A stretch of DNA of 64,000 nucleotides from contig BSYQ01000001.1 in assembly GCA_030272585.1 (NCBI GenBank), positions 6,138,001 to 6,202,000 of the forward strand. The letters are read 5' to 3'. Under the pieces are notes generated by a model. It searched no databases. It was given only the letters and a program-made list of their open reading frames with translations, and was not told the DNA's origin. Every line of letters begins with the position of its first letter. Position 1 is the first letter of the stretch. The translations under genes were made by a program, and so were the position numbers. The DNA is from Bryopsis sp. KO-2023. Its lineage: Eukaryota > Chlorophyta > Ulvophyceae > Bryopsidales > Bryopsidaceae. Positions 1-64,000 of the stretch are shown one piece after another.

Positions 1-2017
1 TTAGTGAAAACGGGTCGCTTGATTAGTCAGATATAACGTTTTTCCTCTTGGCGTTTTTGGTTTCGTGCGGGACGATGCGATTTCCCCACGCACGTGGATC
101 ATCCGATCATCTGATTTGATCTTGATCCCCATAATCCAGAATTAAATTTTAGCCCTCGTCCTCGGCGAATCGCTGCGCGGCGACGAGCGTCTGTCTTACA
201 TTCGTTGCTAATTCAAATAATGTTACCAATCACCACAGTTCCACTTGAAAAAAAACAGCACAAAGAGAAGACTTCGCTTCAAACACAACCCATGAAAAAT
301 CCGGCCCTCCCAAAAAACACAACCTCTCTTCTGCAACCAGACTTACAGTCTCATTTCCTGAAATCAGAAAATCGTTTCCTAAAATCAGAAAACACCCATT
401 GGCAACTCTCCTCTCACTCTTTCTAAAACTTCAGTTTCTATCGCCCCTCTCCTCCATAAAACCTCCCCTTTTCACTCCTTTCATCCCCCAAGTTTTTTTC
501 AGTCACCTTCACTCCTTTACGAAGTCCCACTGTCCAACTGTTGTTGATGTTGGGCACCCATTTCTCGAGATCCCAGGGGGTCAGAGGCAGTCACACGAAT
601 CGAGCAGAATGAACTGGCGGCGGAGTCAATACACACAGACCCACAACCCACCGAATAGCTGTTCCCACCAAATATACAATGTCTTACAAGCAAAAAGACT
701 GTCCTTCAGTCGTGGAACTTTCCCTTTATAATCGCTAACCCTCTCAACTTCCTAACCGTACCCAGGTCAAACTCAGTTAACAGCGAGACAGATATCCAAA
801 CCAAAACAGTCTCAGCCGACTCATCTAACTGTTTCACCACCACTCCGAACTCCCAACATCCATACATACACTCAACCAGAACACTGTTCTATTTTTTTCT
901 TCATCACTTTTCCTTTTCAGATAAAAATGCAGTCACCTCCACCATGGTCAAAGCAACAACCGTTTATATTTGTCGACACCACCAGAGACAAGGCAGCTTT
1001 TTTGGGATGCCCACAAGTAGGGGGTGGAGCAGGTTTGGAGGAGGTCACCAGCAGCAGCGATCGAATCGAATCGATTTGCGGACATTGCCTGCTGGGCGAT
1101 TGGAAACGCCGCCACCTTGTCGATCACGACTTCAGGAGCCGTCGAGTCCACTGTTTGAGCGACATATCAGCGACCGACCGAGGTGCGGCAGAAAGGAGGA
1201 TCCGGAGAATTTCAACGAGCAGGAAAAAAACAGTCTTTCTGAAGACACCAGCGTGGAGAAGAGGGTTATAGTGGGTGTTGCACTGGAGATTGCAGATGTT
1301 CCATCAATGAAGACCCTGGGCGTTAGATCACAATCACCACGTTGCAAACAAACAAACAAACAACATTGCAGGCACTGTCCCTTCCGAAGCCGCCCCCAAC
1401 ACCTTGGGATCGAGGATGGTGGGCAATCGGAGGAAAAACAAGTGGAATGGCCATGCGTCAAGCAAAAGCCCCTAAGGTAGCATCTCAACTCTCGGGTCTG
1501 AATCGCGCATCAAATGCATGGGATGACACCCACAGCCAGATTTCTTTCCTCCATATTGTCTGTGCTTTCTGCATGTTTCATTTGGAGATCCAATCACAAT
1601 ACATTCCATGGAAAAGAGGGAATTTCAGCCTTGGTTGTTGCGTTCCATCAGACTGTGACTGAGTCCTCCAGTGACTTATAAGCAATTAAGGGAGGCCTTT
1701 GATGAGTGGTGGAGCGAAAATGACACCTGTGACAGTGCCTTTCCACTTTTACTTTTCACTGCCACAGCTGTTGCCAAAGCGATTGCAATGCCTCTGTCAA
1801 GGTTACTTTTTAGTCCAGTTTTTCTGAAAGATACAAGAAAGAAGATCAGGCACCAAAACCATATTTGTATTATTAATACTTCCCTTATTCAAAAGCACAG
1901 GGTTGCCTGGCTCACATACCCCCAAACCAACATTGCCTCCCATCTTTCCATGATATCCCAACTTTGTTGCAGTGCAATCCAACTTGAGCAAGTCCCTTGC
2001 CAAAATCATTCCCACTG
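1..2017. other. Left edge, no confident gene
   Basis: I see no convincing gene here. Overlapping open frames exist on both strands around 927-1490, but none shows a recognisable domain and they contradict one another, so none is called. A short purine/pyrimidine-rich stretch lies near 205-480. The region may be the 5' part of the decayed ankyrin locus whose repeats are visible near 2.0 and 18.1 kb; that is inference only. Confidence 0.4.
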
Positions 2018-2178
2018 ACTCCATTATATTTTGCTGCTTACGACGGCCACTTGGATGTTGCCAAGGTTTTGGTGAAAGCAGGTGATGTGCAACACTGAAG
2101 CTGTTTGCATTTGCACCCAATCTATTGTAGAGTTTCTGGATGTGGGTGGTTCACTGCTGCAGCTTTGCTTGCAGAAAA
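2018..2178 (+). pseudogene. Ankyrin-repeat remnant (upstream part)
   Basis: One frame reads as a clear ankyrin repeat: T-P-L-Y-F-A-A-Y-D-G-H-L-D-V-A-K-V-L followed by V-K-A-G-D, matching the family pattern TPLhxAAxxGHxxvvxxLlxxGAD. The frame then stops a few codons later, and the following 80 bases keep only a blurred second repeat (W-F-T-A-A-A-L-L-A-E-K) in another frame. Ankyrin repeats are protein-binding scaffolds and give no specific function. A further ankyrin-like stretch lies at about 18057-18200, just beyond the inserted LTR-1 element, so one host locus was probably split by that insertion. The decay suggests a pseudogene, although unrecognised introns could rescue parts of it. Confidence 0.5.
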
Positions 2179-2751
2179 GTTAGATAGAAACAACGTTTGG
2201 GACCATGAAAACCACATTGCAACTCTCCAAGGGGACTTTTTGCCAGCTCTTTTATTCCCTGCATATGCACAGGGGGAGGGGGTTGGCATTGTTATATTAG
2301 CACATATCCATCGAACCCAAAATGCATGGAAACATCTGCCAGCGTATGCAATTTGTGCTGAAAGACGACAACAAAATCCAGTAATAGTGAAATAATAAAG
2401 GAACACAACAATGTGTTTGATGGTACAGGATTTGTTTAAAACACTTTGGTGTTTTTCGAATGGCTCAGGCATCTGTCATCTCCCTATTTTTCACAGTCAT
2501 TTTTTTCCCCCCTGTTATCCTGAGCTTTTCAGTGCGCACGCATGAGAAAAGTTGAAAAATAGTCCAGTCATTCGTATATAAGTACATCCCCTTCATATAC
2601 ACAATTGCCCTTTCACGGAAATCTATTTCCACTGTACTTGCAGAATATTTGATCAAAACATTGGCGTTTAGTATTTTATGATGCTGCATCGCTGACCATT
2701 TCTATTTCTACGGGTTTTTTTTCAATGGTCCGGAGTGAAAGCTATTCTGTG
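2179..2751. other. No gene seen
   Basis: AT-rich stretch between the ankyrin remnant and the LTR-1 insertion point. No domain, RNA gene or repeat was recognised. Confidence 0.4.
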
Positions 2752-2756
2752 ATACT

Positions 2757-3018
2757 TATAATAACAAGACTTTCTGACCGAAACGTGAATGGGTACAACA
2801 CACAGAGAACACACAGTCTTGGCCCAAAAGGGACTTACAAGGATATCGCAACCATTTCCATCCACCAATAAATATCTGTTCCCGTTCTGTACCGCCTTGT
2901 TACTCACAGTACTTCTTCATCAGTACTGCCACTTTACAATACAGATTCCCACACTTTCCTAACCATTTTCCCTATCTCCTGCGTCCCTCATCTGACTCCA
3001 CCTTCTCAATCCTTTACA
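2757..3018 (-). repeat. 3' LTR of LTR-1
   Basis: 262 bp, matching 17751-18012 as far as I can see. It is preceded on the minus strand by a purine-rich tract next to 3019-3030 (the polypurine tract position). Confidence 0.9.
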
Positions 3019-3039
3019 CGCTTCCCCTGCGCTATCGAG

Positions 3040-3612
3040 CTAATATTCCCACATCGACAACCGACATGGCTTCACGAAATCTACGTGAGTCAAAAACTTA
3101 CTTTGATCAGGATCATTAACCACACACCTGTGCCTAGACACATATCCATCAAACAGACATGGCCCATACCAAAATGCTTTCAACTTCTCCCCTTCAGACC
3201 TCATTCGAGTGTGATCATAACACCAGACCCATTGCCCAACCTTGTAGCTTTCTTCCACAAATTTCTGCTTGGATTGTCTCTTCTGTCGACCAATCGCATC
3301 CCGGTACCAAGCAGTGCCAACATCATTCCTCCACTGTTGATCGGAAATCGGCATGTCCCATATATCCCTTTTCTGCATCAGCTGCCTGGGAGGAAAGCCT
3401 GTAGCCTCATGTGGCATTTCCTGGATCAACTTCTCGGCTTCCTGAACTTGCTGAGGCCACTCCGTGATCATCTTGTCGTCAGTCATTCGCTTGATGCGGT
3501 CTTCCAGTGTGCGGTGGTACCTTTCGATCAACCCTGCACTCTTATGTGAATATGGGGGCACGTACTCGTGCTTGATCCCAAACTTCTCCGTTACAGTCAA
3601 GAATCGCCGTGA
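3040..3612 (-). mobile_element. LTR-1 integrase, C-terminal part
   Basis: Minus-strand coding block with a retroviral integrase core signature, Y-S-H-K-S-A-G-L-I-E-R-Y-H-R-T-L (the catalytic Glu region), then a basic C-terminal domain (Q-W-V-W-C-Y-D-H and following). It ends just before the 3' LTR. It is separated from the rest of pol by the LTR-2 insertion. Confidence 0.8.
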
Positions 3613-3617
3613 AGTAA

Positions 3618-4267
3618 TGTAACGAATCTGCCCTGCAGATCGCTTTTTCTGCTTCAATACACTGAAGACTGCGACCCTGCCGGTCTGCCAGTCTGAACTG
3701 CCGTTCTATTAAACGACCATGGGAGAGATACTTGAACCTAGCAAGGTTCAAGGGCGAGATCAGGTTCCAAACTAAGGTTAGGTTAAGTTACAAGAATGTC
3801 CAAGCCCCAACAACTTATACCGTTTCTTCCAACCCTGATCCAAACTGATCCTAAGCCATAACATCAGTCTGCATCAGTGTTGCAGACCATCAAACTACCA
3901 AGTTCCTTTCAGTCCCCTTTCATGACATGCAGCCTCAGACACCTTGCACGGTACTGCGGTCCTGAGTCTGCCACCTAAGACCTTCTAGAACCTTGTGCCT
4001 GCCAGCTCTGCAGCCCACGTTCTGCAACGCTGCCAGCACCTGTCTGCCATCAGCAACCCTGTCAGCCCGACTACTCTGCCACTTCGTCAGTCTGCCAATC
4101 TGCTGACTACCAGTCCTTTAGTCTGCAGGTCTGAAGGACCTGAACCATTCCTGCTTCTGCAGAATCATAGCAGTCAACCTGCAGCTCTAACCTGTCAGCC
4201 CAATCACTGCCAGTCTGCAAGCCTGCAGGTCTGCCTGAATCGCCTTTGATTCTGCCGAATCACTACA
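3618..4267 (-). repeat. 3' LTR of LTR-2
   Basis: 650 bp, same as 11922-12571 by eye. Rich in the words CTGCC and GTCTGC. Confidence 0.9.
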
Positions 4268-7200
4268 TTCCTCCCCATCTAGTTGGCAGTAGTCCCTTAC
4301 TGCCCTAAGAGAACGATAACAACCTTGTCCCTTGGATTTCAAACACCCAAAGAAACTTCTGCCTCAAAGTTCAGTTTGAAAAGTTGCTATCCCATCTTGC
4401 CAACTGCCAAACACCTTTTGGAAGGACTGACCACTGAAAATATCTTTTCGAAAAATTGCAAAATAAAGTATAGCCTCTTTCTCAACATTCTGATGTATAC
4501 CTTTGAATTGCCTAGAAAACTGCTCAGGAAAATCCCAATAACACAAATAAGAAAACCGAAGAACTTCCCTTTCGGAATTGTAATGTGCTACTGAACAAAA
4601 TTCAATTCCTTTCCGCAGCCTATAAACTCCATAGATTTTAATATTGACTATTTGAGAAGCCAACAGAAAAATAGCAAAAATCTGCTGCAGCTTTCAGAGT
4701 CTCAGCAATTCACTTTTCTGCTCAAATGTCATTTTCCAATGATGAAAGAAAGACACCAAATATTTTGCAACTACCCAAACTTCTGAAACTTCATGTTGCC
4801 CCATAATTTCAAAAGCAACATTTGCATATTGAAAACTTGCAAAATGCCACTACCACAATCTGCAAATTCTCTGCAACTACTGCCACAGTCTGCAACCCAG
4901 CAAACTGGTACTGCCACAATCCAGAACTCTACAAACTGTTGCTGCCAAAATTTGCAACTTAGCAAAATACCACTTTCACAATATGCAAACTGTCTTGGAG
5001 TAAAGAAGAAGGTTGAATGACTGAAGTTCTTTCTCCCAAAAGAAGTTTCCAACCTTTTGAAAACCAAGAGATCACCAGTCACTCCAGCAGCTCCTCAGAT
5101 TTGAAGCTCCTTGCTGCATAGTGAGCTGCCACATGTCTCCACCAAGTTAGGCTTCCGCATAGCAATGAAAAGCGAGCGATAGGATCTTGCAACAACAAGT
5201 CTCCAGATGTTCTTCAATGAAGAAGTGAGCTTGCTCCTCAATTTTTCCCTGAAGCATGCTCCCTTCTGTTCCTGCTCCCTCTCTCCTGAGTCAAGAATGT
5301 TCAGAGTACCTACAGATTGATTGCATTAATTGTTCCCGAGTTCTTCTATGCCTTCTCCGGTTTTCCCATATATGAATCTATACAAACCAGAGTATATGAA
5401 AACCCAGAAATTCCACTTGGCCTATCCTGACTTAATGAAATCAACCCTTTCTTTCAACCAGCAAGACTTCACTCAGTGATATTTCCTTTTTCTTTGATAA
5501 ATATCCAACAACTGAGTGCTGAAAGAATCCATACCAATGTACCCTCTGAAATTCAGTAACCTCAAGTGAGCACCAATCCAACTGACTCAATCAATGGTCC
5601 TGCAAACTTCTGTAAACTCCAAACCAACTAAATCCACAGCAAAATATGTGTCACGTACCAGAATATTTCAGTCCACCAGAAACACCCTTGCTAGACTGCA
5701 AATGTTTTAATTCTGCATCGTCCCAAAGTAGTGAACTATGCCTAGTTGCTTAATCCACTCTGCAAGAATAGTAGAACTGAAAACACATATTTACTGACCA
5801 CCAAGATATTGCAAACACTATCCATCAATTCCCATCAGCTCTGAAAGAGTACTACTAACAACCTCTTCCTTTCCTTAGAAACCTTGATGAAAACATGTGT
5901 CTCTTTGCAACACCTACTGAAATAAATGCAATTTTGGAAAAACAAAAACGAAACGCATCGGTTCAACCGAGGCCTCCTCCCCATCTGAAATGGAGCTTGT
6001 CCTCAAGCAAAACCATGCAACCATGCAAAACCATATCACTGTCCCAGCTACAGAAAGTTGAGCTGTTCGGAGCAGCCAAAATAACCCCAAACAACTGAAC
6101 AAACTAGTTCAGAAAACAAGCCTGAAAAACTGAAGGCCTGAATTTGCTCCGCCAAAGTCAGAAAAATCTGCTGCCCCAGATTGTAACCAAATGTTCAGTT
6201 CTCAACCCTTCTGAAATATTTTGTCCTCACATAAATATTCACCAACCATGCTACCAAGATCAAGGCTATTTCTGTTCCATTGACCCGAAAAGAAATAGAA
6301 AATAAAGAAAACACAGAAAATTTTGCAGCCCTACAAAGTATCCCTGCAGCTAACAGGTTCTGTACCTGCAATGTACCAACTGCCCATAACATTGCCAGAT
6401 CTGCCTGCAAAAAATTTTCACAGTCCCTTGTGTTTCTTTATATGTAGAGGTGAACCTGACCATCGAATGTCATAACCTTTAGCTCCTGATCTTTGACACC
6501 AGAACACTACTGCCCATTGTGTTTACTATAACGTCATGAAATAAGAGAGCTGCCAACTCATGATACTTCATGTCTAACCACTGCAAACAAACTCAAGAAG
6601 AAATCCACCTGAAAATCTGAATCCTACCTGAAAATCTGAAAGAACTATTCTTTTCTTTTCTTTAACTCTGCTGATTTCCACTGATTCAAACACCAAATCA
6701 GAGATAGGTCTTCAGAAACTGAAAATCCTTGTGCTTTTCCTTCTGAGCTTTATATTGCTCACAATAATATTTGAACTACCGCTGGTCCATGTATATTTAG
6801 ACTTCTCAAAGAAATCAGAAATATAGACTTCACCCCTGATTTTCTTTCTTGATCTCCTGAAAATCTGCAACTCAAACCAGATCTAATGTATCTAATCAAA
6901 ATAAAGCATTTTCCAGATTTCAGTCACTGCCAAATAAGTCCAAAAGTGACTGCAACAATACCAAGTTCTGTCACTGAAAATTGCTATCTCTGATGCAGTT
7001 TGACACAACCATATCTTTCACAGGGAACCCTGAATTTCCCTCAGAAAATTTTCAGCTCAACAACCAGTCTATGGACCTGTAAAATAGAAATCAGAGTCCT
7101 CCTTTCAAGCAAAAACTGCAACTCCATCTGCAGTCTGAAATAGAGCCCAAATCTCTTATTTTCAAGCCTTTCAAATGTTGTAATTCTGCCACTGATTTGC

Positions 7201-10200
7201 CAAACTAATTTCCATCAACAAAACTGAAATGAAAACTCTTCTGTAGGTTTCTGTATCTGCACATTTTAATTAGCCATACTCAAGTGGCGACAAATACTAA
7301 CACCACGAAGATAAATCTCACAATGCATCAGATATTTTTCTCTAAACCAATACTCTGATCCTCTTTCCTCTAGAGCTGAGGTCTCTTCACACTCTGCAAC
7401 TCCTAGAAAAGATCATTGTATTTTCCTTCGACTCAACTACATTCCTTCATCAATCTGAAAAGGTGATATCAGATGCAGTTCACATGGTACTGCATCCACT
7501 GAAAATTGCTCTAGCCAATTTCAGAACCCCAGCTAGCTTCTAGTTATAGGCAAGATGTAGATATTCCAATTCTACATCCCTACCTATCGATATACGATTT
7601 TCTCCACGTCACGAAATCACCGACAATAAAAATTCAGTTCCTTCTCAAAACATCAATCGCACGCCGTACACAATCTGCCTGGCATGTATTCTCATTTCAG
7701 CCGCACGCCGCACACGGCCTGCCTGGCATGTACACTTCACTTCCATAGAACGAAGTTTGGACTATGTCCTTGAAAGTAGACTTCATTAGGTCTACCCAGC
7801 CCATAACTCCTCGCTCACAAAAACAAATCTGATGTGCCTGCAGAACACATCATGCAGGTCAGGTGTGGCCCCACATGACCACACACCCCCTGCCTCCGAG
7901 AGCTGAGCAGTCGTGGCTACACTCGGCCCAACAACCCCCTCAAGCTCAGAATCCTCCTCCAAAAATTCTGCAAGTCAGTACTCCCCGCACTGCACCTCAG
8001 AACTTTAACTGAACAGCCCACAGGTCTCCGCTCACCCGTCGCTCGGTACACCACCTGTAACACTGTTCACCTTCTCCTCAAGGTCTCCAGAATTCCCTGC
8101 ACCAGTGTCCTTGCCCGGACCACCACCTGCAGAAATTCCATCCTCCAGACTTACTTCTCCGTGTTGCGGCTGCACCGGCACTCCAACTACGGAATGGACT
8201 CCGCGCCCATAGGCTACCCTCCCCTGAGGTAACACCCTGTGTGAGTGGCTACGCCGGCCTTCTCACACTCCACTTCTGTCCACCTTCGCCTCTTTTGTCA
8301 CTCCTGTAAGTCCTCCCTGGACTTCCATCCCCGCGAAAACTTGGGGCTGAGCAACTTTCTTGAGGGATGCTGATCTTAGCTTCCCCGCTCAGTTGTCCTA
8401 CATGAGTGTATGCTTCCCATGGCACTCCACTCATGCACCATCTCCTCAGATGTAGCTACACATGGCTTTTCATCTGCAAGAGATATCTGCAAGTCTTGCT
8501 CTCTTTTTCTCACTTCACAACCCATAAGCACCACCTGGTGCTATCACCTTAAACTCTTTCCTTTGTTTTCTCTTTTCAACTTGTACTCTTCTCGTAAAAA
8601 GCACCTAACTATAATGTGGCTGCACAAGGGTATAAAATCTGCCACATTTCACTTTTCTTCTTTTTCTTCCTGTTTTTACTTTAATAAATCAGCAAAATAC
8701 TGAGTGCACCTCTTTCTTTTGTCACAACAAACCACTAAGTATATTATGGCAGTCCAAACACAAAATCTGTCATAGTTTCTTTGTGTAAAGAATGCCTAAA
8801 AACTTCAGGTGACTTCAGCATATCACTAATATACTTTCTGCTTCCAACAGGATAGAAACTCTACCAAAATAATTATCAGAAATATACTCCCTTTGAAAAT
8901 CAGCCACCACTCTTCATCTAAATGAAAAAGGAAGAACAGAACTATACCAAACAAGCAAAGAAAACTTCTTGCTGTTCAGCCATCTGCCCTATAGTCTGCT
9001 GCACTTTTTCTATGCCTTAAGAGTACCACTGCTAATTCAATAGCTGTCCTCAAATTTTCTGGAAACCTGAATAAACTTCCAGAATGAGATATATCCTGAA
9101 AACCTATTTTCCAACACCTCAAAGACAAATAACCAAGAGTGTAACCAGAAATTTCTTTTCTCTAAGACCAAGCTTCTTCAACCAACTCTGCTACCACCAA
9201 AGTCTTATTGAAAATAAAAACCTAGTACCGAGAAAATGCTGCCATCAACCAATGAAAATACCCTCTTAATCAATGGGTAGGATGTGACTGCTTTGACACT
9301 TCAACCTCCCCATCTGATTTCTTTTCTCTTTGAAAGACAATCAGTATTTTCGAACAGCTTAATTTCCAGAATTCCCTAGACTATCTTTGAAAATTCAGTC
9401 TCTAACAATACTACCACAGTTGTATTGTTCCCTTCCAGAAAATTCTCTAATCACTAGCAAATGTTTTCTGCTCAATAAGGGGCATCCTTTAACAAAATAA
9501 CCTGCCCTCATATCAATGTATCTGACTGAAAATTTTCTGCTAGCGGAAAATAGAAGATGTCCTATTTCAGAACACCCATAATAGAAGAAAAGATCAGCTA
9601 CTGCTGTACCAAACATTTCTTCAATTCACCACTATCACTCAGCCTACTAAAGAAGAGTTCCATGGACCTATTGGTCCCTTCAAAAATCTACATCTTTTTC
9701 TGACCTGCCAAGCAAGGCTGCCACAGAAAAATACCTTGCCAACACACCTAATATCTGCCCTGCCAACAACAGAAAATGATCTGCCACTGATCTATAAAAA
9801 GACTGATACTCTGTCACTTGTCCCACCAAACAACAGAAAATAATCTGCCACTAGTCTATTATAGAACGAAAACTTCATGTCATTGACATTCTTCTGAGAA
9901 TAACCTGCCACTGGTCTATTCAGAAATCAGAGCAAAATACCATAGGGTTCATCAAGAAAAAGACTAGACAACCCTTCAACAGAAACACAAACACTATACC
10001 TCCACTGACCAATAGAGTAGAACTGAAAAGTGCCTTAGCTTTCTGCAAGCAACTCTAAAATAAGTTCTGACCTTCAGTTCTCCTCATTTCAAGTTCAGAA
10101 ACGACTCTGAAAAATTCCCTCAAGCTATTGTGCATTCACTGAAACACCTGAAAATGTTCCCACAATCAACACAAATGTAGCAAGTGTTCCTGATGTACAA

Positions 10201-11908
10201 ACATCCAAAATATGTATGCACAATCACATCAAAGCTAATGTGACACATGTTCTGACCTGCCACTAAAGCCAAGAATTTTTCCACTGCAACCTTCAACACT
10301 CTGAAATGATAAGTCACCACTACTGCTCAAATCCACTGAGCCAAAGATAAATCTCCACTAACAAATGCACAAATCCAAGCAAACAAGGAGGAACTCCTGA
10401 TCAGAGAAATCCTAACTTCTGACCAATAAAGCTGTCAAATATCACCACCAGACTTTTGAAAGAATATCAAATCTTCCCTGAAAAATCTGCCTGGTCTCAA
10501 AGACTCTTTCCAGAATTTTCCCCACTAACTTGTGATCAATTCAAAGCCTTTCAGAACATCTCCCTCACTTCAGCCTGAAAATTTGACTGCAACTCTGAAA
10601 TCCTTTATAAAGTGATCAAACATCTTTTCCAGAATGTGTACTGCAATCAGAAGATCATAGATCACCTGACCCTGAAATCAATCTGAAGCTCACTACTTCT
10701 AAAGTCACTTCAATCAACCAACGAAATGATCAGATCACTCAAATGTAACCCTGCAAGTACGTAACACTCTTGCACCTCACGTCTGCGCTCAACTTACGCT
10801 CAATCTGCGCTCAACCTGAGTCAGTTAAGCGATGCCTGCATCAGTCGCACTCACTGCGCACACTGCAACTCTTCCTGATCGCACCAACTTAATGTGTGCT
10901 GCGCAATTCTCACTCTCGCATACAACCTGCCACGTTCTGTGCAAGTCCATCAGATCCTGCACCTTGTGCCGACCTTGCACAGAGCTGCGCGTTCCTGCGT
11001 CAACTGCGCGATCCCTGCATCAGCTGCGCGATCCCTGCATCAGCTGTTCCTTCAATCGACACGCAGTCCCAACATCGTCTGCGAACTTCCATCAAGAGCT
11101 GCACAGTTCCATAAACACTTCGCAGTCCCTACATCCTGCATAGGCTGCCCAGCCTGCATCTGCGCGAAATGTCCCATCGACATTGCAATCCGCTGCACGC
11201 AACGTAACTCTGTCGTCTGCAGTGCAATTTCGCATGTGCAACGCTTTCCTGTGGCTGCTGCGCGTCACATCATCCACTTACGCAGTGCCAACATTCGCTG
11301 CGCACTTCCAGCAAAACCTGCGCACGTTCTGTCTGCGACGCAATCCTGCACGCGGTACATTTCCATATTCGCTGCGCAACCTTGTATCAACAGCGTAATT
11401 CCACATCTGCGGTACAACTCTGCATCTGCGGCGCAATCCTGGATCTGCTGCGCATTCCTGGATCTGCTGCGCAGTTCTACACCTGCGACGCAATCCTCCA
11501 AATGCTGCGCCACCCAACGTCTTTTGCGACGCTGCATAGTCGTGCTGCGCTTGACAATGCTGCGCGCCTGTGTGTAAGCTGCGCTTCTACATACTCCAAT
11601 GTATTGCCCTGCGCTCTACACATCACTTATGCGAAATCTGTCTACCGCACTGTTCTTACACAGCCTGCGTCCATTCTACTCCTGTCGCTGATTCAGCGAC
11701 TTTCCTCCACACAGCACACTCAAACACTCCAATCGATCACTGCAACTCTGCAAAGCAATGGCGTCTGTCTGCCTTGCAAACCTCTGATTCGCACTGTGCT
11801 GTCTGCCTGCTAGTGTCCTGCGCCTCTGCGCCTTCTCACTGCGCGACTGCCGCGCACACTGCTGCCTCTGCAGCTTGCCAGGCTCGTTTGTGATCTTGTC
11901 ACAAGCCT
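4268..11908 (-). other. LTR-2 interior, no recognised coding
   Basis: All open frames are short and none resembles Gag, protease, reverse transcriptase or integrase. The plus strand is strikingly rich in CTGAAAATCT-, CTGCCA- and CCACTG-like words. Small AT-rich and C/T-rich blocks alternate, and a CpG-rich block lies at 7660-8450. A quasi-periodic tract lies at 10820-11560. Confidence 0.7.
10820..11560. repeat. Quasi-periodic CTGCGC-rich tract
   Basis: Repeated variants of CTGCGCAATCCTG and ATCTGCTGCGCA recur roughly every 20 bases, most clearly at 11400-11520 and again at 11000-11045. The tract opens spurious frames with many Cys, Arg and Gln on both strands. It lies inside the LTR-2 interior near its 5' LTR. 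Confidence 0.65.
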
Positions 11909-11920
11909 GCTCCGAAACCA
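11909..11920 (-). other. Primer-binding site of LTR-2
   Basis: The minus strand reads TGGTTTCGGAGC, one base inside the 5' LTR. The same 12 bases occupy the same position in LTR-1, LTR-3 and LTR-4. Confidence 0.8.
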
Positions 11921-11921
11921 A

Positions 11922-12571
11922 TGTAACGAATCTGCCCTGCAGATCGCTTTTTCTGCTTCAATACACTGAAGACTGCGACCCTGCCGGTCTGCCAGTCTGA
12001 ACTGCCGTTCTATTAAACGACCATGGGAGAGATACTTGAACCTAGCAAGGTTCAAGGGCGAGATCAGGTTCCAAACTAAGGTTAGGTTAAGTTACAAGAA
12101 TGTCCAAGCCCCAACAACTTATACCGTTTCTTCCAACCCTGATCCAAACTGATCCTAAGCCATAACATCAGTCTGCATCAGTGTTGCAGACCATCAAACT
12201 ACCAAGTTCCTTTCAGTCCCCTTTCATGACATGCAGCCTCAGACACCTTGCACGGTACTGCGGTCCTGAGTCTGCCACCTAAGACCTTCTAGAACCTTGT
12301 GCCTGCCAGCTCTGCAGCCCACGTTCTGCAACGCTGCCAGCACCTGTCTGCCATCAGCAACCCTGTCAGCCCGACTACTCTGCCACTTCGTCAGTCTGCC
12401 AATCTGCTGACTACCAGTCCTTTAGTCTGCAGGTCTGAAGGACCTGAACCATTCCTGCTTCTGCAGAATCATAGCAGTCAACCTGCAGCTCTAACCTGTC
12501 AGCCCAATCACTGCCAGTCTGCAAGCCTGCAGGTCTGCCTGAATCGCCTTTGATTCTGCCGAATCACTACA
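11922..12571 (-). repeat. 5' LTR of LTR-2
   Basis: 650 bp; see 3618-4267. Followed on the plus strand by the AGTAA target duplication. Confidence 0.9.
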
Positions 12572-12576
12572 AGTAA

Positions 12577-14891
12577 ACACAGCAGCGTTGTCAGTCATAA
12601 CAACCTGAGGCTGCCCATGCGATTGTATCCAAGTTTCCAGAGCTTGACTTACAGCAACAGCATTTGCACTGGACACAGGCCTTGCTTCAGCAAATCGTGA
12701 GCAATGATCAATAGTGGTTACCAGATATATGGAACCGTCCGTCCCTTTCGGAAAAGGTCCAACCACGTCCATACTGACTGCTTGTCCAGGCCACCCCCCT
12801 CGCTTCGTATCTCCCCATGGTGCCTTCTCCCTCGGTCGCTCGTATTTTTGACAGACGACACAAGCATGCACATAGGACTCCACAATAGATCGGGATATTT
12901 TTTCTCCTCGCATTCGTAAAACCTTCAACATTTTCGCGACACCGAAATGGCCCCTGTGCGCCTCCCTAAGGAGTTGGTTTATCCGCTGCTTCCTTTCCTC
13001 GTCAACGTGGTATAAAGTCAGCTTTGCTCCTGTCTCATGACTCGCCCAACGTGAAAGTAAGTCGGCGAGCACATTGACTTTACCTGGCAAGTGCGTAAAA
13101 CGAAGATTGCCACCGACCGTGTAATTTCCTGTGATGTAGCTGAGCAGCCGCAGCATCCTTAGATCAGAATCGTCAGTTAAACTCCCTGAATTAAACTTTT
13201 TAGCCGACCCTTCGGAATCGGTAAAAACTTGCACATTCGCTCCTCCCGTAATCCACGCGACTTTCTTTAGCGCGCGAACAATCGTTTGCGCTTCGCCCAG
13301 GAAGCTGGATACGGCTCGTTTGCTTGGAGAGTTTAAGTGTGACCCCAAAAACACAAGTTGATCACCTTGTGTCAATGCATATCCCCCGGCGGCTGACGAC
13401 CAATCCGTGTATAACTGGAAATCCTCCCCTGGCTGCTGCATCCGCATGTCATACACAGCACTGAGTACGTCCACCACCACTGATTGGAAACGTTTGTTGA
13501 CGAGATCCCAATCCGCTTCACGCCCTACAGCCGATAATTCCTCGTACATAGCTTGTACTTTCCTCGCAAACCCAGGCACGTGTCCCTTCACTACGTTCAG
13601 CATTCCGAGAGCCTGTTGTAGTGTCTTACGCCCTTGTATTTCCGGTAATCCTTCGCGCAGCTTCTGGCAGTACGGTTCCAAGCTTACTGTTCCTTGTGAT
13701 ACCTCGTATCCGAGGAATGTGACGCGACTTTTCTTCAGCTGAGCTTTCTCCTTTTTCACTTTGAATCCGAATCGGTCCAAGATCTGGAAAAGTGATTGTA
13801 GCTTCCGATCGTGTTCCCACTCATTGCGGGCTCCGATGATGAGGTCATCAATGTAAACCTCGGCATCTAGATCAGGAAAGATCTTTCGAGCTTCTTCCAG
13901 TACACGCTCAATAATAGAATGGAAGATCAGCGCGCTCCCGTTAAAACCTTGTACCAGCCGCTGAAATCTGTACCGCCTCTTCCCCATGCTGAAACAAAAA
14001 TAGTGGCTGAGCTCATCGTCAATTCCCAAATTAAAGAAACCATCTTTAAGGTCAATTACTGAAAAGACCCTATATTCAGGGTTCAGCCGTGACAGAATGG
14101 TTTTAACGGGTGTGAGAGGAGTTTTCCACGTTCGGAACAGTTTATTAATCCGTCGGCAGTCCAACGTAATCCGTACTGCGGTACCCCCTGGTTTTTGGAA
14201 TACCAACGGCTGTGAAAACAGCCCGCGCTCATCCCAGCGTAGCTCCTTGACGATCCCCCTCCGTTCGAGGGAGGCTATCTCTGCTTCGGCTGCGCCTTCT
14301 TGTCCCATGGATAACGGCTGCCAATCACTGAAAGCGCTAAAGCTCGCAGTTCCGATCTGTTCTAGGTCAGACATCGTGATAGTGAGAGCGGCCATATCAC
14401 GTGACAATCCACTCGATGCTGGTGACAAATCAAAAACTCGAGGAAACCTTTGCATAAGCTGAGACAGACACTCATCCTGACTTTCTGGCTCGATCAACTC
14501 ATGGTTCATAACCTCTGCGCTTACATCCTGTGACTCTCCCTGGACATCCCACTTCCCATATCGTCCCCACTTAGATCGACGAACATCCCAAACTTTAGTC
14601 GCCCCACGTTCTAAGTCTTGTCGCTCTTTCTTGCGCTGAATCCAACTTCCTTCTTTTCCTTGTTCAGTAGAACTCTGTTTTTGTCGCCTCCACTCGCTGT
14701 CTGTCTTTTGTACGTACAGTCGGTCAGAAGTATTACTTCGGACTCTGGACATCGCACATTTTCCGTCAATATCGATCAGCTCATTCAAACGTCCTGGAAT
14801 AAACCAAGCTCTGGTCTTTGGGGTGACGTGCTGGATCTCACTACTGTCGTTAACGAGATATCCAAACAAAGTGCCCCCTGCCCGCTGTTTC
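12577..14891 (-). mobile_element. LTR-1 reverse transcriptase, RNase H and integrase N-part
   Basis: Minus-strand coding block of about 770 codons. It shows reverse transcriptase motifs (I-T-L-D-C-R-R-I-N, F-S-V-I-D-L-K-D-G-F-F, and the active site V-Y-I-D-D-L), an RNase H region (L-Y-T-D-W-S-S-A-A-G, then V-F-T-D-S-E-G) and a G-K-V-N-V-L-A-D-L-L-S-R motif. The integrase follows: an H...H...C-V-V-C-Q-K zinc-binding domain and the core start V-S-M-D-V-V-G-P-F-P. LTR-2 interrupts it in the integrase core and TIR-A borders its N-terminal side. Domain order RT-RH-IN places it in the Ty3/gypsy group. Confidence 0.85.
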
Positions 14892-15344
14892 CATACTAGG
14901 GATATGATAGGCAATGATCGGCCTGCTAAAAATAGGTCTAAACGGGGTCGGATCGGGATCGGATTTTCACTAATGTCTATTATAGGGTGATACAAAAATA
15001 ATCGGTTTTTTTTTTTTTTTTTTTTACCGATCATGATCGGTGCCGATCATCGGTGATCGGTGTCTTGATCGGACCGATTAATCGAGATCGGCGACCGATC
15101 CGATCAAAGAACGGCGTCGGCCGATCCCGATCCCGATCCGATCAAGGCGCGGAGCTGTGATCGGAATAGTCGGCCGATCAAAGTCGGCGTTTTTTTTTTG
15201 ATCGGTACAATGATCGGGGAGAACCGATCATGATCGGTATGAAAGGCGCGAAGTCGGTGAATTTGGTAAATTTCCGATCAGATCGGATCTGCCGATCACC
15301 CACCGATCCCGATCCGATCATGATCGGAAATCGGGTGACGCACA

Positions 15345-15455
15345 AAGTAACCCCCGCAGGGTCCCCAGAACCCAAGGGAACCGAGTGGGATTCGAACACC
15401 ATACCGCACGATGCCGAGTCATCTACACTGAGCACTAAGCCAAGTGGACCACGAT
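15345..15455 (-). other. tRNA-like module, left arm of TIR-A
   Basis: Minus strand: A box TGGCTTAGTGC (15432-15442 complement) and B box GTGTTCGAATCC (15388-15399 complement), spaced as in a tRNA gene. The T-arm pairing is imperfect, so this is a promoter-like or SINE-like module rather than a functional tRNA. It is followed by the tail ACCCCCGCAGGGTCC (15350-15364, plus strand), shared with TIR-C. Confidence 0.65.
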
Positions 15456-15539
15456 GATTTCGTGGCTGTTGCGATCATATACCTTAATCTGTTTGTAATT
15501 CTGTGAAATTAGGGTATATTATTGCAACAACCACAGAAT

Positions 15540-15660
15540 CATCGTGGTCCACTTGGCTTAGCGCTCAGTGTAGATGACTCGGCATCGTGCGGTATGGTGT
15601 TCGAATCCCACTCGGTTCCCTTGGGTTCTTGGGACCCTGCGGGGGTTACTTTGTGCGTCA
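15540..15660 (+). other. tRNA-like module, right arm of TIR-A
   Basis: Inverted near-copy of the left arm. A box TGGCTTAGCGC at 15554-15564 and B box GTGTTCGAATCC at 15597-15608. The arms differ at only a few positions. Confidence 0.65.
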
Positions 15661-15957
15661 CCCGATTTCCGATCATGATCGGATCGGGATCGGTGGGTGA
15701 TCGGCAGATCCGATCTGATCGGAAAACGCCGATCTCGATCCCGATCCGATCTGGTTTCCGAGGCAGAATTGGGTGATCGGCCGATTTTGATCGGAAAAGT
15801 CGGACCGATTTTTGTGATCGGTCCGATTTTGATCGGTGATCGGTTTGATCGGACCGATCTGATCGATGATCGATTTGATCGGAAATCGCAGGTGCCGATC
15901 TTGATCGGAGATCGGTTTGATCGATGACCGACATGTCGGCATCGGATCCCTAGTATG

Positions 15958-17737
15958 GTTGCGAATGCACACGTAACCCATGTTTATCTGCGCGTACGTT
16001 TCGCGGCTTAACAGCCAGAGCCACATTCCCGTGAAGAAAGCATCGAGCAGAGGAAACGACTTGTGTAGTTCTTCCAGGCCCCAATAAGGTGTCATTTCCT
16101 AGAGTCAGCACACATTCTCCTGAGTCTGCTTGAGTCTCCTTTTTTTGCCCTGCTGATGCTTCCTTAGTAGTAGCTGAAAAACAGATTATCTCTGCCTCTG
16201 TTTTTTTGTCTACTAATCGGTCAGTCCCTGGGTCTATGATAAAGCCTAAAACCCCGATGGCCTCCTTTCCCAGAATGCTTCGTCCATGCCCTTCCAAAAT
16301 AGTGAATTTCAGCTCGGACCGGTTCTGCCCGACTTCGACCATCGCTGTGGTTGTTCCGAGTGATTGTACACTGTCCTGCGTGATGCCCTGAATAGACATC
16401 TTTCCTGGTTGAAGAGGAAGCCCAAACTTTCGTAATGTCTTCTCATGAAGAATACTGACTGCAGCTCCTGTGTCAATCAAGAACTTGACTTGCTGTCCTC
16501 TGATAACCCCATTGACATGCATAAGTCTCCTGTTCTGTTGGCTGCTGTCCGAAGTATTTCCCACTCCCACATACACTTCGTCTTCATCCGAGTCCGAATT
16601 CATCCACACCGTGCTGACAGTGTTTTCTCCTTCGGTATCCACATGTTTGACTGGCTTTCCTGCAGTGGCCCCTTTCCCCGACATAGGCTTTCCTGTCAGT
16701 GGTTTCTGTGAAGAACTCCCCCCCTCCGTCTGCGCCGTGGTGACTATGTCAGTAATTCTTTCGGCTAGCCAGGGGTTCCGCATGGCCTTTTGGACAGTTG
16801 TCAAAAGTTCGTTCATACGCGAAAGCTGAAGTGGAAACGTTACCAATCCCTTGCCGTTGATTGGAAATACTCCCATTTTGTCTTCACACTCCATATTACT
16901 CTCTGCCGAGTTTACTTTTGCTTCCTTGTTTCCTGCGAGGCCCAAAGCTTCCCAGTCGCTGGCTAGCGAAGTGGCGTCTTCCAGCGCGGTGGGCTTACGC
17001 GTTTCGACTTGAACGCGAATATGAGGGTGAAGTCCCGCCAAGTAGTGCCCAACCAATTCTTCCTCGCTAGCTTCTGGTATTCTGACGGCCAGTTTGCGAA
17101 ACAGAGCATTGTACTCTTGGACACCCTTCGTGCCTTGAGAGCAGCTGCGTATCAGTCTTCGAACCCTTGTGTTGTCGTCCTTTCTCGCAAATTGACTCTT
17201 CATCTTTTCTCGTAGCAGCTCAAAAGATAGAGTTCGTATGTCAGTTCGTTCCAAAAGGACCCTGTACCAGCTTTTTGCGAAACCACGCAACATAGTCCCG
17301 ACAAAGCGCACCCGCGCAGTCTCAGAGCTTTCACCTATCAACTCAAGATATTCATGTATTCCGAACCACCAATCCTGGAAACTTTCGTCAGGTTTTTTCC
17401 CGGTGAAATATTCGGGCGTACCAAACTTTACTTTGGCCACTGTATGGTGACGGACCCCACTTTCAATTGATGTTCCATTTCTTCTTGCTTCACGGCCACC
17501 TGGACTGGGTACCGTAAAGACCTCTTCGTATTCACTTTCTGGTGGAATGGTTACCCGTTCTGGGGTTGGCCTTCGGCCTTGCGAAGCCTCCAGCGCCGAC
17601 ATACGCAGTTCCAGCTGCGAAAACTCTTCCCGTATGCTTGCTTGAACAGCCCTCACAATTTCTGACTCCATGGCGGTTGCCTGCCCCAGTTGTGAGCCCT
17701 CCGCCAAAATCTCTCCAGGTTCTCCAGGCTCATTCAT
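15958..17737 (-). mobile_element. LTR-1 gag and protease
   Basis: Minus-strand coding block starting at an ATG (17735-17737) that begins right after the primer-binding site. The N-terminal half is a Ty3-type capsid region (W-W-F-G-I-H-E-Y-L, then L-R-G-F-A-K-S-W-Y, then H-Y-L-A-G-L-H-P-H-I). An aspartic protease follows, with the active site L-I-D-T-G-A-A-V-S-I-L. I see no CCHC zinc knuckle between capsid and protease, unlike the Gags of LTR-3 and LTR-4. Gag and protease share one frame. TIR-A is inserted downstream. Confidence 0.8.
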
Positions 17738-17738
17738 G

Positions 17739-17750
17739 GCTCCGAAACCA
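17739..17750 (-). other. Primer-binding site of LTR-1
   Basis: The minus strand reads TGGTTTCGGAGC, directly abutting the 5' LTR. Confidence 0.8.
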
Positions 17751-18012
17751 TATAATAACAAGACTTTCTGACCGAAACGTGAATGGGTACAACACACAGA
17801 GAACACACAGTCTTGGCCCAAAAGGGACTTACAAGGATATCGCAACCATTTCCATCCACCAATAAATATCTGTTCCCGTTCTGTACCGCCTTGTTACTCA
17901 CAGTACTTCTTCATCAGTACTGCCACTTTACAATACAGATTCCCACACTTTCCTAACCATTTTCCCTATCTCCTGCGTCCCTCATCTGACTCCACCTTCT
18001 CAATCCTTTACA
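17751..18012 (-). repeat. 5' LTR of LTR-1
   Basis: 262 bp, the same as 2757-3018 by eye; followed by the ATACT target duplication at 18013-18017. Confidence 0.9.
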
Positions 18013-18045
18013 ATACTTATTTTACTTCTTCTTTCAGGATAAAAA

Positions 18046-18203
18046 ACTGTGGATTTGAAAGAAGAATATGGATTTACCCCTTTGATGGTAGCAGCGTTCA
18101 AAGATCAGTTAGAGGCGGTCGAATTTCTTCTTGAATCAGGTGCTGTTGGATTATTTGTAGCGAAAAGAATTAGGTCACCAAAAGGAATCTTAGGATATAT
18201 ATA
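18046..18203 (+). pseudogene. Ankyrin-repeat remnant (downstream part)
   Basis: The frame V-D-L-K-E-E-Y-G-F-T-P-L-M-V-A-A-F-K-D-Q continues with L-E-A-V-E-F-L-L-E-S-G-A, a good ankyrin repeat, and then runs to a stop at about 18203. A pyrimidine tract ending TTTCAG (about 18040) looks like a splice acceptor, but the first codons after it in this frame include a stop, so the exon does not splice cleanly as it stands. Taken with the repeat at 2.0 kb, this looks like one ankyrin locus divided by LTR-1 and no longer intact. Function beyond protein binding cannot be given. Confidence 0.45.
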
Positions 18204-18395
18204 ATCCACACCCACTCCTCTGTCCAACAGCGTTGAGACAATGCAGATCCTAAGTATAATTAGAGTCTAACGACCTCAATTTTAAGACAAACAAACTACG
18301 CATGGATCACGTGATCAGCTCATCCAACAGATGTTCCACGGACAGGCTCAATTGCTACCTTCCGCTGAACCTGGGAGCTTGTTTCCTTGAACAGA

Positions 18396-21300
18396 ATGTT
18401 GGAATTTGAGGCCGTCGTGTTGGCATGCGGGGTGGGTGAGAAATTGCTACCCCTGAGTGCAAATGGAGGGCTGGACTTCATGCTGCCCGTCGGCTTGAAG
18501 CCGCTGATATCGTATCCGCTGCAGTCGCTCCAGCAAGCAGGAGCAGCAAAAGTCGTCGTGGTATGAAACGCTTTTCTTTCTCATATCCTTCGCTTGTTCG
18601 CTCGTTAACTCCGAAATCGGACACAGAAATCCACACAGAATTTGCTGTTTGGTATGAAGCTCCCATTTCAATTTGCAATTCAGTGAGGAATGTGTGTGAA
18701 GTGGATGTTGGGATGGAGTATTTTGAAACCACAGTTGCTGCAGGTCGTTTAGAATCAAAGGGAATAATGCAATGGAAATCCTGGGCAGTGTCCAACTGGA
18801 TGCGTTTCTTTCGCTTTTGTTTTGGAGACAGGTTGTGTCTGGAGATCATGCAGCAGCCACTTTGAAATCATGGATGGCCAGTGGGGAGGCTCCCATGCAA
18901 TTTCAGGTTGATATTCCACACCTGCGATCCTATCAATAGTTGCTTCCATGAATTTAACATCAACAACAACATAAAAGAAATTCTGCATGAACCGCATATC
19001 CAACTTCATGTTGTAGATCGGCAAACAATGCCTAAAGTTGTTTAGCCTCCTATTTTTTTCTGTCTTTTTTGCTTGTCGGTAGTTTTTTTTTTCTGGCCAT
19101 GGGTTTCAGATTAAGCTCGATTATTGCGCCCCTCTGTTTTTTTTGGGGGGGAAACAGATGAATCTGAGAGGACTTTTTTGTTTTCTTTTTTTTTGCTTTT
19201 TTTTAATGCAGACAGTAAATGTTCCTGAGGGCAGTGGGAGTGCGGATGCATTGAGAGCAGCGATTTCCCACTTGACTTTGGACTTGGTGGTGGTGATGGG
19301 TTACAATTTAGTGATGGACGTTCCTTTGAGGGCAACCCTGCTGTCGCATTACGTCAACTCAGCCACAGCCTCCGTCATGTTCACCAGGAGAAAAACCAGC
19401 GCATCATCTCAGACGAAGCCGGGAAAAGTTCCAGAGGTACAATACAACGGCTGCATGTGTGTTTCGCATCAATTTCAATTTTTGTTTTCAATCAAGTGAT
19501 TCATTATAATTTTATTTATTTATTTATTTATTGATGTATTTATTTATGTCTTTATTGATTTTTCTCTGTGTTGCCTACTGACAACATCAATAAATGTTGT
19601 CGGCTGGCCTCAAAGCGGTCTACCAATTGTGAGTGTGGGTTGCAATTTGAGATGCATCTTGATCGGATGGCTGACATTTGCTTGTGTCCATGCGACAGTA
19701 GAACGTGGATTACGTCGCTCTGGATGAAGAAAAGCACAGGCTTCTATTTTACGCTGGCAATCCCACCAAAATCAAAGAATTGCAAATCCCAGGGAGCGTT
19801 CTTTCCAGCAACCCATCCCTATGCTTGACGACAAACTTTCAAGACACCCAATTATACATCTTTTCAAGGTGAGAGCATTACGTATGCATGCCTTGCATGT
19901 ACAATACATCGTTTGGACTCTGGCTTGCCATATGCTTTATGGATCTTCCACTCGGCCAAAAGGTTTGCATCCTTCCCTACCAGTTGCAATTATTGCTGCC
20001 ATGATTCATGTTTTGTTTTGTTAAAAATTGCATTGCCATATGTGTTTATATTGGTTTTCTGTTCAGAGCAGTGCTGACACTGGTCGAAGTCAACCGGAGG
20101 TGGTCCAACATTCAGCAAGACCTCATCCCTTATTTGATGAAGCAGCAATTTAGACGTCCTTTGACAGAAAGCCTGAATGTGGAAGGCAGAACAGTGACGG
20201 AAGAATCCGATCCTGGTGCGGCTGATTGAAAATTTCAGTATTGCTTTTCGGTATTCAATGCACACGTTTTTTCCTTGCAAAAAGGACGACATGAGGGAAA
20301 AGGCTCCATTAACGAGGAATGCTGTCCTTTGTACCTTTTCTGTTAGTACAATTACGAAGAAATATGACTTCACTGATGCACTACCAGCTGCTGGCACTGG
20401 CTTGTTTTACGATAAGATAATGCAAGGATGGACCTTATGGAGGTGGAGCCTTGGAATGACAGTGTTTGATTGATTGATTGAGGGGACTCCTGCATTTTCT
20501 CTAGTTGGAAGCACAGATGGAGGTGGAACCATGCTGGGGCTGGATATGATGAGAATGGGAGGGTTCAACGTGGCCAGCTTCATGGTTGGGCAAAAGGAAT
20601 ACTGTTCGAGAATCACATCCATGCAAGAGTTTGCAGATGTCAACAAGGAGGTGAGTTCGCCCCCTTTTTGGAAAAATTGGTCTGTTTGATGTGACGCCCC
20701 TTTCGTGAAATCTGTCTGCGTTTCGCCGTTGCTTGTGCATGTTTCAGAGCAGGCTTTTGACAGTTGGTGAAAACGGAACACTAGCTCCCTGATGCAACGG
20801 TCGCAAATCACGAACCACAGAGGAGATTAACGAAGAAAGGAATTGGGTTTTTTTTTGCTGTGGATGTACAGTTAGCTTCCCCGGAGCTATGCAGGAACTT
20901 GGTGGGGCTCCCTCCATCCAGAAACGACGATTACGTTCATGACAGCGTGGTCCAAGGCAACAAATCTACTGTAAGCGGTCTTGCTTTGTTGCACTGGAAC
21001 GGATGATAGTTGGGGAAATACACTGCCTCCCATTTTTGTGATTTGGGATATTGTGTTTTCGACTTAACAGTCAGTTGACTGACTATCCATGCATGATTGT
21101 CCATGCAGATCGCGACAGCATGCATTGTTTGGGAAGGTACTGTGCTTGGGGACAAAACCAATGTCAAGAGGGCTGTTATTGGAAGCAGATGCAGGCAAGC
21201 GGGCAATTAATTATGCATCTCTTGAGATGTAGCGCTGGCAGATCCTTTCCGAAACAGTGTTCTTTCTCTTTTAGAGGGGAAAAAGTTTTGGTGAGGATGT

Positions 21301-21703
21301 CACGTCTCGATTGTTAGTGTTACAGCGTTTTGTGTGAATCACAGGTTGGGGAATGGAGTGAAGGTGATAAATTCAGTCGTTCTGGACGATGTCATCATAG
21401 GGGACAATGCTCACATCCAAAACTCTGTTGTTGGCCCTGGGTGCACAATCGGAGCAAAGGTTCAACTGAAAGAATGTCAGGTGGGAGCAACTCCCTGTTT
21501 CTTTTCAAACAATTGGAGCAAATTATCAACTACCTTGCCAGCATCAGTCCTTGCACACTTTTTTAGGGGGGGAAAAAGTGTCATGTTATGTGGATTTTGT
21601 CTGATTTCTGTGGGGTTTGCGCAATGGATAGGTTGGTCCTGATTTTACGATAGCAGAGGGGTCTCAGATCAAAGGAGAAGTTCTGCCGGAACCAGCGGAT
21701 TGA
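18396..21703 (+). CDS. EIF2B3: Translation initiation factor eIF2B subunit gamma
   Basis: Ten exons: 18396-18560, 18832-18906, 19212-19436, 19702-19868, 20067-20215, 20505-20650, 20872-20970, 21109-21194, 21345-21480 and 21632-21703. They join in phase to 439 residues, close to human eIF2B gamma (about 450). The N-terminus reads as a nucleotidyltransferase-like fold (E-F-E-A-V-V-L-A, then L-P-V-G-L-K-P-L-I-S-Y-P-L) and later M-D-V-P-L-R, the degenerate sugar-nucleotide transferase pattern of this subunit. D-L-I-P-Y-L-M-K-Q-Q-F is a family hallmark. The C-terminal exons encode hexapeptide left-handed beta-helix repeats (I-I-G-D-N-A, V-V-G-P-G-C-T-I-G). The product is part of the cytosolic eIF2B complex that recharges eIF2 with GTP and is the target of stress control. 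The intron after 21194 begins GC rather than GT. Confidence 0.9.
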
Positions 21704-22015
21704 CTCAAAAGTCAGGAATGAGGAAGAGATTCTGGGTTCGTGGTCGAGGTGTTGTAAAAAGGCAGGAATTGCTCTTGTTTGGTTCATCAAGAGGTGCTAA
21801 TATGACTGCTGATATACCCAAGGCCCCCCCCAAAAAACAGAAAAGAAAAGGAATGATGCTACGATGTGGGAAAAAGGCATGAAGAGAAACAATTATAGCT
21901 TACAAACAGAATTAGCTGTGGTATATATTATAATTCTTCCCAAAACATCAGCTGATGAACAGGAATCGAAACATGGGGTTTGCATGCATGGCATGTCATG
22001 CACAGCTTCCCACTG
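21704..22015. other. Convergent intergenic region
   Basis: About 310 bp between the 3' ends of the eIF2B gamma and asparaginase genes. AT-rich with A-runs that could serve polyadenylation on either strand; nothing else seen. Confidence 0.4.
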
Positions 22016-23253
22016 TCAACTAGCCGGACGTTGCCCGGACTCCTTTTCGTCCCAAATGGACATTTCGTAATTTCCATTGGAGTCTTGAGCAGCTCTGAAC
22101 ATCCCGGTGGAGGATATTTCCATCGCAATCTCCCCATCTGCATCCACAGCAATGATGCCCCCTGCTTCCTTGTCCATCTTTTCATGTAAGACTTTCAGCA
22201 CAGCATCTTGTAGACTCAGCCCCCCGTATTCCATTGCAAAGCACACTTGAGCAGCCGAAGCTTGATTGGCAAAGGCCTCCCCAGTGCCGGTGCCACAAAC
22301 CGCAGCAAAAGGAGTTGCGAAGCATCCAGTCCCGATGGATGGGGAATCTCCGATTCGGCCGGGCAGCTTGTTTGTCATGCCCCCTGTTGACACGGCCACT
22401 GCAAGATTCCCATCTGAATCTCGTGCCACCGCCCCAACCGTTCCCTTGAATAAACATGCTTCTGGAAGTCAGATCTACATAGCACCCACCATATCGCAAA
22501 GTAAAAAATCATATACCAATTTGGGGTAGCATTTGGGGTCCCAAATACAGAGGTGCACATCAAAGCAATCCCTGTTGGAAATAATTTCCTTTGTGTTTTT
22601 TGGGAACCCATGACAGTCTGCTCTCTCTTTCCTTCATTCGATTCTGATTCTGCTTTGCTGCACTTGGAACTACAGGAGATTAAAAACAAACAAATGAATT
22701 TGATGCCCACCTTGGCGTCGTCCTCCAAGTCATGGTCTCGTGCAAGTGCGCTCAACTCTTTCGCTCGCTTGCTTTGTGCCGACCTCTTTTCTGTCACAAA
22801 GAACTCATGCTTCTCCTGCTTCAACCCCCAGTCCCTCGCCATTTTCTCCAAGGGCTCGTTGCTCAAAAAAGTATGATCTGTCCTGGTTCGCACCAGCTCC
22901 GCTAATAATATTGGATTCACGGTAGTCGTCACGCCACAACAAGCACCGCTATCCATATCGGTCCCCTCCATCACTGCGGCCTCCATTTCGCAGATCCCTT
23001 CAGTCGTCAGGCAAGATCCCTTTCCTGCGTTGAACAGGGGGCAATCCTCCATCAACACCACGGCTTCCACCGCAGCCCTCAAAGCTATAGTACTCTTTTC
23101 GGACCATTTAACAAGAACGCCCGCCTCCTCCCTCTTGACGACCGACACAGCTCGATCGAGCGCTCTTGCAAGCTCCCGCCTGAATGGCGTGGCGTCGATG
23201 TCTCTGGATATGTTCCCAGCCCCGCCGTGTATAGCAATGGACCACAGAGGCAT
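22016..23253 (-). CDS. Isoaspartyl peptidase / L-asparaginase (N-terminal nucleophile hydrolase)
   Basis: Two exons (23253-22711 and 22444-22016) join in phase to 323 residues, the usual length. The product is a Ntn-type asparaginase that hydrolyses beta-aspartyl peptides and asparagine. It is made as a precursor that cuts itself before a threonine. The start S-I-A-I-H-G-G-A-G is the family N-terminus, and F-N-A-G-K-G-S-C-L-T binds substrate. The second exon opens with G-T-V-G-A-V-A-R-D, so the catalytic Thr lies two residues after the splice junction. G-R-I-G-D-S-P-S-I-G-T-G and C-G-T-G-T-G-E-A-F complete the beta-subunit signature. All key residues are present. The chosen ATG (23251-23253) leaves no room for a signal peptide, so it is probably cytosolic. 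It is divergent from the RdRP gene, about 190 bp between start codons. Confidence 0.92.
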
Positions 23254-23442
23254 ACCGAAACCCGTGAGGTGCCGAACCAAAGCGATGAATCTGGCCGTCA
23301 CGATCGTCAAGACAGTATCTGAACGTCGACGTGTTCACCTCGTGGCCGTACCTTGTCGCTTGCATGTCGGTCCCTGTGGCGTGAAAATGCGGCTCACCTG
23401 TGTCGACATGGAGGAGGTTTGGGGGGAAGGCCAGTCTTCGAC
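23254..23442. promoter_or_regulatory. Shared divergent promoter region (asparaginase / RdRP)
   Basis: Only 189 bp separate the two opposing start codons, so both promoters must overlap here or lie in transcribed leader. A short upstream reading frame (ATG at 23408, about 12 codons, ending at the RdRP start) precedes the RdRP ATG. No clear TATA box is seen. Confidence 0.45.
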
Positions 23443-26400
23443 ATGAATCAAACCATCGAGGACGAAGACTGCTCGCCTATCGACGACAAGTTTTGGGAGC
23501 AGATTCAACGTAATGGAAACGACGCGAATGGGCACGCCACAACGAGCACCGATAGATACGCAGAATGCCTGCAGGAAAGGGCGCGAAACGAGGCCATGTA
23601 CGGAGGAGGAGGTCAGGGCGACCAGAGCAACGGAAACGAGTACGGCGTCTATTGTGAAAACGGTGAATATGGTGGGTATGGTGGATATGGTGGCTCTGGG
23701 GACTACTACGGTGCAGGAGGGGGGGCGGAGAACGGGGGAGGTCCAGTCCACTCGAACCACTCGAACGGGGAAGATTACAGAGACGTCAGAACGCCGGAAC
23801 CTGTTCAAACGGTTTACGAACCCACGCATGCCCCATACGAGAGCTCCGTCAGGTTATGGATCGGCGTCGTCAACCTCCCCGACAACGTAACGAAGGTCGA
23901 CGTCAAAGAGCTGTTCGCGTCGGTCTTCAGGATTCACGATTTCAGGGAATTGCCCTACGCCGTCACGAATGCTGCGGGTGCATCTCGGGAAGTGGAGTGC
24001 ATTATGTACCCCAGGGACGCGAATTTCGTGGATTTGTTGGAGGAAGAGTTCAAGGAGCAAGTGCTGAAATTCTGGTTCGAGAGTCCTCTCGTTTCCTCCC
24101 TCGACCCCCGAGGATTGATGTGGCTTCATGAGGTTTCTGACGAGGTTTCAGCTAAATCGACGGTGCTGAAGGGCAAAACTGCAAAAGTGGAGATCTTGGG
24201 TTTGGAGATGGGGTTGTTTCGAGATCAAGGGCATTTCGTCAAAAGGGCACAGTTTGAATCCAATGCAAATGTCGAGTTGTACTTGGATTTCAGCACTCGG
24301 TCCATGGTTATAACGATTCAAAACCAATACACCATAGAATTTCAGACCAAAGAGGTGCAAGATTTCGTGGTGGTGGATTTGAGCTGGGGTGCCAGTGCAA
24401 TTTATCTGAGCATGAAGCACCCCCCTCGAATATACGAGTTGAGAAACGAGGATCCTGACGGAAACTCCGACACGGATATCAAGAGGAGGAGAAACAACAT
24501 TTGGACGATTCCTGTGGAGGTGTTTGCGTTCTGTCAGACATACAAGCTTCAGGTGGTCAACACGAGATTGAATCCTGCTGTGAAGAATCCGAATGTGAAC
24601 ACGGCGTTGAACATGCTGGCTGCCGTTGGAAAGGAGATATATTATGGAAAGGTGAGTGAGTGTGTGTGTGGGGGGAGATTTTATTGACATGATTTGTCCA
24701 AAATAACAAGTCAGGATGTGAAGGCAGTATATTGCGCTACTAGACCTAGTTTTTTTCTCGACAAATTCAATGATGAGCATTTGTCCAACCAAGCACATCG
24801 TCAGAATTGATCAGCAGACCGGGTTACCCCATGGTCAACGTTTTTTTCACCCAAAACTGAAATCTCATTGTTGTTTTTTTAATCGGAACCTTGTGGACTG
24901 TTGTCGAGAAGCTTAGTTTCTCTCCTTTTTTTTTCTCGATGCAATTTGTTTCTCAATTGCTCTTTTTCTGGGGTGCATCGGGTGAAGGTCAAAACAATAT
25001 TCCCGAAGACCGCATTGCCCTCCTCACAGTCTGGTATCCCTACGACGACCAAGCATCACAAGAACCAAGCTGTCAATTTCGCTTGGCTGTGCCTCTCCAC
25101 CTCCAGAGGGTTCGTCATCGACCGATTCGACGATTCCTTTTTCGAAAAATTGAACGAAATCGATGCATGGAGAGCAGAAGCAGCTTTGTACTCCATTACA
25201 TCGATCGTGGCGAACGATCCGTTCATAGCTCCCTTGGAGGCCTTGAAAATCGGATGCAAGCGAGGAAAGAAAGTGGGCGATCTGGGAATGTTGGGGGAGC
25301 AGGGGCTTCATTGCAAATTGCCAAGAGTCATCATCACGCCGACTCGAATACTTTTTTTCGAGCCCGATATCGTGCAGGTAGCAGCGACGGTTGGCACAGG
25401 GGATAGCTCCGTTTGTTGATTCGATGCAGTGGAAAAAATTTCGTTGAATTTTGTTTTCAACGCTGTGGATTGAGTTTCAGCAATGGCAGAATCCAGAGCT
25501 TTCTCAGGAAACCATATTGTCTGCATCACTGGTTGAATGATTTCACCAGAAAATGTCAATAAAGAGAAAAAATATATGTTGATATAGATTTAATTTACAT
25601 TGGGCAAACTTGCCCAACGATTGCCGTCCACAACGAGGTGATCTATATATGCGTAGATATTGAATGTGCATTGATTTTCTCTGCGTTTTTTTCTTTTTTT
25701 TCGTTTCATAGACCAACAGGGTTTTACGTCATTTTGGAGAGCAATATCGCTTCATCCGGGTCGCGATTCGAGACGAAAACATGGCCAAAATTTCTGGAAT
25801 CCACGGTCAGATCGGAGGGGTCCTCAACTACATAGAGGAGCTCCTCAACGAAGGATTCGAGGTGGGAGGAGTCAAATTCAAGTTCCTCGGGGCATCCAAC
25901 AGTCAGGTTCGGGACCACGGCTGCTGGTTTGTCGAGGTGAAACCGGAACAAGACACCGCCAGGAAAATACGGGATTGGATCGGGGAGCTTTCTGGTGAGA
26001 CTCTCAAATCTGGACTCAATTTGAATTGGCTGTTTGTGTCAGATGGATTATAATGACTGATGTGCAGTCTGGGCTCAAGCATGCAGTTTGAGTTTTCCAG
26101 AATCAGATTGATATGTGCTTGGTCAATTTTTATTTTTTTTTTGTGGAGCTGATGGTGGTGGTGATGATGGTCTATTTTTCTTAAGGATTTTTTTTTTCTA
26201 AAAACACTTCTGGTGAAGGGCGAATTGCCCTAATAGCTGGCTTTTTCGGGCCAAGTCCAGGCTGTGGTGTTAATTTGTTCGGTGCATCCACATGACAGGA
26301 ATCAAGAATGTGGCCAAGTACTTGTCGAGGCTTGGCCAAGGTTTTTCCACTTCCACGGAGACCGTGAAGATCAGTGTTCCGGACTACCAGCTGCTTCCGG

Positions 26401-29400
26401 ACATCATAAGAAATGATTATTGCTTTACGGATGGGATCGGAAAAATCACAGCGGATCTTGCTGAAGAAGTGGGTAATATCTGTAACAGCTTCTTTTTTAA
26501 ATATCTCTTGTCGTTGGATCTTTGACTTGCACCTTTTCATGGAAATAAAATCATTGCTGGAAAGATGCGAACCAACTCCAACCCGATTTTTTTTCAACCT
26601 TGGTTAAGAGAGGCAAGCACTTCAAGCCATGCACTCAGCACCCGTCCCGTGTTTGGTATTTTGCCAGTATTTGATGTCGAAATCGTTCATTGGGCTGAAT
26701 CAAGCCAATTGTTTATTCCACCTTCCCACAGCCACGATACAAATTATTCTAACATCTTCTTTTTTTGTTTTTTTTTCTTTTTCCCTGACCGGATGTAAAG
26801 ATAGCCACACACCTGAATTTACCATACACACCGTGTGCTTACCAAATAAGATTCGGTGGAGCGAAGGGAGTGGTGGCTGTCGACAAATCTCCAAACCTTT
26901 CCCGACTGTTTCCCAACAAAAGGATTTTCGTCCGTGAAAGCATGTTGAAATACAATTCTCAGCACACCACCGTGGAGGTGCTTCAATCTCGATCGGTACC
27001 CCAAGAACTTTATTTAAACCAGCAGGCACGTTGAGATCAGGCAAGAGGTGAATCGACTCCGCAAACCATACTTTCCACACTTTTGTTTTTTGTTTTTCCT
27101 TTCCCTTAAAATGAAAGCGCTGTTTTTTGAGGTGGCTAATTTGACTTCGAAAAAGCAAATGGGGGGGAAATTGTTTTTATTCAGGAAGGATGGAGCATAG
27201 TGCTGATCTTTGCTTTCCCATAATCGAGGGAATCGGTCCTATCCTTGTTGCTTCACCGTTTTTAAAATCTGGTTTGATTCAGAGATCGGGAGGGGAAGGC
27301 CCCCCCTTCCCTAGTTTATGACTATATTACGAACTTTTTTTTCATGTGGATTCTTTTGACAGCTGATCATGCTCCTTCGGAATGTGGGCGTCCCGGACGA
27401 AGTTTTTGTTGGGCTGCTCAAAAAGACTCTCAACACGATGTCCCAAATGTTCATCGACGAAAACGTCGCCCGCTCAAAAATGCGCAGCATCCTGTGTGGA
27501 GTCAGGTGGGATGACCTGGAAGCTACTGGATTCGACATCACCTCCGAACCATACTTACGGTCCATGCTGATGGCCTTGTACAGGTGGGTAACAGCAATTG
27601 TACACGTCTTTCTATAATCGTTCGTGTAAATGTGTGTGTCCGAAATATACTGTTGCTGGAAGTTTTGTTTGGTCAGATTTGGGAGGGGGCGATTCCAGAA
27701 CACCATATCGAAGTTTGATTTTGGGCCGATGTCTGCGTCAGGGTGCAAATGCAGAACATCCGAAAGAAGTCCAGAATTCCAGTGGATCCCCGGGGGGCTC
27801 GTATGCTGCTGGGCGTGGTGGACGAAACGGAGAGTTTGCGATACGGCCAAGTCTTCATCCAGATTTCAGTAAATTTGAAAAATCCACTCAGTGGCTCAAA
27901 GGTTCTGAAGCAGAAGGTGGTGGTCGGAAAGAGCCCATGTTTGCACCCAGGTGAAGAGAAACAACCATGCCTCGCATGGAAATTTGACTGACATCATCCC
28001 AATATCCAATACCTCCCCGAAGAATCTCGCCCACAATTCATGCTTGTCAGACCAGCGTTTCCGTCGTTTTTCTCTCAAGCTGTTTTTTGTCAGGCGATGT
28101 CAGAACCTTCGATGCAGTGGACTGCCCAAAATTACGCCACATGGTGGATTGCATAGTGTTTCCTAGTCTCGGCCCCAGACCCCATCCGAACGAAATGTCT
28201 GGGTCTGATTTGGATGGAGACATGTACCATACGATTTGGGATCCTGACCTGATGCCACGCAGACCCATATACCGGCCAATGGAGTACCCCTCAGCAAACG
28301 AAAAGCAAGTTTCCGGAGAAATCTCGGTTCCAATGATGATCGGATTCCTGAGACAGGTGCGGTCGTGCTTGGGCGACATTACATTAAATAAGAGTTCCGA
28401 ATCTTGTACTCCTTCAAAAAATGTTGGCTTTTCGGAACGACATCGGACAGTTGTGTGTAGAAATTTCGGAAAACGGGGAAAATCCTACTTTGGGGGTTGA
28501 AGGATGGGGCTGCATTTTTTTGGGGGTGGAAGTTGAAACATGTTGGCTTCTTGTTGGTGCATTGACTCGGTTAATGTGTGTGTGTGTGTGTGTGTGTGTC
28601 TGTTTTGACAGAGCATAGAACACGATTGCCTGGGGCAAATCGACAACACGCACAAAGCGATGGCCGATAAGTGGGGCTTGGATTCTGATGCCTGTATCAG
28701 TCTGGCTTACTTGCACTCCCAAGCCGTGGATGCTCCGAAAACTGGGCAATGGGTGTCGGTGCCAGGCAGCCTTCGCAGACAGATCACGAGATATCCAGAT
28801 TTCATGATGAAACAAGACAAGCCTTCGTATCCCTCGAATCACGTTCTGGGTCAAATGTTCAGGGAGTGCAACAAGTATCTGAATGCCTGCAGCGTGGATA
28901 TGTCAGCCCTGGGGTGCTCAGGTATCGTTCGACAGTACTGTGTCTTCCGGAATGAAACCTCGTGGACGTTTTTTCACTGTGGCTTAGTCATCGGTCCATT
29001 GAAAACAACACCGATACAAGGGGGAAAAAAAAGGGGGAAGGGAGTCGGAACTCAGAAAGCGACTTTTGTGGTTTTCTGTATATGTATAGAGACTGAGCTC
29101 GATCGGCGTTTCGAGATTGAGGGTTTCCAAGAGTTCATCCCGGATGCAAGAAAACGAAGGCAGCAGTACAATTTGAAACTGGACGGTCTGATGCGGATAT
29201 ATGGAATTGGCTCCGAAGGGGAGCTCATGACGGGTTTCATAGAAAAGTACCATGAAAAATTGGGCAGGGAGCGTTCGGATGTCGCTGCAATGGCCGGTGT
29301 GGTGCGACAGAAGCTTACCGAGCGATTCAGAGAGGAATTCTTCATGGTGGGGCCCATGCATATTCCATGTTCCCCCGAATTTGTATTGTATCTGGAAAGA

Positions 29401-32400
29401 ATAGACCAGCCGCCAAGAATTGAGATACATTGGCAACACTGCGGCTCAAATGATGTCCTGGAATTGTGCATTCGGGCCCCCCCCCAAAAAAAAAGAAAAA
29501 TAAATAAATAAATAAAAATGAAAAGAAAAAGAAAAGAAAAGAAAAGCAGTGAAATGAAGAGAAAAGAAAGAAAGAATAAAAGATAAACCAACGAAATCTG
29601 TGTAATAAAAAAACGTCATTATGAATGGGTTTTTGCCCTGCAACCTTGAGTAATGTCTGGACCTTTGTGGCTGATTCAGGATCAAAAAATTTACGCAGAT
29701 GGTGTCATTGAAGAAGAGGCCGCCCTGAGGAAAGCTGCCGCTTGGTATTACGTAACCTACTCCAGCGACGAAGATGTGGAGGTTTACAAGGTTGGAAAAA
29801 CCACTGCCGTCAGGTTTTTGAGTTTTCCGTGGGTGGTGAGCGACTATCTGATGAAGCTTTACAAAAGGAACCTGGACCAAGGGAGAACCAAGCCAGAATC
29901 GGTGCAGTTGGAAATCGGGCGATCGATTTGTGCGGAGTTCAAGAATTGCGAGCATTGGCTAGTGAGTGGATTCAACGAGCGGTGTCAACTGAGGTAAGAA
30001 AATTGAATGTTTTATTTGCTATTTGAAGAAGCATCGACATAGCTGTACTAGAAAAAAAATCAGGGTAAGAATCATGAGTGGTCGAACGATTTGCTTCGGG
30101 TGGTGAGGCTTGATTCAGACGCTGCATTTCCAACAATTACTATGGTTACACCATATCCCAGGCGAAATCCCTGACCTGTAACAGCTCCTCTGTGTCTGTG
30201 GAGCAGGGACTCAATCAACAGCGTTCTGTGCCATCATGAAGGATACTATGCTCTGTTGTATGGCCTGTCGGCGACTTGCTTGTTCGACACTCGCAGGAGC
30301 AACGAGGCCGATTTGTTGGTGATGACTAATGATCACAGTCACATCGGTCGTCTGGGCCGTGATCTCATCATGCAGAAACAAATCCTGCGAAAAATCAAAG
30401 ATTGGATCCAGGATTCATGCCGGCACTGCAAAATCATTCGGACCACGGGGCTGGCGAGGCTACGATTCGCTGGATTGACACAAACAAACGTGAGCGTTTT
30501 TGCTTGTTTAAAAAAAAAAAAATTGGGGGGTGGGGGGGGGGGGGGGGGGGGGGACGTCGAACGTCAGAGAATTTGAGGTTTTCAAACACTCCACCCTGCT
30601 TGTCCATACCTCAGCATGCCTTGTTCCATTTTTTCCTTCGATTCTGGCCTTCTAAGCACACCAATTTTCCCCTGTCTGTTTGAATTTCAGTGGAAGGGAC
30701 ACATGACGGTCATCCCAGAATACCTCGTCCAGTCAATGGTGCTGATTGACTACATATATTACAATCCATGGCTGTTGCCTCTCCTGAGGGTGGTGATCGG
30801 ATGGGGGATGGTTACAGGCATTGTGGGTGCTGATCAAAATTCACTCCTGGATTCTCTGGTGTTGGGCTTTATGGTGGTGGGCTTCTGTTTGGACCGAAAT
30901 CTCCTCCACAGAGTGAATGGCAACCAGGTATATCGATCAATCCCACCTCGAGCTACCTGTTATGGTGTTTCGCTCAAAAACTTCCAGCAGAAGACGTCAA
31001 GATCTTTTGTGTTCGTTTTATTCACACAACCCCATATTTTCTTGTGGTAGATTTTTCTGGAACGAAACCCATGGGTTGAAGGGTTGTCCACGTTGGATGG
31101 CGCGTGGATGGAATTTTTTTTTCTGATCTAAAAAAAAAGAATGCAATTGGTCGAACCAGCTGAGAATGCAATTGGTATATAAATGCGCTATTTGAGCCAG
31201 ACCTTTTGACACAGATTGACTTGGTTTCATGCAGATCAAGGAGACTGTCGAACGTGGCGGGTTTGACGAGGGATATTTCTTGCCTGACCTCTGGCAAGGG
31301 ATCATCGAGGCTCTGTACAGAGACACCGAGTACATGCCTTCTTTGGGTGCAGTTCTGTTGGAATTCTTTCGTAATGCCGAGCACAACGCCATTAAGATCC
31401 ATCCTGATCTCCAGGGTGTTTTGGGTGGTACCTACTACAGTCAAATCCCTAATGCCGATCGACATGGGGTCAGTATGCTGAAAGACGAAATGTTGCGTGC
31501 ATTTCACAGGTACATAGAGATGACAGTTTTTTTGTAAAATGAATTTGAGGTGGTTGGAAGAGGCCCCATATCCTCGCTGTTTTATTTCAAAGTCTATCTG
31601 TCATGGGTTTTGCATGGTGATGTATCTGATTTGAACCTCCATTTTAAAGAGATTCGTTTCTGGTTGGTTTGCTACGTATGTTTCAGGTTGTGCATGCACC
31701 GGACAGTGGTGACCCTGCAAGACACCGTCAAAAGAGAGCAAATCGAGTTCATCCGGTTAGAGGATTGCCGGACGATGATCAAATACGAGCAGTACTACGC
31801 TCGATTGTTAACTCAAGTGGCGGGGGCGGATGTGGAAGTGCACAATCAAGAATGGAGCAGGGTGCCAGGATTGCTGTTCAAAATCAATGGAACGAATGCT
31901 GCGATTCGTACGGCTCAACGTCAGGTGGACTACTTCAAGAGGAGGGGCCAGACGTTGGCTGTCGTTCGACGCTCATTTCCTGGGGTTTCCTGCCTGTGGG
32001 TGAAAGGGGCATCGATATTGATTGTGGAAGGCTCAGGGACGACAGCCCAGCACGATCGAGTGCTGTTTGAGGACTACTCTGTCAGACCAAGGCATCCTGA
32101 CCATGATAATATCGGGCTGTACACTTTACGGTTAACCGTGGGCTACCCGAATCGCAGCGATCCTTTGCATGCTGTTGGAAGTGAGTTTGAGGAATTCAAG
32201 CAACATTTGCAGGAGAGATTCCGTGCGTTGAAAAACTCTGCTGCGTACAGCCACATTTGCAACGGTCCGATACGGATGGAGGTCCAGTTCGGGCTGCTGT
32301 ACATGGTGAACGCCCCCACGAATTATATCGAATCGCCGGATGGGGTTCTCGTGCAAGATGTGAAGGATGCAGTTGCGAAAACGGTGCCGGAGGGAACGGT

Positions 32401-33395
32401 GCTGCATCCACTCATGTGGCTGGAGGAAGTGAACAACAACAGGTCGCTGTGGCGATCGAAACTCAAGCAGCCCACCACAAAATCAGCCATCCAATCCTTC
32501 TGCTTCTCGAGAATAGACCCTGCGGTGTCCAAGGTCCGCTTGAAAGAAATGCTCGTGGAGGAGGGGTTCAGAGAGGGGGACGTCGAAGAGGGGTATTATT
32601 TGGTGTGTCGAGGGGAAAACACAGGGCAGGTGGCGAAGTACTACATGAACATGCGATTGGAAAAAGTGTTTTACCCTCCGTTGAAATGGATGGTTGCTGA
32701 CGTTAATCGGAGGGTTTTGGGGAAGAAATTGGCGACAGGAGACATTCGCTTCGAAGTGACATCTCAGAAATTCAACACGGTCGCCAAAGAGCTAAGAAAC
32801 GGGATCGTGAATCATTCTTCATGCAAGAAAGTCAATATCAACCTCATGAGTCGAACTGAAGAGTTTAGGTAAGACCGAAAATCTGAAAGGGGGGGGGTTT
32901 GGGGGATTTGCTTGATACCTGCTCCAAGTTCCTGGTGTTCCCCCATGAACGAAAGCGAAAAAATATATGTGTGTGAATGTGTTTGCTACTACATCCCCCA
33001 TCTGTTGCTTCCTTTTCTCCTATTGTATTATTTTCTACAAATTTGGGCAGGGGCTCCAGCTTGCTTTCATATAAAACACCAAACTTCAATATTGACAAAA
33101 CCTCCCGTTTCTTTTCAGGAAATTCAGGCGGCAAGAGTTCTGCAGAGATTCAAGCGGACCTTGGGCAACCAAAGTTTACGTCGATGAGGTGGAAGTCCAG
33201 AGCCGGCCGAAGAAAGCACCCTGCGGTAGATTCACAAGCTTCGAGTTCTATGAAAGCACTCTGGAGTTGAGAATCGAGCAGGATCTGATGGATTTCTACT
33301 GGCAGGGTAGCCTACCCGATGAATTCCTGTCAGACATGTGGAAGCTCGCATGGGGGCTTTCCAATAGACTCAGGGGCATGACTGGTCGGCAATGA
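23443..33395 (+). CDS. Cellular RNA-dependent RNA polymerase fused to a poly(A)/poly(U) polymerase-like region
   Basis: Sixteen exons join with consistent phases to 2034 codons: 23443-24651, 24988-25377, 25712-25994, 26299-26468, 26801-27025, 27363-27583, 27742-27950, 28094-28356, 28612-28921, 29090-29346, 29680-29993, 30207-30489, 30691-30927, 31235-31509, 31687-32868, 33119-33395. Residues 70-100 are Gly/Tyr-rich. Residues about 400-1180 form the QDE-1/EGO-1-type Rd[20 protein letters not shown] and the catalytic loop G-S-D-L-D-G-D near 941-945. This enzyme copies RNA into double strands for RNA silencing. Residues about 1284-1550 look like a non-canonical poly(A)/poly(U) polymerase: [12 protein letters not shown], a helical domain ([10 protein letters not shown]) and a PAP-associated motif [10 protein letters not shown]. 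The usual D-x-D pair appears altered. The last 480 residues are unrecognised apart from a KH-like patch. The intron after 27025 begins GC. RdRP identity is firm; the fusion is inferred from splicing phases. Confidence 0.85.
28575..28599. repeat. (TG)n microsatellite in RdRP intron
   Basis: About 12 TG units lie next to the acceptor of the intron before exon 9 (exon starts 28612), in the usual polypyrimidine position on the sense strand. Confidence 0.9.
30509..30553 (+). repeat. A-run followed by G-run in RdRP intron
   Basis: About 13 A, TT, then nearly unbroken G for about 29 bases, some 20-60 bases after the donor of the intron that follows exon 12. Purine-only sense strand with G-quadruplex potential; length may be a sequencing or assembly approximation. 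Confidence 0.8.
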
Positions 33396-34443
33396 CCGTG
33401 TGCGTTTATCTTGTCTTTGGTGTTTCATGGAGGAAATGGTGGGATTGTTGTTTTTTTTGGGTACTCTTCGTTCAAGGTGGTGGTTGTATTTGGGAAAAGT
33501 CATATTGGCAAGCGTTTAGGAGATAGCTATTGGCAAGCGTTTAGGAGATAGCTATTAAACAGGGAATGTGATATAGAAGACTATGTAGACCTGGCAGGGA
33601 TCATTTGAACTTTGTTAAACAAAAGTTTCAATTCTTGTGCAATGGAAGTTGCGTCATGGTGGATTCTAGAAAATCAAGCCCCCTTTTGGGTGTTGTTTCT
33701 ATTATCGAGTGTTTGCTTCAGATTTTTAATCACCAAGCCAGCATGCAGCTCCCAGATAGCAACATGTCAGTTTCGTGTCGTGGGATGTTGTGTGGTTATC
33801 ATACATGGGAGGCAGTGGGGTCAGAAAGGAGTGGATCATTACAACACTGAGGTATCCTGAACAGCCAGGAATATATTTTTATTCCTCATAGACAGTTAGG
33901 AATCCTTAAGGACTTACAGTCAAATTTCAGGTGAAATTGTTCATCTCCTGACTATCTATCCCCCTCACCAAATTAAATCACCTGTGTTGAGGGTGTCAGA
34001 TTTTCAACAACAACATAGGCCATTCGCCCCTATCACAACCAAAGTAACAAGACGATTGCTTTAATGTTGCTTTGGTTTATTGACGCTCATAAACCGTCAA
34101 ATTCTGCATAACCTTGAATTCGGGCGTCGCTGAGATCCCCACCGATCGATCTCGCTACAATACCAAGGGAGCACACTCTCTCCTGACACCCGCCAAGCGA
34201 AGGGAGCCTCCAGGAAGCATTGAATCAACGACGGACGGGGTTCCAAGTGCGATTTTTGGCGTTGCTGAGATCAGATTCATTGTCTCAAATCCCCGCTACG
34301 ATCGAATTCACCATTTCCTGTGTTCTATTCAACTTAAAACAATAAAAAAAATTGAGTAATTTCATGTGAAGTGCATTGTCTTCCCAAGAGATTTCTGACA
34401 GAAGCGTTGTGTTTGAGTAGAATTCAGAGATTTGGGGTCCCCC
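33396..34443. other. Intergenic, no gene seen
   Basis: Contains a perfect 25-bp tandem duplication (33504-33553) and a loosely repeated motif GGCGT(C/T)GCTGAGATC at about 34124 and 34258. No coding or RNA gene was recognised. Confidence 0.5.
33504..33553. repeat. 25-bp tandem duplication
   Basis: Two back-to-back identical 25-base units, beginning ATTGGCAAGCG, just 3' of the RdRP stop codon. Confidence 0.9.
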
Positions 34444-34923
34444 ATGATGAAAGTCATTCGGGGAGATTTGATCGATCTGGCTATTCGCGGTCAGTTTGAT
34501 GTCATAATTCATGGCTGCAATTGCTTCTGCACCATGGGAGCAGGGATAGCAAAATCCATCAAGGAGACATTTCCTGGTGCTTACGCCGCGGACCTCAACA
34601 CAGCAAAGGGTGACAGAGATAAACTTGGGACGTTCTCCTCTGCTGCTGTTAAGCTGGATGAGCATGATCTGGTGGTGGTGAATGCATACACACAGCACCG
34701 ATTTGGGAGGAGTCGGGGTGCTGCAGCAGACATGGATGCAATTCAAGCAGTCATGAGGAAGGTGAAAACAGAGTTTGGTGGGAAGAGAATTGGGTATCCA
34801 AGGATAGGGGCTGGGCTGGGGCGTGGAAATTGGGAAACGATATCAGCGATAATAGAGGAGGCTTTGGCAGGTGAAGATCACACTCTTGTTGAGTGGGATC
34901 CTGGTACGAATTCGAGGGGTTAA
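34444..34923 (+). CDS. Macro-domain protein (ADP-ribose / Appr-1''-p binding)
   Basis: Single-exon frame of 159 residues consisting of one macro domain. Macro domains bind ADP-ribose; the stand-alone short ones act on ADP-ribose-1''-phosphate or remove ADP-ribose from proteins. Visible motifs are I-R-G-D-L-I-D at the start, I-I-H-G-C-N-C-F-C-T-M-G-A-G-I-A (the N and glycine-rich ligand loop) and Y-P-R-I-G-A-G-L-G-R-G-N-W near the end (second loop). The layout resembles the YBR022W/POA1 or bacterial phosphatase-type group more than MacroD. The first ATG of the tandem pair is taken; the frame has no stop for four codons upstream. Intronless unlike its neighbours, which could reflect retroposition or transfer, but this is only suggestive. 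Confidence 0.88.
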   Translation: MMKVIRGDLIDLAIRGQFDVIIHGCNCFCTMGAGIAKSIKETFPGAYAADLNTAKGDRDKLGTFSSAAVKLDEHDLVVVNAYTQHRFGRSRGAAADMDAIQAVMRKVKTEFGGKRIGYPRIGAGLGRGNWETISAIIEEALAGEDHTLVEWDPGTNSRG

Positions 34924-35675
34924 GATCGGGGGTTAAGATCAGTCACCTAGGAGATGAATCATTCATCTGGGTTTTTTGCACACTTTTTCTTTGTCTGCTC
35001 TGATTTTTTTAAGACACCAGCAAGCTGCAGCAGCAACAAGTTTTTTGGTCAAAAGAAATCTAATCTGATTAAATTTCTGAGACGGGGTGGGTTTTGGTGG
35101 TTCTGGAAATGGGTTTATGATCCCCCCCCCTCCCGATTATGTGCATTATAGGTCTTTGTGTAAACTAGAATTTCAAAAAGTTTCATTTTGCTGCGTCTAT
35201 CACCCCTATTGGTGATAAGCAATGATTGATAAGAACAATTAATATATCAATTACTAATAATTGCGAACCAGAGAGAAGGGGAGATCCAGGTGATCAGTTC
35301 AACATGCGGAAATTTGGATTTGGATTTGGCACAAAAAACCCACCCAATTCTTCACATCCAACCCTCCCTTTTTTTCTCCCTCAGCTGCATTTTACCTGAA
35401 AAGATAATTTTGTTTCTCTCCTAGTCCTCTCCCTTCCATTGACATCCCTTGATATCAACCAAAAAGAAAAACCAAAAAATATTTATCGACATAATGAAAA
35501 AAAAAATATGGGTCCCTTTCGCTAAAAACCTCCCCCGAATTCTCCATCTGTGAATTCTCTATTTCTGTTTTCTGCTTTTTTTTTTTTCCTTTCCGTGATC
35601 CACCACCTTATCCAAAACTCTATGCGGGGTTCACAAATTACTGTCTAAACAAAAACAAAATTCTTGGAGCTCCCT
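34924..35675. other. Intergenic, AT-rich
   Basis: Long A-runs, T-runs and C-runs with no recognisable gene. Confidence 0.5.
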
Positions 35676-36209
35676 TCAAGTCCAGGCATTCGGTGGGGTG
35701 TCAGTTGGGAAGGGCATATTGGATGGAGGGGGAGTATCATCCCACTCCGCAGCCGCACCCCTCAACCTCTCTGGCAAAGCTTTCAATGCAGACTTCAAAA
35801 GCCTCCTTTTGTCGCTCATGTCCTTCTGAATTTCCCTATGCTGGATCATCTTTTTTCGGTTGTATTCCTTTGCCTTTGCCATCCCCTCTTTCACTTCCTC
35901 TGGCGTTTTCTCCACGGCTTGCTTTTTGGTTTCCTTATACATTTTCAACAGTTTCTGGATCTTTTCGTCGACTTGCTTCATGTTCTCCCCCTTCGTCTTT
36001 TTTTCTTGAGTGAATTTCGCCAGCGACCTGGTGCAGGTGAAAGCCCCCCCTCCATCGCGTAGCTGATGCTGGTGCAGCCGAAGAGCAAAACTCCGCAATA
36101 ACGACCACTGCGCACTCATGGATAGAACAGAGGAAGACGGACTCCGCGCGCAAGCTCCAGATTCTTGAGCCAACGATGCCACCAACTCGATGTTCCCCCA
36201 GCCCGTCAT
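35676..36209 (-). CDS. Small basic coiled-coil protein, probably mitochondrial
   Basis: Uninterrupted 177-residue frame from an ATG at 36207-36209. I do not recognise the family. The first 60 residues are rich in Ser, Arg, Leu and Ala and poor in acid (L-L-R-S-F-A-L-R-L-H-Q-H-Q), like a mitochondrial presequence. Residues about 65-150 are strongly charged and helical (K-I-Q-K-L-L-K-M-Y-K-E-T-K, then K-A-K-E-Y-N-R-K-K-M-I-Q-H). The end is Pro-rich (W-D-D-T-P-P-P). Small mitochondrial ribosomal or assembly proteins look like this (the mS26 group is one thought), but I cannot show it. It shares a 123-bp divergent promoter with the mitochondrial superoxide dismutase, which fits a mitochondrial role. 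Confidence 0.6.
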   Translation of the reverse strand: MTGWGNIELVASLAQESGACARSPSSSVLSMSAQWSLLRSFALRLHQHQLRDGGGAFTCTRSLAKFTQEKKTKGENMKQVDEKIQKLLKMYKETKKQAVEKTPEEVKEGMAKAKEYNRKKMIQHREIQKDMSDKRRLLKSALKALPERLRGAAAEWDDTPPPSNMPFPTDTPPNAWT

Positions 36210-36332
36210 GCGCGCAAAATCCCTACCCCAACCGTTTTTGACAGAAAGTAAAAGTGTGACCTGGATATTCTTTGGTGTGGGGGTGCGAAAACTCTGACGC
36301 TCGAGGTTTGGAGTTTGGAGAGCGGTTCTACG
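36210..36332. promoter_or_regulatory. Divergent promoter region (small protein / superoxide dismutase)
   Basis: 123 bp between two opposing start codons; no TATA box was seen. The short gap suggests a bidirectional promoter. Confidence 0.45.
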
Positions 36333-37709
36333 ATGGCTTCGCGGACTACGATCTCGAAAGCGCTGCGCTTGTGCCGGGAAGAATCCAGCAGCGTTCTGGG
36401 TTTTGCGACCAGGTTCGCGTCGACATACTCTCTTCCAGATTTGCCTTACGATTATGGCGCGTTGCAGCCTCACATCAGCGGTGAGATCATGGAGCTCCAC
36501 CACAAGAAGCACCACGCCACGTACGTAGCGAACTTCAACGTGGCTATGGAGAAACATGCTGAGGCTGAAAGCAAAGGAGATGCAGCGGGGATGATCGCGT
36601 GTCACAGCGCGATCAAGTTCAACGGGGGAGGTGAATTACGATCTGGCGACGCTATCCATGACCTCTCTCTACTTTTTTTTTCCCCTTACACATAACCTCG
36701 TTTCTCCTCTCCACAATATCGTCGCAAAGCCCAAGCCAAACTTTGAAGTTGTCTAAATCCTTCTTTTCCCAGATTCTATTTTTATCTGTTTTGTTGTCTA
36801 TCTTCTAGAATCTATTTGATTCAAAGAGCATGATAAAACTTCATGGGCCTTGCAAAATCTATTAGCTGATAATTTACCTATGTTGTATATATAGTAGGAA
36901 TGCCATCCTAATCTGAAGGGTGCTTGTGCAGGTCATGTGAATCACAGCATTTTCTGGAAGAACCTTTGCCCAGCGAAGGTGAAATGACCCCTTTTGCCTC
37001 CATCTTTTTTTTTCTTGTTCTAATTCATCTCTTATTGAACAACTGCAAGCAAGACTGAGGAGACAATGCTCCACCCTTGAGCAAAAAGGCCCAAAAAAAA
37101 TGGCCTGTGTTGCTGTAAGCAAAGAAACAGACTAGTAGACTGAAAGGAAATAATGCAGGACTTCGAGCTCCCAAGCGGAGAACTGGCAGCAGCAATCAAT
37201 GACCAGTTTGGCAGTTTGGATAACCTCATCGCTAAATTCAATCCGACGACCGCTGCTGTGCAAGGCTCTGGCTGGGGATGGCTAGGATTCAACAAAGCCA
37301 GCCAAAAACTCCAGATCGAAACATGCGCAAACCAGGATCCCCTCAGCACAAAGGTAGGGGGGGGTTGTTTTCTCAAAGTGCAAGCGATCCTATTTTCGTC
37401 AAACAAAAATGACATCAAGGCTGAAAGCTTCGTGTTTCGTGAAATGAGAGGAGGGGCCCTAATCATTATGTACTAAAGAAACCATGTGAAATATTTTTAT
37501 CTGTTATATTCAGAGAAATCCGATGGATTCTGAGTTTTTTTGGTTGGTGGTTTTGGGACCAGGGACTTGTTCCTCTTCTGGGAATAGATGTCTGGGAGCA
37601 TGCCTACTACTTGCAATACAAAAATGTTCGACCCAATTACTTGAAAGCAGTGTGGTCCGTGGTGAACTGGAAGGATGTTGGGGAGCGCTACAGAGCTGCA
37701 AAAGCTTAG
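36333..37709 (+). CDS. SOD2: Superoxide dismutase, Mn/Fe type, mitochondrial
   Basis: Four exons (36333-36630, 36932-36978, 37159-37353, 37563-37709) join in phase to 228 residues, normal for the precursor. The enzyme turns superoxide into oxygen and peroxide. The N-terminal 30 residues are Arg/Ser-rich with no acidic residues before E17, a mitochondrial presequence ending near [14 protein letters not shown]. Metal ligands are visible: His in [10 protein letters not shown] (first helix), His in N-H-S-I-F-W (the tiny second exon), and Asp and His in [15 protein letters not shown] and [12 protein letters not shown] are further hallmarks. The sequence favours Mn over Fe by general resemblance to eukaryotic SOD2, but metal choice cannot be proved. 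I chose the ATG at 36333 as the only one giving a presequence. Confidence 0.95.
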
Positions 37710-39093
37710 GCTCCGTTTTTTGGTTGCAAGAAAAAAAAATGAAACGAAAAAGAGAATTAGTCTTGTAGGGGATGTCGACCTTCCCAGGAAAATCATGTGT
37801 GGGGTGTGTGTTCAGGATCGTCCGGAGTTTGTAATTGCAGGAATGATTTTGTTCTGTGGCTTGTTTTTTTTTCTTGTTCTGCTTGGTTTCTGGGGAGGGG
37901 CTAGGGGGGCTTTGTTTTTTGTTCATTGTGGTGCTGCATTAAGAATTGCCAATGATTTAGAGGTCAAGCTTGTAACTTTGAATGACAGGGAGGAGGGTAA
38001 TCCTGGCGTTCGTATCAAACATTAATTCTTGTCCTTCTCATTTTTTCCTTGGATTTTGTTGAAATGCATATGAAAGATGATCGTAATCTGGACGCACGGG
38101 AGTCAGCCACGGCCAAGACGCGGAAACTGCCAAAGGTGTGGCCCAAATTCGCCTGAGTTCGATTCAAAACAGAATTCCAACGTGAAATCATATCGAATTG
38201 GGAATTGCAATAAGCCTTTGGCAAATAATGTTCCACCTGAAATGGATTTGGTAGGCTGATGATGAACCCTCTTCGTGTCGGACACACAAGCAGATCAGAA
38301 AAGTACTGAAGTTCAAACAATCAAAAGTTTCAAAAGTTTCTCCGTTCCAGCGATTCTGCAACCAAGCCACGTGGGGTGCACCCCTCGCCACAAATAAGCA
38401 CAACTATTACACAAATATCAATAAGAAAAAAATACAAAACAGCAAAAAGAGGGCATTGCCCCATGATGCTAGAAAAACACATATACAAAGTGGAAAAATA
38501 AGCCTGACCCAGAAAGTTCATAAAAAAGAGAAACCTTTCAACAGCCAAAATGATGATTCATCGTCCGGGGCAGCCAAACTCACACGCCCCTACTATTATA
38601 AGATCCAAAGAGCTTCTTAGTTTAGGTCATTTTCCGCACTTGGTGGGTAAAAAGGCCCAATATGATGGATATAGAAGCAGTTGCCTCTATTTGTACATTG
38701 ACCACAGGATGGAGGCCAATAGCCCCCCCAAAAAATCCTTGCAATATTCACGTCACTGAAATGCTATTTTTCTATGAAACGAACCAATCGTCGCAGACGA
38801 ATCTTATCGACACAGACACAGCATCGATTAATACAACAACAGAGCTTTGCAGCACAATTACGCAAAATCTTCCCTGTCAGCCACCAAAATTTATTCTCAA
38901 CGTCTAAAATTCACCAGCACCCACCACAGGCAATATATTTCAATATATTGGGTTCCTGACAATTGGTAGCCAGGACATTATGGGTTCTTTATGCATTATT
39001 CCACAAAAGTCACAAAATTCATATCTGACACCCATGCATGTGTGCACTATGTTTTTACTGCAAATTATGCTACCCCGATAAATCTCATGAACT
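37710..39093. other. Intergenic, no gene seen
   Basis: About 1.4 kb between the convergent superoxide dismutase and kinase genes. T-runs, A-runs and GGGGG-containing tracts are present. No open frame shows a recognisable domain. Confidence 0.5.
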
Positions 39094-42000
39094 TTAAAGC
39101 AATCGGCGAAATTCGGCAACAAAGCGTCCAACCTCAAATGGTGCAGTAATGCACACTTTCGTCGATTGGGGCAGGTTTGAGTACCATTCCAACCAGCTGA
39201 TATATTTTTTCATCAAGGTGAATTTCTCTTTGGGCCCATACATCTTCAAATTGACCGTCTTCCGAACCTTAATGAGAACAACACATCAAAAACAGATTGA
39301 AAGCCATTCTGCAATTGTGTTTCTGGACCTGATGGCACAAAAATAAATCGATTGAAAGTTTGGTTTAAACAAATTCTGACTTCAGATGGAAACTGAAAAA
39401 GCACCTACCACTATGACCTCCTGAGATCCCTTGATTTTTATCCCCATCACCACATCGACAGCAGTCTTTCCTTTGATGTGCAGCGTCATGTCAGCATGTG
39501 CATTGGTGTCCCAAAACGCGATCACCTCCAATACGTGACTCTCAGAGGGGTACGTGCAAAACACCAACTCCTGCACATCCTCCTTAGCCTCGGAAACCTC
39601 CATTTTTATCCATTCCACACTGGTAACTGCCACATCTGTTTTCGTGGACCCCCCATTCACGAAAGTCAGTCTCACAATTTGGAGTTTTTCCAGCCTCAGC
39701 AACGCACATGGATCCTCCTTTTCACGCTTGAAGAGATTGTAATTGGGTTGGAACAAGGGCTCCTCCACTTTGAGGTCCCCTTGGACGTGGCGTTCGAGAA
39801 CACCAGCCGGGTGGATACTCGAGGATTCAGAGGTTTCACTGATTTGATGAAAATTCATGGATATGATCAACACATTGGTGGTGGTTTGCTTCAGGTTTTC
39901 GACGGCCACCTCCTGCAGCTCCAGAATTCTCTCCTCAATTCGCCCAATGTGTTTTGTCATCTCCTGCATAACACTCGAAACACCTTCCCGAGCTTCAATG
40001 GTGTCTTTCCCTGGAGCGAAAAATGCATGGGCCATGACCTTCTGAATTGGCCACCTTGCACTTGGTTGCCTCTTCAGCAGATTTCTAATGATTCGCTGGA
40101 CAGCCATAGGCTGTATGTTTTCCCAAAGCACCTCATTTTTCTCAAACGGAAGAGGTTCAATACCCAGCAACATGGCCATCACCTACACAGAAGAAGAATT
40201 CAAGAAAACTGTCAAAAACTGTCAGTAATATGCAAGGTAATATCAGTCAATACATGGGATTGGTTCATTTTTCAGTGATTTTTGACCTACACCCATGCTC
40301 ACCTCTTCGTCCGATATTGTGTCGCCAAAGAGAGGCTCCCCAGCCATGACCTCCCAAAAAAGCAGCCCCAGACCCCACATGTCCATCGCAGGATTGGCAT
40401 GAATCGCGGCCAACCCTTGCCCATGGGCAGACAGAACTTCTGGACATGCATATCTCAGAGTGTATTCAATTGGGACCTCCTCCCCATTGTATGCCCAACA
40501 CCCATAGTCTATCAGTTTCCAGGTCAAATCTGAGGAGAACATGACGACATTGCCGGGTTTGATATCTCTGTGAACGATTTTATGGCTGTGTAAGAAGTGG
40601 AGGGTTGAGCTGAGCCTGAAAAGGATGTTTCGCTGGTCCATGAAGTCGAGCGCTCGAGTCCTTCTCTGCAACCAGGTGCCCAGTGTGTAGTCCCCTCGCT
40701 CAAATACAATTGCGGGCAACCTGTGATTTTTCACTGAGCTCCCAGCGGTGTCCAGAACATCAACCACCTGGGCACAAGCAAACAGCATCAAACACTTGCT
40801 GTTCTCCAGATACGGACGAGGTGGTCCACATGAAAGCCCTATCAGATGTGTATCCAACACGTCAAGCTCGCATCCACAACACACAACTAGTGAAAACCAT
40901 TCACTTGATTAGTATGATGTACTGAGCGTTGTTTTAATTAAGAGTGTACCTGAGGGATGTCTACCGAGCTGAGGTGCAGTTCAAAGAACTGCAACTCCTT
41001 TTTGTAAATTGCATCCTTCTTGTAGGATTTTATCACCACAGGTCTGGCTCGGTCAAATTTGCTCCTTGCAAAATGGATGATGGATGTCTTGGTGATGATC
41101 CTACCAGCCTCCACGATAAACTTCCCTGAAGAAGTCCGTTAGTGCGAACAGAAAACTGTCAGGCACGGAGAGAAGCCTTGAGGAAAAGCTGATCATTGGA
41201 TGGCAGGACAAGGCTGCACTTGGAAAATTTAACCAACATGAGTGGATTTGACAAGATCCAAAAGATTTCACCCATGAAGAAGGTCCATATCACTTATTCG
41301 CACAATAGACGGGCTATAGGCTGGGGGCTATTGGCCTAGAAGCAGCACATTCGAAAAAATTGAATAAAATCACCTCCCACCTTGGAAGCTGGTACCCTCC
41401 TCAAGTACCAGTGGATTTTCATTCACATCAGACTCCGCATCTGGAATCTCTGCCACATATTCCAAGCCAGCATTGGAGTTCCGAAATCTGCCCAATTGAG
41501 ATGTTAGTATCGACAATTGCCTAACCCTGTCCTCTGTTGAAAATGATGGCCTGGATGAGGATGCAGGTACAAAGGAGGACTCCGATGAAATGGAAACCAT
41601 TCATTTCGAAACGAAAACATGTAAGTGGATGCCTAGTATTTGATTCAGACTTGTCTTTACAATTCTGGGCGGGGGGTGAAAGCAGGCAAGACTATAAATA
41701 GAGACAGGAACCTGCAATATATCTGAGCTTCATATTTGGTCCATCAATGGTTACCTCCCAATCTGAGTCCTTCACTCGAGTACGAAGCACACCAGAAACG
41801 CAGATGCCAGTGCAATTGCCCACCCGCAGATCCCCGGATACTCCAGATTTTAGCCAGCATCCAGTAGACTCACCCTCTGGATCTTTTTTCGTGTATGTGA
41901 AGGCATAGCATTCTGTAAACAAACAAATTTCGTTTTACAGTTTCTCTCCATTTCTTGTGCCCTTGCTGTTCATCGGCGGGATGGAATTGCTCTTCTACAT

Positions 42001-44443
42001 CCTTTGGGGAAATTATGGGTTTTTTCCCTGACACTTGTCCCATTGCTCCATAGACATTTCCAGAAGGATGAAGTCAACAGGATTTTGAACACAGCAGCAA
42101 CAATTGCACCCGGCTTTCGTATTTTTTAATTTGTAATAATAGAAACCTGGATATTCCTGGCATCTGAGGCAACACTGGTAAGGGGAGTCCACAATGAGGT
42201 CTCTTCCAAAGGGCGTCTCGCCGTTGGTGTCTACCAAATTTTGCCCCAAAAACTGGACATCTTCCTCAACAGTGCAAGTTTCTCGATGACACACTGAAAA
42301 AAATGGACAAGCCAGAAACTCAGAGGAGTGTTCCGGTGTTGCAGCAAAATACTCAAGAAAATAAGTTTCACCCTCAGTTTTAGCACCCAAAAAACACACA
42401 CACACATGCAATGTGGACTTTGATTCTTACCTTTGGGCTTCGCAATCCCCCCAAATGCTTTTTCCACAAGGTGCTTGCTGGGAATGTTTCCATTAAGAGT
42501 GCAGGTGAAGTCTTCCGTCCACGACCATGATTTGCATTCTGGCAATATTTCCAATATTTCAACACAAATTTGAAAGAAACAATTAGTCTTCAATTCCTTG
42601 ATGGTCTGCAGGGTTGCAGGTAGTTGTCAAGGCTTTAACAAGAATAGAGGGTGATGTTTGCAATTAATATCGATATTCAAGGATATCCTTGCATTCCGTT
42701 GGAACTGTTGCAAACTTCAACACAGATTCTTGGACGTATGTTGTCAATTTTTGTGACATCACCTCGGATCCTTGTGCAGATCTTGCAACATTCCCTTGAA
42801 GTGTGAGTCAGAAAGGACCCATCTGGGGTTAAACTTCCAAAACCAAGATAGAGAGTCCCCCTCATTTCAGAAGAGCACCCATATGGCAACAAGTCTACAC
42901 CAATGCCAGGTCACATCCAAGTAAATCAAACCCTTAAGAAGAAAAAACATTGAACCCCCCCCCCCCCCACAAAAAAAAACATCGGGACGAAAGGCACCCT
43001 TGGCAACCAGCTTATCTCAATAGGAAACTTTCTGTGAGCAATATTTCCCAGAGAGGTGACATCCACTCCCCTTTACTTCAAATCTCATTAGCAAAACTTT
43101 TGCAAGTTGTGTGATTCCGTACTGACCTCTATCGGCTATTCTGGTTCCTGAGACGCAATTTCTGCACATGTAGTGCTCTGATTCTTTGAGCGAATTTCCA
43201 AAGAGGCTACAATAGTGGGTTACCCTGTTCCAAGTCCAACCAAAGCACACTGCAGCAACCATTCAAAATCCAGTTTTTTTAATCTGCCAGCATTCTTATT
43301 GCCTGAACAAATTTTCAAAGAGATCAACCATTTTCCCCCTCAGAAAAATGGTGCAAATCAATTTGGGGCCACCACTTACACTCGTTGTGTTCGTGGCATC
43401 GTCCGCAGCATTCGTGTGCTGAACTTGCATAAAGCAATTTCGGATTGTTGTATGGAACCGCATGGCGAAAACCTGTCATGTTCATTGCCTGGCAAGAACC
43501 CTCAGGCAGAGCTGCAACATGAGAAACAAACATTCAGAAATCTGATGCATGGACACATCCATCCTGGGAAAATATTATTTGGAGCACAGGGGCATGTTGG
43601 TTCTTGGGGGTGTCTGGGTCAGGCATCACCTTTGGGAGGTATGACTCCAGAATTCAACATGACGTTTTTCTGAGGATATGGAATGGATGATTTTATCCAG
43701 CAATCACCAGCACGATCCCATTGGCTATTTGTGTTGTCTTGAAAACGACTCCAAACACGACATCCTGGGGAAAAACACAAACACACACTCACACACACAT
43801 ATCCAACATTCCAATGGGTGAAGATTGAACAGGGATTCTGTTTATTTTTGTTGGGAAGATCAGAACGCATCAGTTGTGGATAGGGCCCTACATGTGGCCC
43901 CTAGTTTTTCATATATTGGATTTGGAAGAAAAGTAACAATCAAACACTTCCATTACATTTTGGTCACGTCCTCAGTTTCTGGTTGCCACTGGTGTTCATT
44001 TTTTTTCCTGGCATCCCAACGAAAACGTGAAAAACTTTGCTGGTTGATGGGATACCTTCCGTTTTTGCACATAAAGCCGCACACTCCTCGTCGCTGGCGG
44101 TGAACGATCGCCTACCATCGTTCAGCTCAGATCCCCGATGCTTGGCGTCGTGCCCCGGCCAAATCCACTTCGATCCAGGAGCTGGTGTCAGGTCTGCCCC
44201 CTCCCCTGTCGATCGCAGGAGCAAACATCAGTGCTGAAACGTACTGTGATTGGGGCGTTTCCTTGAACGAATCATTCAATGGGAAAAGACACGCGAGATC
44301 AGCCCATGGATCAGCCCCGTTTCGTCCAAAGAAACACAGGGCTTGCAGGAAAACAGCGATGTTGATTTGGCGCCGTTCAAGGCGGCGGCGAGGTTACACA
44401 CGAGGAAAAAAATGGTCATTCGGATAGAACCCTCGATGTTCAT
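39094..44443 (-). CDS. PAN/apple-domain protein kinase
   Basis: Multi-exon minus-strand gene. The first exon (ATG 44441-44443) encodes a hydrophobic stretch, M-T-I-F-F-L-V-C-N-L-A-A-A-L, likely a signal peptide; its splice donor is unresolved. Exons between about 44205 and 41700 encode about four Cys-rich PAN/apple repeats (for example C-C-G-R-C-H-E-H-N-E, then C-F-G-W-T-W; E-C-Y-A-F-T-Y, then G-C-W-L-K-S). PAN domains bind proteins or sugars outside the cell. A Ser-rich linker (41600-41370) leads to a kinase: V-V-I-K-S-Y-K-K (lysine), H-R-D-I-K-P-G-N-V-V (catalytic loop), I-D-Y-G instead of D-F-G, and D-M-W-G-L-G-L-L-F-W-E-V. A C-terminal region of about 260 residues (last exons 40182-39409 and 39267-39094) is unrecognised. 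I see no obvious membrane segment between PAN and kinase, so a missed exon is possible. Ser/Thr specificity is likely. Confidence 0.75.
42953..42978. repeat. C-run then A-run in kinase intron
   Basis: Around 14 C followed by CA and about 9 A; complements to T-run/G-run on the sense strand, similar in kind to the G-run at 30.5 kb. Confidence 0.7.
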
Positions 44444-45746
44444 GATGCTCCACCGCCAAGTTTTCTGTTTCTCACGACCAGAAATAATTCCTTCCGATTT
44501 TCTTTGCGTGTTTGAGGTGTGAAGTGTCGCACCTCTGCGGATTTGTCGAATTCTCTTTCCACTTTGGTGTGCAATCACCAGACAGGACCTTGTGGTAAAC
44601 GAGGGAGGAGTGAATGTAACGCTCGATCATTGACTAAGGTAGAGTGATGGTGGTGACCTTGACAGGCTTGTTCAGCTTTTTGTTTTTTTGGTGGAGGGGG
44701 TGGAACAAACGAAGAAATTTGTGAGACGTTCTGTATCTTGGCGCTCTTTCCTCTTTTATTTTGGCGGCTGTCTGTGGAGCGTTACACAACAATGGCAGTG
44801 ACTTGTCATGTCATGGATCATTAATGGCCTTGGACCTGAAGGATTCAGGTTGAGCATGACGTCAATAACCTTTACATAACTTTATTTCAGTGAAAAGCTG
44901 TGGTTTTCAAGAGATGCTCAGGGACAGTATTTGTGAAAGTGTGTTGTCTGATATGCAAATCCCCTCTCCATCGAGCAAAAAGGTCGCAATTTTTTTTTAA
45001 TTTTTTGAACACAATACTGGGAGAAAGGCATCTCCTCCACTGAGTCAGATAATGTTTGTTTTCTTTGTTTTAAGCACGGGGTGTTTTCCCTCAGTCGAGA
45101 CAGAGAAAAAAAAAACGATCAGAGAGTGAACTGCACTATGGAACGTTAAGAACTTCAAAGAATCTTATTGCGAGCTCAACGAATCGTTTGTCTTGAGTTT
45201 ATTTCGGAATCAGAAAAGGGTTGTTTTGGTTTTTCGCTGTGAAAGATTCGAATTCATCAGTTGTGACTTAAGGCCCCACAGAACAGAATCCGCAAGAAGT
45301 TTTGGATTTTCTCCTACCTGAGAGGAGATCGTGTTCTCTTCTCAATTTTACAAGGAATGTGATTTTCGAGTGCACCTCAATTTCTATTGCATTTCGAGTC
45401 CATGGACACCATGTCACAATTCAGCAGCCTGTGACAGATTTTTCATTTTGGTACATTTCCACGGTTTTTCGATTCTCACGATAGGAAAAAACACATGTTA
45501 TTAACTTCCAGTTCATGAGTTTATGGGCTGGGTCGGTACTGGGCGGGTTTTGCTGGCACAGTCAGCCGCGGCTGACGCATTTGTGGCAGCGCTTGCGTTT
45601 TGTGTTTGGGGCAGCGTGCGCCTTGTTTTCGTTTGTGGCTTTAAAAGGCGTTGTCCTTATGTTCTCGCCACCTTTTTGCTTTTTGCAAAAACCGACCTTC
45701 ACTCTCGTGAACGGCTCGGCTCCTTGAAGGAGATCTTTACCCCCGA
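44444..45746. other. Intergenic, and left flank of the DIRS-like element
   Basis: No host gene recognised. A perfect 16-bp palindrome GTCAGCCGCGGCTGAC lies at 45561-45576. From about 45500 base composition shifts towards that of the DIRS-like coding region, so its left terminal repeat may begin here; no matching repeat was found. Confidence 0.45.
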
Positions 45747-48010
45747 ATGGAAAACGCTTTGCTGGAAGCTTTGCGACATATTCTAGGCCAGGACCTAGGA
45801 AACTTTGACGAAGCCTACGTAAGGCAGTCTTTTGTTACCGCGCTCGAGAAAGTCCCCCACGTTACGACTAACCCAGTCGACCGTCCGAGTGGAACTACGA
45901 TCGGAGATTACTTCCCTATCGAAGGGACCGTGCAAGGGTATCGTTTGTTGGAAAAACTCGGACCTGGGGGCTTTGGGAGCGAGCTTCGCACTTGGTCGCC
46001 GGTTGTCTCGGCTCTGTTTGATCTCACCAGCGGTTTTTTGACGATCCTCTGCAGTCCGCATACGCCGCCTGCAGTGCGCCAAGTTCTAGGGCCTTACGCC
46101 CAAGGTTTTTATAGAACTCTCGTTCTCTCAGTTGAAAGTCTAGAAGTGTTGAGATTGAAAGCCGATAGTGGTGACAGTCACCCTGGGGCGTGGAAACTAC
46201 TTCAGGAAAAAATACGCCTTTCTTTTGCGGCGAAACAGTTTAGCGGAACTAGGACCGTCAGTACGCTCGAGAGTTTGAGCGAAGATTACCTGAAGTCCCT
46301 TTCTAAGTCACTAGGACAACAACGCGCTCAGGGATCGCGACCTCAGGGAAGAAAACGAAACGAAAGTGGATCGGGAAGCAGTGGAGGCTTTCGCGACCGA
46401 GGAAAGGAAAAAACTACTAAAACGGAATAATGGATCCGTACCAGGCGTGGACTTCGCTCCAGGTACGCGCTCGTTATCAGGAATGGGTCAGAGTGGGGAC
46501 GAGCCAAAGGGTGCTCAACCGTATCAGAAACGGAATACAGGCCAGGTTTGTCGGCGTGCCCGACCCAGTTCGTCCGAAAAAAAGAGTGAGACCTGTCGAA
46601 AAGAACGCAGAATGGGAAAAAATAAAAGAGGATTATCTCAGAAAAGGGGCGATTCAGCAAATCGCAGCGCCTAGCGCAAGTGGGATTTGCAGTCATGCTT
46701 TTTTAGTAGATAAACGAAACGAGAACGGAGAGGTTAGCGGTAAGCGGTTGATTATAGATTTGCGACCTTTGAATCGCCAGGTCGAACCTCATCCAGTGCA
46801 ATATGAGGATCTTAGGTCGCTTTCTACACATCTCCGACCTAATGATTACATGATCAAATGGGATTTAAAAGATGCATTTTTTCATTTGGGTATAGACCCC
46901 ATGCATCAACAATTTTTTGAGTTTGAGATGGAAGGGGAGTTTTTTCGTTGTACTTCCCTTCCTTTCGGTTATCGGGGCTCTCCCCTCCTTTTTTGCGAAC
47001 TAATTCAACAGTTCGTTCGTTTTTTACGGAACCCCGGAGGAGTAGCCCATCTTGAATCACAAGGGGATCATGATTTTATTTTTCAGTTTTGGGATCGATA
47101 TCGGAATTCGATCGATCCAGTTCGAATCACATGGTATCTCGACGATTTTATGGGGATGCATGGGGACCCCGCTGAATTAGAGATTTTTGGTTCGTTAGTC
47201 AAGGGAATGATGAGTCAGTTGGGATTACAGTGGAAGGAAGAAAAATCTTCCTGGAATCCCCAGCGACGACTTCAGCACCTCGGTTTTCTTGTCGATACCG
47301 AGTCGTGCTTGTTTATTTTGCCTCCTCACAGGCTGGCGAAGCTCAAGAAGCTCGCTCGCCGCGTTCGAGTTACAGCGCTGCAGAAGGGACGTCGTTTGCC
47401 CGCTCGGGATCTCGCGCAGTTCACAGGGTATGCGCAATCCTGTCGCCTCGCCATTCCAGGGACGCGCTACTGGCTCCACCACCTCTATCGATGTCTACAG
47501 GGCCTGCGTTCTTGGAGCAGTCGAGTTCAGGTGTCGCGGCCAGCTTTGGCGGAGCTCCGCCATTGGCAGAAGCTGGATCCCGACACAGTATCCATGGCGC
47601 TTTGGCCACCACTTCCGACGCACACTTTGAGCGTCGACGCCAGTACAACGGGGTGGGGAGCGAAGTTGGAAACCCCTGGACAGAGAGTTCCAGCACTCGC
47701 CGCGGGTTTCTGGCAACACACGGAGAAGGAGCACATCAACGGCCTGGAGATTACGGCGGTGCGCAAAGCCGTCGATTATTTCAAATCGGAGCTGCGCAAT
47801 CAACGCATCACTCTGGTGACAGACAGTTTGGTCACCCGCTGGGTACTGAGTCGGCAGAATTCCCGTTCCAGCGCGTTACATCGCACGTACAGTCACGTGT
47901 ATCGCCTGTTGGATTCATTGGGGATCGACATGGAGCTCAAGTGGATACCGTCCAAGGACAACCATATGCCCGACATACTGTCCCGACTCACGTCAGCCGA
48001 GGAGTACAGA
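45747..48010 (+). mobile_element. DIRS-like retroelement, partial
   Basis: Two adjacent plus-strand coding blocks (about 45747-46430 and 46430-48010). The second contains a reverse transcriptase and RNase H of DIRS/Ngaro type: I-I-D-L-R-P-L-N-R, W-D-L-K-D-A-F-F-H-L, L-P-F-G-Y-R-G-S-P, active site W-Y-L-D-D-F, then L-S-V-D-A-S-T-T-G-W-G-A and W-I-P-S-K-D-N-H-M-P-D. No protease or integrase accompanies it, as expected for DIRS elements, which use a tyrosine recombinase. The first block looks like a structural (Gag-like) protein with a charged Gly/Arg-rich tail. The recombinase and end repeats are not in view. The element appears to be cut at 48010 by the LTR of LTR-4, so its right part, if it survives, lies beyond this window. 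Confidence 0.7.
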
Positions 48011-48329
48011 TGATACCGGAATCAACGGTTATGGAAGTCCCAGCAGCGGAATAGACATGGACTATTCCCTGCAGCAGAATCAATCTGACTGGACCACGGT
48101 CTACCAGCCTGGAATGGTGCCAGCTGTGGACCGCGTCCAGTCAGGACCTCATTCTGATCCCCATCATACATGTGTGGTCATGCACGGACCCAAGTCCGGA
48201 TGACCTGGAATACGGTTAACCACGATTCTGCCCGCGGGACTAGCCCAGCAGACTATAAGAACCCGAGTCCACAGTTGTGGACTACCCCAGTTATTTTGAC
48301 GGAATAGTCTACTCAGAATCACCATATCA
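48011..48329 (+). repeat. Probable 5' LTR of LTR-4
   Basis: About 319 bp starting TGATACCG and ending ATATCA, followed by two bases and the primer-binding site. It contains a TATAAG-type box (about 48256). No partner copy in the window; boundary inferred. Confidence 0.5.
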
Positions 48330-48331
48330 AC

Positions 48332-48343
48332 TGGTTTCGGAGC
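48332..48343 (+). other. Primer-binding site of LTR-4
   Basis: TGGTTTCGGAGC on the plus strand, the same 12 bases as in the other three LTR elements. Confidence 0.75.
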
Positions 48344-48495
48344 GAACCTCTTTCCTCTGTTCGACTACGCACCGTGCATGGACCACGCACAAACTACCGA
48401 CCAGCCTACCGCGGAGTTTTGGGCATACTACTACCAAAAAGTCTGTGCCTCATACGGGACTAGCGGAGACTACGCAGAAAGCGTCGGGTCTACAG

Positions 48496-50424
48496 ATGGA
48501 CAGACAGATGATACCACACCAAGCTCAGTCCGACCGGATGTCTATATCCGAGGGGGAGGAGTACTACGAGGATCCCCCTATGGAGGAACCACTACCAGTT
48601 CCAGTGAACGTTCAGAATGTTCAGAACAACGTTCTGTACAATCACCACCAAGTCGAGATCAACAACCAGCACCAGGAAATATTGGAGCAGAGTGCGGAAG
48701 AAGTGCATAGGCTACGCGGCGACACTCACGAGTGGGCGACGCGGACTGAGACCGAACTGACAGCAGCCTTGGAGGAAATACGCCAGTGGGTACGGACTAC
48801 TCAAACTAATGGAGCCCAGGATAATGTTCTCAGGCTTGAAGAGTTACGACAGAGTCTACTGGAGGAGATGGCGCAGCACCGTGAAAATACCCATGACCAA
48901 GCTCTTCGAAGCGAAGAACGCGTCCTGCAGGCCCATGAAAGACTCGCGGAGAGAATGGACCGAAAGGCGGAACATTTGGTGGACCGCGCGGACCGTTTCG
49001 AGCGCAAGGTGGAACTTGGCGAAGTGGAAACGAAGACTACGGTGGAGGACTTGGTCCACAAAATCAACAAGATACCGAAGCATATTCCGCCCCAGAACGT
49101 GGCAGCATGGCCAGTGAACACTGTGGTCCAAGATCCACACGCGGCCCAGGTCGAGGCGGAGAATGCAGGTGGACCACCAATTCCACCAGCCCAGGTGCCA
49201 CCACCGCAACGTCTACCCCGACCGACTGACGGAGTCCGAATTCCGGGAATAGGCCAGTCCTCAGCAGCAGCATCGGGACACTTGCCAACAGACCCTTTCG
49301 CTGGTATGGGGTCCTATGCGTCAGTCCAGCAACAAGGACCAGGCCAGGGACAAGCGGGGTCTAGCAGACAGCACGCCATGGGAGGACGTGGTGGTGGAGG
49401 ACCAGGAGACCCAGGAGGAGACGATGACGGAAATGGGCGAGGACCACCAAGAAATCCACGTGACCCAAGAGGCGGGCCAGGTGGACCAGGCGGGCCAGGC
49501 GGTCCAGAAGGACCAGGAGGGCCAGGAGGACCAGGCGGGCCAGGAGGACCACACGGACCACCACTGGTACCAGATGGCAACGCCGGACCTGGCGCCAACG
49601 TCTTGCGCCAACTGAAGCTCAATATGCCGAAGGCGTTCACGGGCCAAGGTGAAGTCTCAGTCTGGGTGATGGAGATGAGCCGCTGGTTGCGCGCGTATGA
49701 CCTGCCGGAATACCACTGGGACCGCGTTTTCGCCACACACCTGTCTGGTGCAGCTTCCCGCTGGATGAACCTGCACGAGTTACACGTCAGTCAGGGCATC
49801 AAGGCCCCATTTGCGGACTGGTCCGAACTGACTCGGGAATTGAGGAATCAGTTTGAACCTACCACGACGGCTGAGCGTGCGAGAACCGAATTGCGCACGT
49901 TACGACATATCGGGTCCGTGAGGGACTACGTGAACAAATTCCAAGGAATTTGTTTTCGTATACCCTCCATGACCAATGAGGAGCAGTATTCAGCATTCAT
50001 CTCAGGTCTAAAGGAACCTATCAAGACCTCTGTGGCCGGCTTTGTACGAGGCTCAGTACAGGAAGCGATCGAAATGTCCGAGCGCTTGGACGGTGTCAGA
50101 GCTCTACAAGCTGGGAATGCAGGCGGACCACGACGCAGATGGAGACAGAGACCGGACAGAGTCAATGCATTGGGAGGTATTCCCGAGGAGCCGGACCGCA
50201 TGAACAACATCAATAATCATCAGCGCGATGGTCAACGGCGTGATCAAGGACGTGGCCGAGGACGAGGCCGCGGTCGCGGTCGTGGCCAAGGACGTGGACA
50301 AGGGCGAGGCGGTGGACAACGACCAGCAGGAGGACCACCGGGACTCAAGTGCTATTTGTGCAATGGAAATCATGGAGTCCGCAACTGTCCAGGATTGGAC
50401 AGAGCACGCCGTTCTTTAAACTAG
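48496..50424 (+). mobile_element. LTR-4 gag
   Basis: Plus-strand frame downstream of the primer-binding site; I take the ATG at 48496 because the frame's earlier ATG lies inside the proposed LTR. An N-terminal coiled coil of about 150 residues is followed by a collagen-like stretch of Gly-Gly-Pro repeats (about 49470-49560). Then come a Ty3 capsid region (F-A-T-H-L-S-G-A-A-S-R-W-M, then L-R-H-I-G-S-V-R-D-Y-V-N-K-F), an Arg-Gly repeat tract and one CCHC zinc knuckle (C-Y-L-C-N-G-N-H-G-V-R-N-C). It overlaps the start of pol in another frame, a common arrangement in this family. Confidence 0.75.
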
Positions 50425-53400
50425 AAGACCGAGGCGAGCCACCGGCCTCTAGAGAAGAACGGGGTGGCATAGAAGGATGGAGCGAAGAGGACGATGAAGG
50501 GAATAACACGGGCCTGAGGGGTGAGCCCAGAGATAAGACTAAGGGGACCGACGATTTACCCATTCTTAGTCCCACAGCAGGCAATGGGTCTGGACATCAA
50601 GGGACGATTCCAGCGAAGAACGTCGGACCGGTCAACAACCGGTATACGGAGAGTAATGAGAGTATGGGATCTCATAATAGGGAATTCCAGAGGGAGAATT
50701 CACCTTCAGCATCTCATGGGGAGAATGCACAGGGACACAATCCTGCTGTGTCCCAGGCTGGGCAGAGCCAACAACAAAGTTCAGTGAGTAGCACCGGGAC
50801 CACGGGGGTGGACCGGGATGAACATGGAGAAAGCGCGTTCTTGGGTAGAACGGGCCTGACTAACAACAAAACCATCTTCAGGGGATTTGAGCTGGAGGTA
50901 ACAATCAAGGGACATAAAGCATGGGCTTATGTGGACTCAGGCAGCTGGGAGAATTACATATCCTTATCTTTCTTGGAGCAAACAGGACTCCAAGCTGAAG
51001 ATATGCAGAAGACTCTCACCATGGCAGATGGACCAGTAAGAAAAACAAAAGGGAGAATCAGGAATTTGAGAATGAAATGTGGAACTACCACATTGAGAGC
51101 AGACTTGGATGTGTTCCCGGGAATGGCGTACGACATCATACTTGGCCTACCCTGGCTGGACAAGGAAAACCCGGACATGCAATTCCGGGAGCGAACCATT
51201 TGTGTCCAGCGAGGACAGCACCAAGTCCGATTGCCGATCAGGAGCATGATACCCCCAGAGCCAGGAACCGTACCATGCCTGGCAGGCGTTGCGCCAGTGG
51301 GACCATCAAACATCTTCAAGAGTGTACGGGAAAACGAGACCGAAGCAATGCTGTTGGTAGTCCAGGAAGCAGACGAGTGGGGCGAGAGTGAATCGACTGG
51401 ACCAGCGGATGACCTTGCCAAGATCCTTACCACGGATACTCCCACCCTGATTTGGGATGTGGCCAAGGCCCACAAAACTGTGTTCGCTTCCGACCTACCA
51501 AAAGGGAGACCACCAGTGCGCAAGGGACACGAATTCCACATCGACTTGGAACCGGATACCAAGCCGATATTCCGTCCTATCTACAAACTTTCACCTGCGG
51601 AATTGGAGGAAGTCCGAAAACAGACGGAATACCTTTTGGACCGAGACCTCATCAAACCGTCGGAAAGCCCATGGGGCGCCCCCATACTATTCGCGCCCAA
51701 GAAAGATGGAGGATTGCGCATGTGCATTGATTACAGGTGGTTGAACCAACGGACCATTCGCAATCGCTACCCGCTTCCCTTACCTGACGAATTGCTGGAC
51801 CGACTCCATGGTGCCAAGGTCTTCAGTCGTTTGGACTTGCGCAGTGGCTACTGGCAGATGCCAATTAGTCCGGAGGACCAGGACAAAACGGCATTCCGGA
51901 CTAGGTACGGGCATTATGAGTTCAAGGTTGTGCCCTTTGGACTCACTAATGCCCCACCACAATTCATGGCAATGATAAATGATATTTTCAGGGATTTCCA
52001 TGATGAATTTCTGGTTGTTTTCCTTGATGATATTATCATCTATTCCAAAAATATGGAAGACCATGCCAAGCATCTCAAACTAGTCCTGGAGAGACTGGAG
52101 CAGCATTCCTTATATGCGAAGGCATCCAAATGTGCCCTGGCGGTCCCTGCGGTGGACTTCGTTGGACACTGGGTGTCGCAGGATGGCATATCCCCTCATA
52201 GGAGTAAAGTCGAGACCATCCAGAAGTGGCCTGCGCCTACCAATGTCCCAGAAGTCCGCAGTTTCATCGGAATGGTATCCTATTACAGGAAATTTATCCA
52301 TTCCTATGCGAAGATCGCAGCACCTATCCAAGCATTGTTACGCAAGGATGCACCTTGGACCTGGGGACCAGCACAACGGACTGCATTTGAAGCCTTGAAG
52401 ACCAGTCTCACCACGTCACCAGTTCTTCTCCTCGCTGATCCCACCAAGCCATATACGGTGGTGACCGACGCATCAGACCTTGCCATTGGCGGGACTCTGA
52501 TGCAGGACCAAGGCTCGGGACTACAGCCTATTGCATTCCTCAGCCGGAGTCTGACGAATGCGGAGAAGAATTATTCTGCCTATGAGAGGGAATTGTTGGG
52601 CATTGCGTATGCTCTTGCTCATTGGCGGCATTACTTGGAAGGCGCTCCCGGCGGGACCACCGTCTACACGGACCATCAGCCCGCCACTCACTTCCTCCAA
52701 CAGCGTGTCCTATCCCGGACACAGACCCGTTGGTTGAAAGCGGGCTATTTCCAGTCTATTCTGCCCAAAATTGTCTACCTCCCCGGCCGTGCCAATGTTG
52801 TGGCGGATGCTTTGTCCCGACGACCGGACCGAGTTTCTGCAATTTCAGGGGCTGAAATTTCCCCGGGGGAGATCCAGGAGTGGCAGGACGCGTTACATGC
52901 CGATCCTGCCTTGCAGACTACCTATTCCCTCCTGGAGCAAGGGAAACCAGTCCAAGGCTACACCATGGGAGACAATTTCTTGTTGTATTATACAGGTCCA
53001 AGCCCACAGGCTACTCCAAAAGTGGTAGTCCCCAAAGGAAAAAGGGAGACTATTCTGAAGACTTATCATGATGCGGTGACAGCGGGTCACCCGGGAATTG
53101 AGAGGACCACTGAACTTATCAAACGACATTACTGGTGGAAGGGAATGGGACAGACCATTTCCCACTACGTGAGAACGTGCCCCACCTGCCAGGTTATGAA
53201 GACCGAGACATCGAAAGCCAAAGGACTACTGAGTCCGCTGCCGATTCCGAGCTTCAAGTGGGAGCAAGTAACCACCGACCTCGTGACCGACCTGCCGGAG
53301 TCTAATGGCTACACAGCCGTGGCAGTGTTCGTGGATAGACTCACAAAATACTGCAAGTTTGCTCCATGTACCAAGGAGGTTTCGGCCAAGGACTACGCCG

Positions 53401-54347
53401 GACTCTATTTCCAGTATGTGTTCCCTCAAGCAGGAATCCCGGAAGCAATCGTCTCTGACAGGGACCCAAGGTTCACCAGCAAGTTCTGGAGAGAACTATT
53501 CCGGCTGGTGGGGACCAAGCTGAAGATGTCGACTGCCTACCATCCCCAAACGGATGGCCAGTCGGAGGTCACGATACGGACCTTGGAGAATTTCCTGAGG
53601 CCATACCTGGAGGACAGACCAGAACGGTGGTCTGAGCTATTGACGACAGTGGAATTTGCCGCGAACAATTCCGTCAATGCTTCCACCGGACACACACCAT
53701 TCTACCTGATGAATGGTCAGCATCCCAAGGGAATCGACATGGTCGACAGGACAGGGACCAAGGTACAGGCAGTGGACGAAATGTTGAAGGACATGCAGCA
53801 GACTATGGATGAAGCAAGGACGCAGTATCAGAAAGCGCAAGACCAAATGTGCCAGACCGCCAACAAGAAAAGAAGACATGTGGAATACGAGGTAGGAGAC
53901 GAAGTCTGCCTCCGGTGCAAACATTTGTCTCTGGCATTCACGAAGCACATTCCTGCGAAAGTCCGGAGAAGATTTATTGGACCATTCAAGATTGTGGCCA
54001 AAATATCACCTCTGGCATATACCCTGGACTTACCAGAGACTTGGAAGATACATCCTACAGTCCATGTTTCAAAGTTGAAAAGCTATGAAAGGTCTGAGGA
54101 GTTTGTGAGAGATGAAGTCCCAGGACCAGCTGTGACAGACCAAGCAACTGGGAATGCGGAATATGAGGTGGAATCAATTGTCCAAGTCCGAGGCAAAGGG
54201 AAACGCAGGGAATGGCTGGTGATCTGGAAGGGTTACCCATTGCATGAAGCCACATGGGAGCCACGAGAGCATTTGGAGAATTCGAAGGACGCCATGGAAG
54301 AATTTGAACGCAAGACTACGACCCGTCTTCGGACCAGGCGTAGATAA
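50349..54347 (+). mobile_element. LTR-4 pol with chromodomain
   Basis: One long plus-strand frame of about 1330 codons. In order: protease (A-W-A-Y-V-D-S-G-S-W), reverse transcriptase (M-C-I-D-Y-R-W-L-N, F-S-R-L-D-L-R-S-G-Y-W, V-V-F-L-D-D-I-I-I), RNase H (V-V-T-D-A-S-D-L-A-I-G-G), integrase (H...H...C-P-T-C zinc site, T-T-D-L-V-T-D-L-P, I-V-S-D-R-D-P-R-F-T-S, A-Y-H-P-Q-T-D-G-Q-S-E) and a C-terminal chromodomain (E-W-L-V-I-W-K-G-Y-P, then A-T-W-E-P). Chromodomain at the end of integrase defines chromoviruses and steers insertion to marked chromatin. Confidence 0.85.
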
Positions 54348-54645
54348 GATCACTCAGCAAGTGGAACGAGACTTAGGATGGGAGAATCGGAATACGGAAT
54401 ACCTGCAGAAGTGGTATGGACTTAGGTAGTATGGGCTACCGTGTTACATAATCATTACTGTATGGTAAGGTGATTCTCACTAAGCCGACCAGGGAGAAGG
54501 TCACATCTTGGCGTGCCCTCTGCATGGCGAATCTGACGACTTTAAATCATTACACTACGGACTTGACAGAAACTGTTTATCAAGTCTGCGGAATATTGGC
54601 GAAAGACCTTGCAACCCGACGATCAAAGACACAAACGACGACAGA

Positions 54646-55098
54646 ATGGATTTCTCTGGGATGAAAAAGTTGATTGAGAAGGCGGAGGAAAATGCCAAGA
54701 GGGTGGAACAATTGGAGGTCGAAGTCGCTGAACTGAAGGCGCAGAATGGAGTGCTGCGCGAGGAGCTGGAACAGGCACGGGGATCTTTCGGAATAGTCAC
54801 ACGCACGATTGGGGTGGCTAAAAAGCGAGAAGGATATCTGGTGCGACAGCTGCAGGAAATTCAGTCTATGGTTGAGGAAACTGTGGACAAGGCTCTGGCG
54901 AAAGTATGTGATGAGACCACGCCCACGGACCAAAGGGAAGACGAGTTGCCGGCATGGCCAAAGAGGGCAAGGCGCTCCAGTCCACTTCCGGGATTCAGAG
55001 ACGTGGACAGCAAAAAGGGCGCAAAGGATGTCAACAAGAATGTCAAAAAGGATGCGAGGAGCAGTGCAAAAAGTGAGGGACAAAGTGGGAAGAGTGAG
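54646..55098 (+). mobile_element. Extra reading frame downstream of LTR-4 pol
   Basis: Plus-strand frame starting at an ATG, reading a coiled coil (I-E-K-A-E-E-N-A-K-R-V-E-Q-L-E) and then a Lys/Ser-rich tail. It is cut by the LTR-3 insertion. A Cys/His-rich coding-like stretch resumes at 63742. No family recognised. It may be a third gene of LTR-4 or flanking sequence. Confidence 0.5.
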
Positions 55099-55149
55099 TG
55101 TAAGACACGGGAGTGGTATAAAGACAATGGAACTTTACAAAGAACACCG

Positions 55150-55235
55150 AGTCCACCACCACACTACTCTTGTAGTGCGGACCGGTCAAAGACAGTTACG
55201 GTTGCGGCGGAGGTTCGAATCCTCCCCGGAACCAC
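55150..55235 (+). other. tRNA-like module 1 in LTR-3 LTR
   Basis: A perfect B box GGTTCGAATCC (55212-55222) sits in a perfect 5-bp T-arm hairpin (GGAGG...CCTCC), with a weak A box upstream. It lies on the strand opposite to the element. The second copy is at 63473-63558. Confidence 0.6.
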
Positions 55236-55311
55236 TTCTCACTCATTCACACATTGTCACACAATTGTCCCTTAGTCCGGTCAGTCACCCAACTAACCGT
55301 CAACAACCAAC

Positions 55312-55390
55312 ACTCAGCCGAGTGGTTCGGACAGAAAAAGTAAGACTCGCGATCCGGAGATCACGAGTTCGAATCCCACTAAGCCCACAC
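55312..55390 (+). other. tRNA-like module 2 in LTR-3 LTR
   Basis: Resembles a class II (Ser/Leu-like) tRNA: GCCGAGTGGTTCGG as D-arm/A box, B box AGTTCGAATCC (55366-55376). The acceptor stem is not convincing. The second copy is at 63635-63713. Confidence 0.6.
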
Positions 55391-55705
55391 TTCCACTTCC
55401 ACTAAGAAAACTGTCACAAGACTCCCCCTGACCTTGGGAAGCTGGACCCCCAGTCCTAAGGTCACCATAAGCACATAGAAAAACCAGCAAAGAAATAGAG
55501 CACTCCCCCAAAGGCAAAAAGGAAAAAGCCCCATCTGAAAAGCCAAACTCCAAGATAGTAGAAAAGAAATCAGCTGACCTGGTCTCAGCACTAACACCAT
55601 CTCCCCTGAACCCCCAACAGTCATAGACTGAAATTCAATTCTCATTCCCTTATCTCATTAAGAATACTTCTCATTTTTACTCACTATTGGCATCAATGAT
55701 TCCAA

Positions 55706-57796
55706 TCATCTCCATCCCCAAATCCTCTTCTCTTGGACTGATGCCTCCAGTTGATTCTGCTGGAAATATGCTGCTGCAATGTCTGGGCAGTTCTCCAAAT
55801 TCCTGATAGGTTCCCAGCTGTCATGGCCTCTATCATACCCCTGCCATCTGATGAGGAACTCTCTTGAGGTCCTCCCCCTGCCTCTGCCTCTTCTGATCTC
55901 TCTGTGATCCAAGAATCTCTCCACATGGAACTCTGGGTTTCCATCAATGATCTCAGGAGGAACTGGGTTGGGTTCCCTTTCCCCATACTGTTCATCCTGG
56001 ATGTATCTCCTCAGCTTTGAGATATGGAACACTGGATGTAGACTCCACTGTTGAGGGACTTCCAATTCATAGGCCACTTGACCCACTCTCTTCAGAATCT
56101 TGAATGGACCCACATACTTTGGACCCAACTTCTTGCATCTGTCCCCAGCCAGCTTCAAGTCTTTTGTACTCAGGAGGACCACATCATTTACCCTGAACTC
56201 ATCTTCTCTCCTATGCTTGTCTGCATTCTGCTTCTGTCTATTCTGAGCTCTGGCAATGCATGTCTTGGCCACCTCCACATCCATCTTCAGATCATTCAAA
56301 ATTTCATCCACACCTCTGATGGGTGTCTCAATCTTCTTCCTCCCCAATAAGGCTGCAGGCACCAAAGGTTCTTCTCCAGAATTCAAATAGAATGGGCTAT
56401 ACCCAGTGCTGGATTGTTTCCCTTGGTTATACACAAATTCAGCTGCACTCAATTTCAAATCCCAGTCTGTTTGTGAATGGCTGACATAAGCTCTGAGGCT
56501 CTCTTCCAGGATTCTGTTGAGCCTTTCTGTCTGGCCATCTGATTGTGGATGCCTGGCAGATGACATCTTCAATGTGGTTCCTACCAGCTTCATCAATTCC
56601 TTCCACAGCTCAGAGGTGAATCTGGCATCTCTGTCAGATACCAGGTCTTCAGGCATTCCATGATGCCTCCAGACCTCATCAAACAGCATCCTGGCCATTC
56701 CTGTAGCTCCAATGGTTCCTTGGGTTGCACAAAAGTGGGACATTTTGGACATCCTGTCCACAAACACCACTATAGCATCCTTTCCCCTCTCAGTCCTTGG
56801 TAGTCCTGTGATGAGATCCAAGCTCACTGAGCTCCATCTCCTGTTGGGGATCTGCAATGGTTGTAGGTCTCCAGCAATCTTTTGGGTAGATGACTTGGTC
56901 TTCTGACATACAGGACAGCTCCTGCAATATTGAGCTACCTCTTGAGACATCTTCTTCCACCAAAAGTTCTGCTGTAGTGTAGACAGGGTTCTCTCCTTTC
57001 CCTTATGTCCTCCAATCAAACTGTCATGCCCTTCCTTCATCACCATTGCTTTAAGACTTTGTGGCACCACAATCTTTCCTTCCACAGTCTGTAGAACTCC
57101 ATCAGCAGACATCTTGAACACCCTTTGGGTCTGGATGTCAGATTCCAGTCTCTTCAGGATTTCCTTGCAATGTTCATCATTCATCTGAGCATCAGCAACC
57201 TCCTTTGGACTCCCCTGAGCCATAGGTTCCATGGATGACTTCTCCAGTGCATTGATTTGTTCATCAGATCTTGACAATCCTTTTCCAGTACCCCATTTGG
57301 TACCTCCTCTTGCATCACTTGGCATCACATCTGTTTTCAGTCTCTCAGGCAGCTTTCCAGTTTGGCATCCAGTAACCTTCACCAATCTGGAACCCAATGG
57401 CTCTCCTGGTTGTTCATCAAACACAAGATCCTGTGGATGATTCTCTCCCCAGGCCCCCAAGCCTTGGTACCTCTGAACCTTGCCATCATGCTGTACAAGA
57501 GTTTTTGTTGTGCCAGTTGGTGTAGATGCCTTCAAATCTCCCCCTCCACTTCCAGAATCCCTTGGATCCACTGGATGTGGACATCTTGAGAGTGCATCAG
57601 CCACCACATTATCCTTCCCTGGGATGTGGACAGTTTGGAACCTGAAAGGAGCTAGGAACTCCACCCATCTAGCTTGTCTTCTGCTGAGATGCTGTTGAGA
57701 ATCCAGCCAAACTAATGACTGGTTGTCTGTCCTCAGAACAAACTCCCTTCCTTCCAAATATGCCCTCCACTTCCTTAGACAGTGGACAATTCCCAA
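55706..57796 (-). mobile_element. LTR-3 RNase H end, integrase and chromodomain
   Basis: Minus-strand coding block: RNase H end (F-V-L-R-T-D-N-Q-S-L-V-W-L), then G-K-D-N-V-V-A-D-A-L-S-R. The integrase has a C-R-S-C-P-V-C-Q zinc site and the core S-L-D-L-I-T-G-L-P and R-H-P-Q-S-D-G-Q-T-E-R-L-N. The chromodomain reads F-L-I-R-W-Q-G-Y-D and D-S-W-E-P. TIR-B borders its upstream side. Confidence 0.85.
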
Positions 57797-58254
57797 TAAC
57801 TCAATCTCATGGATTGGGTACCTGGCATACTATGGATCTGATCGATCTTCCAAAACTAAGGTAATATTAGGTCACAGCAGTAATCCGACATCATAACTGC
57901 GTCCTAGAACCGATTTTAGCAATGATCGGTTTTTTTTTTTTTTTTTTTCATTTTTGGCTGATCGGTGATCGTGATCGTGATCGGCCGATCAAATGTTGAT
58001 CGTGCTCTTGATCGTCCGATCACATGTTGATCGTGATCGTGATCGGTTCGCCGATCACCGATCTGATCGGTTGTTCCGATCACGATCCCGATCACGATCA
58101 AGCGCCGCGACCTGTCGGCACTTCATCGGCTGACCTTGATCGGTGTGATCGTCATCGGCCGATCGTGATCGGACCTGCATCCGATCATGATCGGTATTGA
58201 TCATTTGATCGATGAATTGATCGGTCTCGCGAAAATGCCGACAAGTCACCACCC

Positions 58255-58345
58255 GCAGGTGTTTCTGAGGTGGAAGGATTCGAACCGGGTACCTAACGGA
58301 TTAGAAGCATACTCACTAACGCTTGGACCACTCGGAGCCACGGTT
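58255..58345 (-). other. tRNA-like module, left arm of TIR-B
   Basis: On the minus strand: A box TGGCTCCGAGTGG (complement of 58328-58340) and perfect B box GGTTCGAATCC (complement of 58276-58286), with a longer gap as in Leu/Ser-type tRNAs. Confidence 0.65.
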
Positions 58346-58424
58346 TGTAGGTGATCCGTGTCATTATATAGGTGATCTGTCAGTCCGACAAACTGAGGTA
58401 TATAATGACACGGATGACCTAGTG

Positions 58425-58510
58425 ACCGTGGCTCCGAGTGGTCCAAGCGTTAATGCGTCTGTCTCTAGTCTGTTAGGTCCCAGGTTCGAATCCCTGCACC
58501 CCAGAAACAC
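58425..58510 (+). other. tRNA-like module, right arm of TIR-B
   Basis: A box TGGCTCCGAGTGG at 58429-58441 and B box GGTTCGAATCC at 58483-58493. Inverted partner of the left arm; the A-box regions are identical while the middle differs. Confidence 0.65.
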
Positions 58511-58858
58511 CTGCGGGTGGTGATTTCTCGGCATTTGTGATGGACCGATCAATTGACCGATCATGATCCGATCTAATCGGCATCTCCGATCCCGATCTCG
58601 ATCCCGATCAAGCGCCGCGACCTGTCGGCACTTGATCGGCCGACGTTGATCGGTTTGATCGTGATCGGCCGATCAAAGTTGGCCGATTAAATCGGTCAGC
58701 CGATCAGATTGGTGATCGGCCGATCTCCATCGATGATCGGCCAAACCGATTTGATCGGCGATCGATCTGATCGGAAAAACCCGATCACGATTTAATCGGT
58801 CGGACCGATCAATCCACGACCGATTAGATCGTGATCGGATCCATAGTATGGTACCTGG

Positions 58859-60134
58859 ACTCAGCATCAGTTAGCTTATGGGATTCAAAGGCCACTGGAT
58901 GTAGTCCATCTGGTCCCTCCTGCATCAGTACTCCCCCCACTCCTGATTGGCTGCCATCTGTAGCCACAATCCAGGGCCAATCTTCCCTAGGATGTATCAG
59001 GACAGGTGCAGAGCATAATGCATCCTTGAGATCCTCAAATGCCTGTTGTTCTTCTTGTCCCCATATGAACTGTTGATTGCCTTTGGTCAGGTTGGTCAAT
59101 GCTGCAGCCTTTCCACTGAAATTGGCCACAAATCTTCTATAGAAGCAGCACAATCCCAGGAAACTCCTGACATCATGCACATTTGAGGGTGCAGGCCACT
59201 GCTTGATTGCATCCAGCTTGTCAGCCATAGGCTGAACTCCTTGGTGAGTGACCCATGTACCCAGAAAATCCACTTCTTTCTTGCCCACTGCAGATTTGAC
59301 CAGCTTTGCATATAGCTTATGCTTCCTTAGGGCCTCCAGAACTAGCTTCATGTGTTGGGCATGCTCTTCAGGGGTAGAAGAATATATCAGGATGTCATCC
59401 AAGAACACTTGGACAAATTTGTCAATGAATGGAGCCAGGATCTCATTCATCATGGACATGAAATGCCCTGGAGATCCACTCAGGCCCATGGGCATGACTA
59501 AAAACTCATACTGTCCATACTTGGTCCTGAATGCTGTTTTTCCCTCTTCCCCTGGAGCCATCCTTAACTGCCAGAATCCTGCCCTGAGATCCACTTTACT
59601 GAAATATTTTGCATGCCCCAGCCTGTCCAACATCTCATCCATCCTGGGGATGGGAAATTGGGTGATCTTGGTAGCCCTGTTCAATGCTCTGTAGTCCACA
59701 CAGAATCTCAATGCCCCTCCAGGTTTGGGGACAAAGAGTACAGGTGCTCCAAAATTGCTGTGGCTTGGTCTTATCATCCCTTTCTCCAGTAAGTAGTCCA
59801 ACTGCTCCTTTAAGGCATCCAATTCTTTTGGGCTCTGCTTATATAATGGGCCAAAAATTGGTTTTGCATCATCCTTCAGAGGAATCTTCATGTCCCATGG
59901 TCTGTGAGGTGGTAGATGACTGGGTAGATCCATTGGGAAGACATCCTTATAATCATTCAGGACATCCTTTAGCTCCTTGAGTTCATCATCCAGTCCATCA
60001 ACCATGCTTTTGAAATTTGCATCTGTACCATCCTCTGTACCCTTGACTTCCATTGATTCACCAGGATTCCTGATCTGCTTGGCTGCATTGATTTCTCCTG
60101 ATGCTTGAGGATCCTGTGTTTTCCTGACCAGCAC
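58859..60134 (-). mobile_element. LTR-3 reverse transcriptase and RNase H start
   Basis: Minus-strand coding block with the RT motifs F-C-V-D-Y-R-A-L-N, F-S-K-V-D-L-R-A-G-F-W, V-F-L-D-D-I-L-I-Y (active site) and F-L-G-L-C-C-F-Y-R-R-F-V, then RNase H V-A-T-D-G-S-Q-S-G-V-G-G. It is bordered by TIR-B on its downstream side, with TIR-C upstream. Confidence 0.85.
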
Positions 60135-60217
60135 CAGGTATGCTTCTCCATCTCTGTTCTTCAGGCATCTCTTAGCTTCACTGGCTGAGAGTAGATTGAT
60201 CTCCTGTGGATCTTGGA

Positions 60218-60682
60218 CAGAGATAGGACTTTACGGTTACGGTCACCGTAACCGGACCGTAACCACCGTAACCGGACCGTAACCGGAGTACAATTTTCGT
60301 CAGAAAATCGTACTTTTACGGCCGTAACCGTAGCACCGTACCACTCCGTACCGCTCCGTACCGGACCGTAACGACCGTAACGGCCGTAACAACCGTAAAC
60401 CGTAGAAAGTGACCCCCGCAGGGTCCCGCGATTCCAAAGGAACCCAGGGGGATTCGAACCCGCGACCCTACTGACTGCAGCCTAACGCTTTACCACTGAA
60501 CCACGCTACTTCACGGTGATTTAGGGCCTACCGTAGTTATACCGTACCTGTTCCGTACCGTAAAAACAACATATTACTCCGGTTACGGTACGGAGTTACG
60601 GCCGTAGTACGGTGACCGTAACCCGACCGTAACCGGACCGGACCGGAGTCGGACCAAAAATTTGGCCCAAGTCCTATCTCTG
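60218..60682. mobile_element. TIR-C: short hAT-like MITE with one tRNA-like module
   Basis: A 465-bp insertion in LTR-3 with a perfect 8-bp target duplication ATCTTGGA (60210-60217 and 60683-60690). The inverted ends CAGAGATAGGACTT start CAGAG, a typical hAT terminus. The body is a field of CCGTAACC/GGTTACGG words. A tRNA-like module lies on the minus strand in the middle. Confidence 0.88.
60425..60515 (-). other. tRNA-Cys-like module in TIR-C
   Basis: On the minus strand: A box TGGTTCAGTGG (complement of 60493-60503), an anticodon-loop-like CTGCAGT (GCA, Cys) and perfect B box GGTTCGAATCC (complement of 60450-60460). It is followed by ACCCCCGCAGGGTCC (60412-60426, plus strand), the same 15 bases as in TIR-A. 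Confidence 0.7.
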
Positions 60683-60690
60683 ATCTTGGA

Positions 60691-61758
60691 CTGCTGCCAC
60701 CTTTGGATGAAATCCTTGAAGCTTGATTGGGACTTTGTTAGGTCTGCAGATGGTGATCACATGACTCCTCCAGTTGATGTGAGGATTGTGATCCACAAGC
60801 CAGGCCTTTCCCAGGATGACTTTATGCTTCAGGTTTGGCACCATCCAAAAGATCCTTTTTATCACCCAGGGACCCATCCTGATTCTCACCAATGCCTGTT
60901 GTTTGAGCAGTATTCTGGAACCATCTGCCAGTTCCACTGACAGATGTGCATCCTTGATGATTTTCAATGCATTTTCTTGGGCTGTTTGGACATCCATGAA
61001 GTCCCCTGTGGCTCCACTATCAATGAGGCATTTGACTGTTTGTTTTTGCAACTTTCCTGGCACATATAGCAGGGTAGATCCCAGGTCTCCTTGACCTACT
61101 GATCCCAATTTCCCTGTCATCATGTTTTCCACTGTTTCCTGGCTTGGTGTTGGACAATGTGTCTCAGCTGGTGGTGAGAATCTGACTTTCTTGTGAATCC
61201 CATGACCCCCTTGTGAATCCCCTGTTGCCTGTGTGGATTTCCATACTCCTGAGGCTGTGAGGACCTCTCTGGGCTTAGATGTGGATTCCTTGAGTCTCTG
61301 TATCTGTGTCTGCACCTCCACTGATCCTTTAGAAGGGGAGGACTGTACTCTGTCCTTTGTTATCCCTTCCTTCTCAGGGGTTTTCTGTATTGATTGTCCC
61401 AACACTGTGGGGATGGATCCCTGAGCATTGATGCTGTCCGGATCCCCTTTGCCAGCCCTCGAATCTGAGGTACTGGATCTGGCAAGCTTCCCTCCCCCAA
61501 ACCTTCTCCCATAAGATGAAGAAGTATTACATCTGGATCCTGCATTTGCCTGGGCACCATTCCCAAGAGATCCTTTAGATGTCTCCACTCCAACCTTATC
61601 GACCACTAACACCTTCCCATCACTGACAATCCTCTGATTTTCATGCATTCCATCCTTGTCTTGAGAACCATTCTGACGACTTTCCGACGACATTTCCGAC
61701 ATCACATTTGCATGTCCAGGTTTCTTTGACGCCCCTCCTGGCCTGGTCCAGGGAGGCC
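60691..61758 (-). mobile_element. LTR-3 protease region
   Basis: Minus-strand coding block linking gag to RT. A Ser/Gly/Lys-rich linker is followed by an aspartic protease motif, C-L-I-D-S-G-A-T-G-D-F-M-D. TIR-C lies just downstream. Confidence 0.75.
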
Positions 61759-63327
61759 TTACTCGTTTCCCGATGACTTGTTTTGGCCACCCTTCTTCTT
61801 CGATCGACATTCTCTCGCGAAATGCCCGAACTTTCCGCAGTTATGACATTTTCCTTTCTTGGGTGACGACTGGTTCCACTTCTCTCCTGACACTGCACCA
61901 ATCTCCATCTTATCGTCATACTGCCGGTTTTGTTTTGGGTACCAAGGAGTCTGCTCGTTTCCTGCTCGGCCTGCAGCCCGGTCTGCTTGCAGTGCCAACT
62001 GAACAGCCTCGTCGAATGTCTGAGGACGGTTTAAGAAGACGTGAGATTTTATCTTCGCCTGTAGGCTGTGCGTGAAGAGATGTATTTTGTCTTCCGTTGC
62101 CATAGTTGGAGTCTTGATCAAGAGTTTGGAAAACAGAGAGATGTGCTCCCTGAGCGTGCCCTTCTTGTGCGTTAGCCTGAATAGCTGGTCTCTGGCCGTC
62201 TCTGCCTTGTCAAAGGGGTCGAAGTATTCGATAAGCTCCTGCCCCAGCACATCCCAGCTCGCCATCACCATCGGGTTTGACGCTTTCTTCACCGTGTACC
62301 ACTCTTGTGCAGCTCCTCTCAACACCGTTGACGCCAGCAGTGCCCGTTTTCCAACCGGACACCCGGACGCCACAAAATAGGTTTCCATGCTCTCCACCCA
62401 GTCTGAAGCTCCTTCTCCGGTTTTTCCGAAGAACTGAGGAGGATTCCCCAGCCGTATAGGCGCGAAGTTCCACGCATCAGGTATCGACGGCCCTGCAGCG
62501 GAGCCTCCACTCGTTGCTCCCGCCGTTGTTCTTGCTTGCCGTATCCTTTCTTCCATTTCGTGTTTTGCTGACAGTAACGATGCCTGCAGTTCAAGCTTCT
62601 GGTTCGCCATTTGTTCTTGCAGGTCCAATAGTTTCTTGTGCAGGCCTGAGCCTGCTTCCAGTGTATGACCTGCAGCAGACTGCGCCGTCGACTGCTGTTC
62701 CGTAAGTTCCGTCATCGTTGCCAGCACCGTGGTAAACTTCGTGTCCGTCTCCGTCCGAAACTCCATCGCCTGGGTTTCTCGTAGGGTTTGGCTCAGCGTC
62801 AGTTCGTCCAACTTCTGCATAAGCTTCTGGTGGTTCGCTTGGCTTTCGAGGCTCACTTTTGACACCTTCTGTTCCAGTTTCGTGCCTCCCTGTCGAACTT
62901 TCAGCATGTCCGCGCGGATCTCGCCCGCCGATTTCTCCAACAACTCCAGTTTCCCGGTAGTCTCGACATGTCTGGTTTCGTTCGTGGTTCCAAGCTCAGC
63001 AACTTTCTCCTTTACAGCTTTGACCTTGTCCTGTAGACCAGCTCCCGCTTCATCGAGCTTGCCGACCGCTATCGACAGCTTCTGTAAGGACTCTCCATGT
63101 TTATTCGCCAGTTTTTCGACTGCCAAGCCTGCTTTGTGAACCTTTGCGAACTCGTCGCCATGCTTATTCACCAGTTTCTCCACGTTCTGTCCTGCTTTGT
63201 GGATATTCGCGATTTCTGTCTTTATCTCCAACCCTTCGAGTTCCCCTAGACGGTCTTCCAGTGCTTTACACCCCGTCTTCAGTGCTGCTACTGACTCCAG
63301 CACGTTGTTCAAGTCTTCCGCCGACAT
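61759..63327 (-). mobile_element. LTR-3 gag
   Basis: Minus-strand frame of 522 codons from an ATG (63325-63327). An unusually long coiled coil (about residues 1-260, with repeats of V-E-K-L-x-N-K-H-G) precedes the Ty3 capsid region (L-R-G-A-A-Q-E-W-Y; L-I-E-Y-F-D-P) and one CCHC knuckle, C-H-N-C-G-K-F-G-H-F-A-R-E-C. Confidence 0.85.
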
Positions 63328-63407
63328 TTCTGGTTCTCCCCCCGGTCTTCACGATGAACCCACTTCTACAGGCCGCCCGATCGTTCGGTGTAGCTCTGTA
63401 CACTTTC

Positions 63408-63419
63408 GCTCCGAAACCA
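63408..63419 (-). other. Primer-binding site of LTR-3
   Basis: The minus strand reads TGGTTTCGGAGC, two bases inside the 5' LTR. Confidence 0.8.
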
Positions 63420-63421
63420 CT

Positions 63422-63741
63422 TGTAAGACACGGGAGTGGTATAAAGACAATGGAACTTTACAAAGAACACCGAGTCCACCACCACACTACTCTTGTAGTG
63501 CGGACCGGTCAAAGACAGTTACGGTTGCGGCGGAGGTTCGAATCCTCCCCGGAACCACTTCTCACTCATTCACACATTGTCACACAATTGTCCCTTAGTC
63601 CGGTCAGTCACCCAACTAACCGTCAACAACCAACACTCAGCCGAGTGGTTCGGACAGAAAAAGTAAGACTCGCGATCCGGAGATCACGAGTTCGAATCCC
63701 ACTAAGCCCACACTTCCACTTCCACTAAGAAAACTGTCACA
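63422..63741 (-). repeat. 5' LTR of LTR-3
   Basis: 320 bp; carries the second copies of both tRNA-like modules. Followed by the GTGAG target duplication. Confidence 0.92.
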
Positions 63742-64000
63742 GTGAGGAAACCACCTCCCGCTATGGAAAAGGCTGCGTGCTATGCCTTTCATGCCCGAAG
63801 AGCCGGTTGCGGAAACCAGGGGACGTCGATCTGTGCGGACAGGGACATGTTACTTGTCCGCGACATAGGTTGCATAATGCACTGGCAACCAGACATGCGC
63901 GCCTTCGCCAAGCGGTCAACGGACTACCAGTGAGCGTCAACCAGATCATCGCAGACAGCCTCGACGGCGGACCAGTGAAGCCTCTTCAACCCAACGAACC
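63742..64000 (+). other. LTR-4 or flanking sequence resuming, Cys/His-rich coding-like
   Basis: After the GTGAG duplication one plus-strand frame stays open to the window edge, with Cys and His clustered between about 63770 and 63875 (C-V-L-C-L-S-C-P, then L-C-G-Q-G-H-V-T-C-P-R-H), like a zinc-binding region. No family assigned. Confidence 0.45.

Follow-up and report, generated by a model that had tools for sequence, protein, structure and literature searches.

The gene BSKO_01283 of the green alga Bryopsis sp. KO-2023 (Ulvophyceae) lies in a window of 64,000 nucleotides, the whole stretch of DNA that was analysed, and encodes the protein which we call P0001. An earlier note on this DNA had joined 16 exons without a stop into 2034 codons, and the spliced translation is indeed identical, letter for letter, to the annotated protein, with all 16 exons in frame. 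The features discussed below are as follows:

23443..33395, + strand: whole gene, 16 exons, single chain of 2034 residues
23443-24651, 24988-25377, 25712-25994, 26299-26468, + strand: exons 1-4
26801-27025, 27363-27583, 27742-27950, 28094-28356, + strand: exons 5-8
28612-28921, 29090-29346, 29680-29993, 30207-30489, + strand: exons 9-12
30691-30927, 31235-31509, 31687-32868, 33119-33395, + strand: exons 13-16
24274..24567, + strand: PH-like domain of RNAi RdRPs, residues 278-375 (PF25358, E 3.4e-5, 23.9 bits, below the cut-off of 27)
25333..28869, + strand: cellular RdRP catalytic domain, residues 519-1076, exons 2-9 (PF05183, E 8.2e-165)
28207-28221, + strand: RdRP catalytic loop DLDGD, from the translation
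29968..31810, + strand: nucleotidyltransferase-fold domain, residues 1276-1590 (profile match; confident model to about residue 1555)
30265..30267, + strand: Leu1304; the corresponding residue of P0070 and P0071 is the Ser of the G-S signature (alignment A1)
30304..30312, + strand: E1317-A-D1319 at the D-x-D position (alignment A1)
30700..30702, + strand: His1382 in place of the third catalytic Asp (alignment A1)
31730..31963, + strand: KH domain, residues 1564-1641
31973..33380, + strand: triphosphate-tunnel (Cet1/RESC-like) fold, residues 1645-2030

The single-chain model is a gene prediction with GT-AG borders in 14 of the 15 introns and GC-AG in the remaining one, after exon 5. When exons 12-16 are put out of register with exons 1-11 by one or two bases, 28 or 31 stops appear as compared to the single terminal stop of the unshifted frame; thus the frame common to both parts is not due to chance. 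The anatomy of P0001, that is one reading frame, the predicted folds, a degenerate signature and the co-occurrence of the tail on other RdRPs, is well supported.

The N-terminal part had been described as a cellular RdRP with its catalytic loop, and the PF05183 domain together with the DLDGD loop, an instance of D-x-D-G-D, bears this out. The best solved match of residues 505-1246 is RNA-dependent RNA polymerase 2 (7roz, E 1.5e-109). Judged by its sequence, this part is ordinary for RNAi polymerases and, as the polymerase loop is intact, second-strand synthesis is expected. A Pfam scan revealed no helicase in P0001.

The RdRP gene is arranged head-to-head with an asparaginase-family open reading frame (22378-23334, − strand), with about 110 bases between that frame and the RdRP start codon, and a macro-domain open reading frame (34417-34920, + strand, E 3e-5) is found downstream. 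Gag and pol open reading frames of Ty3/gypsy-type retrotransposons are located at 12494-17893 (− strand), 46421-54344 (+ strand) and 55709-60230 (− strand); Ty3-type gag or pol parts make up seven of the ten open reading frames scanned in the window, two of them with chromodomain ends. These neighbours have no bearing on the fusion.

Composition of the C-terminal tail

The nucleotidyltransferase motifs which had been quoted from exons 12-14 are present in the translation, and the domain spans the end of exon 11, exons 12-14 and the start of exon 15. In the predicted model this region adopts the fold of a Cid1/GLD-2-type terminal nucleotidyltransferase with palm and helical domain. The model supports that P0001 combines an RdRP and such a fold, including its helical part, in the same chain, as the earlier note had proposed. 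No Pfam model matched the nucleotidyltransferase part of P0001, either in the whole protein or in the slice alone. A phmmer search of the slice against the PDB returned only ribosomal L36 (E 0.75 and 1), and a four-member algal profile found no solved nucleotidyltransferase in the PDB but only Kit receptor chains (E 0.15 or worse). The identity of the domain in P0001 derives from its relatives and from the fold.

The catalytic signature was compared in alignment A1, which contains 14 of the 18 tail-bearing proteins described below. P0001 has G1303-L1304 in place of G-S, and E1317, D1319 and H1382 at the positions of the D-x-D motif and the third Asp; His1382 (slice residue 115) is part of a predicted strand, slice residues 113-117. 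All four positions are complete in two of the 14 members, P0070 (an ENA entry) and P0071 (Aphanomyces astaci), and the coral protein P0005 retains G-S and D-x-D with a His at the third position. In the other 11 members at least two of the four positions are lost in differing ways: the nearest relatives of P0001 carry I/K/E/C (P0002), T/E/E/C (P0004) and P/S/N/E (P0003). As the signature Gly is kept in all 14 members while the other positions are lost variously, the pattern resembles that of a retained fold with lost catalysis. An ancestor is likely to have possessed a working tailing domain; the signature is still complete in the Aphanomyces protein and in one ENA entry.

Exons 15-16, on which the earlier note made no comment, model as a KH domain followed by the fold of a triphosphate tunnel metalloenzyme or RESC-like protein. 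The confidence of the predicted tunnel model is moderate (pLDDT 75.3, with slice residues 98-105, 159-165 and 239-270 below 50), and a sequence profile of the tunnel region matched the KH part only. One Arg of the tunnel domain is invariant across the 10 tail-bearing proteins of alignment A3. Ahead of a conserved FG, the strand (IRMEVQFG in P0001) varies among these 10 members; judged by eye, no E-x-E pattern is conserved in it, a possible difference from the Cet1/Pct1 RNA 5′-triphosphatases. RESC1-RESC2 of trypanosomes, which bind the 5′ end of guide RNAs, are free-standing RNA-editing subunits, and in a structural alignment the P0001 tunnel shares 9% identity with them. At the level of predicted folds, the reading of the tail as a degenerate terminal nucleotidyltransferase followed by KH and by a triphosphate tunnel of the Cet1/RESC type is well supported.

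Spread of the tail on other RdRPs

Relatives were collected via the RdRP region only, among proteins with a length of about 1118-3560 residues and exact words in common, and the 78 hits are a non-exhaustive survey. The nucleotidyltransferase and the tunnel profile each match below 1e-20 in the identical 18 of the 78 hits: two Bryopsis genes, two EukProt proteins, four proteins of three corals, two amphioxus species, oyster, Paramicrosporidium, Aphanomyces and five lgn, ENA or JGI entries. Among these, P0008 and P0009 are amphioxus RdRPs. The earlier note had proposed to look for the same domain order in related genomes and had assumed that the parts were merged at this locus; the order recurs on these 18 RdRPs from several eukaryotic groups, and the assumption of a local merger does not hold. 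Plant RDR1-type hits scored no better than 1.6 with the nucleotidyltransferase profile and 0.17 with the tunnel profile. As a protein query, the tail of P0001 found only itself among 6161 candidates, and the tail of P0071 only itself among the matches listed (7987 candidates scored). Left out of A1 were P0073 and P0059, whose tails seemed unrelated or very weak, P0011, in which the first part of the domain aligned poorly, and P0006, P0009 and P0063 as close copies of members. In the microsporidian RdRP of Vairimorpha necatrix (P0069) residues 1828-1936 weakly match the tunnel profile (E 3.8e-7).

The paralogue P0003 (BSKO_09332, on a different Bryopsis contig, 2727 residues) combines a helicase, an RdRP and a tail like that of P0001. 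An N-terminal helicase was found by domain scan in the tail bearers P0003, P0005, P0007 and P0053, and the precomputed domains of the database place one in P0006, P0011 and P0071.

The RdRP tree comprises 34 of the 78 hits; 18 are labelled as tail-bearing, including the weak P0012 and P0059, P0006 and P0011 are absent, and the nematode row has DUF7752 but carries no tail label. On this tree the label needs four changes, and these sequences are compatible with a single origin of the tail as well as with several. The Bryopsis proteins and two EukProt rows group with corals (support 99/99); the wider tail clade is unsupported (81/64), and the two proteins with a complete signature are placed elsewhere. 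The Bryopsis RdRPs group with those of corals and not with plant RDR1 or Chara RDR, which could reflect ancient paralogy or gene transfer.

Possible function of the tail

RdRP products carry 5′-triphosphates when synthesis starts without a primer. We suggest that P0001 is an RNA-silencing RdRP whose C-terminal ~760 residues probably form three modules for handling RNA termini, largely non-catalytic and serving second-strand synthesis. The polymerase would use a template to make a second strand with a 5′-triphosphate at its start, the pseudo-nucleotidyltransferase and the KH domain would hold single-stranded RNA, probably the 3′ end of the template, and the tunnel might grip, or less likely trim, the 5′-triphosphate of product or template. 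In this way the RNA ends could be retained by the chain during repeated synthesis or during hand-over to Dicer or Argonaute. We infer the end-holding role from fold and conservation; which module takes which RNA end is guesswork.

Alternatively, the nucleotidyltransferase and tunnel folds could act without binding RNA, as a scaffold that docks partners, for instance a separate tailing enzyme, Dicer or Tudor proteins, or that dimerises the polymerase. We regard this as unlikely, as a KH domain between both folds and the invariant Arg of the tunnel domain in the 10 aligned members suit nucleic-acid binding.

Still less probable is the proposal of the earlier note, in which the domain works as a poly(A)/poly(U)-type polymerase and tailing is coupled to second-strand synthesis. 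The predicted fold is shared with active tailing enzymes, E1317 and D1319 retain two acidic side chains, and P0070 and P0071 have the complete S, D, D, D. Moreover, RelA/SpoT-like enzymes, which share the nucleotidyltransferase fold, work with one acidic residue missing (PMC11646218), so that the loss of activity in P0001 is not proven. Nevertheless, P0001 has replacements at the G-S Ser and at two of its three catalytic Asp positions, and P0002, P0003 and P0004 carry other ones, as with relaxed constraint on catalysis; the proposed coupling is therefore not borne out.

Finally, a gene model that wrongly joins two neighbours, the first of them an RdRP whose end would lie near 29346-30207, is very improbable: the evidence consists of gene predictions, but the reading frame is continuous across the join, the same order occurs on 18 of the 78 hits from distant groups, and in P0062 (1320 residues, longest contig 4514 bases) and P0064 (1361 residues, longest contig 4983 bases) at most ~550 and ~900 bases are left for introns, which makes the fusion in these two nearly independent of splicing predictions. 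In both, however, the N-terminal half of the RdRP domain is missing.

Comparison with known systems

RDRC of S. pombe is made up of Rdp1, Hrr1 and Cid12 as separate proteins, and the Rdn proteins of Tetrahymena are nucleotidyltransferases. The parts are comparable to those described here, namely an RdRP and a Cid1-type nucleotidyltransferase, with a helicase also in P0003, P0005, P0007 and P0053. P0001, in contrast, holds a degenerate nucleotidyltransferase and additional KH and tunnel domains in the same chain as the RdRP; it unites the RdRP and nucleotidyltransferase folds of the RDRC set, whereas of the two Bryopsis proteins only its paralogue P0003 has the helicase. It also differs from GLD-2, Cid1 and TUT4-TUT7 by the degenerate catalytic signature and by the fusion to an RdRP. 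In Tetrahymena, Rdr1 is separate from the co-purifying Rdn1 and Rdn2 (PMC6562869).

The closest prior work describes a helicase-RdRP arrangement (Bollmann 2016, PMC4791657). These proteins of Dictyostelium, oomycetes and cnidarians belong to the same RdRP family as P0001, but the tail is not part of their description in the accessible part of that article; P0001 itself shows no helicase, in contrast to P0003. The earlier note knew of no described fusion of this kind, and our literature searches aimed at such fusions agree: in the chiefly non-subscription literature searched, no RdRP is described as carrying a nucleotidyltransferase or triphosphate-tunnel domain in the same chain, an earlier mention being possible. 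Such a protein is absent from the accessible parts of PMC6396948, PMC7943196, PMC6562869, PMC4791657, PMC10080066, PMC12265681, PMC11646218 and PMC10201420, and the main texts of PMC6396948, PMC7943196, PMC4791657 and PMC10080066 contain no instance of the string 'nucleotidyl'.

The amphioxus protein P0012 carries DUF7752 (1158-1263), which overlaps its nucleotidyltransferase profile match (1149-1326). The Aphelenchoides protein P0065, a nematode-type (EGO-1/RRF-1) RdRP, carries Pfam DUF7752 and DUF7636 (1360-1633). The tunnel profile matched neither P0012 nor P0065, and the nucleotidyltransferase and KH profiles did not match P0065 directly. Within residues 1149-1391 of P0012, DUF7752 and DUF7636 fall on the helical part of the nucleotidyltransferase domain and on the place of the KH domain.

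Tentatively, and with more doubt than for the role of the tail in P0001, an ancient class of RNAi RdRPs might be a one-chain sensor of both RNA ends, with a nucleotidyltransferase-derived module for the 3′ end and a RESC/Cet1-type tunnel, related to the trypanosome guide-RNA 5′-end binder, for the 5′-triphosphate; the nematode EGO-1/RRF-1 proteins would keep reduced remains of it (DUF7752, DUF7636). Such a relationship of the tunnel would connect kinetoplastid RNA editing to the amplification step of RNAi.

The usual depiction of an RNAi RdRP shows one catalytic domain, sometimes together with a helicase. To judge from the literature searched, an RNAi RdRP with a tail of degenerate nucleotidyltransferase, KH domain and tunnel is new; it occurs in Bryopsis and, in the same arrangement, in corals, amphioxus and an oyster. 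If the tail is what its folds say, many RNAi RdRPs have built-in readers of RNA ends, and the nucleotidyltransferases that are separate subunits in the yeast and Tetrahymena complexes would have counterparts elsewhere that are fused and often pseudoenzymes. This would give a testable answer to how RNAi RdRPs choose their templates and handle their 5′-triphosphate products.
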